Part shown: positions 1 to 64,000 of the stretch, in pieces | How positions within the stretch are numbered: the first letter of the stretch is position 1 | How the letters are laid out: each line of letters begins with the position of its first letter | DNA from: Siphonodentalium dalli | Taxonomy: Eukaryota; Mollusca; Scaphopoda; Gadilida; Siphonodentaliidae | Direction: 5' to 3' | Length of the DNA stretch: 64,000 nt | NCBI GenBank assembly: GCA_032622095.1 | Contig: CP136063.1 | Location: forward strand, 27,344,987-27,408,986 | The notes under the pieces: generated by a model | What the model was told of the DNA's origin: nothing | Seen by the model: only the letters and a program-made list of their open reading frames with translations | The model's database searches: none | Translations under genes and position numbers: made by a program

Positions 1-127
1 GAGCACTGATTATCTGTTCTGGAGACCATAATTAAACATCGATATTTAACCTGGAGTTATTCATGATGACCACTGATTATCTGTTCTGGAGACCATAATT
101 AAACATCGATATGTAACCTGGAGTGCT

Positions 128-1026
128 CATGACTGGCAATGATTATCTGTTCTGGAGACCGTAATTAAAGATCGATATTTAATCTGGAGTTATTCATGAC
201 GAGCAATGATTATCTGTCCTTGAGACCATAATTAAACATCGATATTTAACCTTTAGTTATTCATGACGGGTACTGATTATCTGTTCTGGAGACCATAATT
301 AAACATCGATATATAACCTGGAGTGCTCATGACGGGCAATGATTATCTGTTCTGGAGACCGTAATTAAACATCGATATTTAACCTGGAGTTATTCATGAC
401 GAGCACTGATTATCTGTTCTGGAGACCACAATTAAACATCGATATTTAACCTTTAGTTATTCATGACGGGTACTGATTATCTGTTCTGGAGACCATAATT
501 AAACATCGATATATAACCTGGAGTTCTCATGACGAGCAATGAGTATCTGTTCCGGAGACCATAATTAAACATCGATTTTTAACCTTGAGTTATTCATGAC
601 GGGCAATGATTATCTGTTCAGGAGACCATAATTAAACATCGATATTGAACCTGGAGTTCTCATGACGGGCAATGATTATCTGTTCTGGAGACCGTAATTA
701 AAGATCGATATTTAATCTGGAGTTATTCATGACGAGCAATGATTATCTGTCCTTGAGACCATAATTAAACATCGATATTTAACCTTTAGTTATTCATGAC
801 GGGTACTGATTATCTGTTCTGGAGACCATAATTAAACATCGATATATAACCTGGAGTGCTCATGACGGGCAATGATTATCTGTTCTGGAGACCGTAATTA
901 AACATCGATATTTAACCTGGAGTTATTCATGACGAGCACTGATTATCTGTTCTGGAGACCACAATTAAACATCGATATTTAACCTTTAGTTATTCATGAC
1001 GGGTACTGATTATCTGTTCTGGAGAC
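128..1026 (+). repeat. 533-bp (8-monomer) higher-order repeat, 1.7 copies
   Basis: The run of variants starting at the monomer with CCGTAATTAAAGATCG and TTAATCTGG (position 161) recurs in the same order from position 694, a period of 533 bp or eight monomers. Shared landmarks in order are TGTCCTTGAGACC, CCTTTAGTTATTC with GGGTACTG, CGATATATAACC with GGAGTGCTC, and GACCACAATTAAAC. The second copy stops near 1026, where GACCGTAACTAAATATC replaces the expected monomer, so the boundary is a recombination junction. The same monomer order appears around 18.7-19.3 kb and 62.1-62.7 kb. Confidence 0.85.
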
Positions 1027-3110
1027 CGTAACTAAATATCTATATTTAACCTGGAGTTATTCATGGCGGGCACTGATTATCTGTTCTGGAGACCATAACT
1101 AAATATCTATATTTAACCTGGAGTTATTCATGGCGGGCATTGATTATCTGTCCTGGATACCATAATTAAACATCGATATTTAACCTGGAGTTCTCATGAC
1201 GGGCACTGATTATCTGTTCTGGAGACCGTATTTAAAGATCGATTTTTAATCTGGATTTATTCATGACGAGCAATGATTATCTGTTCTGGAGACCATAATT
1301 AAACATCGATATTTAACCTGGAGTTCTTCATGGCGGGCAATGATTATCTGCGCTGGAGACCACAATTAAACATCGATATTTAACCGTTTGTTATTCATGA
1401 CGGGTACTGATTATCTGTTCTGGAGACCATAATTAAACACCGATATATAACCTGGAGTTCTCATGACGGGCAATGAGTATCTGTTCCGGAGACCATAATT
1501 AAACATCGATTTTTAACCTTGAGTTATTCATGACGGGCAATGATTATCTGTTCAGGAGACCATAACTAAATATCGATATTTAACCTGGAGTTATTCATGA
1601 CGGGCTCTGATTATCTGTTCTGGAGATCATAACTATATATCGATATTTAATCTAGAGTTATTCATGACGGGCACTTTATTATCTGTTCAGGAGACCATAA
1701 CTAAATATCGATATTTAACATGGAGATCTCATGACGGGCACTCTATTATCTGTTCTGGAGACCATAACTAAATATCGATATTTAACCTGGAGTTATTCAT
1801 GACGGGCAATGATTATCTGTTCAGGAGACCATAACTAAATATCGATATTTAACCTGGAGTTATTCATGACGGGCACTGATTATCTGTTCTGGAGATCATA
1901 ACTATATATCGATATTTAATCTAGAGTTATTCATGACGGGCACTGATTATCTGTTCTGGAGACCTTAACTAAATATCGATATTTAACCTGGAGTTATTCA
2001 TGGTGGGCACTCTATTATCTGTTCTGGAGACCATAACTAAATATCGATATTTAACCTGGAGTTATTCATGACGGGCACTGATTATCTGTTCTGGAGACCT
2101 TAACTAAATATCGATATTTAACCTGGAGTTATTCATGGCGGGCACTGATTATCTGTCCTGGAGACCATAATTATACATCGATATTTAACCTGGAGTTCTC
2201 ATGACGGACACTGATTATCTGTTCTGGAGACCGTAATTAAAGATTGATATTTAACCTGGAGTTCTCATGACGGGCACTGATTATCTGTTCTGGAGACCAT
2301 AACTAAATATCGATATTTAACCTGGAGTTATTCATGACGGGCACTGATTATCTGTTCTGGAGATCATAACTATATATCGATATTTAATCTAGAGTTATTC
2401 ATGACGGGCACTGATTATCTGTCGTGGAGACCATAATTAAACATCGATATTTAACCTTGAGTTATTCATGACGGGCACTGATTATCTGTTCTGGAGAACA
2501 TAATTAAATATCGATATTTAACCTGGAGTTCTCATGACGGGCAATGTGTATCTGTTCTGGAGACCATAATTAAAGTTCGGTATGTTACCTTGAGTTATTC
2601 ATAACGGGCGATGATTATCTGTTCTGGAGACCATAATTAAATATCGATATTTAACCTTGGGTTATTCATAACGGGCAATGCTTATCTGTTCTTCAGACCA
2701 TAATTAAACATCGATAATTATCCTGGAATTATTCATAACGGTCACTGATTATCTGTTCTGGAGACCATAATTAAGGATCGATATTTAACTTGGTGTTCTC
2801 ATGACGGTCACTGATTATCTGTTCTGGAGACCATAATTAAAGATCGACATTTAACCTTGAGTTTTTCATGACGGGCACTGATTATCTGTTCTGGCGACCA
2901 TAATTAAACAACGATGTTTAACCTGGAGTTCTCGTGACGGGCAATGATTACCTGTGCTGGAGACCATAATCAAACATCGATATTTAACCTGGAGTTCTCT
3001 TGGCGGGCAATGATTATCTGCTCTGGAGATCGTAATTAAAGATCGATATTTAACCTGGAGTTTTTTATGACGAGCGCTGATTTTATATGTTCTGGAGACC
3101 ATAATTAAAC
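1027..3110 (+). repeat. Satellite block rich in AACTAAATATCG monomers
   Basis: This stretch is dominated by 67-bp monomers with CATAACTAAATATCGATATT and TCATGGCGGGCACTG or TCATGACGGGCACTG. Variants with GATCATAACTATATATCG plus TTAATCTAGAG recur near 1.62, 1.89 and 2.37 kb. Toward the end (2.5-3.1 kb) 66-bp GTTCTC monomers become common, so the complementary strand stays open for 78 codons at 2866-3102. That frame is a by-product of a 22-codon monomer and not a gene. Confidence 0.8.
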
Positions 3111-3650
3111 ATCGATATTTAACCTGGAGTTCTCATAACGGGCACTGATTATCTGTTCTGGAGACGATAATTAAACATCGATATTTAACCTGGAGTTCTC
3201 ATGATGGCCAATGAGTATCTGTTCTGGAGACGATAATTAAACATCGATATTTAACCTGGAGTTCTCATGACGGGCACTGATTATCTGTTCTGGAGACCAT
3301 AATTAAACATCGATATTTAACCTGGAGTTCTTATGATGTCCAATAAGAATCTGTTCTGGAGACGATAATTAAACATCGATATTCAACCTGGAGTTCTCAT
3401 GGCGGGCAATGAGTATCTGTTCTGGAGACGATAATTAAACATCGATATTTAACCTGGAGTTCTCATGATGTCCAATAAGAATCTGTTCTGGAGACGATAA
3501 TTAAACATCGATATTTAACCTGGAGTTCTCATGGCGGGCAATGAGTATCTGTTCTGGAGAAGATAATTAAACATCGATATTTAACCTGGAGTTCTCATGA
3601 CGGGCAATGAGTATCTGTTCTGGAGACGATAATTAAAGATCGATATGTTA
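3111..3650 (+). repeat. 132-bp dimer block
   Basis: Monomers with GAGACGATAATTAAACATCG alternate between an ATGATGTCCAATAAGAATCT type (starts at 3333 and 3465) and an ATGGCGGGCAATGAGTATCT type. The two ATGATGTCC monomers are exactly 132 bp (2 x 66) apart, so this is a local dimeric expansion of pure 66-bp units. A related ATGATGTTCAATACGAATC variant occurs near 16.36, 27.65, 57.12 and 59.79 kb. Confidence 0.8.
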
Positions 3651-6454
3651 CCTTGAGTTATTCATAACGGACAATGATTATCTGTTCTGGAGACCATAAT
3701 TAAAGATCTATATTTAACCTTGAGTTAATCATAACAGGCAATGATTATCTGTTCTGGAGACCATAATTAAAGATCGATATTTAACCTTGAGTTAATCATA
3801 ACAGGCAATGATTATCTGTTCTGGAGAGCATAATTAAAGATCGATATTTAACCTTGAGTTATTCATAACGGGCAATGATTATCTGTTCTGGCGACCGTAA
3901 TTAAATATCGATATTTAACCTGGAGTTATTCATTACGGGCACTGATTATCTGTTCAGGAGACCATAATTAAACATCGATATTTAACCTGGAGTTCTTATG
4001 ACGGGCACTGATTATCTGTTCTGGAGACCATAATTAAACATCGATATTTAACCTGGAGTTCTCATGATTAGCAATGAGTATCTGTTCTGGAGACGATAAT
4101 TAAACATCGATATTTAATCTGGGGTTCTCATGGCGGGCAATGTTTATATGTTCTGGAGACCATAATTAAACATCGATATTTAATCTGGAATTCTCATGAC
4201 GGGCAATGAGTATCTGTTCTGGAGACGATAATTAAACGTCGATATTTAACCTGGAGTTCTCATGACGGGCAATGATTATCTGTTCAGGAGACCATAATTA
4301 AACATCGATATTTAACCTGGAGTTATCATGACGGGCACTGATTATCTGTTCTGGAGACCATAATTAAACATCGATATTTAACCTGGAGTTCTAATGACGG
4401 GCACTGATTATCTGTTCTGGAGACCATAATTAATCATCGATATTTAATCTTGAGTTATTCATAACGGGCAATGATTTATCTGTTCTGGAGACCATAATTA
4501 AATATCGATAATTATCCTGGAATTATTCATAACGGTCACTGAGTATCTGTTCTGTGTACCATAATTAAGGATCGATATTTAACTTGGTGTTCTCATGACG
4601 GGCACTGATTATCTGTTCTGGAGACAATAATTAAATATCGATATTTAACCTGGAGTTCTCATGACGGGCAATGAGTATCTGTTCTGGAGACCATAATTAA
4701 AGATCGATATGTTACCTTGAGTTATTCATAACGGGCAATGAGTATCTGTTCTGGAGACCATAATTAAACATCGATATTTAACCTGGAGTTCTCATGACGG
4801 GCAATGATTATCTGTTCTGGAGACCATAATTAAAGATCTATATTTAACCTTTAGTTATTCATAACGGGCAATGATTTATCTGTTCTGGAGACCATAATTA
4901 AATATCGATAATTATCCTGGAATTATTCATAACGGTCACTGAGTATCTGTTCTGTGTACCATAATTAAGGATCGATATTTAACTTGGTGTTCTCATGACG
5001 GTCACTGATTATCTGTTCTGGAGACCATAATTGAAGATCGACATTTAACCTTGAGTTATTCATGACGGGCACTGATTATCTGTTCTAGAGACCATAATTA
5101 AACATCGATATTTAATCTTGCGTTATACATGACGGGCACTGATTATCTGTTCTGGAGACCATAATTAAATATCGATATTTAACCTGGAGTTCTCATGACG
5201 AGCAATGAGTATCTGTTCTGGAGACCATAATTAAAGATCGATATGTTACCTTGAGTTATTCATAACGGTCACTGATTATCTGTTCTGGAGACCATAATTA
5301 AGGATCGATATTTAACTTGGTGTTCTCATGACGGTCACTGATTATCTGTTCTGGAGACCATAATTAAAGATCGACATTTAACCTTGAGTTATTCATAACG
5401 GGCACTGATTATCTGTTCTGGAGACCATAATTAAACATCGATATTTATCATTGAGTTATTCGTGACGAGCACTGATTGTCTGTGCTGGAGACCATAATTA
5501 AACATCGATATTTAACCTGGAGTTCTCACGACGGGCAATGATTACCTGTTCTGGAGACCATAATTAAACATCGATATTTAACCTGGAGTTATTCAAGACG
5601 AGCAATGAATATCTGTTCTGGAGACCATAATCAAACATCGATATTTAACCTGGAGTTCTCAGTGCGGGCAATGATTATCTGCCCTGGACACCTTAATCAA
5701 ATATCGATATTTAACTTGAGTTATTTATGACGAGCGCTGATTATCTGTTCTGTAGACCATAATAAAACATCGATATTTAACCTGGAGTTCTCACGATGGC
5801 CAATGAGTATCTGTTCTGGAGACGATAATTAAACATCGATATTTAACCTGGAGTTCTCATGGCGGGCAATGATTATCTGTTCTGGAGACCATAATTAAAC
5901 ATCGATGTTTAGCCTGGAGTTCTCATGACGGGCAATGAGTATCTGATCTGGAGGCGATAATTAAACATCGATATTTAACCTGCAGTTCTCATGACGGGCA
6001 GTGATTATCTGTTCTGGAGACCGTAATTAAAGATCGATATTTAACCTGGAGTTATTCATGATGACCACTGATTATCTGTTTGGAGACCATAATTAAACAT
6101 CGATATTTAACCTGGAGTGCTCATGGCGGGCAACGATTATCTGTTCTGGAGACCGTAATTAAAGATCGATATTTAACCTGGAAATATTCATGACGAGCAA
6201 TGATTATCTGTACTGGGTACCACAAATAAACATCGATATTTAACCTGGAGTTATTCATGACGAGCACTGATATTCTGTTCTGGAGACCATAATTAAACAT
6301 CGATATTTAACCTGCAGTTCTTCATGGCGGCAATGATTATCTGCTCTGGAGACCACAATTAAACATCGATATTTAACCTTGAGTTATTCATGACGGGTAC
6401 TGATTATCTGTTCTGGAGACCATAATTAAACATCGATATTTAACCTTGAGTTAT
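3651..6454 (+). repeat. Satellite block rich in CATAACGGGCAATG monomers
   Basis: Monomers here mostly carry CCTTGAGTTATTCATAACGG with CAATGATTATC, interspersed with CGATAATTATCCTGGAATTA and AACGGTCACTG types. The order CGATAATTATCC, AACGGTCACTGAG, TCTGTGTACC, TTAAGGATCG, CTTGGTGTTCTC occurs twice (about 4.5 and 4.9 kb), indicating a local duplication. The rest is ordinary array with scattered point variants. No other feature is seen. Confidence 0.8.
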
Positions 6455-8300
6455 TCATGACGGGCAATGTTTTTCTGTTCTGGAGATCGTAATTAAATAT
6501 CGATATTTAACCTGGAGTTATTCATGACGGGCACTGATCATCTGTCCAGGAGACCACAATTAAACATCGATATTTAACCGGTAGTTCCTCACGACGGGCA
6601 GTGATTATCTGTTCTGGAGACCATAATTAGACATCGATATTTATCATGGAGTTCTTATGACGGGCACTTTATTATCTGTTATGGAGACCATAACTAATAT
6701 CGATATTTAACCTGGAGTTCTCATGACGGGCACTGATTATCTGTTTTGGAGACCGTAATTAAAGATTGATATTTAACCTGGAGTTCTCATGACGGGCACT
6801 GATTATCTGTTCTGGAGACCACAACTAAATATCGATATTTAACCTGGAGTTATTCATGGCGGGCACTGATTATATGTCCTGGAGACCATAATTAAACATC
6901 GACATTTAACCTTGAGTTCTCATGCCGGGCACAGATTATCTGTTATGGAGGCCGTAATTAAAGATTGATATTTAACCTGGAGTTCTCACGACGAGCAATG
7001 ATGATCTGTTCTGGAGACCATAATTAAAGATCGGTATATAACCTGGAGTTATTCATGACGGGCACTGATTATCTGTTCTGGACTCCATAATTAAACATCA
7101 ATATATAACCTTGAGTTATTCATGGCGGACAATGATTATCTGTTCTGGAGACAATAATTAAATATCGATATTTAACCTTGAGTTAATCAAAACGGGCAAT
7201 GAATAATTGTTCTGGAAACCATAATTAAAGATCGATATTTAACCTTCAGTTATTCAAAACGGGCAATGATTATATGTTCTGGAGACGATAATTAAACATC
7301 GATATTTAACCTGTAGTTCTCATGACGGGCAATGATTATCTGTTCTGGAGACCGTAATTAAAGGTCGATATTTAACCTGGAGTTATTCAGGACGACCACT
7401 GATTATCTGCTCTGGAGACCATAATTAAACATATATATGTAACCTGGAGTGCTCATGATGGGCAATGATTATATGTTCTGGAGACCGTAATTAAAGATCG
7501 ATATTTAACCTGGAGTTATTCATGACGAGCAATGATTATCTGTCCTGGAGACCATAAATAAACATCGATATTTAACCTGGAGTTATTCATGACGAGCACT
7601 GATTATCGGTTCTGGATACCATAATTAAATATCGATATTTAAGCTGGAGATCTTCATGGCGGGCAATGATTATCTGCTTTGGAGACAACAATTAAACATC
7701 GATATTTGACCTTGAGCTATTCATGACGAGCACTGATTATCTGTTGGGAAGACCATAATTAAACATCGATATTTAACCTTGAGTTATTCATGACTGGCAC
7801 TGATTATCTGTTCTGGAGATCATAATTAAACATCGTTATTTAACCTGGAGTTCTCATAACGGGCAATGATTATCTGTTCTGGAGACTATAATTAAACATC
7901 GATATTTAATCTTGAGTTATTCAAAGCGGGCAATGATTATCTGTTCTGGAGACCGTAATTTAATATCGATATTTAACCTTGAGTTATTCAAAACGGTCAA
8001 CGATTATCTGTTCAGAAGACCATAATTAAATATCGATATTCAACCAGGAGTTATTCATGACGGGCAATGTTTTTCTGTTCTGGAGATCGTAATTAAATAT
8101 CGATATTTAACCTGGAGTTATTCATGACGGGCACTGATCATCTGTCCAGGAGACCACAATTAAACATCGATATTTAACCGGTAGTTCCTCAAGACGGAAA
8201 GTGATTATCTGTTCTGGAGACCATAATTAGACATCGATATTTATCATGGAGTTCTTATGACGGGCACTTTATTATCTGTTATGGAGACCATAACTAACAT
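6455..8300 (+). repeat. 1.6-kb spaced duplication within the satellite
   Basis: A distinctive run beginning CAATGTTTTTCTGTTCTGG occurs at about 6465 and again 1600 bp later at about 8065. It continues through CTGATCATCTGTCCAGGAG, CCGGTAGTTCCTCA and CACTTTATTATCTGTTATGG, about 240 bp per copy. This marks a 24-monomer higher-order unit. The interior also contains the CCTTCAGTTATTCAAAACGG marker (7243) that recurs in the next block. Confidence 0.8.
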
Positions 8301-8937
8301 CGATATTGAACCAGGAGTTCTCATGACGGGCACTGATTATCTGTTCTGGAGACCATAATAAAACATCGATATTTAACCTGGAGTTCTCATGACGGGCACA
8401 GATTATCTGTTCTGGAGACCGTAATTAAAGATTGATATTTAACCTGGAGTTCTCATGACGGGCACTGATTATCTGTTCTGGAGACCATAACTAAATATCG
8501 ATATTTAACCTGGAGTTATTCATGGCGGGCACTGATTATATGTCCTGGAGACCATAATTAAACATCGATATTTAACCTTGAGTTATTCATAACGGGCACT
8601 GATTATCTGTTCTGGAGATCATAATTAAACATCGTTATTTAACCTGGAGTTCTCATAACGGGCAATGATTATCTGTTCTGGAGACCATAATTAAACATCG
8701 ATATTTAATCTTGAGTTATTCAAAACGGGCAATGATTATCTGTTCTGGAGACCGTAATTTAATATCGATATTTAACCTTGAGTTATTCAAAACGGTCAAC
8801 GATTATCTGTTCAGAAGGCCATAATTAAATATCGATATTCAACCAGGAGTTCCTCATGGCGGGCACTGATTACCTGTTCTGATGACCATAATTAAACATC
8901 GATATTTAACCTGGAGTTCTCATGACGGGCACTGATT

Positions 8938-9024
8938 GTCATTGCCCGTTATGAATAACTCAAGGATAAATATGGATCTTTAATTATGGTCTCCAGAACA
9001 TATAACCATTGCCCATTATGAATA
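8938..9024 (-). repeat. Single inverted satellite monomer
   Basis: Between CACTGATT and ATCTGTTCTCATGACAGG the sequence switches strand for roughly one and a quarter monomers. It contains ATTGCCCGTTATGAATAACT and GGTCTCCAGAACATATAACC, the reverse complement of a normal CATAACGGGCAATG...TTCTGGAGACC monomer. It is the only inverted unit I found in about 50 kb of array. Neither junction matches a normal monomer boundary, so it looks like a small inversion or template-switch event. Confidence 0.93.
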
Positions 9025-12000
9025 ATCTGTTCTCATGACAGGCAATGATTATCTGTTCTGGAGACCGTAATTAAAGATGGATATTTATCCTTGAGTTATT
9101 CATGACGACCACTGATTATCTGTTCTGGAGACCATAATTAAACATCGATATTTAACCTTGAGTTATTCATGACGGGAAATGACTATCTGTTCTGGAGATC
9201 GTAATTAAATAACGATATTTAACCTGGAGTTATTCATGACGGGCACTGATTATCTGTCCAGGAGACCATAATTAAACATCGATATTTAACCTGTAGTTCC
9301 TCACGACGGGCAGTGATTATCTGTTCTGGAGACCATAATTAGACATCGATATTTAACATGGAGTTCTCATGGCGGGCACTTTATTATCTGTTCTGGAGAC
9401 CATTATTAAACATCGATATTTAACCAGGAGTTCTCATGACGGGCACTGATTATCTGTTCTGGAGACCATAACTAAATATCGATATTTAACCTGGAGTTAT
9501 TCATGACGGGCACTGATTATCTGTTCTGGAGACCATAACTAAATATCGATATTTAACCTGGAGTTATTCATGGCGGGCACTGGTTATATGTCCTGGAGAC
9601 CATAATTAAACATCGATATTTAACCTGGAGTTCTCATGACGGGCACTGATTATCTGTTCTGGAGACCATAATTAAACATCGGTATTTAACCTGGAGTTCT
9701 CATGACGAGCAAAGATGATCTGTTCTGGAGACCAGAATTAAAGATTGGTATTTAACATGGAGTTATTCATGACGGGCACTGATTATCTGTTCTGGACTTC
9801 ATAATAATATATAACCTTGAGTTATTCATAACGGACAATGATTATCTGTTCTGGAGACAATAATTAAATATCGATATTTATCCTTGAGTTATTCAAAACG
9901 GGCAATGATTAATTGTTCTGGAGACCGTAACTAAATATCGATATTTAACCTGGAGCTCTCATGACCGACACTGATCATCTGTTCTGGAGACCATGATTAA
10001 ACATCGATATTTAACCTGGAGTTATTCATAACGGGCAATGATTATCTGTTCTGGAGACCATGATTAAAGATCGATATTTATCCTTGAGTTATTCATAACG
10101 GGCAATGAATATCTGTTCATGAGACCATAATTAAACATCGATGATTAACCTGGAGTTATTCATAACGGGCAATGATTATCTGTTCTGGAAACCACAATTA
10201 AAGATCGATATTTAACCTTCAGTTATTCAAAACGGGCAATGATTATATGTTCTGGAGACGATAATTAAACATCGATATTTAACCTGTAGTTCTCATGACG
10301 GGCAATGATTATCTGTTCTGGAGACCGTAATTAAAGATCGATATTTAACCTGGAGTTATTCATGACGAGCAATGATTATCTGTCCTGGAGACCATAAATA
10401 AAGATCGATATTAAACCTGCAGTTATTCACGACGAGCACTGATTATCTGTTTTGGATACCATAATTAAACATCGATATTTAAGCTGGAGTTCTTCATGGC
10501 GGGCAATGATTATCTGCTTTGGAGACCACAATTAAACATTGATATTTAACCTTGAGTTATTCATGACGAGCACTGATTATCTGTTGTGGAGACCATAATT
10601 AAACATCGATATTTAACCTTGAGTTATTCACGACGGGCACTGAATATCTGTTCTGGAGATCACAATTAAACATCGATATATAACCTGGAGTTCTCATAAC
10701 GGGCAATGATTATCTGTTCTGGAGACCATAATTAAACATCGATATTTAACCTTGAGTTATTCATAACGGGCAATGATTATCTGCTCTGGAGACCATCATT
10801 AAAGATCGATATATAACCTGGAGTTCTCATAACGGGCACTGATTATCTGTTCTGGAGACCATAATTAAACATCGATATTTAACCTTGAGTTATTCATAAC
10901 GGGCAATGATTATCTGCTCTGGAGACCATCATTAAACATCGATATTTAACCTGGAGTTATTCATGACGGGCACTGATTATCTGTCCAGGAGATCATAATT
11001 AAACATCGACATTTAACCTGGAGTTCCTCACGATGGGCAGTGATTATATGTTCTGGAGACTATAATTAAACATCGATATTTAACCTGGAGTACTCATGAC
11101 GGGCAATGATTATCTGTTGTGGAGACCATAAGTAAACATCGATATTTAACCTTTAGTTATTCATGGCGGGCACTGATTATCTGCTCTGGAGACCATAATT
11201 AAACATCGATATTTAACCTGGAGTTATTCATGACGGGCACCGATTATCTGTCCTGGAGACCATAATTAAACATCGATATTTAACCAGGAGTTATCATGCC
11301 GGGCACTGATTATGTGTTCTGGAGTCCGTAAATAAAGATTTATATTTAACCAGGTTTCTCATGACGGGCACTGATTGTCTGTTCTGGAGACCATAACTAA
11401 ATATCGATATTTAACCTGGAGTTATTCATGACGGGCACTGATTATCTGTTCTGGAAACCATAACCAAACATCGATATTTAACCTGGAGTTCTCATGACGG
11501 AAACTGATTATCTGTTCTGGTGACCATAATTAAACATTGTTATTTAACCTGTAGTTCTCATGACGGGCACTGATAATCTGTTCTGGGGACCATAATTAAA
11601 CATCGATATTTACCCTGGCGTTCTCATGACGGGCACAGATTATCTGTTCTGGAGACCATAATTAAACATTGATATTTAACCTGTAGTTCTCATGACGGGC
11701 ACTGATAATCTGTTCTGGGGACCATAATTAAACATCGATATTTACCCTGGCGTTCTCATGACGGGCACAGATTATCTGGTCTGGAAACCATAATTAAACA
11801 TCGATATTTAACCTGGAGTTATTCATGACGAGCAATGATGATCTGTTCTGGAGACCATAATTAAAGATCGATATTTAACCTGGAGTTATTCATGACGACC
11901 ACTGATTATCTGTTCTGGAGACCATAATTAAACATCGATATTTAACCTTGAGTTATTCATGACGGGCAATGATTATCTGTTCTGGAGACCACGATTAAAC

Positions 12001-13930
12001 ATCGATATTTAACCTGGAGTTCTCATGACGGAAACGGATTATCTGTTCTGGAGGCCATAACTAAATATCAATATTTAACCTGGAGTTCTCATGACGAGCA
12101 ATGATGATCTGTTCTGGAGACCATAACTAAAGATTGGTATTTAACATGGAGTTATTCATGACGGGCACTGATTATCTGTTCTGGACTCCATAATTAAACA
12201 TCAATATATAACCTTGAGTTATTCATAACGGACAATGATTATCTGTTCTGGAGACAATAATTAAATATCGATATTTAACCTTGAGTTATTCAAAACGGGC
12301 AATGATTAATTGTTCTGGAGACCGTAACTAAATATCGATATTTAACCTGGAGCTCTTGACGGACACTGATCATCTGTTCTGGAGACCCTGAATAAACATC
12401 CATATTTAACCTGGAGTTATTCAAAACGGGCAATGATTATCTGTTCTGGAGACCATGATTAAAGATCGATATTTATCCTTGAGTTATTCATAACGGGCAA
12501 TGAATATCTGTTCAGGAGACCATAATTAAACATCGATATTTAACCTGGAGTTATTCATAACGGGCAATGATTATCTGTTCTGGAAACCACAATTAAAGAT
12601 CGATATTTAACCTTCAGTTATTCAAAACGGGCAATGATTATATGTTCTGGAGACGATAATTAAACATCGATATTTAACCTCTAGTTCTCATGACGGGCAA
12701 TGATTTTCTGTTCTGGAGACCGTAATTAAAGATCGATATTTACCTGGAGTTATTCAGGACGACCACTGATTATCTGTTCTGGAGACCATAATTAAACATA
12801 TATATCTAACCTGGAGTGCTCATGACGGGCAATGATTATATGTTCTGGAGACCGTTATTAAAGATTGATATTTAACCTGGAGTTATTCATGACGAGCAAT
12901 GATTATCTGTCCTGGAGACCATAAATAAAGATCGATATTAAACCTGGAGTTATTCACGACGATCACTGATTATCTGTTCTGGATACTAAAATTAAACATC
13001 GATATTTAAGCTGGAGTTCTTCATGGCGGGCAATGATTATCTGCTTTGGAGAACACAATTAAACATCGATATTTAACCTTGAGTTATTCATGACGAGCAC
13101 TGATTATCTGTTGTGGAGACCATAATTAAACATCGATATTTAACCTTGAGTTATTCACCACGGGCACTGAATATCTGTTCTGGAGATCATAATTAAATAT
13201 CGATATTTAACCTGGAGTTCTCATAACGGGCAATGATTATCTGTTGTGGAGACCATAATTAAACATCGATATTTAAGCTTGAGTTATTCATAACGGGCAA
13301 TGATTATCTGCTCTGGAGACCATCATTAAAGATCGATATTTAACCTTGAGTTACTCATAACGGACAATGATTATCTGTTCTGGAGACCGTAATTAAATAT
13401 CGACATTTAACCTTGAGTTATTCATGACGGGCACTGATTATCTGTCCAGGAGATCATAATTAAACATCGATATTTAACCTGGAGTTCCTCACGATGGGCA
13501 CTGATTATGTGTTCTGGAGTCCGTAAATAAATATTTATATTTAACCTGGTTTCTCATGACGGGCACTGATTGTCTGTTCTGGAGACCATAACTAAATATC
13601 GATATTTAACCTGGAGTTATTCATGACGGGCACTGATTATCTGTTCTGGAAACCATAACCAAACATCGATATTTAACCTGGAGTTTTCATGATGGAAACT
13701 GATTATCTGTTCTGGAGACCGTAATTAAAGATCGATATTTAACCTGGAGTTCTCATGACGGGCACTGATAATCTGTTCTGGGGACCATAATTAAACATCG
13801 ATATTTAACCTGGAGTTCTCATGACGGGCACAGATTATCTGGTCTGGAAACCATACTTAAACATCGATATTTAACCTGGAGTTATTCATGACGAGCAATG
13901 ATGATCTGTTCTGGAGACCATAATTAAAAG
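9025..13930 (+). repeat. Satellite zone with a 2.4-kb higher-order period
   Basis: The marker CCTTCAGTTATTCAAAACGG occurs at 10216 and 12611 (period 2395 bp, about 36 monomers) and earlier at 7243. Following markers keep their order in both copies: TATATGTTCTGGAGACGATA, TGTCCTGGAGACCATAAATA, ATTTAAGCTGGAGTTCTTCA, TCTGCTTTGGAGA and TGTTGTGGAGACC. A smaller duplication at about 11.54-11.76 kb repeats a GATAATCTGTTCTGGGGACC monomer pair. One shortened monomer lies near 9.79-9.82 kb (GGACTTCATAATAATATATA). Confidence 0.8.
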
Positions 13931-16150
13931 TCGGCATTTAACCTGGGGTCATTCATGGCGGGCACTGATTATCTGTTCTGGACTCCATAATTAAACATCG
14001 ATATTTATCCTTGAGTTATTCAAAACGTGCAATGATTATCTGTTCTGGAGACAATAATTAAAGATCGATATTTAACCTTGAGTTATTCAAAACGGGCAAT
14101 GATTATCTGTTCTGGAGACCGTAATTATATATCGATATCAATCCTGGAGTTATTCATGACGGGCACTGATTATCTGTTCAGGAGACCATAATTAAACATC
14201 GATATTTAACCTGGAGTTATTAATTACGGCCAATGTTTATTTGTTCAGGAGACCATAATTAAAGGTCGATATTTAACCTTGAGTTATTCAAAACGGGGAA
14301 TGATTATATGTTCTGGAGACATTAACTGAATATCGATATTTAACCAGGAGTTATTCATGACGGGCACTGATTATCTGTTCAGGAGACCATAATTAAACAT
14401 CGATAATTAACCTGGAGTTCCTCTTGACGAGCACTTTATTATCTGTTCTTGAGACCACAATTAAACATCGATATTTAACCTGGAGTTCTCATGACGGGCA
14501 ATGAGTATCTGTTCTGGAGACCATAAATAAATATCGTTATTTAACCTCGAGTTATTCATGACGGGCACCGATTATCTGTTCAGGAGACCATAATTAAACG
14601 TCTATATTTAACATGGAGTTATTCATGACGGGCACTGGTTATCTGTTCTGAGGTCCATAATTAAACATCGATATTTAAATTTGAGTTATTCATAACGGGC
14701 AATGATTATCTGTTCTGGAGACAATAATTAAAGATCGATATTTAACCTTGAGTTATTCAAAACGGACAATGATTATCTGTTCTGGAGACCATAATTAAAT
14801 ATCAATATTTAACCTGGAGTTCTCATGACGGGCAATGAGTATCTGTTCTGGAGACCATAATTAAAGATCGATATGTTACCTTGAGTTATTCATAACGGGC
14901 AGTGATTATCTGTTCTGGAGACCATAATTAAAGATCGATATTTAACCTTGAGTTATTCATAACGGGCAATGATTATCTGTTCTGGAGACCATAATTAAAC
15001 ATCGATAATTATCCTGAAATTATTCATAACGGTCACTGATTATCTGTTCTGGAGACCATAATTAAACATCGATAATTATCCTGAAATTATTCATAACGGT
15101 CACTGATTATCTGTGCTGGAGACCATAATTAAGGATCGATATTTAACCTGGAGTTCCTCTTGACGAGCACTTTATTATCTGTTCTTGAGACCACAATTAA
15201 ACATCGATATTTAACCTGGAGTTATTCAAAACGGGCAATGATTATATGTTCTGGAGACATTAACTGAATATCGATATTTAACCAGGAGTTATTCATGACG
15301 GGCACTGATTATCTGTTCAGGAGACCATAATTAAACATCGATATTTAACCTGGAGTTCCTCTTGACGAGCACTTTATTATCTGTTCTTGAGACAACAATT
15401 AAACATCGATATTTAACCTGGAGTTCTCATGACGGGCAATGAGTATCTGTTGTGGAGACCATAAATAAATATCGTTATTTAACCTGGAGTTATTCATGAC
15501 GGGCACCGATTATCTGTTCAGGAGACCATAATTAAACGTCTATATTTAACATGGAGTTATTCATGACGGGCACTGGTTATCTGTTCTGAGGTCCATAATT
15601 AAACATCGATATTTAAATTTGAGTTATTCATAACGGGCAATGATTATCTGTTCTGGAGACAATAATTAAAGATCGATATTTAACCTTGAGTTATTCAAAA
15701 CATACAATGATTATCTGTTCTGGAGACCATAATTAAATATCAATATTTAACCTGGAGTTCTCATGACGGGCAATGAGTATCTGTTCTGGACACCATAATT
15801 AAAGATCGATATGTTACCTTGAGTTATTCATAACGGGCAATGATTATCTGTTCTGGAGACCATAATTAAGGATCGATATTTAACCTGGAGTTATCATGAC
15901 GGGCAATGAGTATCTGTTCTGGAGACTATAATTAATGATCTATATTTAACCTTGAGTTATTCATAACGGGCAGTGATTATCTGTTCTGAGGTCCATAATT
16001 AAACATCGATATTTAAATTTGAGTTATTCATAACGGGCAATGATTATCTGTTCTGGAGACAATAATTAAAGATCGATATTTAACCTTGAGTTATTCAAAA
16101 CGGACAATGATTATCTGTTCTGGAGACCATAATTAAATATCAATATTTAA
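13931..16150 (+). repeat. Satellite zone with 938-bp and 400-bp duplications
   Basis: The monomer containing GGCACTGGTTATCTGTTCTG followed by AGGTCC appears at 14631 and 15569, a period of 938 bp (14 monomers). The TTCTGAGGTCC monomer appears again at 15986, 400 bp (6 monomers) after its predecessor. A paired CGATAATTATCCTGAAATTA monomer near 15.0-15.1 kb is a one-monomer tandem duplication. Overlapping periods point to repeated unequal exchange. Confidence 0.78.
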
Positions 16151-19100
16151 CCTGGAGTTCTCATGACGGGCAATGAGTATCTGTTCTGGACACCATAATT
16201 AAAGATCGATATGTTACCTTGAGTTATTCATAACGGGCAATGATTATCTGTTCTGGAGACCATAATTAAGGATCGATATTTAACCTGGAGTTATCATGGC
16301 GGGCAATGAGTATCTGTTCTGGAGACCATAATTAAACATCGATATTTAACCTGGAGTTCTCATGATGTTCAATACGAATCTGTTCTGGAGACGATAAATA
16401 AACATCGATATTTAACATGGAGTTCTCATGGCGGGCAATGATTATCTGTTCTGGAGACCATAATTAAATATCGATATTTTACCTTGAGTTATTCATAACG
16501 GGCAGTGATTATCTGTTCTGGAGACCATAATTAAAGATCGATATTTAGCCTTGAGTTATTCATAACGGGCAACGATTATCTGTTCTGGAGACCATAATTA
16601 AACGTCGATAATTATCCTGAAATTATCCATAACGGTCACTGATTATCTGTGCTGGAGACCATAGTTAAGGATCGATATTTAACCTGGAGTTCTCATGACG
16701 GGCAATGAGTATCTGTTCTGAAGACCATAATTAAAGATCGATATATTACCTTGAGTTATTCATAACGGGCAATGAGTATCTGTTCTGGAGACCATAATTA
16801 AAGATCGACATTTAACCTGGAGTTATTCATGACGAGCACTCATTATCTATTCTGGAAACGATAACTAAACATCGATATTTAACCTAGAGTTCTTCATGAC
16901 GGGCAACGATTATCTGTTCTGGAGACCATAATTAAAGATCGATATTTAACCTGGAGTTATTCCTGACAACCACTGATTATCTGTTCTGGAGAACATAATT
17001 AAACCTCGATATTTAACCTAGAGTTCTTCATGACGGGCAATGATTATCTGTTCTTGAGATCGTAATTAAATATCGATATTTAACCTGGAGTTATTCATGA
17101 CGGGCACTGGTTATCTGTTCTGGAGACCATAACTAAATATCGATATCTAACCTGGAGTTATTCATGACGGGCACTGATTAACTGTTCTGGAGACGATAAT
17201 TAAACATCGATATTTAACCTGGAATCCTGGTGTTCACATGACGGGCACTGATTATCTGTTCTGGAGACCATAACTAAATATCGGTATTTAACCTGTAGTT
17301 AATCATCATGGGCATTGATTATCTGTTCTTGACTCCATAATTATCATCGATATTTAACCTTGAGTTATTCATGACGGGCAATGATTATCTGTTCTGGAGA
17401 CCATAATTAGACATCGATATTTAACATGGAGTTCTCATGACGGGCACTTTATTATCTGTTCTGGAGACCATAGCTAAACATCGATATTTAACCAGGAGTT
17501 CTCATGACGGGCAATGATTATCTGTTTTAAAGACCATAACTAAATATCGATATTTAACCTGGAGTTCTCATGACGGGCACTGATTATCTGTTTTGGAGAC
17601 CGTAATTAAAGATTGATATTTAACCTGGAGTTCTCATGACGGGCACTGATTATCTGTTCTGGAGACCATAACTAAATATCGATATTTAACCTGGAGTTAT
17701 TCATGGCGGGCACTGATTACATGTCCTGGAGACCATAATTAAACATCGATATTTAACCTGGAGTTCTCATGACGGGCAATGATTATCTGTTCTGGAGTCC
17801 GTAATTAAAGATTGATATTTAACCTGGAGTTATTCATAACTACATATTTAACCTGGTGTTCTCATAACGGGCACTGATTATCTGTTCTGGAGACCATAAC
17901 TATATATCGATATTTAATCTGGAGTTATTCATGACGGGCACTGATTATCTGTTCTGGAGACCATAATTAAACATCGATATTTAACCTTGAGTTATTCATG
18001 ACGGGCACTGATTATCTGTTCTGGAGACCATAATTAAATATCGATATTTAACCTGGAGTTCTCATGACGGGCAATGAGTATCTGTTCTGGAGACCGTAAT
18101 TAAAGACTGATATGTTACCTTGAGTTATTCATAACGGTCAATGATTATCTGTTCTGGAGACCATAATTAAAGATCGATATTTAACCTTGAGTTATTCATA
18201 ACGGGCAATGATTATCTGTTCTGGAGACCATAAATAAACATCAATTATTATCCTGGAATTATTCATAACGGTCACTGATTATCTGTTCTGGAGACCATAA
18301 TTAAGGATCGATATTTAACTTGGTGTTCTCATGATGGTCACTGATTATCTGTTCTTGAGACCATAATTAAAGATCGACATTTATCCTGGAATTATTCATA
18401 ACGGTCACTGATTATCTGTTCTGGAGACCGTAATTAAAGATCGATATTTAACCTGGAGTTATTCATGATGACCACTGATCATCTGTTCTGGAGACCTTAA
18501 TTAAACATCGATATGTAACCTGGAGTGCTCATGACGGGCAATGATTATCTGTTATGGAGACCGTAATTAAAGATCGATATTTAATCTGGAGTTATTCATG
18601 ACGAGCAATGATTATCTGTCCTTTAGACCACAAATAAACATCGATATTTAACCTGGAGCTATTCATGACGAGCACCGATTATCTGTTCTGGAGACCATAA
18701 TTAAACATCGATATTTAACCTGGAGTTATTCATGATGACCACTGATTATCTGTTCTGGAGACCATAATTAAACATCGATATGTAACCTGGAGTGCTCATG
18801 ACGGGCAATGATTATCTGTTCTGGAGACCGTAATTAAAGATCGATATTTAATCTGAAGTTATTCATGACGAGCAATGATTATCTGTCCTTGAGACCATAA
18901 TTAAACATCGATATTTAACCTTTAGTTATTCATGACGGGTACTGATTATCTGTTCTGGAGACCATAATTAAACATCGATATATAACCTGGAGTGCTCATG
19001 ACGGGCAATGATTATCTGTTCTTGAGACCGTAATTAAACATCGATATTTAACCTGGAGTTATTCATGACGAGCACTGATTATCTGTTGTGGAGACCACAA

Positions 19101-19560
19101 TTAAACATCGATATTTAACCTTTAGTTATTCATGACGGGTACTGATTATCTGTTCTGGAGATCATAATTAAACATCGATATATAACCTGGAGTTCTCATG
19201 ACGAGCAATGAGTATCTGTTCCGGAGACCATAATTAAACATCGATTTGTAACCTTGAGTTATTCATGACGGGCAATGATTATCTGTTCAGGAGACCATAA
19301 TTAAACATCGATATTGAACCTGGAGTTCTCATGACGAGCACTGATAATCTGTTCTGGAGACCATAATTAAACATCGATATTGAACCTGGAGTTCTCATGA
19401 CGAGCAATGATTATCTGTTCTGGAGACCATAATTAAACATCGATATTGAACCTGGAGTTCTCATGACGAGCAATGATTATCTGTTCAGGAGACCATAATT
19501 AAACATCGATATTGAACCTGGAGTTCTCATGACGGGAACTGATTATCTGTTCTGGAGACC
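16150..19560 (+). repeat. 3.4-kb block duplicated at 59572-62982
   Basis: This block is colinear with 59572-62982. Offsets measured at three separated landmarks are all exactly 43,422 bp: TTATCATGGCGGG at 16291/59713, GGAATCCTGG at 17221/60643 and TACATATTTA at 17841/61263. GACGGGAACT at 19531/62953 gives the same value. The match breaks after GGAGACC at about 19560, where left has ATAATTAAACATCG and right has GTAATTAAAGATCG. Only scattered substitutions separate the two copies in what I read. Confidence 0.88.
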
Positions 19561-22260
19561 ATAATTAAACATCGATATTTAACCTGGAGTTATTCATGAC
19601 GGGTACTGATTACCTGTCCTGGAGACCATTATTAAACATCGATATTTAACCTGGAGTTCTCATGACGGGCAATGATTATCTGCTCTGGAGACCATAATTA
19701 AACATCGATAATTATCCTGGAATTATTCATAACGGTCACTGATTATCTGTTCTGGAGACCATAATTAAGGATCGATATTTAACTTGGTGTTTTCATGACG
19801 GTCACTGATTATCTGTTCTGGAGACCATAATTAAATATCGACAATTAACCTTGAGTTATTCATGACGGGCACTGATTATCTGTTCTGGAGACCATAATTA
19901 AACATCGATATTTATCCTTGAGTTATTCATGACGAGCACTGATTATCTGTGCTGGAGACCATAATTAAACATCGATATTTTACCTGGAGTTCTCGTGACG
20001 GGCAATGAGTATCTGTTCTGGAGACCATAATTAAAGATCGATATGTTACCTTGAGTTATTCATAACGGGCAGTGATTATCTGTTCTGGAGACCATAATTA
20101 AATATCGATATTTAACCTGGAGTTCTCATGACGGGCAATGAGTATCTGTTCTGGAGACCATAATTAAAGATCGACATTTAACCTGGAGTTATTCATGACG
20201 AGCACTCATTATCTATTCTGGAAACGATAACTAAACATCGATATTTAACATAGAGTTCTTCATGACGGGCAACGATTATCTGTTCTGGAGACCATAATTA
20301 AAGATCGATATTTAACCTGGAGTTATTCATGACGACCACTGATTATCTGTTCTGGAGACCATAATTAAACCTCGATATTTAACCTAGAGTTCTTCATGAC
20401 GGGCAATGATTATCTGTTCTTGAGATCGTAATTAAAGATCGATATTTAACCTGGAGTTATTCATGACGGGCACTGATTATCTGTTCTGGAGACCATAACT
20501 AAATATCGGTATTTAACCTGTAGTTAATCATCATGGGCATTGATTATCTGTTCTTGACTCCATAATTATCATCGATATTTAACCTTGAGTTATTCATGAC
20601 GGGCAATGATTATCTGTTCTGGAGACCATAATTAGACATCGATATTTAACATGGAGTTCTCATGACGGGCACTTTATTATCTGTTCTGGAAACCATAGCT
20701 AAACATCGATATTTAACCAGGAGTTCTCATGACGGGCACTGATTATCTGTTCTGGAGACCATAACTAAACATCGATATTTAACCTGGAGTTCTCATGACG
20801 GGCACTGATTATCTGTTCTGGAGACCATAACTAAATATCGATATTTAACCTGGAGTTCTCATGACGGGCACTGATTATCTGTTCTGGAGACCATAATTAA
20901 AGATCGGTATATAACCTGGAGTTATTCATGACGGGCACTGATTATCTGTTCTGGAGACCATAATTAAACATCGATATTGAACCAGGAGTTCTCATGACGG
21001 GCACTGATTATCTGTTCTGGAGACCGTAATTAAAGATTGATATTTAACCTGGAGTTATTCATGACGGGCACTGATTATCTGTTCTGGAGACCGTAACTAA
21101 ATATCGATATTTAACCTGGAGTTATTCATGACGGGCACTGATTATCTGTTCTGGAGACCATAACTAAATATCGATATTTAACCTGGAGTTATTCATGGCG
21201 GGCACTGATTACATGTCCTGGAGACCATAATTAAACATCGATATTTAACCTGGAGTTCTCATGACGGGCAATGATTATCTGTTCTGGAGGCCGTAATTAA
21301 AGATTGATATTTAACCTGGAGTTATTCATAACTACATATTTAACCTGGTGTTCTCATAACGGGCACTGATTATCTGTTCTGGAGACCATAACTATATATC
21401 GATATTTAATCTGGAGTTATTCATGACGGGCACTGATTATCTGTTCTGGAGACCATAATTAAACATCGATATTTAACCTTGAGTTATTCATGACGGGCAC
21501 TGATTATCTGTTCTGGAGACCATAATTAAATATCGATATTTAACCTGGAGTTCTCATGACGGGCAATGAGTATCTGTTCTGGAGACCATAATTAAAGACT
21601 GATATGTTACCTTGAGTTATTCATAACGGTCAATGATTATCTGTTCTGGAGACCATAATTAAAGATCGATATTTAACCTTGAGTTATTCATAACGGGCAA
21701 TGATTATCTGTTCTGGAGACCATAAATAAACATCAATTATTATCCTGGAATTATTCATAACGGTCACTGATTATCTGTTCTGGAGACCATAATTAAGGAT
21801 CGATATTTAACTTGGTGTTCTCATGATGTTCACTGATTATCTGTTCTGGAGACCATAATTAAAGATCGACATTTATCCTGGAATTATTCATAACGGTCAC
21901 TGATTATCTGTTCTGGAGACCGTAATTAAAGATCGATATTTAACCTGGAGTTATTCATGATGACCACTGATCATCTGTTCTGGAGACCTTAATTAAACAT
22001 CGATATGTAACCTGGAGTGCTCATGACGGGCAACGATTATCTGTTCTGGAGACCGTAATTAAAGATCGATATTTAATCTGGAGTTATTCATGACGAGCAA
22101 TGATTATCTGTCCTTGAGACCACAAATAAACATCGATATTTAACCTGGAGCTATTCATGACGAGCACTGATTATCTGTTCTGGAGACCATAATTAAACAT
22201 CGATATTTAACCTGGAGTTATTCATAACGGTCACTGATTATCTGTTCTGGAGAACATAGT
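19561..22260 (+). repeat. Second, diverged copy of the 16.8-18.8 kb unit
   Basis: Markers from the preceding block reappear: GAGCACTCATTATCTATTCT near 20200, AATCATCATGGGCATTG near 20527, TACATATTTA at 21333 and GATGACCACTGATCATCTG near 21960. The TACATATTTA marker is 3492 bp after its counterpart at 17841. The GGAATCCTGG insertion monomer is missing and extra 67-bp monomers are present, so spacing is not constant along the copy. Confidence 0.78.
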
Positions 22261-24480
22261 TAAGGATCGATATTTAACCTGGTGTTCTCATGACGGGCAA
22301 TGATTATCTGCTCTGGGGACCATATTTAAAGATCGACATTTAACCTTGAGTTATTCATGACGGGCACTGATTATCTGTTCTGGAGACCATAATTAAACAT
22401 CGATATTTAACCAGGAGTTCTCATGACGGGGAATGAGTATCTGTTCTGGGGACCATAATTAAACATCGATATTTAACCGTGAGTTATTCATGACGGGCAA
22501 TGATTATCTGTTCAGGAGACCATAATTAAAGATCGATATTTAACCTTGAGATAATCACAACAGGCAATGATTATCTGTTTTGGAGACCATAATTAAAGAT
22601 CGATATTTAACCTTGAGTTATTCATAACGGGCAATGATTATCTGTTCTGGAGACCGTAGTTAAATATCGATATATAACCTGGAGTTATTCATGACGGGCA
22701 CTGATTATCTGTTCAGGAGACCTTACTTAAACATCGATTTTTAACCAGGAGTTCGTCACGACGGGCAGTGATTTTCTGTTCTGGAGACCCTAATTAAACA
22801 TCGATATTTAACCTGGAGTTCTCATGACGGACACTGATTAGCTGTTCTGGAGACCATAACTAAATATCGATATTTAACCTGGAGTTATTCATAACGGGCA
22901 CTGATTATCTGTCCTGGAGACCATAATTAAGTACCGATGTTTAACCTTGAGTTATTCATGACGGGTACTGATTATCTGTTCTGGAGCAATGATTATGTGT
23001 CTTGGAGACCACAAATGGACATCGATATTTAACCAGGAGTTATTCATGACGAGCACTGATTATCTGTTATGGAGACCATAATTAAACATCGATATTTAAG
23101 CTGGAGTTATTCATGACGGGCACTGATTATCTGTTCTGGAGACCATAATTAAACATCGATATTTAACCTGGAGTTCTCATGACGGGCAATGAGTATCTGT
23201 TCTGGAGACATTCTTAAAGATCGATATTTAACCTTGTGTTATTCATAATGGGCAATGATTATCTGTTCTGGATACCATAATTAAACTTCGATAGTTAACC
23301 TTGAGTTATTCATAATGGGCAACGATTATCTGTTCTGGAGATCCTAATTAAATATCGATATTCAACCTGGTGTTATTCATGACGGGCACTGATAATCTGT
23401 CAAGGTGACCATAATTAAACATCGATATTTAACCTGCAGTTACTCACGACGGGCACTTTGTTATCTGTTCTGGAGACCATAATTAAACATCGATATTTAG
23501 CATGGAGTTCTCATGACGGGCACTTTGTTATCTGTTCTGGAGACCGTAATTAAACATCGATATTTAACCAGGATATCTCATGCCGGGCACTGATTATCTG
23601 TTCTGGAGACCGTAACTAAATATCGATATTTAACCTGGAGTTATTCATGACGGGCACTGATTATCTGTTCTGGAGACCATAACTAAATATCGATATTTAA
23701 CCTGGAGTTATTCATGGCGGGCACTGATTATCTGTCCTGGAGACCATAAATAAACATCGATATTTAACCTGGAGTTCTCATGACGGGCACTGATTATCTG
23801 TTCAGGAGACCATAATTAAACATCGATATTTAACCTGGAGTTCTCATGACGGCACTGATTATCTGTTCTGGAGACCATAATTAAAGATTGATATTTAACC
23901 TGGAGTTCTCATGACGGGCCCTGATTATCTGGTCTGGAAACCATAATTAAAGATCGGTATTTAACCTGGAGTTATTCATGTCGTACACTGATTATCTGTT
24001 CTGGACTCCATAATTAATTAAACATCGATATTTAACCTTGAGTTATTCATAACGAACAATGATTATGTGTTCTGGAGATCGTAACTAAATATCGATATTT
24101 AGCCAGGAGTTATTCATGACGGGCCCTGATTATCTGTTCAGGATACCATAATTAAACATAGATATTTAACCTGGAGCTTTCATGACGGGCACTTATTATC
24201 TGTTCTGGAGACCACGATTAAACATCGATATTTAACCTTGAGCTATTCATAACGGGCAATGATTATCTGTTCTGGAGACCATAATTAAATATTGATATTT
24301 AACCTTGAGTTATTCATAACGGGCAATGATTATCTGTTCAGGAGAACATAATTAAACATCGATATTTAACCTGGAGTTATTCATAACTGGCAATGATTAT
24401 CTATTCTGGAGACCATAATTAAAGATCGATATTTAACCTTCAGTTATTCAAAACGGGCAATGATTATCTGTTCTGGAAAC
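22261..24480 (+). repeat. Heterogeneous satellite block with a chimaeric monomer
   Basis: This is ordinary array with mixed variants and no clear long period. Near 22985-22990 the sequence TTCTGGAGCAATGATTATG fuses the middle of one monomer to the start of the next, leaving a shortened chimaeric monomer. Near 24014 ATAATTAATTAAACATCG carries a 4-bp ATTA duplication. No gene or foreign insertion is seen. Confidence 0.75.
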
Positions 24481-26560
24481 CATAACTAAACATCAATATT
24501 TAACCTGGAGTTCTTCATGGCGGGCAATGATTATCTGTTCTGGAGACGATAACTAAACATCGATATTTAACCTGGAGTTCTCATGACGGGCACTGATTAT
24601 CTGTTCTGGAGACCATAATTAAACATCGATATTTAACCTGGAGTTCTCGTGACGGGCAATGATTATCTGTTCTGGAGACCGTAATTAAAGATCGATATTT
24701 TACTGGAGTTATTCATGACGACCACTGATTATCAGTTCTGGGGACAATAATTAAACATCTATATTTACCCTGGAGTTCTCATGACGGGCAATGATTATCT
24801 GTTCTGGTGACCGTAATTAAAGATCGATAATTAACCTGGAGTTATTCATGACGACCACTGATTATCTGTTCTGGAGACCATAACTAAACATCGATATGTA
24901 ACCTGGAGTGCTCATGACGGGCACTGATTATCTGTTCTGGAGACCGTAATTAAAGATCGATATTTAACCTGGAATTATTCATGACGACCACTGATTATCT
25001 GTCCTGGAGACCGCAAATAAACATCGATATTTAACCTTGAGTTATTCATGACGAGCACTCATTATCTGTTATGGAGACCATAATTAAACATCGATATTTA
25101 ACCTGGAGTTCTCATGACGTCACTGGTTATCTGTTATGGAGACCATAATTAAACATCGATATTCAACCTGCAGTTATTCATGACGGGCAATGATTATCTG
25201 TTCTGGAGACCATAAATAAATATCGATATTTAACCTGGAGTTATTCATGACGGGCAATGATTATCTGTTCTGGAGACCATAATTAAACAACGATATGTAA
25301 CCTGGAGTGCTCATGACGGGCAATGATTACCTGTTCTGGAGACCGTAATTAAAGATGGATATTACACCTGGAGTTATTCATGACGAGCAATGATTATCTG
25401 TCCTGGAGACCACAAATAAACATCGATATTTAACCTTGAGTTATTCATGACGAGCACTCATTATCTGTTATGGAGACCATAATTAAACATCGATATTTAA
25501 CCTGGAGTTCTCATGACGTCACTTGTTATCTGTTATGGAGACCATAATTAAACATCGATATTTAACCTGGAGTTATTCATGACGAGCGCTCATTATCCGT
25601 TCTGGAAACCATAACTAAACATCAATATTTAACCTGGAGTTCTTCATGGCGGGCAATGATTATCTGTTCTGGAGACGATAACTAAACATCGATATTTAAC
25701 CTGGAGTTCTCATGACGGGCACTGATTATCTGTTCTGGAGACCATAATTAAACATCGATATTTAACCTGGAGTTCTCGTGACGGGCAATGATTATCTGTT
25801 CTGGAGACCGTAATTAAAGATCGATATTTTACTGGAGTTATTCATGACGACCACTGATTATCAGTTCTGGGGACCATAATTAAACATCTATATTTACTCT
25901 GGAGTTCTCATGACGGGCAATGATTATCTGTTCTGGTGACCGTAATTAAAGATCGATAATTAACCTGGAGTTATTCATGACGACCACTTATTATCTGTTC
26001 TGGAGACCATAACTAAACATCGATATGTAACCTCGAGTGCTCATGACGGGCACTGATTATCTGTTCTGGAGACCGTAATTAAAGATCGATATTTAGCCTG
26101 CAGTTATTCATGACGATCAATGATTATCTTCCTGGAGACCACAATTACACATCGATATTTAACATTGAGTTGTTCATGACGGGCACTGATTATCTGTTCT
26201 GGAGACCATCATTAAACATCGATATTTAACCTGGAGTTCTCATGACGGACAATGAGTATCTGTTCTGGAGACCATAATTAAACATCGATATATTTAACCT
26301 GAAGTTATGTATTACGGGCAATGATTATCTGTTCAGGATACCATAATTAAAGATCGATATGTAACCTTGAGTTATTCATAACGGGCAATGATTATCTGTT
26401 CTGGAGACCATAATTAAAGATCGACATTTAACCTTGACTTATTCATAACGGGCAATGATTATCTGTTCTGGAGACCATAATTAAACATCGATAATTATCC
26501 TGGAATTATTCATAACCGTCACTGATTATCTGTTCTGGAGAACATAGTTAAGGATCGATA
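24481..26560 (+). repeat. 1129-bp satellite duplication
   Basis: The run starting TTCTTCATGGCGGGCAATG with GAGACGATAACTAAACATCG occurs at 24511 and 25640, a period of 1129 bp (17 monomers). It continues through ATATTTTACTGGAGTTATTC, ATTATCAGTTCTGGGGAC and CTGGTGACCGTAATT. A nested 399-bp (6-monomer) duplication is marked by ACGAGCACTCATTATCTGTT at 25051 and 25450. Confidence 0.82.
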
Positions 26561-29500
26561 TTTAACCTGGAGTTCTCATGACGGGCACCGATTATCTGTC
26601 CTGGAGAACATAAATAAACATCGATATTTAATCAGGAGTTTTTATGCCGGGCACTGATTATGTGTTCTGGAGTCCGTAAATAAAGATTTATATTTAACCT
26701 GGTTTCTCATGACGGGCACTGATTGTCTGTTCTGGAGACCATAACTAAATATCGATATTTAACCTGGAGTTATTCATGACGGGCACTGATTATCTGTTCT
26801 GGAAACCATAATTAAACGTCTATATTTAACATGGAGTTATTCATGACGGGCACTGGTTATCTGTTCTGGTGTCCATAATTAAACATCGATATTTAAATTT
26901 GAGTTATTCATAACGGGCAATGATTATCTGTTCTGGAGACAATAATTAAAGATCGATATTTAACCTTGAGTTATTCAAAACGGACAATGATTATCTGTTC
27001 TGGAGACCGTAATTAAATATCTATATCTGACCTAGAGCTATTCATGACGGGCACTGATTATCTGTTCTGGAGACCATAATTAAATATCAATATTTATCCT
27101 GGAGTTCTCATGACGGGCAATGAGTATCTGTTCTGGAGACCATAATTAAACATCGATATGTTACCTTGAGTTATTCATAACGGGCACTGATTATCTGTTC
27201 TGGAGACCATAATTAAATATCAATATTTAACCTGGAGTTCTCATGACGGGCAATGAGTATCTGTTCTGGAGACCATAATTAAAGATCGATATGTTACCTT
27301 GAGTTATTCATAACGGGCAATGAGTATCTGTTCTGGAGACCATAATTAAACATCGATATTTAACCTTGAGTTATTCATAACGGGCAATGATTATCTGTTC
27401 TGGAGACCATAATTAAACATCGATAATTATCCTGAAATTATTCATAACGGTCACTGATTATCTGTGCTGGAGACCATAATTAAGGATCGATATTTAACCT
27501 GGAGTTCTCATGACGGGCAATGAGTATCTGTTCTGGAGACCATAATTAAAGATCGATATGTTACCTTGAGTTATTCATAACGGGCAGTGATTATCTGTTC
27601 TGGAGACCATAATTAAACATCGATATTTAACCTGGAGTTCTCATGATGTTCCATACGAATCTGTTCTGGAGACGATAAATAAACATCGATATTTAACATG
27701 GAGTTCTCATGGCGGGCAATGATTATCTGTTCTGGAGTCCATAATTGAATATCGATATTTTACCTTGAGTTATTCATAACGGGCAGTGATTATCTGTTCT
27801 GGAGACCATAATTAAAGATCGATATTTAGCCTTGAGTTATTCATAACGGGCAATGATTATCTGTTCTGGAGACCATAATTAAACGTCGATAATTATCCTG
27901 AAATTATCCATAACGGTCACTGATTATCTGTGCTGGAGACCATAGTTAAGGATCGATATTTAACCTGGAGTTCTCATGACGGGCAATGAGTATCTGTTCT
28001 GGAGACCATAATTAAAGATCGATATATTACCTTGAGTTATTCATAACGGGCAATGAGTATCTGTTCTGGAGACCATAATTAAACATCGATATTTAACCTA
28101 GAGTTCTTCATGACGGGCAATGATTATCTGTTCTTGAGATCGTAATTAAATATCGATATTTAACCTGGAGTTATTCATGAGGGGCACTTGTTATCTGTTC
28201 TGGAGACCATAACTAAATATCGATATCTAACCTGGAGTTATTCATGACGGGCACTGATTAACTGTTCTGGAGACCATAATTAAACATCGATATTTAACCT
28301 GGAATCCTGGTGTTCACATGACGGGCACTGATTATCTGTTCTGGAGACCATAACTAAATATCGGTATTTAACCTGTAGTTAATCATCATGGGCATTGATT
28401 ATCTGTTCTTGACACCATAATTATCATCGATATTTAACCTTGAGTTATTCATGACGGGCAATGATTATCTGTTCTGGAGACCATAATTAGACATCGATAT
28501 TTAACATGGAGTTCTCATGACGGGCACTTTATTATCTGTTCTGGAGACCATAGCTAAACATCGATATTTAACCTTGAGTTATTCATGGCGGGCACTGATT
28601 ATCCGGTCTGGAAACCATAATTAAACATCGATATTTAACCTGGAGTTCTCATGACGGCACTGATTATCTGTTTTGGAGACCGCAATTATAGATTGATATT
28701 TAACCTGGAGTTCTCATGACGGGCACTGATTATCTGTTCTGGGGACCATAATTAAACATTGATATTTAACCTGGAGTTATTCATGACGGGCACTGATTAT
28801 CTGTTCTGGAGACCATAACTAAATATCGATATTTAACCTGGAGTTATTCATGGCGGGCACTGATTACATGTCCTGGAGACCATAATTAAACATCGATATT
28901 TAACCTGGAGTTCTCATGACGGGCAATGATTATCTGTTCTGGAGGCCGTAACTATATATCGATATTTAATCTGGAGTTATTCATGACGGGCACTGATTAT
29001 CTGTTCTGGAGACCATAATTAAACATCGATATTTAACCTTGAGTTATTCATGACGGGCACTGATTATCTGTTCTGGAGACAATAATTAAATATCGATATT
29101 TAACCTGGAGTTCTCATGACGGGCAATGAGTATCTGTTCTGGAGACCATAATTAAAGACTGATATGTTACCTTGAGTTATTCATAACGGTCAATGCTTAT
29201 CTGTTCTGGAGACCATAATTAAAGATCGATATTTAACCTGGAGTTCTCATGACGGGCAATGATTATCTGTTCTGGAGGCCGTAATTAAAGATTGATATTT
29301 AACCTGGAGTTATTCATAACTACATATTTAACCTGGTGTTCTCATAACGGGCACTGATTATCTGTTCTGGAGACCATAACTATATATCGATATTTAATCT
29401 GGAGTTATTCATGACGGGCACTGATTATCTGTTCTGGGGACCATAATTAAACATCGATATTTAACTTTGAGTTATTCATGACGGGCACTGATTATCTGTT

Positions 29501-29945
29501 CTGGAGACCATAATTAAACATATATATTTAACCTGGAGTTCTCATGACGGGCAATGAGTATCTGTTCTGGAGACCATAATTAAAGACTGATATGTTACCT
29601 TGAGTTATTCATAACGGTCAATGCTTATCTGTTCTGGAGACCATAATTAAAGATCGATAGTTAACCTTGAGTTATTCATAACGGGCAATGATTATCTGTT
29701 CTGGAGACTATAAATAAACATCAATTATTATCCTGGAATTATTCATAACGGTCACTGATTATCTGTTCTGGAGACCATAATTAAGGATCGATATTTAACT
29801 TGGTGTTCTCATGATGGTCACTGATTATCTGTTCTGGAGACCATAATTAAAGATCGACATTTATCCTGGAATTATTCATAACGGTCACTGATTATCTGTT
29901 CTGGAGACCGTAATTAAAGATCGATATTTAGCCTGGAGTTATTCA
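26561..29945 (+). repeat. Satellite block sharing HOR markers with 15-18 kb and 55.8-61 kb
   Basis: Marker order here includes CACCGATTATCTGTCCTGG, TTTATGCCGGGCACTG, CTGGTTATCTGTTCTGGTG, GACCTAGAGCTATTC, ATGATGTTCCATACGAATC, GGAATCCTGG (28301) and TACATATTTA (29321). The same order is seen at about 55.85-61.3 kb. GGAATCCTGG lies 11,080 bp after its copy at 17221 and TACATATTTA 11,480 bp after its copy at 17841, so this third copy differs in length by about six monomers. Confidence 0.75.
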
Positions 29946-32696
29946 TGATGACCACTGATCATCTGTTCTGGATACCTTAATTAAACATCGATATGTAACC
30001 TGGAGTGCTCATGACGGGCAATGATTATCTGTTCTGGAGACCGTAATTAAAGATCGATATTTAATCTGGAGTTATTCATGACGAGCAATGATTATCTGTC
30101 CTTGAGACCACAAATAAACATCGATATTTAACCTGGAGCTATTCATGACGAGCACTGATTATCTGTTCTGGAGACCACAATTAAACATCGATATTTAAGC
30201 TGGAGTTCTTCATGGCGGGCAATGATTATCTGCTCTGGATACCACAATTAAACATCGATATTTAACCTTGAGTTATTCATGACGAGCACTGATTATCTGT
30301 TGTGTAGACCATAATTAAACATCGATATTTAACCTTGAGTTATTCATGACGGGCACTGATTATCCGTTCTGGATACCATAATTAAACATCGATATTTAAC
30401 CTGGAGTTCTCATGACGGGCAACGAGTAGCTGTTCTGGAGACCATAATTAAAGATCGATATGTTACCTTGAGTTATTTATAACGGGCAGTGTTTATCTGT
30501 TCAGGAGACCATAATTAAAGATCGATATTTAACCTTGAGTTATTCATAACGGGCAATGATTATCTGTTCTGGAGACCATAATTAAACATCGATATTTATC
30601 CTGAAATTATTCATAACGGTCACTGATTATATGTGCTGGAGACCATAATTAAGGATCGATATTTAACCAGGAGTTCTCATGCCGGGCACTGATTATGTGT
30701 TCTGGAGTCCGTAAATAAAGATTTATATTTAACCTGGTTTCTCATGACGGGCACTGATTAATTAAACATCGATATTTAACCTTGTGTTATTCATGACGGG
30801 CACTGATTATCCGTTCTGGATACCATAATTAAACATCGATATTTAACCTGGAGTTCTCATGACGGGCAACGAGTAGCTGTTCTGGAGACCATAATTAAAG
30901 ATCGATATGTTACCTTGAGTTATTCAAAACGGGCAGTGATTATCTGTTCTGGAGACCATAATTAAAGATCGATATTTAACCTTGAGTTATTCATAACGGG
31001 CAATGATTATCTGTTCTGGAGACCATAACTAAATATCGATATTTAACCTGGAGTTATTCATGATGGGCACTGATTATCTGTTCTGGAAACCATGACCAAA
31101 CATCGATATTTAACCTGAAGTTCTCATGACGGAAACTGATTATCTGTTCTGGAGACCGTAATTAAAGATTGATATTTAACCTGGAGTTCTCATGACGGGC
31201 AGTGATTATCTGTTCTGGAGATCATAATTAAACATCGATATTTAACCTGGAGTTATTCATGACGAGCAATGATGATCTGTCCTGGAGACCATAATTAAAA
31301 GTCGGTATTTAACCTGGAGTCATTCATGACGGGCACTGATTATCTGTTCTGGACTCCATAATTAAACATCGATATTTATCCTTGAGTTATTCAAAACGTG
31401 CAATGATTATATGTTCTGGAGACAATAATTAATGATCGATATTTAACCTTGAGTTATTCAAAACGGGCAATGATTATCTGTTCTGGAGACCGTAATTAAA
31501 TATCGATATATATCCTGGAGTTATTCATGACGGGCACTGATTATCTGTTCAGGAGACCATAATTAAACATCGATATTTAACCTGGAGTTATTAATTACGG
31601 CCAATGTTTATTTGTTCTGGAGACCATAATTAAAGGTCGATATTTAACCTCGAGTTATTCAAAACGGGCAATGATTATATGTTCTGGAGACATTAACTGA
31701 ATATCGATAGTTAACCAGGAGTTATTCATGACGGGCACTGATTATCAGTTCAGGAGACCATAATTAAACATCGATATTTAACCTGGAGTTCCTCTTGACG
31801 AGCACTTTATTATCTGTTCTGGAGACCACAATTAAACATCGATATTTAACCTGGAGTTCTCATGACGGGCAATGAGTATCTGTTCTGGAGACCATAAATA
31901 AATATCGTTATTTAACCTGGAGTTATTCATGACGACCACTGATTATCTGTTCTGGAGACCATAATTAAACATATATATTTAACCTGGAGTTCTCATGACG
32001 GGCAATGATTATCTGTTCTGGAGACCATAATTAAAGATCGATATTTAACCTTCAGTTATTCAAAACGGGCAATGATTATCTGTTCTGGAGACGATAATTA
32101 AACATCGATATTTAACCTGGAGTTCTCATGACGGGCAATGATTATCTGTTCTGGAGACCATAATTAAAGATCGATATTTAACCTGGAGTTATTCATGACG
32201 ACCACTGATTATCTGTTCTGGAGACCATAATTAAACATATATATTTAACCTGGAGTTAACCTGATTATCTGTTCTGGAGAACATAATTAAAGATCGATAT
32301 TTAACCTGGAGTTATTCATGACGAGCACTGATTATCTATTCTGGAGACCACAATTAAACATCGATATATAAGCTGGAGTTCTTCATGGCGGGCAAAGATT
32401 ATCTGCTCTGGTGACCACAATTAAACATCGATATTTAACCTTGAGTTATTCATGACGAGCACTGATTATCTGTTGTGTAGACCATAATTAAACATCGATA
32501 TTTAACCTTGAGTTATTCATGACGGGCACTGATTATCCGTTCTGGATACCATAATTAAACATCGATATTTAACCTGGAGTTCTCATGACGGGCAATGAGT
32601 ATCTGTTCTGGAGGCCATAATTAAAGATCGATATGTTACCTTGAGTTATTCATAACGGGCAATGATTATCAGTTCTGGATACCATAATTAAACATC
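29946..32696 (+). repeat. 2.9-kb HOR copy A, interrupted by the palindromic element
   Basis: This stretch matches 49708-52458 with a constant offset of 19,762 bp, checked at TGATGACCAC (29946/49708), GGAGTTAACC (32252/52014) and the AACATC at the insertion point (32691/52453). It also matches the next copy 2907 bp further on. Internal signatures are the shortened monomers CTGATTAATTAAACATC (30754) and GGAGTTAACCTGATTATC (32252). The copy stops within a monomer at TAATTAAACATC, exactly where the element begins. Confidence 0.9.
32691..32696 (+). repeat. Left 6-bp target site duplication (AACATC)
   Basis: AACATC directly precedes the first base of the palindromic element and is repeated directly after its last base at 46621-46626. 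The next base out differs on the left (A) from the base inside the right end (T), so the duplication is exactly 6 bp. It is part of the normal monomer sequence TTAAACATCGATATTTAACC. Confidence 0.9.
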
Positions 32697-32762
32697 AGTA
32701 GTGTATAGGAGTAATCTTTCCGTATACTTGATAGAAGGAGAGTTATAGTAAGACTTATTAAA

Positions 32763-32890
32763 AACTATTTCTAGGCAGATGGTTATAGTAAGCAAACTAT
32801 TTCTAGGCAGATGGTAATAGTAAGCAAACTATTTCTAGGCAGATGGTATAGTAAGCAAACTATTTCTAGGCAGATGATATAGTCAGGCTA
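32763..32890 (+). repeat. Subterminal 31-32 bp tandem repeats, left end
   Basis: Four tandem units share AAACTATTTCTAGGCAGATG followed by GTTATAGTAAGC or a slightly altered form. The ACTATT cores begin at about 32764, 32796, 32828 and 32859, giving periods of 32, 32 and 31 bp. They lie 66 bp inside the element terminus. Arrays of short direct repeats near the end of long inverted termini are known in Maverick/Polinton relatives, including the Tlr elements of Tetrahymena, and could be binding sites for the mobilising protein. Function is inferred from position only. Confidence 0.9.
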
Positions 32891-33298
32891 ACTAGTAACT
32901 ATTTGAAGGAATTAGTACGCACGATTGAATACATGTATTGATATATAGGTTAGTTATGATAGATTAGTAAAATAATGAGATGAATTATTCGCTAGTGAAT
33001 AACCTCGTGTATGTAAAAAACCACAAGGCTAAAACACATGGAATATTTGTTAGTGTCGGAACTGTTTCTTCTTTATTGTAGATTTATAGGTAACACTATT
33101 CGATCTCATAAAACTCGATATTACAGAGTCTCGTAGAAATCTAAATGTGGAACCCAACACTTTAGTTCATGTAATGAATATAAATGGTATAAATAAATCT
33201 TAGTATACAAACAGATATAAAAAAACATAATCAAATCAATCTTTTGTTAAGATATGGACAGTCTGGTCTCCCCGTCGAAATATCTTCTGGCAAAACAG
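32891..33298. other. Left-arm segment with a TTCGCTAGTGAA quasi-palindrome
   Basis: No gene is seen. TTATTCGCTAGTGAATAA at 32985-33002 is a near-perfect 18-bp palindrome. It is followed by TGTAAAAAACCACAAGGCTA and a stretch to about 33120 that recurs, diverged, at 33741-33860 in the same arm. The mirror segment is 46019-46426. Confidence 0.7.
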
Positions 33299-33675
33299 TA
33301 TCAATATTTAAAGTCAGACTAATTATTTCTAGGTTGGTCATAAAATTACTACTTCTAGTCTATGGGTTATACTCAGGCAAACTATTTCTAGGTTAATCAA
33401 AAATATCAGAGTGGTAAACTAAATCTACAAATATTAATTGGAATATAGAGAAAAGAGTTAGCTCCCCTGTGAATTGTAACAGTATCCAAATGTATCAATA
33501 TTTTAAGTCAGACTAATTATTTCTAGGTTGGTCATAAAATTACTACTTCTAGGCTATGGGTTATACTCAGGCAAACTATTTCTAGGTTAATCAAAAATAT
33601 CAGAGTTGTAAACTAAATCTACAAATATTAATTGGAATATAAAGAAAAGAGTTAGCTCCCCTGTGAATTGAATAA
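33299..33675 (+). repeat. 194-bp tandem duplication, left arm
   Basis: Two direct copies start at TATCAATATTTAAAGTCAG (33299) and TATCAATATTTTAAGTCAG (33493). Each contains AATTATTTCTAGGTTGGTCA, CTACTTCTAGKCTATGGG and AAACTATTTCTAGGTTAATC, and ends AGTTAGCTCCCCTGTGAATT. The ACTATTTCTAGG core is the same as in the subterminal tandem repeats, so the motif spreads over almost 900 bp from the end. The copies differ at a few bases only. Confidence 0.9.
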
Positions 33676-33740
33676 TCTGTTTTATTAAGTTCAATATAGA
33701 TGTTAAACGATTGATATATGTTAATGAATGATACAATGAT

Positions 33741-33860
33741 ATATTCGTTAGCGAATAAACCTATGCATGTAAAAACCACAAGTCTAAACACATTGAACTT
33801 TTTTTAGGAACGTTCTTCTGTAGATTAATAGGCAACACATTTCAAAAACACCATTCCATA
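33741..33860 (+). repeat. Diverged copy of the 32985-33120 segment, left arm
   Basis: ATATTCGTTAGCGAATAA (33741-33758) is followed by CATGTAAAAACCACAAGTCT, CTTCTGTAGATTAATAGGCA and ACACATTTCAAA. These parallel the TTCGCTAGTGAA, TGTAAAAAACCACAAGGCTA and GTAGATTTATAGGTAACAC run 756 bp further out. The quasi-palindrome is kept as TTCGYTAGYGAA while surrounding bases differ, which may mean that it is functional. Confidence 0.75.
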
Positions 33861-34233
33861 GTGATAGAAATCGAAATGTATAACCATTATCGGTTCCTTT
33901 AAACATTATGAATGATGGAAATATATTCAAATCAATCAACTTATGTTGGAATATATAAAAATATGTGTATCAAGCATGTTAAATTGTGAATAATTAGTTA
34001 TTTATATCACACCAACGTTAATTCATAATCTATAGTATTTTACGAAAGAAAACTGGAACAAATAGTAACTATTTTCGGTTTATATCAAGACAACGTATTT
34101 CAATTCCAACACAAATTCAATATTTCAGAAAAATTAAAAAAATCTCTCTTTTAATGAAATATTAAATGTAAAAGCACGATAAAACACAATTTAAGTTACT
34201 TTTTCGTCAACAAAATTGAAGTTATATGTTATA

Positions 34234-34500
34234 ATGCTTAAAAATACATCAAAATATGAAAATCAAATATCTCAATTCAAAGCCAAATTTAAAAAAAACA
34301 ATTTCAATGTTAACGGAAACAATTTAACAACAAAAAAATCTTTATCTGTTTTGGCTAGCAAGTATCAAAAGTCCTTTTTCATTCCCACAATAATCGTAAA
34401 ACACAATAAATGTTTTGTCTTTAATAAAAAAAAATATAAAAATATTATAATCATAGTCAAAAAAATTCAAGCACAAACTTTATATGTAAAAAAAATATGA
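34234..34500 (+). CDS. Possible small basic ORF, left arm (doubtful)
   Basis: From the ATG at 34234 an 88-codon frame (MLKNTSKYENQ...) runs to TGA at 34498-34500. The open frame extends six codons upstream to a TTG, which is an unlikely eukaryotic start. The predicted product is rich in Lys and Asn, with a hydrophobic run PTIIV and a later IIIIV, and ends in a Lys-rich tail. I recognise no family. The DNA is A-rich with AAA and AAT runs, which lowers stop frequency, so the frame could be chance. It is the longest frame in the arm outside the repeat arrays and is intact in both arms. No promoter or polyadenylation context is convincing. Confidence 0.15.
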   Translation: MLKNTSKYENQISQFKAKFKKNNFNVNGNNLTTKKSLSVLASKYQKSFFIPTIIVKHNKCFVFNKKKYKNIIIIVKKIQAQTLYVKKI

Positions 34501-34511
34501 AAATTAAATAA

Positions 34512-34930
34512 AACTTACTTGCCTACTAAAGAACAGATCTATCAAAGTACAATTCTCTCTCAATTTTTACCTATGCGAATGTATCTGTTTATATAAGGAA
34601 AAAACATTCTATCTTTAGTCCCAAGCAAATGATGTCATTCGAGGAATCTTTCTTTAAGTCGAATAATCTACCAACATATATCACAAAACATGATGAGGTC
34701 TTCGTCGAGAATTCATGTCCGACTCTGTTTAACATAACAAGACTTACTTACTCATCAAAGAACAGATAATCTATCGAAGTATAATACTGTCTCAATTTTA
34801 CCTATCCGAATGTATCTGTTTATATAAAAAAACATTCATTCTATCTTTAGGTCCCATCAAAATGATGTCATACGACCCAAGTCGAATAATCTAATATCAT
34901 TCGTCGAGAATTCATGTCGAGCTCTAGTTA
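34512..34930 (+). repeat. About 230-bp imperfect tandem duplication, left arm
   Basis: Two direct copies begin CTTACTTGCCTACTAAAGAA (34515) and CTTACTTACTCATCAAAGAA (about 34743). Both continue through ACAGATMWATCWATC, GAATGTATCTGTTTATATAA, ACATTCTATCTTTAG or its variant, AATGATGTCATWCGA and GTCGAGAATTCATGTC. The second copy is about 40 bp shorter. No reading frame spans them. Confidence 0.8.
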
Positions 34931-35429
34931 TATACAGTAACACATTAATTTACTCAAGCTATCTATACTCCCAAACAAATCAGTCGAGCTATCTTGTTAA
35001 ATGTTCTCGTATGCCTATCATAATGTACCCTCCCATTTTATCCGACCACATGAATAATATAATTCATGTCGACATATATCTGTACAAGGCGACTAATTTA
35101 TTCAACTAGGCTACCCAGCTTGGATCATATTTCAAAGAACTCATTCGTTAACGACCCGTCCTTACAAAACGAATAATTTATACTACACCTGTCAAATTTG
35201 CATATTTAAGGTATGTTACGGTAAACATTCCAATGTATGCTATATAAGCCAGCTAAAATAGGAAATCAAAGCATGGATTCAATAGTCAGATAAGTTTATT
35301 ATATTATGATTTCAGATAACTTTTAATTAATTATTATCTTGTTCAACATATATTCTATGTAATTTAAAACAATATATTATATAAAGTTTCTATATTAATC
35401 GGAGCGAAACATATTGAGGAAGTTTGAAG
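34931..35429. other. Left-arm unique AT-rich segment
   Basis: No gene, tandem repeat or strong hairpin is seen. It contains the arm mismatch at 35116 (C on the left; T-equivalent at 44201 on the right). The mirror segment is 43888-44386. Confidence 0.6.
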
Positions 35430-36097
35430 CAGTTGTCTTAAAGTGACACTAAGATTTATTTTCTTATTTGCACACAGTATACTTTGTTTAAACCAGATGT
35501 CTTAAAATGGCACTAAGATTTATTTTATTATTTTATACTATTTATAAACAAGATGTCTTAAAAGGGCACTAAGATTTCATTTAAATCTCCAAAAGTGTTT
35601 CAATATTACAGCAAAATTTGTTTTTTTTAATAATTTTTACCTCAGAATTGTTAATAAATAAGTCTTCTTCACATCTTAATTCTTAAAAGGGCGCTAATAA
35701 TTTAACTCAAATATGGTTGAAAATTTATCGTTAAAGAGCGTTTATTCTCTGCTTGTATGCAACTCTTTCAATCCCTCGTAATATTTGGATACAGTATACT
35801 TTGTTCATCCCAGATATCTTAAAATGAAACTAAGATTTATTTTCTTAATTTATCCATACTATTTATAAACAAGATGTCTTAAAAGGGCACTAAGATTTCA
35901 TTTTATAATTTCAATACCAAAAGTGTTTCAATATCACAGCAACAAAAAAAATTGGAATAATTTTACCCTAGAATTGTTAATAAATAAGTCTTCTTCACAT
36001 CTTAATTCTTAACAGGGCGCTAATAATTTAACTCAAATATGGTTGTACATTTATCGATAAAGAGCGTTTATTATCTGTTTGTATGCAACTCTTAATT
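35430..36097 (+). repeat. 317-bp tandem duplication with CTTAAAAGGGCACTAAGATT motifs, left arm
   Basis: Two copies (starting near 35470 and 35787; ACAGTATACTTTGTT at 35474 and 35791) each carry GATGTCTTAAAAGGGCACTA, CAAAAGTGTTTCAATATYAC, TAAATAAGTCTTCTTCACAT, GGGCGCTAATAATTTAACTC and AAGAGCGTTTATT. A shorter motif GTCTTAAARKGRCACTAAGA occurs at least five times: twice in each copy and once just outside the first. This makes a nested repeat. Function unknown. Confidence 0.88.
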
Positions 36098-36117
36098 ATT
36101 TAAAAAAAAAATAAAAC

Positions 36118-36162
36118 GGATACTGTTACACTATTACTTTTAGATAGTATATTACAGTATCC
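36118..36162. repeat. GGATACTGT hairpin, left arm
   Basis: GGATACTGT at 36118 pairs perfectly with ACAGTATCC ending at 36162, and a weaker TA-ACTAT/ATAGT extension lies inside, giving a 45-nt imperfect hairpin. GGATACTGTTAC is the exact reverse complement of GTAACAGTATCC at 33476-33487 in the same arm. Related GTAACAG motifs lie at about 36296 and 36397. Confidence 0.75.
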
Positions 36163-37171
36163 AAATTAACATTGTTGCAATTCAGATTCTACGGAAAGTT
36201 ATCTTTAAACATGCAAACTAAAAACAATAATCATAGTTTTACAATTTGTTTTTATGTAAAATCTTATTTGTCTACACGTTGTGGCTAAGCAAATCGTAAC
36301 AGTATATTTACATTTATCTAGCAAATGCGCTCTAATTTCTACAAATTAACATTCCAATTCAAATTTTTTATTTTTTTTTGAAAAAATAAATACTGTAACA
36401 GTTTTGTTTACATAATAAATAAAGATAACACTTAACTGATTATGGCAAATAATTCTGCTCTTAATCATAATGGCAACATGAGTTGGAAAAAAAACATGCT
36501 GGTTAATCCGTACGCAATTTAGCATCAGATGTAAACATGCTCGGACAGAAACAATTCCCGGTCGTTCGTTTTTAAACTTACAATTGATGCAGGGTGAAGT
36601 GTCAAGCGTTAAGTTTCAACAAGCAGTGAATGGCCATTATATATCTGATTAATTTACCTTTGTATACAGCATAACGCCCGTGTTGGCATCTGCACGCACG
36701 CTTAAAACTCATTAGTCATTGAAATTTGAAAATTTAGAATAATTATTTATCGCGCATTCATCGTACAGATTTATACGATGAAAGCAAATATAAACTGCGT
36801 ATGTGCACACGACTAATATATACTTTCAATGCTATGCCTATAAATAGTATGCAATTATCTCACAGAATCAATCAAACAATAATATTAAGCTAATTCTGTT
36901 AGTTACACCATTGCATCTGAAATTGCTCGATGTCGTTAGACTATAGGTTAATGTGTGTTTTATATGCATGTTCCCGTTCATTATCTGCACATTTTTAAAT
37001 CGTCACGGAAATCTACCTACTAACATATTTGAACGCACATTATAATTTGGATAGTTAAATCATACATCTTATCACTGGAAAAATATGAATATATGCTCTA
37101 AATCTGTTGGCAGGGCTATTTCAATATACAACATCATATGTATTCAATGTTTCTAATATATAAATTATACC
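36163..37171. other. Left-arm unique segment with an 8-bp perfect hairpin
   Basis: No gene is seen in about 1 kb. TCATCGTA (36758-36765) and TACGATGA (36774-36781) form an 8-bp perfect stem around CAGATTTA. The stretch is somewhat richer in G and C near 36.5-36.7 kb (for example GCACGCACGC) than the rest of the arm. The mirror is 42147-43155, with the hairpin at 42537-42560. Confidence 0.65.
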
Positions 37172-38616
37172 CCAAATTATCATACAAAAAATATGTTTTC
37201 AAGATGGCATCCAATATGGCTATTCAGAAATGTGAGCTTCAAAATATATCCTGATAAAATGTACACATTTACTGTGATCATATATCGTACAACTGGATGT
37301 ATTAACGTTTATAGCGTAATACCTATGCTATCTCCATTACAAAAGATGGCTGCCGAAATGGCCATCGTTTACTTCAAGATACAGGGCTTAAAAATGTATT
37401 GCATTTTTACAAAGGCTCATATGCATCATTTAGGTTTGTAGTTTGTATAGTATATGCTAAATTATCATACAATTTGTCATCACAAAAAAAACCAATATAT
37501 ATTTTCAAGATGGCGTCCAATATGGCTATTCAGAAATGTCAGCTTCAAAATATATCTTGATAAAATGTACACATTTGCTGTGATCATATATCGTACAACT
37601 GGATGTATTAGCGTTTATAGCGTAATACCTATGCTATCTCCATTACAAAAGATGGCTGCCGAAATGGCCATCGTTTACTTCAAGATACAGGGCTTAAAAA
37701 TGTATTGCATTTTTACAAAGGCTCATATGCATCATTTAGGTTTGTAGTTTGTATAGTATATGCTAAATTATCATACAATTTGTCATCACAAAAAAAATAT
37801 ATATATATTTTCAAGATGGCGTCCAATATGGCTATTCAGAAATGTCAGCTTCAAAATATATCTTGATAAAATGTACACATTTGCTGTGATCATATATCGT
37901 ACAACTGGATGTATTAACGTTTGTAGCGTAATACCTATGCTATCTCCATTACAAAAGATGGCTTCCAAAATGGCCATCGTTTACTTCAAGATACAGGGCT
38001 TAAAAATGTATTGCATTTTTACAAAGGCTCATATGCATCATTTAGGTTTGTAGTTTGTATAGTATATGCTAAATTATCATACAATTTGTCATCACAAAAA
38101 AAAAAACAATATATATTTTCAAGATGGCGTCCAATGTGGCTATTCAGAAATGTCAGCTTCAAAATATATCTTGATAAAATGTACACATTTGCTGTGATCA
38201 TATATCGTACAACTGGATGTATTAGCGTTTATAGCGTAATACCTATGCTATCTCCATTACAAAAGATGGCTGCCGAAATGGCCATCGTTTACTTCAAGAT
38301 ACAGGGCTTAAAAATGTATTGCATTTTTACAAAGGCTCATATGCATCATTTAGGTTTGTAGTTTGTATAGTATATGCCAAATTATCATACAATTTGTCTT
38401 CACAAAAAAAAACAATATATATTTTCAAGATGGCGTCCAATATGGCTATTCAGAAATGTCAGCTTCAAAATATATCATGATAAAATGTACACATTTGCTG
38501 TGATCATATATCGTACAACTGGATGTATTAGCGTTTATAGCGTAATACCTATGCTATCTCTATTACAAAAGATGGCTTCCAAAATGGCCACCTTTACTCT
38601 AAAATACAGAGCTTAA
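37172..38616 (+). repeat. 306-bp tandem array with AAGATGGC motifs, left arm
   Basis: Five units follow each other with CAAGATGGC starting at 37200, 37506, 37812, 38120 and 38426 (periods 306, 306, 308, 306). The first lacks part of its left edge and the last ends early. Each unit contains CAAGATGGCGTCCAATATGG, a second AAAAGATGGCTGCC or AAGATGGCTTCC, and AAATGGCCATCG, so three ATGGC-type boxes per unit. AAGATGGC is the core recognised by the zinc-finger factor YY1 in animals. TAAAAATG and CATTTTTA form a small stem in each unit. Since 306 is 102 codons, similar 80-116 codon frames recur in each unit, each closed by TAG; I treat these as chance. Confidence 0.93.
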
Positions 38617-39210
38617 AATTACATGCATAATTTAGAAAGTTGATTTTGATTAGTTATACTACTTATTTCTTCAAAGAGTTAATATTTCCTTATTCTTATC
38701 ACAGTTTTAAAAACAATCAACAAAAATCTTCATTGTGTATCATATAATGAGTTCTTGGTAGGCTATCTCATTGTACAACATATACGTATTTATATTTGTT
38801 TGTAATATCCAATGGAGTATTTCGTAAATAAAGTTGTCAAATGCTATAATATAATATAAACTCTCAATATCAAAGTATTAAACAAACGAAAAAATAGTCA
38901 CAGAGCCGTCCCATGGGGTAGAATCCCTCTAATACATATCTCATACACAATATTACTTTGTTTTAAACCGAGTTGTGTGGAACATCGACATTTTAATATC
39001 ATTTTAATCAACCGTTCTAGAACAAATTACTTACACAATCTTTTCTTAAAAGCTGTTAAAAAAAATTGTCTACCTAATTCACAATTATTTTTTTGCTAGG
39101 TTCGTAGTATTATCATATGGAGCGTAGGTTCGAAAACGAAATTAGTAAGAATGCTTTTTTTTGGTAGTGGGAATGTGTCACGGGTAAATTCTGCTATAAT
39201 TCACTTAATG
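38617..39210. other. Left-arm unique segment inside the 306-bp array
   Basis: No gene or repeat is seen. It holds two of the arm differences: the substitution at 38901/40417 and the AAAG/AAG indel near 38960. The mirror is 40109-40701. Confidence 0.6.
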
Positions 39211-39430
39211 CTATGTTTTCAAGATGGCGTCCAATATGGCAACTGAGAACTGTGAGCTTCAAAATATATCTGATAAATTGTATGCCTTAGTTAATATGAT
39301 CACATAATTATGCGCTTGGCTGTCTTCGCGTTGATAACGTATTAGCAACGCTGACCCCATTATAAAATGGCAAACATTTACTTCAAAATATACAGCTTCA
39401 GAGAAATGTTCGGTATTTTACAAAATAAGA
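39211..39430 (+). repeat. Diverged relic of the 306-bp unit next to the centre, left arm
   Basis: ATGTTTTCAAGATGGCGTCC (CAAGATGGC at 39220) is followed by AATATGGCAACTGAGAACTG, GAGCTTCAAAATATATCTGA and later ATAAAATGGCAAACATTTAC and TTCAAAATATACAGCTTC. The order of boxes matches the tandem units, but the spacing is shorter and many bases differ. It is an older copy that did not take part in the recent five-copy expansion. Confidence 0.85.
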
Positions 39431-39653
39431 CCGAGTGATATTTTGTCTTTCTTCTCGAAATGTATGAACAAAACAAGAGATGATATACATTACAAACAAC
39501 TGAAATGTAGTCAGTTGACGACCACTATACACAAAAATAAATTTGATTACTGCCAACACAGTGTCAGAATTGAAAAATAAATAGTAAATGTGTATCATAA
39601 ACACTATAATATCGCATTGAATATTCATTTTATTTATTTATATTATGTCGACC
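39431..39653. other. Innermost left arm, no supported gene
   Basis: A 76-codon ATG frame reads outward on the minus strand (39398-39628), with its mirror at 39691-39921 on the plus strand. The two starts face each other across the centre. The predicted peptide is hydrophobic at its start (several Ile, Phe and Tyr) with no recognisable domain. Given the A/T composition I regard it as chance. Confidence 0.4.
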
Positions 39654-39665
39654 TTATGTAAAACG
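39654..39665. other. Palindrome centre (12-bp spacer)
   Basis: The innermost paired bases are CGACC (39649-39653) and GGTCG (39666-39670), with one mismatch at 39648/39671 and then TATTATG pairing with CATAATA. The unpaired spacer is TTATGTAAAACG. Flanking arm DNA is almost pure A/T (TATTTATTTATATTATG). A symmetric cut at such a hairpin tip followed by repair could create a short asymmetric spacer; this mechanism is inference. Confidence 0.9.
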
Positions 39666-39888
39666 GGTCGGCATAATATAAATAAATAAAATGAATATTC
39701 AATGCGATATTATAGTGTTTATGATACACATTTACTATTTATTTTTCAATTCTGACACTGTGTTGGCAGTAATCAAATTTATTTTTGTGTATAGTGGTCG
39801 TCAACTGACTACATTTCAGTTGTTTGTAATGTATATCATCTCTTGTTTTGTTCATACATTTCGAGAAGAAAGACAAAATATCACTCGG

Positions 39889-40108
39889 TCTTATTTTGTA
39901 AAATACCGAACATTTCTCTGAAGCTGTATATTTTGAAGTAAATGTTTGCCATTTTATAATGGGGTCAGCGTTGCTAATACGTTATCAACGCGAAGACAGC
40001 CAAGCGCATAATTATGTGATCATATTAACTAAGGCATACAATTTATCAGATATATTTTGAAGCTCACAGTTCTCAGTTGCCATATTGGACGCCATCTTGA
40101 AAACATAG
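39889..40108 (-). repeat. Diverged relic of the 306-bp unit, right arm
   Basis: Mirror of 39211-39430, containing GGACGCCATCTTGAAAACAT. Together the two relics bracket the palindrome centre. Confidence 0.85.
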
Positions 40109-40701
40109 CATTAAGTGAATTATAGCAGAATTTACCCGTGACACATTCCCACTACCAAAAAAAAGCATTCTTACTAATTTCGTTTTCGAACCTACGCTCC
40201 ATATGATAATACTACGAACCTAGCAAAAAAATAATTGTGAATTAGGTAGACAATTTTTTTTAACAGCTTTTAAGAAAAGATTGTGTAAGTAATTTGTTCT
40301 AGAACGGTTGATTAAAATGATATTAAAATGTCGATGTTCCACACAACTCGGTTTAAAACAAGTAATATTGTGTATGAGATATGTATTAGAGGGATTCTAC
40401 CCCATGGGACGGCTCTATGACTATTTTTTCGTTTGTTTAATACTTTGATATTGAGAGTTTATATTATATTATAGCATTTGACAACTTTATTTACGAAATA
40501 CTCCATTGGATATTACAAACAAATATAAATACGTATATGTTGTACAATGAGATAGCCTACCAAGAACTCATTATATGATACACAATGAAGATTTTTGTTG
40601 ATTGTTTTTAAAACTGTGATAAGAATAAGGAAATATTAACTCTTTGAAGAAATAAGTAGTATAACTAATCAAAATCAACTTTCTAAATTATGCATGTAAT
40701 T

Positions 40702-42146
40702 TTAAGCTCTGTATTTTAGAGTAAAGGTGGCCATTTTGGAAGCCATCTTTTGTAATAGAGATAGCATAGGTATTACGCTATAAACGCTAATACATCCAGT
40801 TGTACGATATATGATCACAGCAAATGTGTACATTTTATCATGATATATTTTGAAGCTGACATTTCTGAATAGCCATATTGGACGCCATCTTGAAAATATA
40901 TATTGTTTTTTTTTGTGAAGACAAATTGTATGATAATTTGGCATATACTATACAAACTACAAACCTAAATGATGCATATGAGCCTTTGTAAAAATGCAAT
41001 ACATTTTTAAGCCCTGTATCTTGAAGTAAACGATGGCCATTTCGGCAGCCATCTTTTGTAATGGAGATAGCATAGGTATTACGCTATAAACGCTAATACA
41101 TCCAGTTGTACGATATATGATCACAGCAAATGTGTACATTTTATCAAGATATATTTTGAAGCTGACATTTCTGAATAGCCACATTGGACGCCATCTTGAA
41201 AATATATATTGTTTTTTTTTTTGTGATGACAAATTGTATGATAATTTAGCATATACTATACAAACTACAAACCTAAATGATGCATATGAGCCTTTGTAAA
41301 AATGCAATACATTTTTAAGCCCTGTATCTTGAAGTAAACGATGGCCATTTTGGAAGCCATCTTTTGTAATGGAGATAGCATAGGTATTACGCTACAAACG
41401 TTAATACATCCAGTTGTACGATATATGATCACAGCAAATGTGTACATTTTATCAAGATATATTTTGAAGCTGACATTTCTGAATAGCCATATTGGACGCC
41501 ATCTTGAAAATATATATATATTTTTTTTGTGATGACAAATTGTATGATAATTTAGCATATACTATACAAACTACAAACCTAAATGATGCATATGAGCCTT
41601 TGTAAAAATGCAATACATTTTTAAGCCCTGTATCTTGAAGTAAACGATGGCCATTTCGGCAGCCATCTTTTGTAATGGAGATAGCATAGGTATTACGCTA
41701 TAAACGCTAATACATCCAGTTGTACGATATATGATCACAGCAAATGTGTACATTTTATCAAGATATATTTTGAAGCTGACATTTCTGAATAGCCATATTG
41801 GACGCCATCTTGAAAATATATATTGGTTTTTTTTGTGATGACAAATTGTATGATAATTTAGCATATACTATACAAACTACAAACCTAAATGATGCATATG
41901 AGCCTTTGTAAAAATGCAATACATTTTTAAGCCCTGTATCTTGAAGTAAACGATGGCCATTTCGGCAGCCATCTTTTGTAATGGAGATAGCATAGGTATT
42001 ACGCTATAAACGTTAATACATCCAGTTGTACGATATATGATCACAGTAAATGTGTACATTTTATCAGGATATATTTTGAAGCTCACATTTCTGAATAGCC
42101 ATATTGGATGCCATCTTGAAAACATATTTTTTGTATGATAATTTGG
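40702..42146 (-). repeat. 306-bp tandem array with AAGATGGC motifs, right arm
   Basis: Mirror of the left array, with five units reading GGACGCCATCTTGAAAATAT. The unit-specific variants (for example CACATTGGACG in the fourth unit and GGATGCCATC in the first) are kept in mirror order. The palindrome therefore arose after the 306-bp amplification, or the arms have been homogenised since. Confidence 0.93.
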
Positions 42147-43155
42147 GGTATAATTTATATATTAGAAACATTGAATACATATGATGTTGTATATTGAAAT
42201 AGCCCTGCCAACAGATTTAGAGCATATATTCATATTTTTCCAGTGATAAGATGTATGATTTAACTATCCAAATTATAATGTGCGTTCAAATATGTTAGTA
42301 GGTAGATTTCCGTGACGATTTAAAAATGTGCAGATAATGAACGGGAACATGCATATAAAACACACATTAACCTATAGTCTAACGACATCGAGCAATTTCA
42401 GATGCAATGGTGTAACTAACAGAATTAGCTTAATATTATTGTTTGATTGATTCTGTGAGATAATTGCATACTATTTATAGGCATAGCATTGAAAGTATAT
42501 ATTAGTCGTGTGCACATACGCAGTTTATATTTGCTTTCATCGTATAAATCTGTACGATGAATGCGCGATAAATAATTATTCTAAATTTTCAAATTTCAAT
42601 GACTAATGAGTTTTAAGCGTGCGTGCAGATGCCAACACGGGCGTTATGCTGTATACAAAGGTAAATTAATCAGATATATAATGGCCATTCACTGCTTGTT
42701 GAAACTTAACGCTTGACACTTCACCCTGCATCAATTGTAAGTTTAAAAACGAACGACCGGGAATTGTTTCTGTCCGAGCATGTTTACATCTGATGCTAAA
42801 TTGCGTACGGATTAACCAGCATGTTTTTTTTCCAACTCATGTTGCCATTATGATTAAGAGCAGAATTATTTGCCATAATCAGTTAAGTGTTATCTTTATT
42901 TATTATGTAAACAAAACTGTTACAGTATTTATTTTTTCAAAAAAAAATAAAAAATTTGAATTGGAATGTTAATTTGTAGAAATTAGAGCGCATTTGCTAG
43001 ATAAATGTAAATATACTGTTACGATTTGCTTAGCCACAACGTGTAGACAAATAAGATTTTACATAAAAACAAATTGTAAAACTATGATTATTGTTTTTAG
43101 TTTGCATGTTTAAAGATAACTTTCCGTAGAATCTGAATTGCAACAATGTTAATTT

Positions 43156-43200
43156 GGATACTGTAATATACTATCTAAAAGTAATAGTGTAACAGTATCC
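43156..43200. repeat. GGATACTGT hairpin, right arm
   Basis: Mirror of the left-arm hairpin, beginning GGATACTGTAATATACTATC and ending GTAACAGTATCC. Confidence 0.75.
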
Positions 43201-43219
43201 GTTTTTTTTTTTTTTAAAT

Positions 43220-43887
43220 AATTAAGAGTTGCATACAAACAGATAATAAACGCTCTTTATCGATAAATGTACAACCATATTTGAGTTAAATTATTAGCGC
43301 CCTGTTAAGAATTAAGATGTGAAGAAGACTTATTTATTAACAATTCTAGGGTAAAATTATTCCAATTTTTTTTGTTGCTGTGATATTGAAACACTTTTGG
43401 TATTGAAATTATAAAATGAAATCTTAGTGCCCTTTTAAGACATCTTGTTTATAAATAGTATGGATAAATTAAGAAAATAAATCTTAGTTTCATTTTAAGA
43501 TATCTGGGATGAACAAAGTATACTGTATCCAAATATTACGAGGGATTGAAAGAGTTGCATACAAGCAGAGAATAAACGCTCTTTAACGATAAATTTTCAA
43601 CCATATTTGAGTTAAATTATTAGCGCCCTTTTAAGAATTAAGATGTGAAGAAGACTTATTTATTAACAATTCTGAGGTAAAAATTATTAAAAAAAACAAA
43701 TTTTGCTGTAATATTGAAACACTTTTGGAGATTTAAATGAAATCTTAGTGCCCTTTTAAGACATCTTGTTTATAAATAGTATAAAATAATAAAATAAATC
43801 TTAGTGCCATTTTAAGACATCTGGTTTAAACAAAGTATACTGTGTGCAAATAAGAAAATAAATCTTAGTGTCACTTTAAGACAACTG
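43220..43887 (-). repeat. 317-bp tandem duplication, right arm
   Basis: Mirror of 35430-36097, with the AAATCTTAGTGCCCTTTTAA motif repeated in the same spacing. The outer boundary abuts the T homopolymer whose length differs between arms. Confidence 0.88.
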
Positions 43888-44386
43888 CTTCAAACTTCCT
43901 CAATATGTTTCGCTCCGATTAATATAGAAACTTTATATAATATATTGTTTTAAATTACATAGAATATATGTTGAACAAGATAATAATTAATTAAAAGTTA
44001 TCTGAAATCATAATATAATAAACTTATCTGACTATTGAATCCATGCTTTGATTTCCTATTTTAGCTGGCTTATATAGCATACATTGGAATGTTTACCGTA
44101 ACATACCTTAAATATGCAAATTTGACAGGTGTAGTATAAATTATTCGTTTTGTAAGGACGGGTCGTTAACGAATGAGTTCTTTGAAATATGATCCAAGCT
44201 AGGTAGCCTAGTTGAATAAATTAGTCGCCTTGTACAGATATATGTCGACATGAATTATATTATTCATGTGGTCGGATAAAATGGGAGGGTACATTATGAT
44301 AGGCATACGAGAACATTTAACAAGATAGCTCGACTGATTTGTTTGGGAGTATAGATAGCTTGAGTAAATTAATGTGTTACTGTATA

Positions 44387-44805
44387 TAACTAGAGCTCGA
44401 CATGAATTCTCGACGAATGATATTAGATTATTCGACTTGGGTCGTATGACATCATTTTGATGGGACCTAAAGATAGAATGAATGTTTTTTTATATAAACA
44501 GATACATTCGGATAGGTAAAATTGAGACAGTATTATACTTCGATAGATTATCTGTTCTTTGATGAGTAAGTAAGTCTTGTTATGTTAAACAGAGTCGGAC
44601 ATGAATTCTCGACGAAGACCTCATCATGTTTTGTGATATATGTTGGTAGATTATTCGACTTAAAGAAAGATTCCTCGAATGACATCATTTGCTTGGGACT
44701 AAAGATAGAATGTTTTTTCCTTATATAAACAGATACATTCGCATAGGTAAAAATTGAGAGAGAATTGTACTTTGATAGATCTGTTCTTTAGTAGGCAAGT
44801 AAGTT
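44387..44805 (-). repeat. About 230-bp imperfect tandem duplication, right arm
   Basis: Mirror of the left-arm pair, with GACATGAATTCTCGACGA in both copies and TTATATAAACAGATACATTC as a shared core. Confidence 0.8.
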
Positions 44806-44816
44806 TTATTTAATTT

Positions 44817-45083
44817 TCATATTTTTTTTACATATAAAGTTTGTGCTTGAATTTTTTTGACTATGATTATAATATTTTTATATTTTTTTTTATTAAAGAC
44901 AAAACATTTATTGTGTTTTACGATTATTGTGGGAATGAAAAAGGACTTTTGATACTTGCTAGCCAAAACAGATAAAGATTTTTTTGTTGTTAAATTGTTT
45001 CCGTTAACATTGAAATTGTTTTTTTTAAATTTGGCTTTGAATTGAGATATTTGATTTTCATATTTTGATGTATTTTTAAGCAT
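44817..45083 (-). CDS. Possible small basic ORF, right arm (doubtful)
   Basis: Exact mirror of the left-arm frame, starting at the ATG complementary to 45081-45083 and ending at 44817. The predicted peptide is identical. Because the arms are almost identical everywhere, its conservation is not evidence of selection on the protein. Confidence 0.15.
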   Translation of the reverse strand: MLKNTSKYENQISQFKAKFKKNNFNVNGNNLTTKKSLSVLASKYQKSFFIPTIIVKHNKCFVFNKKKYKNIIIIVKKIQAQTLYVKKI

Positions 45084-45456
45084 TATAACATATAACTTCA
45101 ATTTTGTTGACGAAAAAGTAACTTAAATTGTGTTTTATCGTGCTTTTACATTTAATATTTCATTAAAAGAGAGATTTTTTTAATTTTTCTGAAATATTGA
45201 ATTTGTGTTGGAATTGAAATACGTTGTCTTGATATAAACCGAAAATAGTTACTATTTGTTCCAGTTTTCTTTCGTAAAATACTATAGATTATGAATTAAC
45301 GTTGGTGTGATATAAATAACTAATTATTCACAATTTAACATGCTTGATACACATATTTTTATATATTCCAACATAAGTTGATTGATTTGAATATATTTCC
45401 ATCATTCATAATGTTTAAAGGAACCGATAATGGTTATACATTTCGATTTCTATCAC

Positions 45457-45576
45457 TATGGAATGGTGTTTTTGAAATGTGTTGCCTATTAATCTACAGA
45501 AGAACGTTCCTAAAAAAAGTTCAATGTGTTTAGACTTGTGGTTTTTACATGCATAGGTTTATTCGCTAACGAATAT
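45457..45576 (-). repeat. Diverged copy of the TTCGYTAGYGAA segment, right arm
   Basis: Mirror of 33741-33860, containing TTATTCGCTAACGAATAT. A reading frame that starts with GTG at 45526 crosses it for 63 codons, but it has no ATG start and no recognisable domain, so I do not treat it as a gene. Confidence 0.75.
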
Positions 45577-45641
45577 ATCATTGTATCATTCATTAACATA
45601 TATCAATCGTTTAACATCTATATTGAACTTAATAAAACAGA

Positions 45642-46018
45642 TTATTCAATTCACAGGGGAGCTAACTCTTTTCTTTATATTCCAATTAATATTTGTAGAT
45701 TTAGTTTACAACTCTGATATTTTTGATTAACCTAGAAATAGTTTGCCTGAGTATAACCCATAGCCTAGAAGTAGTAATTTTATGACCAACCTAGAAATAA
45801 TTAGTCTGACTTAAAATATTGATACATTTGGATACTGTTACAATTCACAGGGGAGCTAACTCTTTTCTCTATATTCCAATTAATATTTGTAGATTTAGTT
45901 TACCACTCTGATATTTTTGATTAACCTAGAAATAGTTTGCCTGAGTATAACCCATAGACTAGAAGTAGTAATTTTATGACCAACCTAGAAATAATTAGTC
46001 TGACTTTAAATATTGATA
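45642..46018 (-). repeat. 194-bp tandem duplication, right arm
   Basis: Mirror of the left-arm duplication; both copies and their CCTAGAAATAGTTTGCCTGA cores are present in reverse complement. The inner edge adjoins AATTCACAGGGGAGCTAACT. Confidence 0.9.
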
Positions 46019-46426
46019 CTGTTTTGCCAGAAGATATTTCGACGGGGAGACCAGACTGTCCATATCTTAACAAAAGATTGATTTGATTATGTTTTTTGAT
46101 ATCTGTTTGTATACTAAAATTTATTTATACCATTTATATTCATTACATGAACTAAAGTGTTGGGTTCCACATTTAGATTTCTACGAGACTCTGTAATATC
46201 GAGTTTTATGAGATCGAATAGTGTTACCTATAAATCTACAATAAAGAAGAAACAGTTCCGACACTAACAAATATTCCATGTGTTTTAGCCTTGTGGTTTT
46301 TTACATACACGAGGTTATTCACTAGCGAATAATTCATCTCATTATTTTACTAATCTATCATAACTAACCTATATATCAATACATGTATTCAATCGTGCGT
46401 ACTAATTCCTTCAAATAGTTACTAGT

Positions 46427-46554
46427 TAGCCTGACTATATCATCTGCCTAGAAATAGTTTGCTTACTATACCATCTGCCTAGAAATAGTTTGCTTACTAT
46501 TACCATCTGCCTAGAAATAGTTTGCTTACTATAACCATCTGCCTAGAAATAGTT
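46427..46554 (-). repeat. Subterminal 31-32 bp tandem repeats, right end
   Basis: This is the mirror copy of the left subterminal array: four units reading CATCTGCCTAGAAATAGTTT with GCTTACTATA between them. It preserves the unit number and order of the left end, so both ends would present the same binding platform in opposite orientation. Confidence 0.9.
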
Positions 46555-46620
46555 TTTAATAAGTCTTACTATAACTCTCCTTCTATCAAGTATACGGAAA
46601 GATTACTCCTATACACTACT

Positions 46621-46626
46621 AACATC
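46621..46626 (+). repeat. Right 6-bp target site duplication (AACATC)
   Basis: AACATC follows the last base of the element (CACTACT) and continues into GATATTTAACCTGGAGTTC, the normal rest of the interrupted monomer. It duplicates 32691-32696. Confidence 0.9.
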
Positions 46627-46789
46627 GATATTTAACCTGGAGTTCTCATGACGGGCAATGATTATCTGTTCTGGAGACCATAATTAAACATTGATATTTT
46701 ACCTGGAGTTCTCATGACGGGCAATGAGTATCTGTTCTGGAGACCATAATTAAAGATCGATATTTAACCTGGAGTTCTCATGACGGGCA

Positions 46790-49700
46790 ATGAGTATCTG
46801 TTCTGGAGACCATAATTAAAGATCGATATTTAACCTGGAGTTCTCATGACGGGCAATGAGTATCTGTTCTGGAGACCATAATTAAAGATCGATATGTTAC
46901 CTTGAGTTATTCATAACGGGCAGTGATTATCTGTTCTGGAGACCATAATTAAAGATCGATATTTAACCTTGAGTTATTCATAACGGGCAATGATTATCTG
47001 TTCTGGAGACCATAATTAAACATCGATATTTATCCTGAAATTATTCATAACGGTCACTGATTATCTGTTCTGGAGACCATAATTAAACATCGATATTTAT
47101 CCTTGAGTTATTCATGACGGGCACTGATTATCTGTTCTGGAGACCATAATTAAATATCGATATTTAACCTGGAGTTCTCATGACGGGCAATGAGTATCTG
47201 TTCTGGAGACCATAATTAAAGACTGATATGTTACCTTGAGTTATTCATAACGGTCAATGCTTATCTGTTCTGGAGACCATAATTAAAGATCGATATTTAA
47301 CCTGGAGTTCTCATGACGGGCAATGATTATCTGTTCTGGAGGCCGTAATTAAAGATTGATATTTAACCTGGAGTTATTCATAACTACATATTTAACCTGG
47401 TGTTCTCATAACGGGCACTGATTATCTGTTCTGGAGACCATAACTATATATCGATATTTAATCTGGAGTTATTCATGACGGGCACTGATTATCTGTTCTG
47501 GGGGACCATAATTAAACATCGATATTTAACCTTGAGTTATTCATGACGGGCACTGATTATCTGTTCTGGAGACCATAATTAAACATATATATTTAACCTG
47601 GAGTTCTCATGACCGGCAATGAGTATCTGTTCTGGAGACCATAATTAAAGACTGATATGTTACCTTGAGTTATTCATAACGGTCAATGCTTATCTGTTCT
47701 GGAGACCATAATTAAAGATCGATATTTAACCTTGAGTTATTCATAACGGGCAATGATTATCTGTTCTGGAGACTATAAATAAACATCAATTATTATCCTG
47801 GAATTATTCATAACGGTCACTGATTATCTGTTCTGGAGACCATAATTAAGGATCGATATTTAACTTGGTGTTCTCATGATGGTCACTGATTATCTGTTCT
47901 GGAGACCATAATTAAAGATCGACATTTATCCTGGAATTATTCATAACGGTCACTGATTATCTGTTCTGGAGACCGTAATTAAAGATCGATATTTAGCCTG
48001 GAGTTATTCATGATGACCACTGATCATCTGTTCTGGATACCTTAATTAAACATCGATATGTAACCTGGAGTGCTCATGACGGGCAATGATTATCTGTTCT
48101 GGAGACCGTAATTAAAGATCGATATTTAATCTGGAGTTATTCATGACGAGCAATGATTATCTGTCCTTGAGACCACAAATAAACATCGATATTTAACCTG
48201 GAGCTATTCATGACGAGCACTGATTATCTGTTCTGGAGACCACAATTAAACATCGATATTTAAGCTGGAGTTCTTCATGGCGGGCAATGATTATCTGCTC
48301 TGGATACCACAATTAAACATCGATATTTAACCTTGAGTTATTCATGACGAGCACTGATTATCTGTTGTGTAGACCATAATTAAACATCGATATTTAACCT
48401 TGAGTTATTCATGACGGGCACTGATTATCCGTTCTGGATACCATAATTAAACATCGATATTTAACCTGGAGTTCTCATGACGGGCAATGAGTATCTGTTC
48501 TGGAGACCATAATTAAAGATCGATATTTAACCTGGAGTTCTCATGACGGGCAATGAGTATCTGTTCTGGAGACCATAATTAAAGATCGATATGTTACCTT
48601 GAGTTATTCATAACGGGCAGTGATTATCTGTTCTGGAGACCATAATTAAAGATCGATATTTAACCTTGAGTTATTCATAACGGGCAATGATTATCTGTTC
48701 TGGAGACCATAATTAAACATCGATATTTATCCTGAAATTATTCATAACGGTCACTGATTATCTGTTCTGGAGACCATAATTAAACATCGATATTTATCCT
48801 TGAGTTATTCATGACGGGCACTGATTATCTGTTCTGGAGACCATAATTAAATATCGATATTTAACCTGGAGTTCTCATGACGGGCAATGAGTATCTGTTC
48901 TGGAGACCATAATTAAAGACTGATATGTTACCTTGAGTTATTCATAACGGTCAATGCTTATCTGTTCTGGAGACCATAATTAAAGATCGATATTTAACCT
49001 GGAGTTCTCATGACGGGCAATGATTATCTGTTCTGGAGGCCGTAATTAAAGATTGATATTTAACCTGGAGTTATTCATAACTACATATTTAACCTGGTGT
49101 TCTCATAACGGGCACTGATTATCTGTTCTGGAGACCATAACTATATATCGATATTTAATCTGGAGTTATTCATGACGGGCACTGATTATCTGTTCTGGGG
49201 GACCATAATTAAACATCGATATTTAACCTTGAGTTATTCATGACGGGCACTGATTATCTGTTCTGGAGACCATAATTAAACATATATATTTAACCTGGAG
49301 TTCTCATGACCGGCAATGAGTATCTGTTCTGGAGACCATAATTAAAGACTGATATGTTACCTTGAGTTATTCATAACGGTCAATGCTTATCTGTTCTGGA
49401 GACCATAATTAAAGATCGATATTTAACCTTGAGTTATTCATAACGGGCAATGATTATCTGTTCTGGAGACTATAAATAAACATCAATTATTATCCTGGAA
49501 TTATTCATAACGGTCACTGATTATCTGTTCTGGAGACCATAATTAAGGATCGATATTTAACTTGGTGTTCTCATGATGGTCACTGATTATCTGTTCTGGA
49601 GACCATAATTAAAGATCGACATTTATCCTGGAATTATTCATAACGGTCACTGATTATCTGTTCTGGAGACCGTAATTAAAGATCGATATTTAGCCTGGAG

Positions 49701-50180
49701 TTATTCATGATGACCACTGATCATCTGTTCTGGATACCTTAATTAAACATCGATATGTAACCTGGAGTGCTCATGACGGGCAATGATTATCTGTTCTGGA
49801 GACCGTAATTAAAGATCGATATTTAATCTGGAGTTATTCATGACGAGCAATGATTATCTGTCCTTGAGACCACAAATAAACATCGATATTTAACCTGGAG
49901 CTATTCATGACGAGCACTGATTATCTGTTCTGGAGACCACAATTAAACATCGATATTTAAGCTGGAGTTCTTCATGGCGGGCAATGATTATCTGCTCTGG
50001 ATACCACAATTAAACATCGATATTTAACCTTGAGTTATTCATGACGAGCACTGATTATCTGTTGTGTAGACCATAATTAAACATCGATATTTAACCTTGA
50101 GTTATTCATGACGGGCACTGATTATCCGTTCTGGATACCATAATTAAACATCGATATTTAACCTGGAGTTCTCATGACGG
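46790..50180 (+). repeat. 1697-bp tandem higher-order repeat, two copies
   Basis: Landmarks repeat with a fixed offset of 1697 bp: GATATGTTAC 46891/48588, TACATATTTA 47385/49082 and TGATGACCAC 48011/49708. Each copy includes the rare CTGTTCTGGGGGACCATAA monomer and ATGACCGGCAATG. The copies look almost identical, so the duplication is recent. The second copy overlaps the start of the 2907-bp units. Confidence 0.92.
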
Positions 50181-52614
50181 GCAACGAGTAGCTGTTCTGG
50201 AGACCATAATTAAAGATCGATATGTTACCTTGAGTTATTTATAACGGGCAGTGATTATCTGTTCTGGAGACCATAATTAAAGATCGATATTTAACCTTGA
50301 GTTATTCATAACGGGCAATGATTATCTGTTCTGGAGACCATAATTAAACATCGATATTTATCCTGAAATTATTCATAACGGTCACTGATTATATGTGCTG
50401 GAGACCATAATTAAGGATCGATATTTAACCTGGAGTTCTCATGCCGGGCACTGATTATGTGTTCTGGAGTCCGTAAATAAAGATTTATATTTAACCTGGT
50501 TTCTCATGACGGGCACTGATTAATTAAACATCGATATTTAACCTTGAGTTATTCATGACGGGCACTGATTATCCGTTCTGGATACCATAATTAAACATCG
50601 ATATTTAACCTGGAGTTCTCATGACGGGCAACGAGTAGCTGTTCTGGAGACCATAATTAAAGATCGATATGTTACCTTGAGTTATTCATAACGGGCAGTG
50701 ATTATCTGTTCTGGAGACCATAATTAAAGATCGATATTTAACCTTGAGTTATTCATAACGGGCAATGATTATCTGTTCTGGAGACCATAACTAAATATCG
50801 ATATTTAACCTGGAGTTATTCATGATGGGCACTGATTATCTGTTCTGGAAACCATGACCAAACATCGATATTTAACCTGAAGTTCTCATGACGGAAACTG
50901 ATTATCTGTTCTGGAGACCGTAATTAAAGATTGATATTTAACCTGGAGTTCTCATGACGGGCAGTGATTATCTGTTCTGGAGATCATAATTAAACATCGA
51001 TATTTAACCTGGAGTTATTCATGACGAGCAATGATGATCTGTCCTGGAGACCATAATTAAAAGTCGGTATTTAACCTGGAGTCATTCATGACGGGCACTG
51101 ATTATCTGTTCTGGACTCCATAATTAAACATCGATATTTATCCTTGAGTTATTCAAAACGTGCAATGATTATCTGTTCTGGAGACAATAATTAATGATCG
51201 ATATTTAACCTTGAGTTATTCAAAACGGGCAATGATTATCTGTTCTGGAGACCGTAATTAAATATCGATATATATCCTGGAGTTATTCATGACGGGCACT
51301 GATTATCTGTTCAGGAGACCATAATTAAACATCGATATTTAACCTGGAGTTATTAATTACGGCCAATGTTTATTTGTTCTGGAGACCATAATTAAAGGTC
51401 GATATTTAACCTCGAGTTATTCAAAACGGGCAATGATTATATGTTCTGGAGACATTAACTGAATATCGATAGTTAACCAGGAGTTATTCATGACGGGCAC
51501 TGATTATCAGTTCAGGAGACCATAATTAAACATCGATATTTAACCTGGAGTTCCTCTTGACGAGCACTTTATTATCTGTTCTGGAGACCACAATTAAACA
51601 TCGATATTTAACCTGGAGTTCTCATGACGGGCAATGAGTATCTGTTCTGGAGACCATAAATAAATATCGTTATTTAACCTGGAGTTATTCATGACGACCA
51701 CTGATTATCTGTTCTGGAGACCATAATTAAACATATATATTTAACCTGGAGTTCTCATGACGGGCAATGATTATCTGTTCTGGAGACCATAATTAAAGAT
51801 CGATATTTAACCTTCAGTTATTCAAAACGGGCAATGATTATCTGTTCTGGAGACGATAATTAAACATCGATATTTAACCTGGAGTTCTCATGACGGGCAA
51901 TGATTATCTGTTCTGGAGACCATAATTAAAGATCGATATTTAACCTGGAGTTATTCATGACGACCACTGATTATCTGTTCTGGAGACCATAATTAAACAT
52001 ATATATTTAACCTGGAGTTAACCTGATTATCTGTTCTGGAGACCATAATTAAAGATCGATATTTAACCTGGAGTTATTCATGACGAGCACTGATTATCTA
52101 TTCTGGAGACCACAATTAAACATCGATATATAAGCTGGAGTTCTTCATGGCGGGCAAAGATTATCTGCTCTGGTGACCACAATTAAACATCGATATTTAA
52201 CCTTGAGTTATTCATGACGAGCACTGATTATCTGTTGTGTAGACCATAATTAAACATCGATATTTAACCTTGAGTTATTCATGACGGGCACTGATTATCC
52301 GTTCTGGATACCATAATTAAACATCGATATTTAACCTGGAGTTCTCATGACGGGCAGTGAGTATCTGTTCTGGAGGCCATAATTAAAGATCGATATGTTA
52401 CCTTGAGTTATTCATAACGGGCAATGATTATCAGTTCTGGATACCATAATTAAACATCGATATTTAACCTGGAGTTCTCATGACGGGCAATGATTATCTG
52501 TTCTGGAGACCATAATTAAAGATCGACATTTATCCTGGAATTATTCATAACGGTCACTGATTATCTGTTCTGGAGACCGTAATTAAAGATCGATATTTAG
52601 CCTGGAGTTATTCA
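49708..52614 (+). repeat. 2907-bp HOR copy B
   Basis: Landmarks repeat 2907 bp later: TGATGACCAC 49708/52615, CTGATTAATT 50516/53423 and GGAGTTAACC 52014/54921. It is also colinear with copy A on the left of the element (offset 19,762 bp). At 52453-52458 it contains the intact, uninterrupted AACATC target position within ATAATTAAACATCGATATTT. Confidence 0.93.
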
Positions 52615-55521
52615 TGATGACCACTGATCATCTGTTCTGGATACCTTAATTAAACATCGATATGTAACCTGGAGTGCTCATGACGGGCAATGATTATCTG
52701 TTCTGGAGACCGTAATTAAAGATCGATATTTAATCTGGAGTTATTCATGACGAGCAATGATTATCTGTCATTGAGACCACAAATAAACATCGATATTTAA
52801 CCTGGAGCTATTCATGACGAGCACTGATTATCTGTTCTGGAGACCACAATTAAACATCGATATTTAAGCTGGAGTTCTTCATGGCGGGCAATGATTATCT
52901 GCTCTGGATACCACAATTAAACATCGATATTTAACCTTGAGTTATTCATGACGAGCACTGATTATCTGTTGTGTAGACCATAATTAAACATCGATATTTA
53001 ACCTTGAGTTATTCATGACGGGCACTGATTATCCGTTCTGGATACCATAATTAAACATCGATATTTAACCTGGAGTTCTCATGACGGGCAACGAGTAGCT
53101 GTTCTGGAGACCATAATTAAAGATCGATATGTTACCTTGAGTTATTTATAACGGGCAGTGATTATCTGTTCTGGAGACCATAATTAAAGATCGATATTTA
53201 ACCTTGAGTTATTCATAACGGGCAATGATTATCTGTTCTGGAGACCATAATTAAACATCGATATTTATCCTGAAATTATTCATAACGGTCACTGATTATA
53301 TGTGCTGGAGACCATAATTAAGGATCGATATTTAACCGGGAGTTCTCATGCCGGGCACTGATTATGTGTTCTGGAGTCCGTAAATAAAGATTTATATTTA
53401 ACCTGGTTTCTCATGACGGGCACTGATTAATTAAACATCGATATTTAACCTTGAGTTATTCATGACGGGCACTGATTATCCGTTCTGGATACCATAATTA
53501 AACATCGATATTTAACCTGGAGTTCTCATGACGGGCAACGAGTAGCTGTTCTGGAGACCATAATTAAAGATCGATATGTTACCTTGAGTTATTCATAACG
53601 GGCAGTGATTATCTGTTCTGGAGACCATAATTAAAGATCGATATTTAACCTTGAGTTATTCATAACGGGCAATGATTATCTGTTCTGGAGACCATAACTA
53701 AATATCGATATTTAACCTGGAGTTATTCATGATGGGCACTGATTATCTGTTCTGGAAACCATGACCAAACATCGATATTTAACCTGAAGTTCTCATGACG
53801 GAAACTGATTATCTGTTCTGGAGACCGTAATTAAAGATTGATATTTAACCTGGAGTTCTCATGACGGGCAGTGATTATCTGTTCTGGAGATCATAATTAA
53901 ACATCGATATTTAACCTGGAGTTATTCATGACGAGCAATGATGATCTGACCTGGAGACCATAATTAAAAGTCGGTATTTAACCTGGAGTCATTCATGACG
54001 GGCACTGATTATCTGTTCTGGACTCCATAATTAAACATCGATATTTATCCTTGAGTTATTCAAAACGTGCAATGATTATCTGTTCTGGAGACAATAATTA
54101 ATGATCGATATTTAACCTTGAGTTATTCAAAACGGGCAATGATTATCTGTTCTGGAGACCGTAATTAAATATCGATATATATCCTGGAGTTATTCATGAC
54201 GGGCACTGATTATCTGTTCAGGAGACCATAATTAAACATCGATATTTAACCTGGAGTTATTAATTACGGCCAATGTTTATTTGTTCTGGAGACCATAATT
54301 AAAGGTCGATATTTAACCTCGAGTTATTCAAAACGGGCAATGATTATATGTTCTGGAGACATTAACTGAATATCGATAGTTAACCAGGAGTTATTCATGA
54401 CGGGCACTGATTATCAGTTCAGGAGACCATAATTAAACATCGATATTTAACCTGGAGTTCCTCTTGACGAGCACTTTATTATCTGTTCTGGAGACCACAA
54501 TTAAACATCGATATTTAACCTGGAGTTCTCATGACGGGCAATGAGTATCTGTTCTGGAGACCATAAATAAATATCGTTATTTAACCTGGAGTTATTCATG
54601 ACGACCACTGATTATCTGTTCTGGAGACCATAATTAAACATATATATTTAACCTGGAGTTCTCATGACGGGCAATGATTATCTGTTCTGGAGACCATAAT
54701 TAAAGATCGATATTTAACCTTCAGTTATTCAAAACGGGCAATGATTATCTGTTCTGGAGACGATAATTAAACATCGATATTTAACCTGGAGTTCTCATGA
54801 CGGGCAATGATTATCTGTTCTGGAGACCATAATTAAAGATCGATATTTAACCTGGAGTTATTCATGACGACCACTGATTATCTGTTCTGGAGACCATAAT
54901 TAAACATATATATTTAACCTGGAGTTAACCTGATTATCTGTTCTGGAGACCATAATTAAAGATCGATATTTAACCTGGAGTTATTCATGACGAGCACTGA
55001 TTATCTATTCTGGAGACCACAATTAAACATCGATATATAAGCTGGAGTTCTTCATGGCGGGCAAAGATTATTTGCTCTGGTGACCACAATTAAACATCGA
55101 TATTTAACCTTGAGTTATTCATGACGAGCACTGATTATCTGTTGTGTAGACCATAATTAAACATCGATATTTAACCTTGAGTTATTCATGACGGGCACTG
55201 ATTATCCGTTCTGGATACCATAATTAAACATCGATATTTAACCTGGAGTTCTCATGACGGGCAATGAGTATCTGTTCTGGAGGCCATAATTAAAGATCGA
55301 TATGTTACCTTGAGTTATTCATAACGGGCAATGATTATCAGTTCTGGATACCATAATTAAACATCGATATTTAACCTGGAGTTCTCATGACGGGCAATGA
55401 TTATCTGTTCTGGAGACCATAATTAAACATCGATATTTTACCTGGAGTTCTATGACGGGCAATGAGTATCTGTTCTGGAGACCATAATTAAAGATCGATA
55501 TTTAACCTGGAGTTCTCATGA
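52615..55521 (+). repeat. 2907-bp HOR copy C with the best empty target site
   Basis: This is a second tandem copy with only scattered differences from copy B (for example TGTCATTGAGACC versus TGTCCTTGAGACC, and ACCGGGAGTT versus ACCTGGAGTT). After the target position (AACATC at 55360-55365) it continues with monomers that match the sequence right of the element at 46627 onward. It is therefore the closest picture of the pre-insertion locus on both sides. Confidence 0.92.
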
Positions 55522-58500
55522 CGGGCAATGAGTATCTGTTCTGGAGACCATAATTAAAGATCGATATTTAACCTGGAGTTCTCATGACGGGCAATGAGTA
55601 TCTGTTCTGGAGACCATAATTAAAGATCGATATGTTACCTTGAGTTATTCATAACGGGCAGTGATTATCTGTTCTGGAGACCATAATTAAAGATCGATAT
55701 TTAACCTTGAGTTATTCATAACGGGCAATGATTATCTGTTCTGGAGACCATAATTAAACATCGATATTTATCCTGAAATTATTCATAACGGTCATTGATT
55801 ATCTGTGCTGGAGACCATAATTAAGGATCGATATTTAACCTGGAGTTCTCATGACGGGCACCGATTATCTGTCCTGGAGAACATAATTAAACATCGATAT
55901 TTAATCAGGAGTTCTCATGCCGGGCACTGATTATGTGTTCTGGAGTCCGTAAATAAAGATTTATATTTAACCTGGTTTCTCATGACGGGCACTGATTGTC
56001 TGTTCTGGAGACCATAACTAAATATCGATATTTAACCTGGAGTTATTCATGACGGGCACTGGTTATCTGTTCTGGAAACCATAATTAAACGTCTATATTT
56101 AACATGGAGTTATTCATGACGGGCACTGGTTATCTGTTCTGGTGTCCATAATTAAACATCGATATTTAAATTTGAGTTATTCATAACGGGCAATGATTAT
56201 CTGTTCTGGAGACAATAATTAAAGATCGATATTTAACCTTGAGTTATTCAAAACGGACAATGATTATCTGTTCTGGAGACCGTAATTAAATATCGATATC
56301 TGACCTAGAGCTATTCATGACGGGCACTGATTATCTGTTCTGGAGACCATAATTAAATATCAATATTTAACCTGGAGTTCTCATGACGGGCAATGAGTAT
56401 CTGTTCTGGAGACCATAAATAAAGATCGATATGTTGCCTTGAGTTATTCATAACGGGCAGTGATTATCTGTTCTGGGGACCATAATTAAAGATCGATATT
56501 TAACATTGAGTTATTCATAACGGGCAATGATTATCTGTTCTGGAGACCATAATTAAACATCGATAATTATCCTGAAATTATTCATAACTGTCACTGATTA
56601 TCTGTGCTGGAGACCATAATTAAGGATCGATATTTAACCTGGAGTTCTCATGACGGGCAATGAGTATCTGTTCTGGAGACCATAATTAAAGATCGATATG
56701 TTACCTTGAGTTATTCATAACGGGCAATGAGTATCTGTTCTGGGGACCATAATTAAAGATCGATATTTAACCTTGAGTTATTCATAACGGGCAATGATTA
56801 TCTGTTCTGGAGACCATAATTAAACATCGATAATTATCCTGAAATTATTCATAACGGTCACTGATTATCTGTGCTGGAGACCATAATTAAGGATCGATAT
56901 TTATCCTGGAGTTCTCATGACGAGCAATGAGTATCTGTTCTGGAGACCATAATTAAAGATCGATATGTTACCTTGAGTTATTCATAACGGGCAGTGATTA
57001 TCTGTTCTGGAGACCATAATTAAAGATCGATATTTAGCCTTGAGTTATTCATAACGGGCAGTGATTATCTGTTCTGGAGACCATAATTAAACATCGATAT
57101 TTAACCTGGAGTTCTCATGATGTTCAATACGAATCTGTTCTGGAGACGATAAATAAACATCGATATTTAACATGGAGTTCTCATGGCGGGCAATGATTAT
57201 CTGTTCTGGAGACCATAATTAAATATCGATATTTTACCTTGAGTTATTCATAACGGGCAGTGATTATCTGTTCTGGAGACCATAATTAAAGATCGATATT
57301 TAGCCTTGAGTTATTCATAACGGGCAACGATTATCTGTTCTGGAGACCATAATTAAACGTCGATAATTATCCTGAAATTATCCATAACGGTCACTGATTA
57401 TCTGTGCTGGAGACCATAGTTAAGGATCGATATTTAACCTGGAGTTCTCATGACGGGCAATGAGTATCTGTTCTGGAGACCATAATTAAAGATCGATATG
57501 TTACCTTGAGTTATTCATAACGGGCAATGAGTATCTGTTCTGGAGACCATAATTAAAGATCGACATTTAACCTGGAGTTATTCATGACGAGCACTCATTA
57601 TCTATTCTGGAAACGATAACTAAACATCGATATTTAACCTAGAGTTCTTCATGACGGGCAACGATTATCTGTTCTGGAGACCATAATTAAACATCAATAT
57701 TTATCCTGAAATTATTCATAACGGTCACTGATTATCTGTGCTGGAGACCATAATTAAGGATCGATATTTAACCTGGAGTTCTCATGACGGGCACCGATTA
57801 TCTGTCCTGGAGAACATAATTAAACATCGATATTTAATCAGGAGTTCTCATGCCGGGCACTGATTATGTGTTCTGGAGTCCGTAAATAAAGATTTATATT
57901 TAACCTGGTTTCTCATGACGGGCACTGATTGTCTGTTCTGGAGACCATAACTAAATATCGATATTCAACCTGGAGTTATTCATGACGGGCACTGATTATC
58001 TATTCTGGAAACCATAATTAAACGTCTATATTTAACATGGAGTTATTCATGACGGGCACTGGTTATCTGTTCTGGTCTCCATAATTAAACATCGATATTT
58101 AAATTTGAGTTATTCATAACGGGCAATGATTATCTGTTCTGGAGACAATAATTAAAGATCGATATTTAACCTTGAGTTATTCAAAACGGACAATGATTAT
58201 CTGTTCTGGAGACCGTAATTAAATATCGATATCTGACCTAGAGCTATTCATGACGGGCACTGATTATCTGTTCTGGAGACCATAATTAAATATCAATATT
58301 TAACCTGGAGTTCTCATGACGGGCAATGAGTATCTGTTCTGGAGACCATAATTAAAGATCGATATGTTACCTTGAGTTATTCATAACGGGCAGTGATTAT
58401 CTGTTCTGGAGACCATAATTAAACATCGATATTTAACCTGGAGTTATTCATAACGGGCAATGATTATCTGTTCTGGGGACCATAATTAAACATCGATATT

Positions 58501-59571
58501 TAGCATGGAGTTATTCATGACGGGCAATGAGTATCTATTCTGGAGACCATAATTAAAGATCGATATTTAACCTTGAGTTATTCATAACGGGCAATGATTA
58601 TCTGTTCTGGAGACAATAATTAAAGATCGATATTTAACCTTGAGTTATTCAAAACGGACAATGATTATCTGTTCTGGAGACCGTAATTAAATATCGATAT
58701 CTGACCTAGAGCTATTCATGACGGGCACTGATTATCTGTTCTGGAGACCATAATTAAATATCAATATTTAACCTGGAGATCTCATGACGAGCAATGAGTA
58801 TCTGTTCTGGAGACCATAATTAAAGATCGATATGTTACCTTGAGTTATTCATAACGGGCAGTGATTATCTGTTCTGGAGACCATAATTAAAGATCGATAT
58901 TTAACCTTGAGTTATTTATAACGGGCAATGATTATCTGTTCTGGGGACCATAATTAAAGATCGATATTTAACCTTGAGTTATTTATAACGGGCAATGATT
59001 ATCTGTTCTGGAGACCATAATTAAGGATCGATATTTAACCTGGAGTTCTCATTACGGGCAATGAGTATCTGTTCTGGAGACCATAATTAAAGATCGATAT
59101 GTTACCTTGAGTTATTCATAACGGGCAGTGATTATCTGTTCTGGAGACCATAATTAAAGATCGACATTTAACCTTGAGTTATTCATAACGGGCAATGATT
59201 ATCTGTTCTGGAGACCATAATTAAACATCGATAATTATCCTGAAATTATTCATAACGGTCACTGATTATCTGTGCTGGAGACCATAATTAAGGATCGATA
59301 TTTAACCTGGAGTTCTCATGACGGGCAATGAGTATCTGTTCTGGAGACCATAATTAAAGATCGATATGTTACCTTGAGTTATTCATAACGGGCAATGAGT
59401 ATCTGTTCTGGAGACCATAATTAAAGATCTATATTTAACCTTGAGTTAATCATAACAGGCAATGATTATCTGTTCTGGAGACCATAATTAAACATCGATA
59501 ATTATCCTGAAATTATTCATAACGGTCACTGATTATCTGTGCTGGAGACCATAATTAAGGATCGATATTTA
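55522..59571 (+). repeat. Satellite block with 1933-bp and 468-bp spaced duplications
   Basis: The TGACCTAGAGCTATTC monomer occurs at 56301, 58234 and 58702 (spacings 1933 and 468 bp). The CACCGATTATCTGTCCTGG to CTGGTTTCTCATGACGGG series occurs at about 55.86 and 57.79 kb. CGATAATTATCCTGAAATTA monomers are frequent. The same markers occur at 26.57-27.9 kb. No gene is seen. Confidence 0.8.
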
Positions 59572-62500
59572 ACCTGGAGTTCTCATGACGGGCAATGAGT
59601 ATCTGTTCTGGAGACCATAATTAAAGATCGATATGTTACCTTGAGTTATTCATAACGGGCAATGATTATCTGTTCTGGAGACCATAATTAAGGATCGATA
59701 TTTAACCTGGAGTTATCATGGCGGGCAATGAGTATCTGTTCTGGAGACCATAATTAAACATCGATATTTAACCTGGAGTTCTCATGATGTTCAATACGAA
59801 TCTGTTCTGGAGACGATAAATAAACATCGATATTTAACATGGAGTTCTCATGGCGGGCAATGATTATCTGTTCTGGAGACCATAATTAAATATCGATATT
59901 TTACCTTGAGTTATTCATAACGGGCAGTGATTATCTGTTCTGGAGACCATACTTAAAGATCGATATTTAGCCTTGAGTTATTCATAACGGGCAACGATTA
60001 TCTGTTCTGGAGACCATAATTAAACGTCGATAATTATCCTGAAATTATCCATAACGGTCACTGATTATCTGTGCTGGAGACCATAGTTAAGGATCGATAT
60101 TTAACCTGGAGTTCTCATGACGGGCAATGAGTATCTGTTCTGGAGACCATAATTAAAGATCGATATATTACCTTGAGTTATTCATAACGGTCAATGAGTA
60201 TCTGTTCTGGAGACCATAATTAAAGATCGACATTTAACCTGGAGTTATTCATGACGAGCACTCATTATCTATTCTGGAAACGATAACTAAACATCGATAT
60301 TTAACCTAGAGTTCTTCATGACGCGCAACGATTATCTGTTCTGGAGACCATAATTAAAGATCGATATTTAACCTGGAGTTATTCATGACAACCACTGATT
60401 ATCTGTTCTGGAGACCATAATTAAACCTCGATATTTAACCTAGAGTTCTTCATGACGGGCAATGATTATCTGTTCTTGAGATCGTAATTAAATATCGATA
60501 TTTAACCTGGAGTTATTCATGACGGGCACTGGTTATCTGTTCTGGAGACCATAACTAAATATCGATATCTAACCTGGAGTTATTCATGACGGGCACTGAT
60601 TAACTGTTCTGGAGACGATAATTAAACATCGATATTTAACCTGGAATCCTGGTGTTCACATGACGGGCACTGATTATCTGTTCTGGAGACCATAACTAAA
60701 TATCGGTATTTAACCTGTAGTTAATCATCATGGGCATTGATTATCTGTTCTTGACTCCATAATTATCATCGATATTTAACCTTGAGTTATTCATGACGGG
60801 CAATGATTATCTGTTCTGGAGACCATAATTAGACATCGATATTTAACATGGAGTTCTCATGACGGGCACTTTATTATCTGTTCTGGAGACCATAGCTAAA
60901 CATCGATATTTAACCAGGAGTTCTCATGACGGGCAATGATTATCTGTTTTGGAGACCATAACTAAATATCGATATTTAACCTGGAGTTCTCATGACGGGC
61001 ACTGATTATCTGTTTTGGAGACCGTAATTAAAGATTGATATTTAACCTGGAGTTCTCATGACGGGCACTGATTATCTGTTCTGGAGACCATAACTAAATA
61101 TCGATATTTAACCTGGAGTTATTCATGGCGGGCACTGATTACATGTCCTGGAGACCATAATTAAACATCGATATTTAACCTGGAGTTCTCATGACGGGCA
61201 ATGATTATCTGTTCTGGAGGCCGTAATTAAAGATTGATATTTAACCTGGAGTTATTCATAACTACATATTTAACCTGGTGTTCTCATAACGGGCACTGAT
61301 TATCTGTTCTGGAGACCATAACTATATATCGATATTTAATCTGGAGTTATTCATGACGGGCACTGATTATCTGTTCTGGAGACCATAATTAAACATCGAT
61401 ATTTAACCTTGAGTTATTCATGACGGGCACTGATTATCTGTTCTGGAGACCATAATTAAATATCGATATTTAACCTGGAGTTCTCATGACGGGCAATGAG
61501 TATCTGTTCTGGAGACCATAATTAAAGACTGATATGTTACCTTGAGTTATTCATAACGGTCAATGATTATCTGTTCTGGAGACCATAATTAAAGATCGAT
61601 ATTTAACCTTGAGTTATTCATAACGGGCAATGATAATCTGTTCTGGAGACCATAAATAAACATCAATTATTATCCTGGAATTATTCATTACGGTCACTGA
61701 TTATCTGTTCTGGAGACCATAATTAAGGATCGATATTTAACTTGGTGTTCTCATGATGGTCACTGATTATCTGTTCTGGAGACCATAATTAAAGATCGAC
61801 ATTTATCCTGGAATTATTCATAACGGTCACTGATTATCTGTTCTGGAGACCGTAATTAAAGATCGATATTTAACCTGGAGTTATTCTTGATGACCACTGA
61901 TCATCTGTTCTGGAGACCTTAATTAAACATCGATATGTAACCTGGAGTGCTCATGACGGGCAATGATTATCTGTTCTGGAGACCGTAATTAAAGATCGAT
62001 ATTTAATCTGGAGTTATTCATGACGAGCAATGATTATCTGTCCTTGAGACCACAAATAAACATCGATATTTAACCTGGAGCTATTCATGACGAGCACCGA
62101 TTATCTGTTCTGGAGACCATAATTAAACATCGATATTTAACCTGGAGTTATTCATGATGACCACTGATTATCTGTTCTGGAGACCATAATTAAACATCGA
62201 TATGTAACCTGGAGTGCTCATGACGGGCAATGATTATCTGTTCTGGAGACCGTAATTAAAGATCGATATTTAATCTGAAGTTATTCATGACGAGCAATGA
62301 TTATCTGTCCTTGAGACCATAATTAAACATCGATATTTAACCTTTAGTTATTCATGACGGGTACTGATTATCTGTTCTGGAGACCATAATTAAACATCGA
62401 TATATAACCTGGAGTGCTCATGACGGGCAATGATTATCTGTTCTGGCGACCGTAATTAAACATCGATATTTAACCTGGAGTTATTCATGACGAGCACTGA

Positions 62501-62982
62501 TTATCTGTTGTGGAGACCACAATTAAACATCGATATTTAACCTTTAGTTATTCATGACGGGTACTGATTATCTGTTCTGGAGACCATAATTAAACATCGA
62601 TATATAACCTGGAGTTCTCATGACGAGCAATGAGTATCTGTTCCGGAGACCATAATTAAACATCGATTTTTAACCTTGAGTTATTCATGACGGGCAATGA
62701 TTATCTGTTCAGGAGACCATAATTAAACATCGATTTTGAACCTGGAGTTCTCATGACGAGCACTGATAATCTGTTCTGGAGACCATAATTAAACATCGAT
62801 ATTGAACCTGGAGTTCTCATGACGAGCCATGATTATCTGTTCTGGAGACCATAATTAAACATCGATATTGAACCTGGAGTTCTCATGACGAGCAATGATT
62901 ATCTGTTCGGGAGACCATAATTAAACATCGATATTGAACCTGGAGTTCTCATGACGGGAACTGATTATCTGTTCTGGAGACC
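59572..62982 (+). repeat. 3.4-kb block duplicated from or to 16150-19560
   Basis: Colinear with the left array at a constant offset of 43,422 bp. It contains GGAATCCTGG at 60643, TACATATTTA at 61263 and the CGATATTGAACC monomers at 62.8-62.94 kb. It ends at a sharp switch at 62983, where the sequence becomes a different block. Confidence 0.88.
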
Positions 62983-64000
62983 GTAATTAAAGATCGATAT
63001 TTAATCTGGAGTTATTCATGACGAGCAATGATTATCTGTCCTTGAGACCACAAATAAACATCGATATTTAACCTGGAGCTATTCATGACGAGCACTGATT
63101 ATCTGTTCTGGAGACCACAATTAAACATCGATATTTAAGCTGGAGTTCTTCATGGCGGGCAATGATTATCTGCTCTGGATACCACAATTAAACATCGATA
63201 TTTAACCTTGAGTTATTCATGACGAGCACTGATTATCTGTTGTGTAGACCATAATTAAACATCGATATTTAACCTTGAGTTATTCATGACGGGCACTGAT
63301 TATCCGTTCTGGATACCATAATTAAACATCGATATTTAACCTGGAGTTCTCATGACGGGCAACGAGTAGCTGTTCTGGAGACCATAATTAAAGATCGATA
63401 TGTTACCTTGAGTTATTTATAACGGGCAGTGATTATCTGTTCTGGAGACCATAATTAAAGATCGATATTTAACCTTGAGTTATTCATAACGGGCAATGAT
63501 TATCTGTTCTGGAGACCATAATTAAACATCGATATTTATCCTGAAATTATTCATAACGGTCACTGATTATATGTGCTGGAGACCATAATTAAGGATCGAT
63601 ATTTAACCAGGAGTTCTCATGCCGGGCACTGATTATGTGTTCTGGAGTCCGTAAATAAAGATTTATATTTAACCTGGTTTCTCATGACGGGAACTGATTA
63701 ATTAAACATCGATATTTAACCTTGAGTTATTCATGACGGGCACTGATTATCCGTTCTGGATACCATAATTAAACATCGATATTTAACCTGGAGTTCTCAT
63801 GACGGGCAACGAGTAGCTGTTCTGGAGACCATAATTAAAGATCGATATGTTACCTTGAGTTATTCATAACGGGCAGTGATTATCTGTTCTGGAGACCATA
63901 ATTAAAGATCGATATTTAACCTTGAGTTATTCATAACGGGCAATGATTATCTGTTCTGGAGACCATAACTAAATATCGATATTTAACCTGGAGTTATTCA
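62983..64000 (+). repeat. Partial 2.9-kb HOR copy D at the window edge
   Basis: From GTAATTAAAGATCG at 62983 the sequence matches 30043-31060 (offset 32,940 bp) and 49805-50822 (offset 13,178 bp). It includes the shortened monomer CTGATTAATTAAACATC at 63694. It is cut by the window end, so whether it carries the element target position further on is not visible. Confidence 0.88.

Follow-up and report, generated by a model that had tools for sequence, protein, structure and literature searches.

A palindromic element with Maverick/Polinton ends in Siphonodentalium dalli, probably a gene-less satellite of coding Mavericks

The window (the whole stretch of Siphonodentalium dalli DNA that was analysed, 64,000 nucleotides) contains a palindromic element of 13,924 bp, in which the inverted repeat fills the entire element. 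The two arms are 99.9 % identical, with 7 differences in all, of which 5 are substitutions and two are 1-nt indels. In 20 shuffles using two-base blocks, the longest exact inverted match between the halves was 16 nt, and a chance origin is therefore excluded. The 6.96-kb arms, 12-bp spacer and identical ends reported in the first-pass annotation were confirmed by the arm alignment. The features of the locus are as follows.

32691 to 32696, no strand: left copy of the target-site duplication AACATC, perfect 6 bp.
32697 to 39653, plus strand: left arm, 6,957 nt.
32697 to 33196, plus strand: left Maverick-type terminal inverted repeat, about 500 bp, beginning AGTAGTGTATAGGAGTAATC.
32762 to 32883, plus strand: 31-bp subterminal tandem repeat, 3.9 copies, in the zone where the common arm meets the two terminus types.
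33197 to 37026, plus strand: apparently non-coding segment, matching nine pPolB-less Mavericks on one side only.
37027 to 39653, plus strand: 2.6-kb inner segment, for which blastn found nothing in the ten coding Mavericks fetched.
37191 to 38618, plus strand: 306-bp tandem repeat array within the inner segment.
39618 to 39627, no strand: self-complementary 10-mer TGAATATTCA, the symmetry axis of spacerless (type B) palindromes elsewhere.
39654 to 39665, no strand: 12-nt spacer TTATGTAAAACG, a type A loop.
39666 to 46620, minus strand: right arm, 6,955 nt.
46121 to 46620, minus strand: right copy of the Maverick-type terminal inverted repeat, ending ACTACT.
46621 to 46626, no strand: right copy of the target-site duplication AACATC, perfect 6 bp.

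The palindromic unit is not internally featureless. Tandem subarrays of 31 bp (3.9 copies), 194 bp (1.9 copies) and 306 bp (4.7 copies) were reported in both arms, and one of 326 bp (2 copies) in the left arm. A search of the element for structured RNAs and tRNAs found none.

It is unlikely that the arm is coding. The arm contains 20 stop-to-stop frames of at least 60 aa, compared with an average of 7 over 100 mononucleotide shuffles; 10 of the frames fall within the 306-bp array or overlap it. Of the 20 arm ORFs (60+ aa), 10 were scanned and none had a Pfam match reaching its cut-off, and nine Maverick proteins or pieces gave no tblastn match to the arm. Six arm ORFs were followed by tblastn; five, all small and in the outer arm, were matched in relatives, each interrupted in some of them, and ORF 38860 falls outside the region covered by the relatives fetched. 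ORFs 33193 and 34530 remain open at each of the three palindrome loci used and are broken in Mavericks, ORF 34828 is open in seven of the pPolB-less Mavericks and has a stop in the three palindromes, and ORFs 34195 and 36349 (minus) are broken in Mavericks, with 34195 also frameshifted in palindromes. As the Maverick gene set (pPolB, integrase, ATPase, capsid) was not found in the arm, the element is a non-autonomous derivative and not a full Maverick.

When 140 nt of flank from each side were rejoined, the 66/67-bp spacing of the surrounding satellite was restored at the junction. The rejoined 280 nt are 99.3 % identical to an uninterrupted satellite copy at about 55226-55504 of the window, which is therefore a paralogous empty site. 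This agrees with the earlier observation that the element is flanked by a 6-bp duplication, AACATC, and that its removal restores the satellite. Long near-perfect palindromes are also a known type of artefact, arising for example from a fold-back read with a missed adapter. However, the 6-kb satellite flanks to the left and right match in direct orientation over >5 kb, with no inverted match between them reported, and a fold-back read is therefore unlikely. The perfect target duplication, the different duplications found at each of 15 loci, and the diverged ends or asymmetric centres of some copies also speak against an assembly or sequencing artefact. We consider the probability of an artefact to be very low and have rejected it on the basis of the direct flanks and the different duplications at 15 loci.

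A centre probe matched 34 loci in the host genome, the one genome from which all copies and relatives were taken, and both arms were present at 29 of them. Perfect, mutually different 6-bp duplications were found at all 15 palindromes with readable ends (the window and 14 others), four of which (C4:52.13, C5:150.50, C7:188.11 and C9:157.60 Mb) were called solely from their matching ends and from 1-kb arm matches that face each other. The type A loop of the window is also present in 10 of the 14 other type A centres fetched, and eight copies are spacerless and perfect over 26 bp at the axis. Across 27 palindromes the median length is 13.9 kb; across 27 type-2 pairs in which no palindrome centre is known it is 14.4 kb. 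The ends of the palindromes are of at least two types, type-1 in six and type-2 in nine. The search for other copies with the same ends, 6-bp duplications and palindromic form that the first-pass annotation had suggested was thus productive, and its description of a single inserted mobile unit is supported by them.

Related copies with genes, also envisaged there, are present in the same genome. The AGTAGT//ACTACT ends and the first ~500 bp are common to the palindrome and ten non-palindromic coding elements of 12-17 kb. There were 12 facing pairs besides that of the window, and these elements are ten of them. The ~500-bp terminal repeat of the window matches both ends of these ten elements at about 82-94 %, and all ten have perfect, mutually different 6-bp duplications. 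Integrase, packaging ATPase and 435-aa capsid-like proteins were matched by tblastn in all ten and pPolB in one, and Pfam named rve, DNA_pol_B_2 and Adeno_IVa2 in translated pieces of coding elements. Relatives with the same termini therefore encode Maverick proteins. All seven further elements sampled among those without a known palindrome centre contain pPolB and a 364-aa capsid-like ORF, and stop-free pPolB frames of 1312-1330 aa were found in elements of both terminus types. A PHROGs search with six Maverick proteins gave no matches. The capsid-like genes of the pPolB-less Mavericks look constrained.

In long alignments, the segment from 33197 to 37026 is 79-96 % identical to one side of the nine pPolB-less Mavericks. 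The palindrome is built from one apparently non-coding Maverick terminus used twice, inverted around a short loop, with the 2.6-kb inner segment in each arm. A direct one-step snapback from any of the ten fetched Mavericks is not supported, since nothing in them matches the arm past about position 4,330. The earlier proposal of a distinct kind of mobile unit, apart from those known, was not sustained, as the element agrees with Maverick/Polinton elements of the same genome in its ends, duplication length and size. Maverick ends carried by a gene-less element suggest that it probably moves with Maverick machinery and is presumably mobilized in trans by Mavericks.

The halves of a palindrome are closer to each other than to those of other elements. 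In four palindromes, the outer 3 kb of the two arms are 99.90, 100, 99.97 and 99.93 % identical, while between elements the identity is 97.65-98.95 % with 132-560 gap columns, i.e. a difference of 1.0-2.4 % plus large indels. Over the outer 450 bp (gaps counted), the left-right distance is 0.00 % in the same four palindromes; for three of the four, every other terminus in the set is 21-33 % away, and for the window the distance to E1/E2 is 1.77 %. Over 170 bp, the nearest end was the element's own partner in seven of nine type-2 palindromes, and in the other two one end was nearer to an end of another element. However, matching ends are not obligatory, since the element C8:85534108-85548087 integrated with unlike ends. 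The termini of ordinary Mavericks can also be alike within an element (0.00-0.44 % in E1, E3, E5 and E7), and the equalizing process therefore need not be special to palindromes. However, in only four of ten Mavericks (E3, E6, E7 and E10) is the partner strictly nearer than every other terminus, and the left and right ends of E2, E9 and E10 differ by 4.6-18 %.

Arms of Y-chromosome palindromes are kept identical by gene conversion, and the element here could be the same Maverick satellite with arms equalized in the chromosome after insertion, without a hairpin stage. Adjacent arms could pair, and ordinary recombination could homogenize them, leaving only the 7 arm differences seen. However, in some copies the two ends have diverged from each other (96.1 % over 207 bp; 4 of 175), so identity was not maintained after insertion in those copies and homogenization does not always continue. 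In addition, terminus type differs among elements and never between the two ends of one palindrome (15 of 15). We regard gene conversion after insertion as unlikely. Arm identity and same-type ends fit copying from arm to arm at or before integration, which we infer as their cause.

We consider it likely that the element is a non-autonomous, gene-less palindromic satellite of Maverick/Polinton, presumably replicated and inserted by helper machinery, with its arms rewritten through a hairpin or snapback. The protein-primed DNA polymerase of the helper would start at the AGTAGT ends, the retroviral-type integrase of the helper would insert the duplex and generate the 6-bp duplication, and packaging in capsids may hold the size of the element near that of the helper. 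Displaced strands may form a long hairpin by folding, or may snap back and prime their own synthesis, and one arm would then be rewritten from the other. Such rewriting would preserve the palindromic form and account for the appearance of a changed terminus type at both ends. A self-complementary (hairpin) form is plausible and has indirect support from the arm homogenization and the spacerless copies; the copies observed were all integrated. More tentatively, the palindromes may represent a gene-less Polinton satellite lineage whose replicating genome is a self-complementary hairpin with a single replication origin. The displaced strand would fold into a 7-kb duplex with a protein-primed origin at the open end and be copied round the loop, and the lineage would take the termini of the active Maverick family, transfer a new terminus to the other end via the hairpin, and have reached at least 34 loci in the form of complete palindromes, some of them spacerless.

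To our knowledge, the case for extrachromosomal protein-primed replication of Polintons, and for their exploitability in trans, has so far been built mostly on the genes they carry. A palindromic family that lacks genes but has the ends of its helpers, 6-bp duplications and arms equalized at insertion would be a genomic footprint of such a cycle. It points to a ladder of parasitism within a single genome, from complete Mavericks to pPolB-less Mavericks to ends-only palindromes. Near-perfect palindromes on the kilobase scale are normally unstable; these copies suggest that they can be a multiplying form. Among the open-licence PMC papers returned by literature searches, none described palindromic or non-autonomous Polintons in its title or abstract opening, and an exact-phrase search matched no paper.

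Intact vertebrate Mavericks, as described in PMC8097293, have an (AGT)2//(ACT)2 or (AG)3//(CT)3 end motif, 6-bp duplications, a size of 12.7-24.6 kb and terminal inverted repeats of 46-1,447 bp. The palindrome shares the (AGT)2//(ACT)2 ends, 6-bp duplication, size and long terminal inverted repeats, and its first ~500 bp are similar to those of coding Mavericks in the same genome. However, none of the Maverick genes was found in it, both halves use one apparently non-coding end and an inner segment absent from the ten coding elements, and its terminal repeat, being the whole element, exceeds the vertebrate range.

Galileo copies, too, have very long inverted repeats with tandem subrepeats inside them and hardly any unique centre, and sequence gained by one repeat can turn up in the other (PMC4168063). 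This structure would suit a Foldback/Galileo-like transposon with expanded inverted repeats and no relation to Mavericks. However, Galileo has duplications of 7-8 bp and a P-superfamily transposase, in contrast to 6 bp in 15 of 15 palindromes and Maverick relatives here. Membership was rejected on duplication length and is very improbable, as the ends and first ~500 bp belong to elements with integrase, ATPase and capsid-like genes.

Adenoviruses have snapback defective genomes. In adeno-associated virus, defective snapback genomes are self-complementary and derive from one end of the parent genome (PMC8235507). The palindrome resembles the snapback genomes of both viruses in being a defective self-complementary form built from one parental end (for adeno-associated virus, PMC8235507). 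It differs in that those forms were seen in virions (PMC8235507, for adeno-associated virus), whereas here integrated copies are seen at many loci, and in that the polymerase here would be the protein-primed pPolB.

The two arms of the window element, 32697-39653 and 39666-46620, are separated by a 12-nt spacer and differ over their full length by 5 substitutions and two 1-nt indels. In 20 shuffles, no exact inverted match between the halves exceeded 16 nt. AACATC is found at either border, and the 67-bp satellite lies on both sides in the same (direct) orientation, with no inverted match between the left and right flanks when 6 kb of each was compared. When the flanks are joined, the spacing at the junction is the regular 66/67 bp, and the joined sequence is 99.3 % identical over 280 nt to an unbroken satellite copy located at about 55226-55504 of the window. 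The first-pass annotation, which had described a near-perfect palindrome with a 6-bp duplication and a satellite restored on its removal, was therefore correct in these observations. The features of the window are as follows.

1-32696 and 46627-64000: 67-bp satellite containing large duplicated blocks
about 55226-55504: satellite block matching the empty insertion site at 99.3 %
37191-38618 and 40700-42127: 306-bp tandem array, one per arm, 4.7 copies, 96 %
39618-39627: TGAATATTCA, self-complementary, inside the type-A arm (type A, centre with a loop)

No genes were found in the window element. The units of the 306-bp array are crossed by open frames, the longest of which reaches 144 aa and had no Pfam match.

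The genome (2.23 Gb, nine contigs) was searched for other copies, and all copy counts are lower bounds. With 40 of 297 candidates scored, a 1-kb arm probe gave at least 104 matches, many in plus/minus pairs about 9.5-12 kb apart, and a 941-bp probe adjoining the axis gave long matches at at least 34 loci (34 of 88 candidates scored). As judged from the matches listed, both arms face each other at at least 29 of these 34 loci, one arm being partial in some, and only one long arm is present at 5 of the 34 listed. Four extra copies (C4:52.13, C5:150.50, C7:188.11 and C9:157.60 Mb) were found with the arm probe only, and were called palindromes from facing arms and matching ends. Perfect 6-bp duplications, each of a different sequence, flank all 15 palindromes with both ends readable (the window copy, three others, nine further and two more); a candidate at C2:102.69 Mb, with its right end beyond the fetched piece, is outside this count. 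Further palindromic copies, about which the first-pass annotation had asked, are present, as are the relatives with genes described below.

The terminal 20-mer (up to 2 mismatches) has 30 matches in the genome, mostly in facing pairs 12-17 kb apart. As the backwards control gave 43 matches, the argument is carried by the facing pairs and duplications and not by the 20-mer count. With a longer, gapped pattern of the terminus there were 99 matches, against 0 in the control. Ten of the 12 facing 20-mer pairs other than the window were fetched as halves (E1-E10). All ten have perfect 6-bp duplications, all different; their terminal inverted repeats measure about 370-520 bp (89.5-99.4 %) and enclose unique interiors. 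Pfam matches above the cut-off were obtained for 5 of the 10 translated pieces scanned, namely rve in two (1.2e-14 and 4.2e-16), DNA_pol_B_2 in two pieces of E7 (4.6e-26 and 2.8e-12) and Adeno_IVa2 in one (4.3e-5); the other five had none. An integrase, an ATPase and a 435-aa protein were found by tblastn in all ten. Of the 111 relatives of the 435-aa protein, several bear the name F54H12.2, which we take to mark the Polinton major capsid protein, and a 364-aa ORF is presumably the minor capsid protein. In PMC8097293, intact vertebrate Mavericks are reported to have 6-bp duplications, an (AGT)2//(ACT)2 end motif, terminal repeats of 46-1,447 bp and a size of 12.7-24.6 kb. In end motif, duplication length and size, the window element resembles the Mavericks described there. 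The unit is derived from Mavericks, as a gene-less palindromic satellite and not an unknown class, and the earlier proposal of a distinct kind of mobile unit was not borne out; the hairpin form that it raised as a possibility is plausible.

At least two types of terminus are found among the palindromes, type 1 beginning AGTAGTGTATA and type 2 beginning AGTAGTATTAAG, and the two ends agreed in type in 15 of 15. Type-2 palindrome ends are 88-99 % identical to pieces of the type-2 end of one coding Maverick. In 5 of the 8 examined, the fetched piece runs through roughly 350-450 bp of type-2 sequence into the 31-bp repeats known from the window arm. A coding Maverick at C8:85534108-85548087, type 1 at the left and the unrelated type 2 at the right, has a perfect duplication, CGGTCA; it suggests terminus exchange and shows that integration is possible with unlike ends.

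Position 1 to about 4,330 of the window arm aligns with one side only of nine of the ten Mavericks (all except E7), and this is the side that holds pPolB in E7. The pPolB pieces of E7 had no match in the other nine (E1-E6 and E8-E10) or in the window arm, so this pPolB is missing from 9 of the 10 fetched Mavericks, a sample picked via the window's own terminus and biased to its relatives. Its place in these nine is taken by a shared, apparently non-coding segment, which the palindrome uses twice. Past position 4,330, the 306-bp array included, the window arm has no match in E1-E10. Seven more elements lacking a known palindrome centre were probed at two interior points each; pPolB and the 364-aa ORF lay on opposite sides in 7 of 7. 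The pPolB family search (69 of 1596 candidates scored; control genomes 0 of 14) found stop-free frames of 1312-1330 aa within both type-1-ended and type-2-ended elements; thus, potential helpers with either end are present. In the same genome, a further pPolB group with open frames about 952 aa long is abundant.

The capsid-like 435-aa frame is open at full length in the pPolB-less Mavericks entered in the dN/dS test (E1-E5, E8 and E10). For this frame, stop-free in the 7 of 10 elements entered, dN/dS was 0.09-0.24 where dS was >0, with few independent comparisons because four of the seven sequences are nearly identical. For the 364-aa frame (5 of 10 elements entered) it was 0-0.44, highest against E7. 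These values are compatible with constraint on capsid-like genes in pPolB-less elements.

Over the outer 3 kb, the left and right arms of four palindromes are 99.90, 100, 99.97 and 99.93 % identical, and different palindromes are 97.65-98.95 % identical, with 132-560 gap columns. In all four, the outermost 450 bp of the left and right arms show a distance of 0.00 % (gaps counted). The ends of three of them stand 21-33 % apart from all other termini compared, and that of the window copy lies 1.77 % from E1/E2. The partner test is weaker for the ten Mavericks, where the other end of the same element is strictly the closest terminus for 4 of 10 and the two ends differ by 4.57 % in E2, 18.18 % in E9 and 16.98 % in E10. 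Among 43 type-1 facing pairs (drawn from 99 termini, 13 left unpaired), the 40-bp ends are identical in 38, despite the existence of 18 variants; with random partners, the mean was 4.6 and the maximum 14. Two of nine type-2 palindromes have one end that, over 170 bp, is nearer to the end of another element than to its own partner, and these two exceptions speak against arm copying. The two ends of some copies have diverged (96.1 % over 207 bp; 4 of 175), so homogenisation is not endless after insertion. We infer that the arms were equalised before or at integration, most simply via a hairpin or snapback stage.

The 12-nt loop of the window, in either orientation, is found in 10 of 14 fetched type-A centres, and the loops are shorter or altered in the other four. 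Among the other fetched centres, five are perfect spacerless palindromes (type B) at TGAATATTCA; in a sixth, the axis is a separate, odd one. The spacerless 26-mer with the TGAATATTCA axis was found at eight loci on five contigs with zero mismatches (control zero). As TGAATATTCA is self-complementary and lies inside the type-A arm, type B could come from snapback there or from deletion between its two copies, and the data fit both. Several centres are asymmetric, as expected if palindromes decay after insertion. The median palindrome size is 13,875 bp (interquartile 13,578-14,026; 27 with both ends known). Type-2 pairs without a known palindrome centre, drawn from about 100 of 133 termini, have a median of 14,358 (n=27; 4 sampled inside), and type-1 pairs of <20 kb a mean of 13.4 kb (n=42, palindromes included). 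These sizes are compatible with a packaging limit, without proving one.

A helper Maverick would drive protein-primed replication of the palindrome, which may pass through a hairpin stage and be packaged, and the helper integrase would insert it. Adenoviruses produce snapback defective genomes. Such genomes are also described for adeno-associated virus in PMC8235507. Both may serve as an analogy for the palindrome, which is known from integrated copies. The likeness of the arms has a parallel in Galileo, where, according to PMC4168063, sequence gained by one terminal repeat can turn up in the other.
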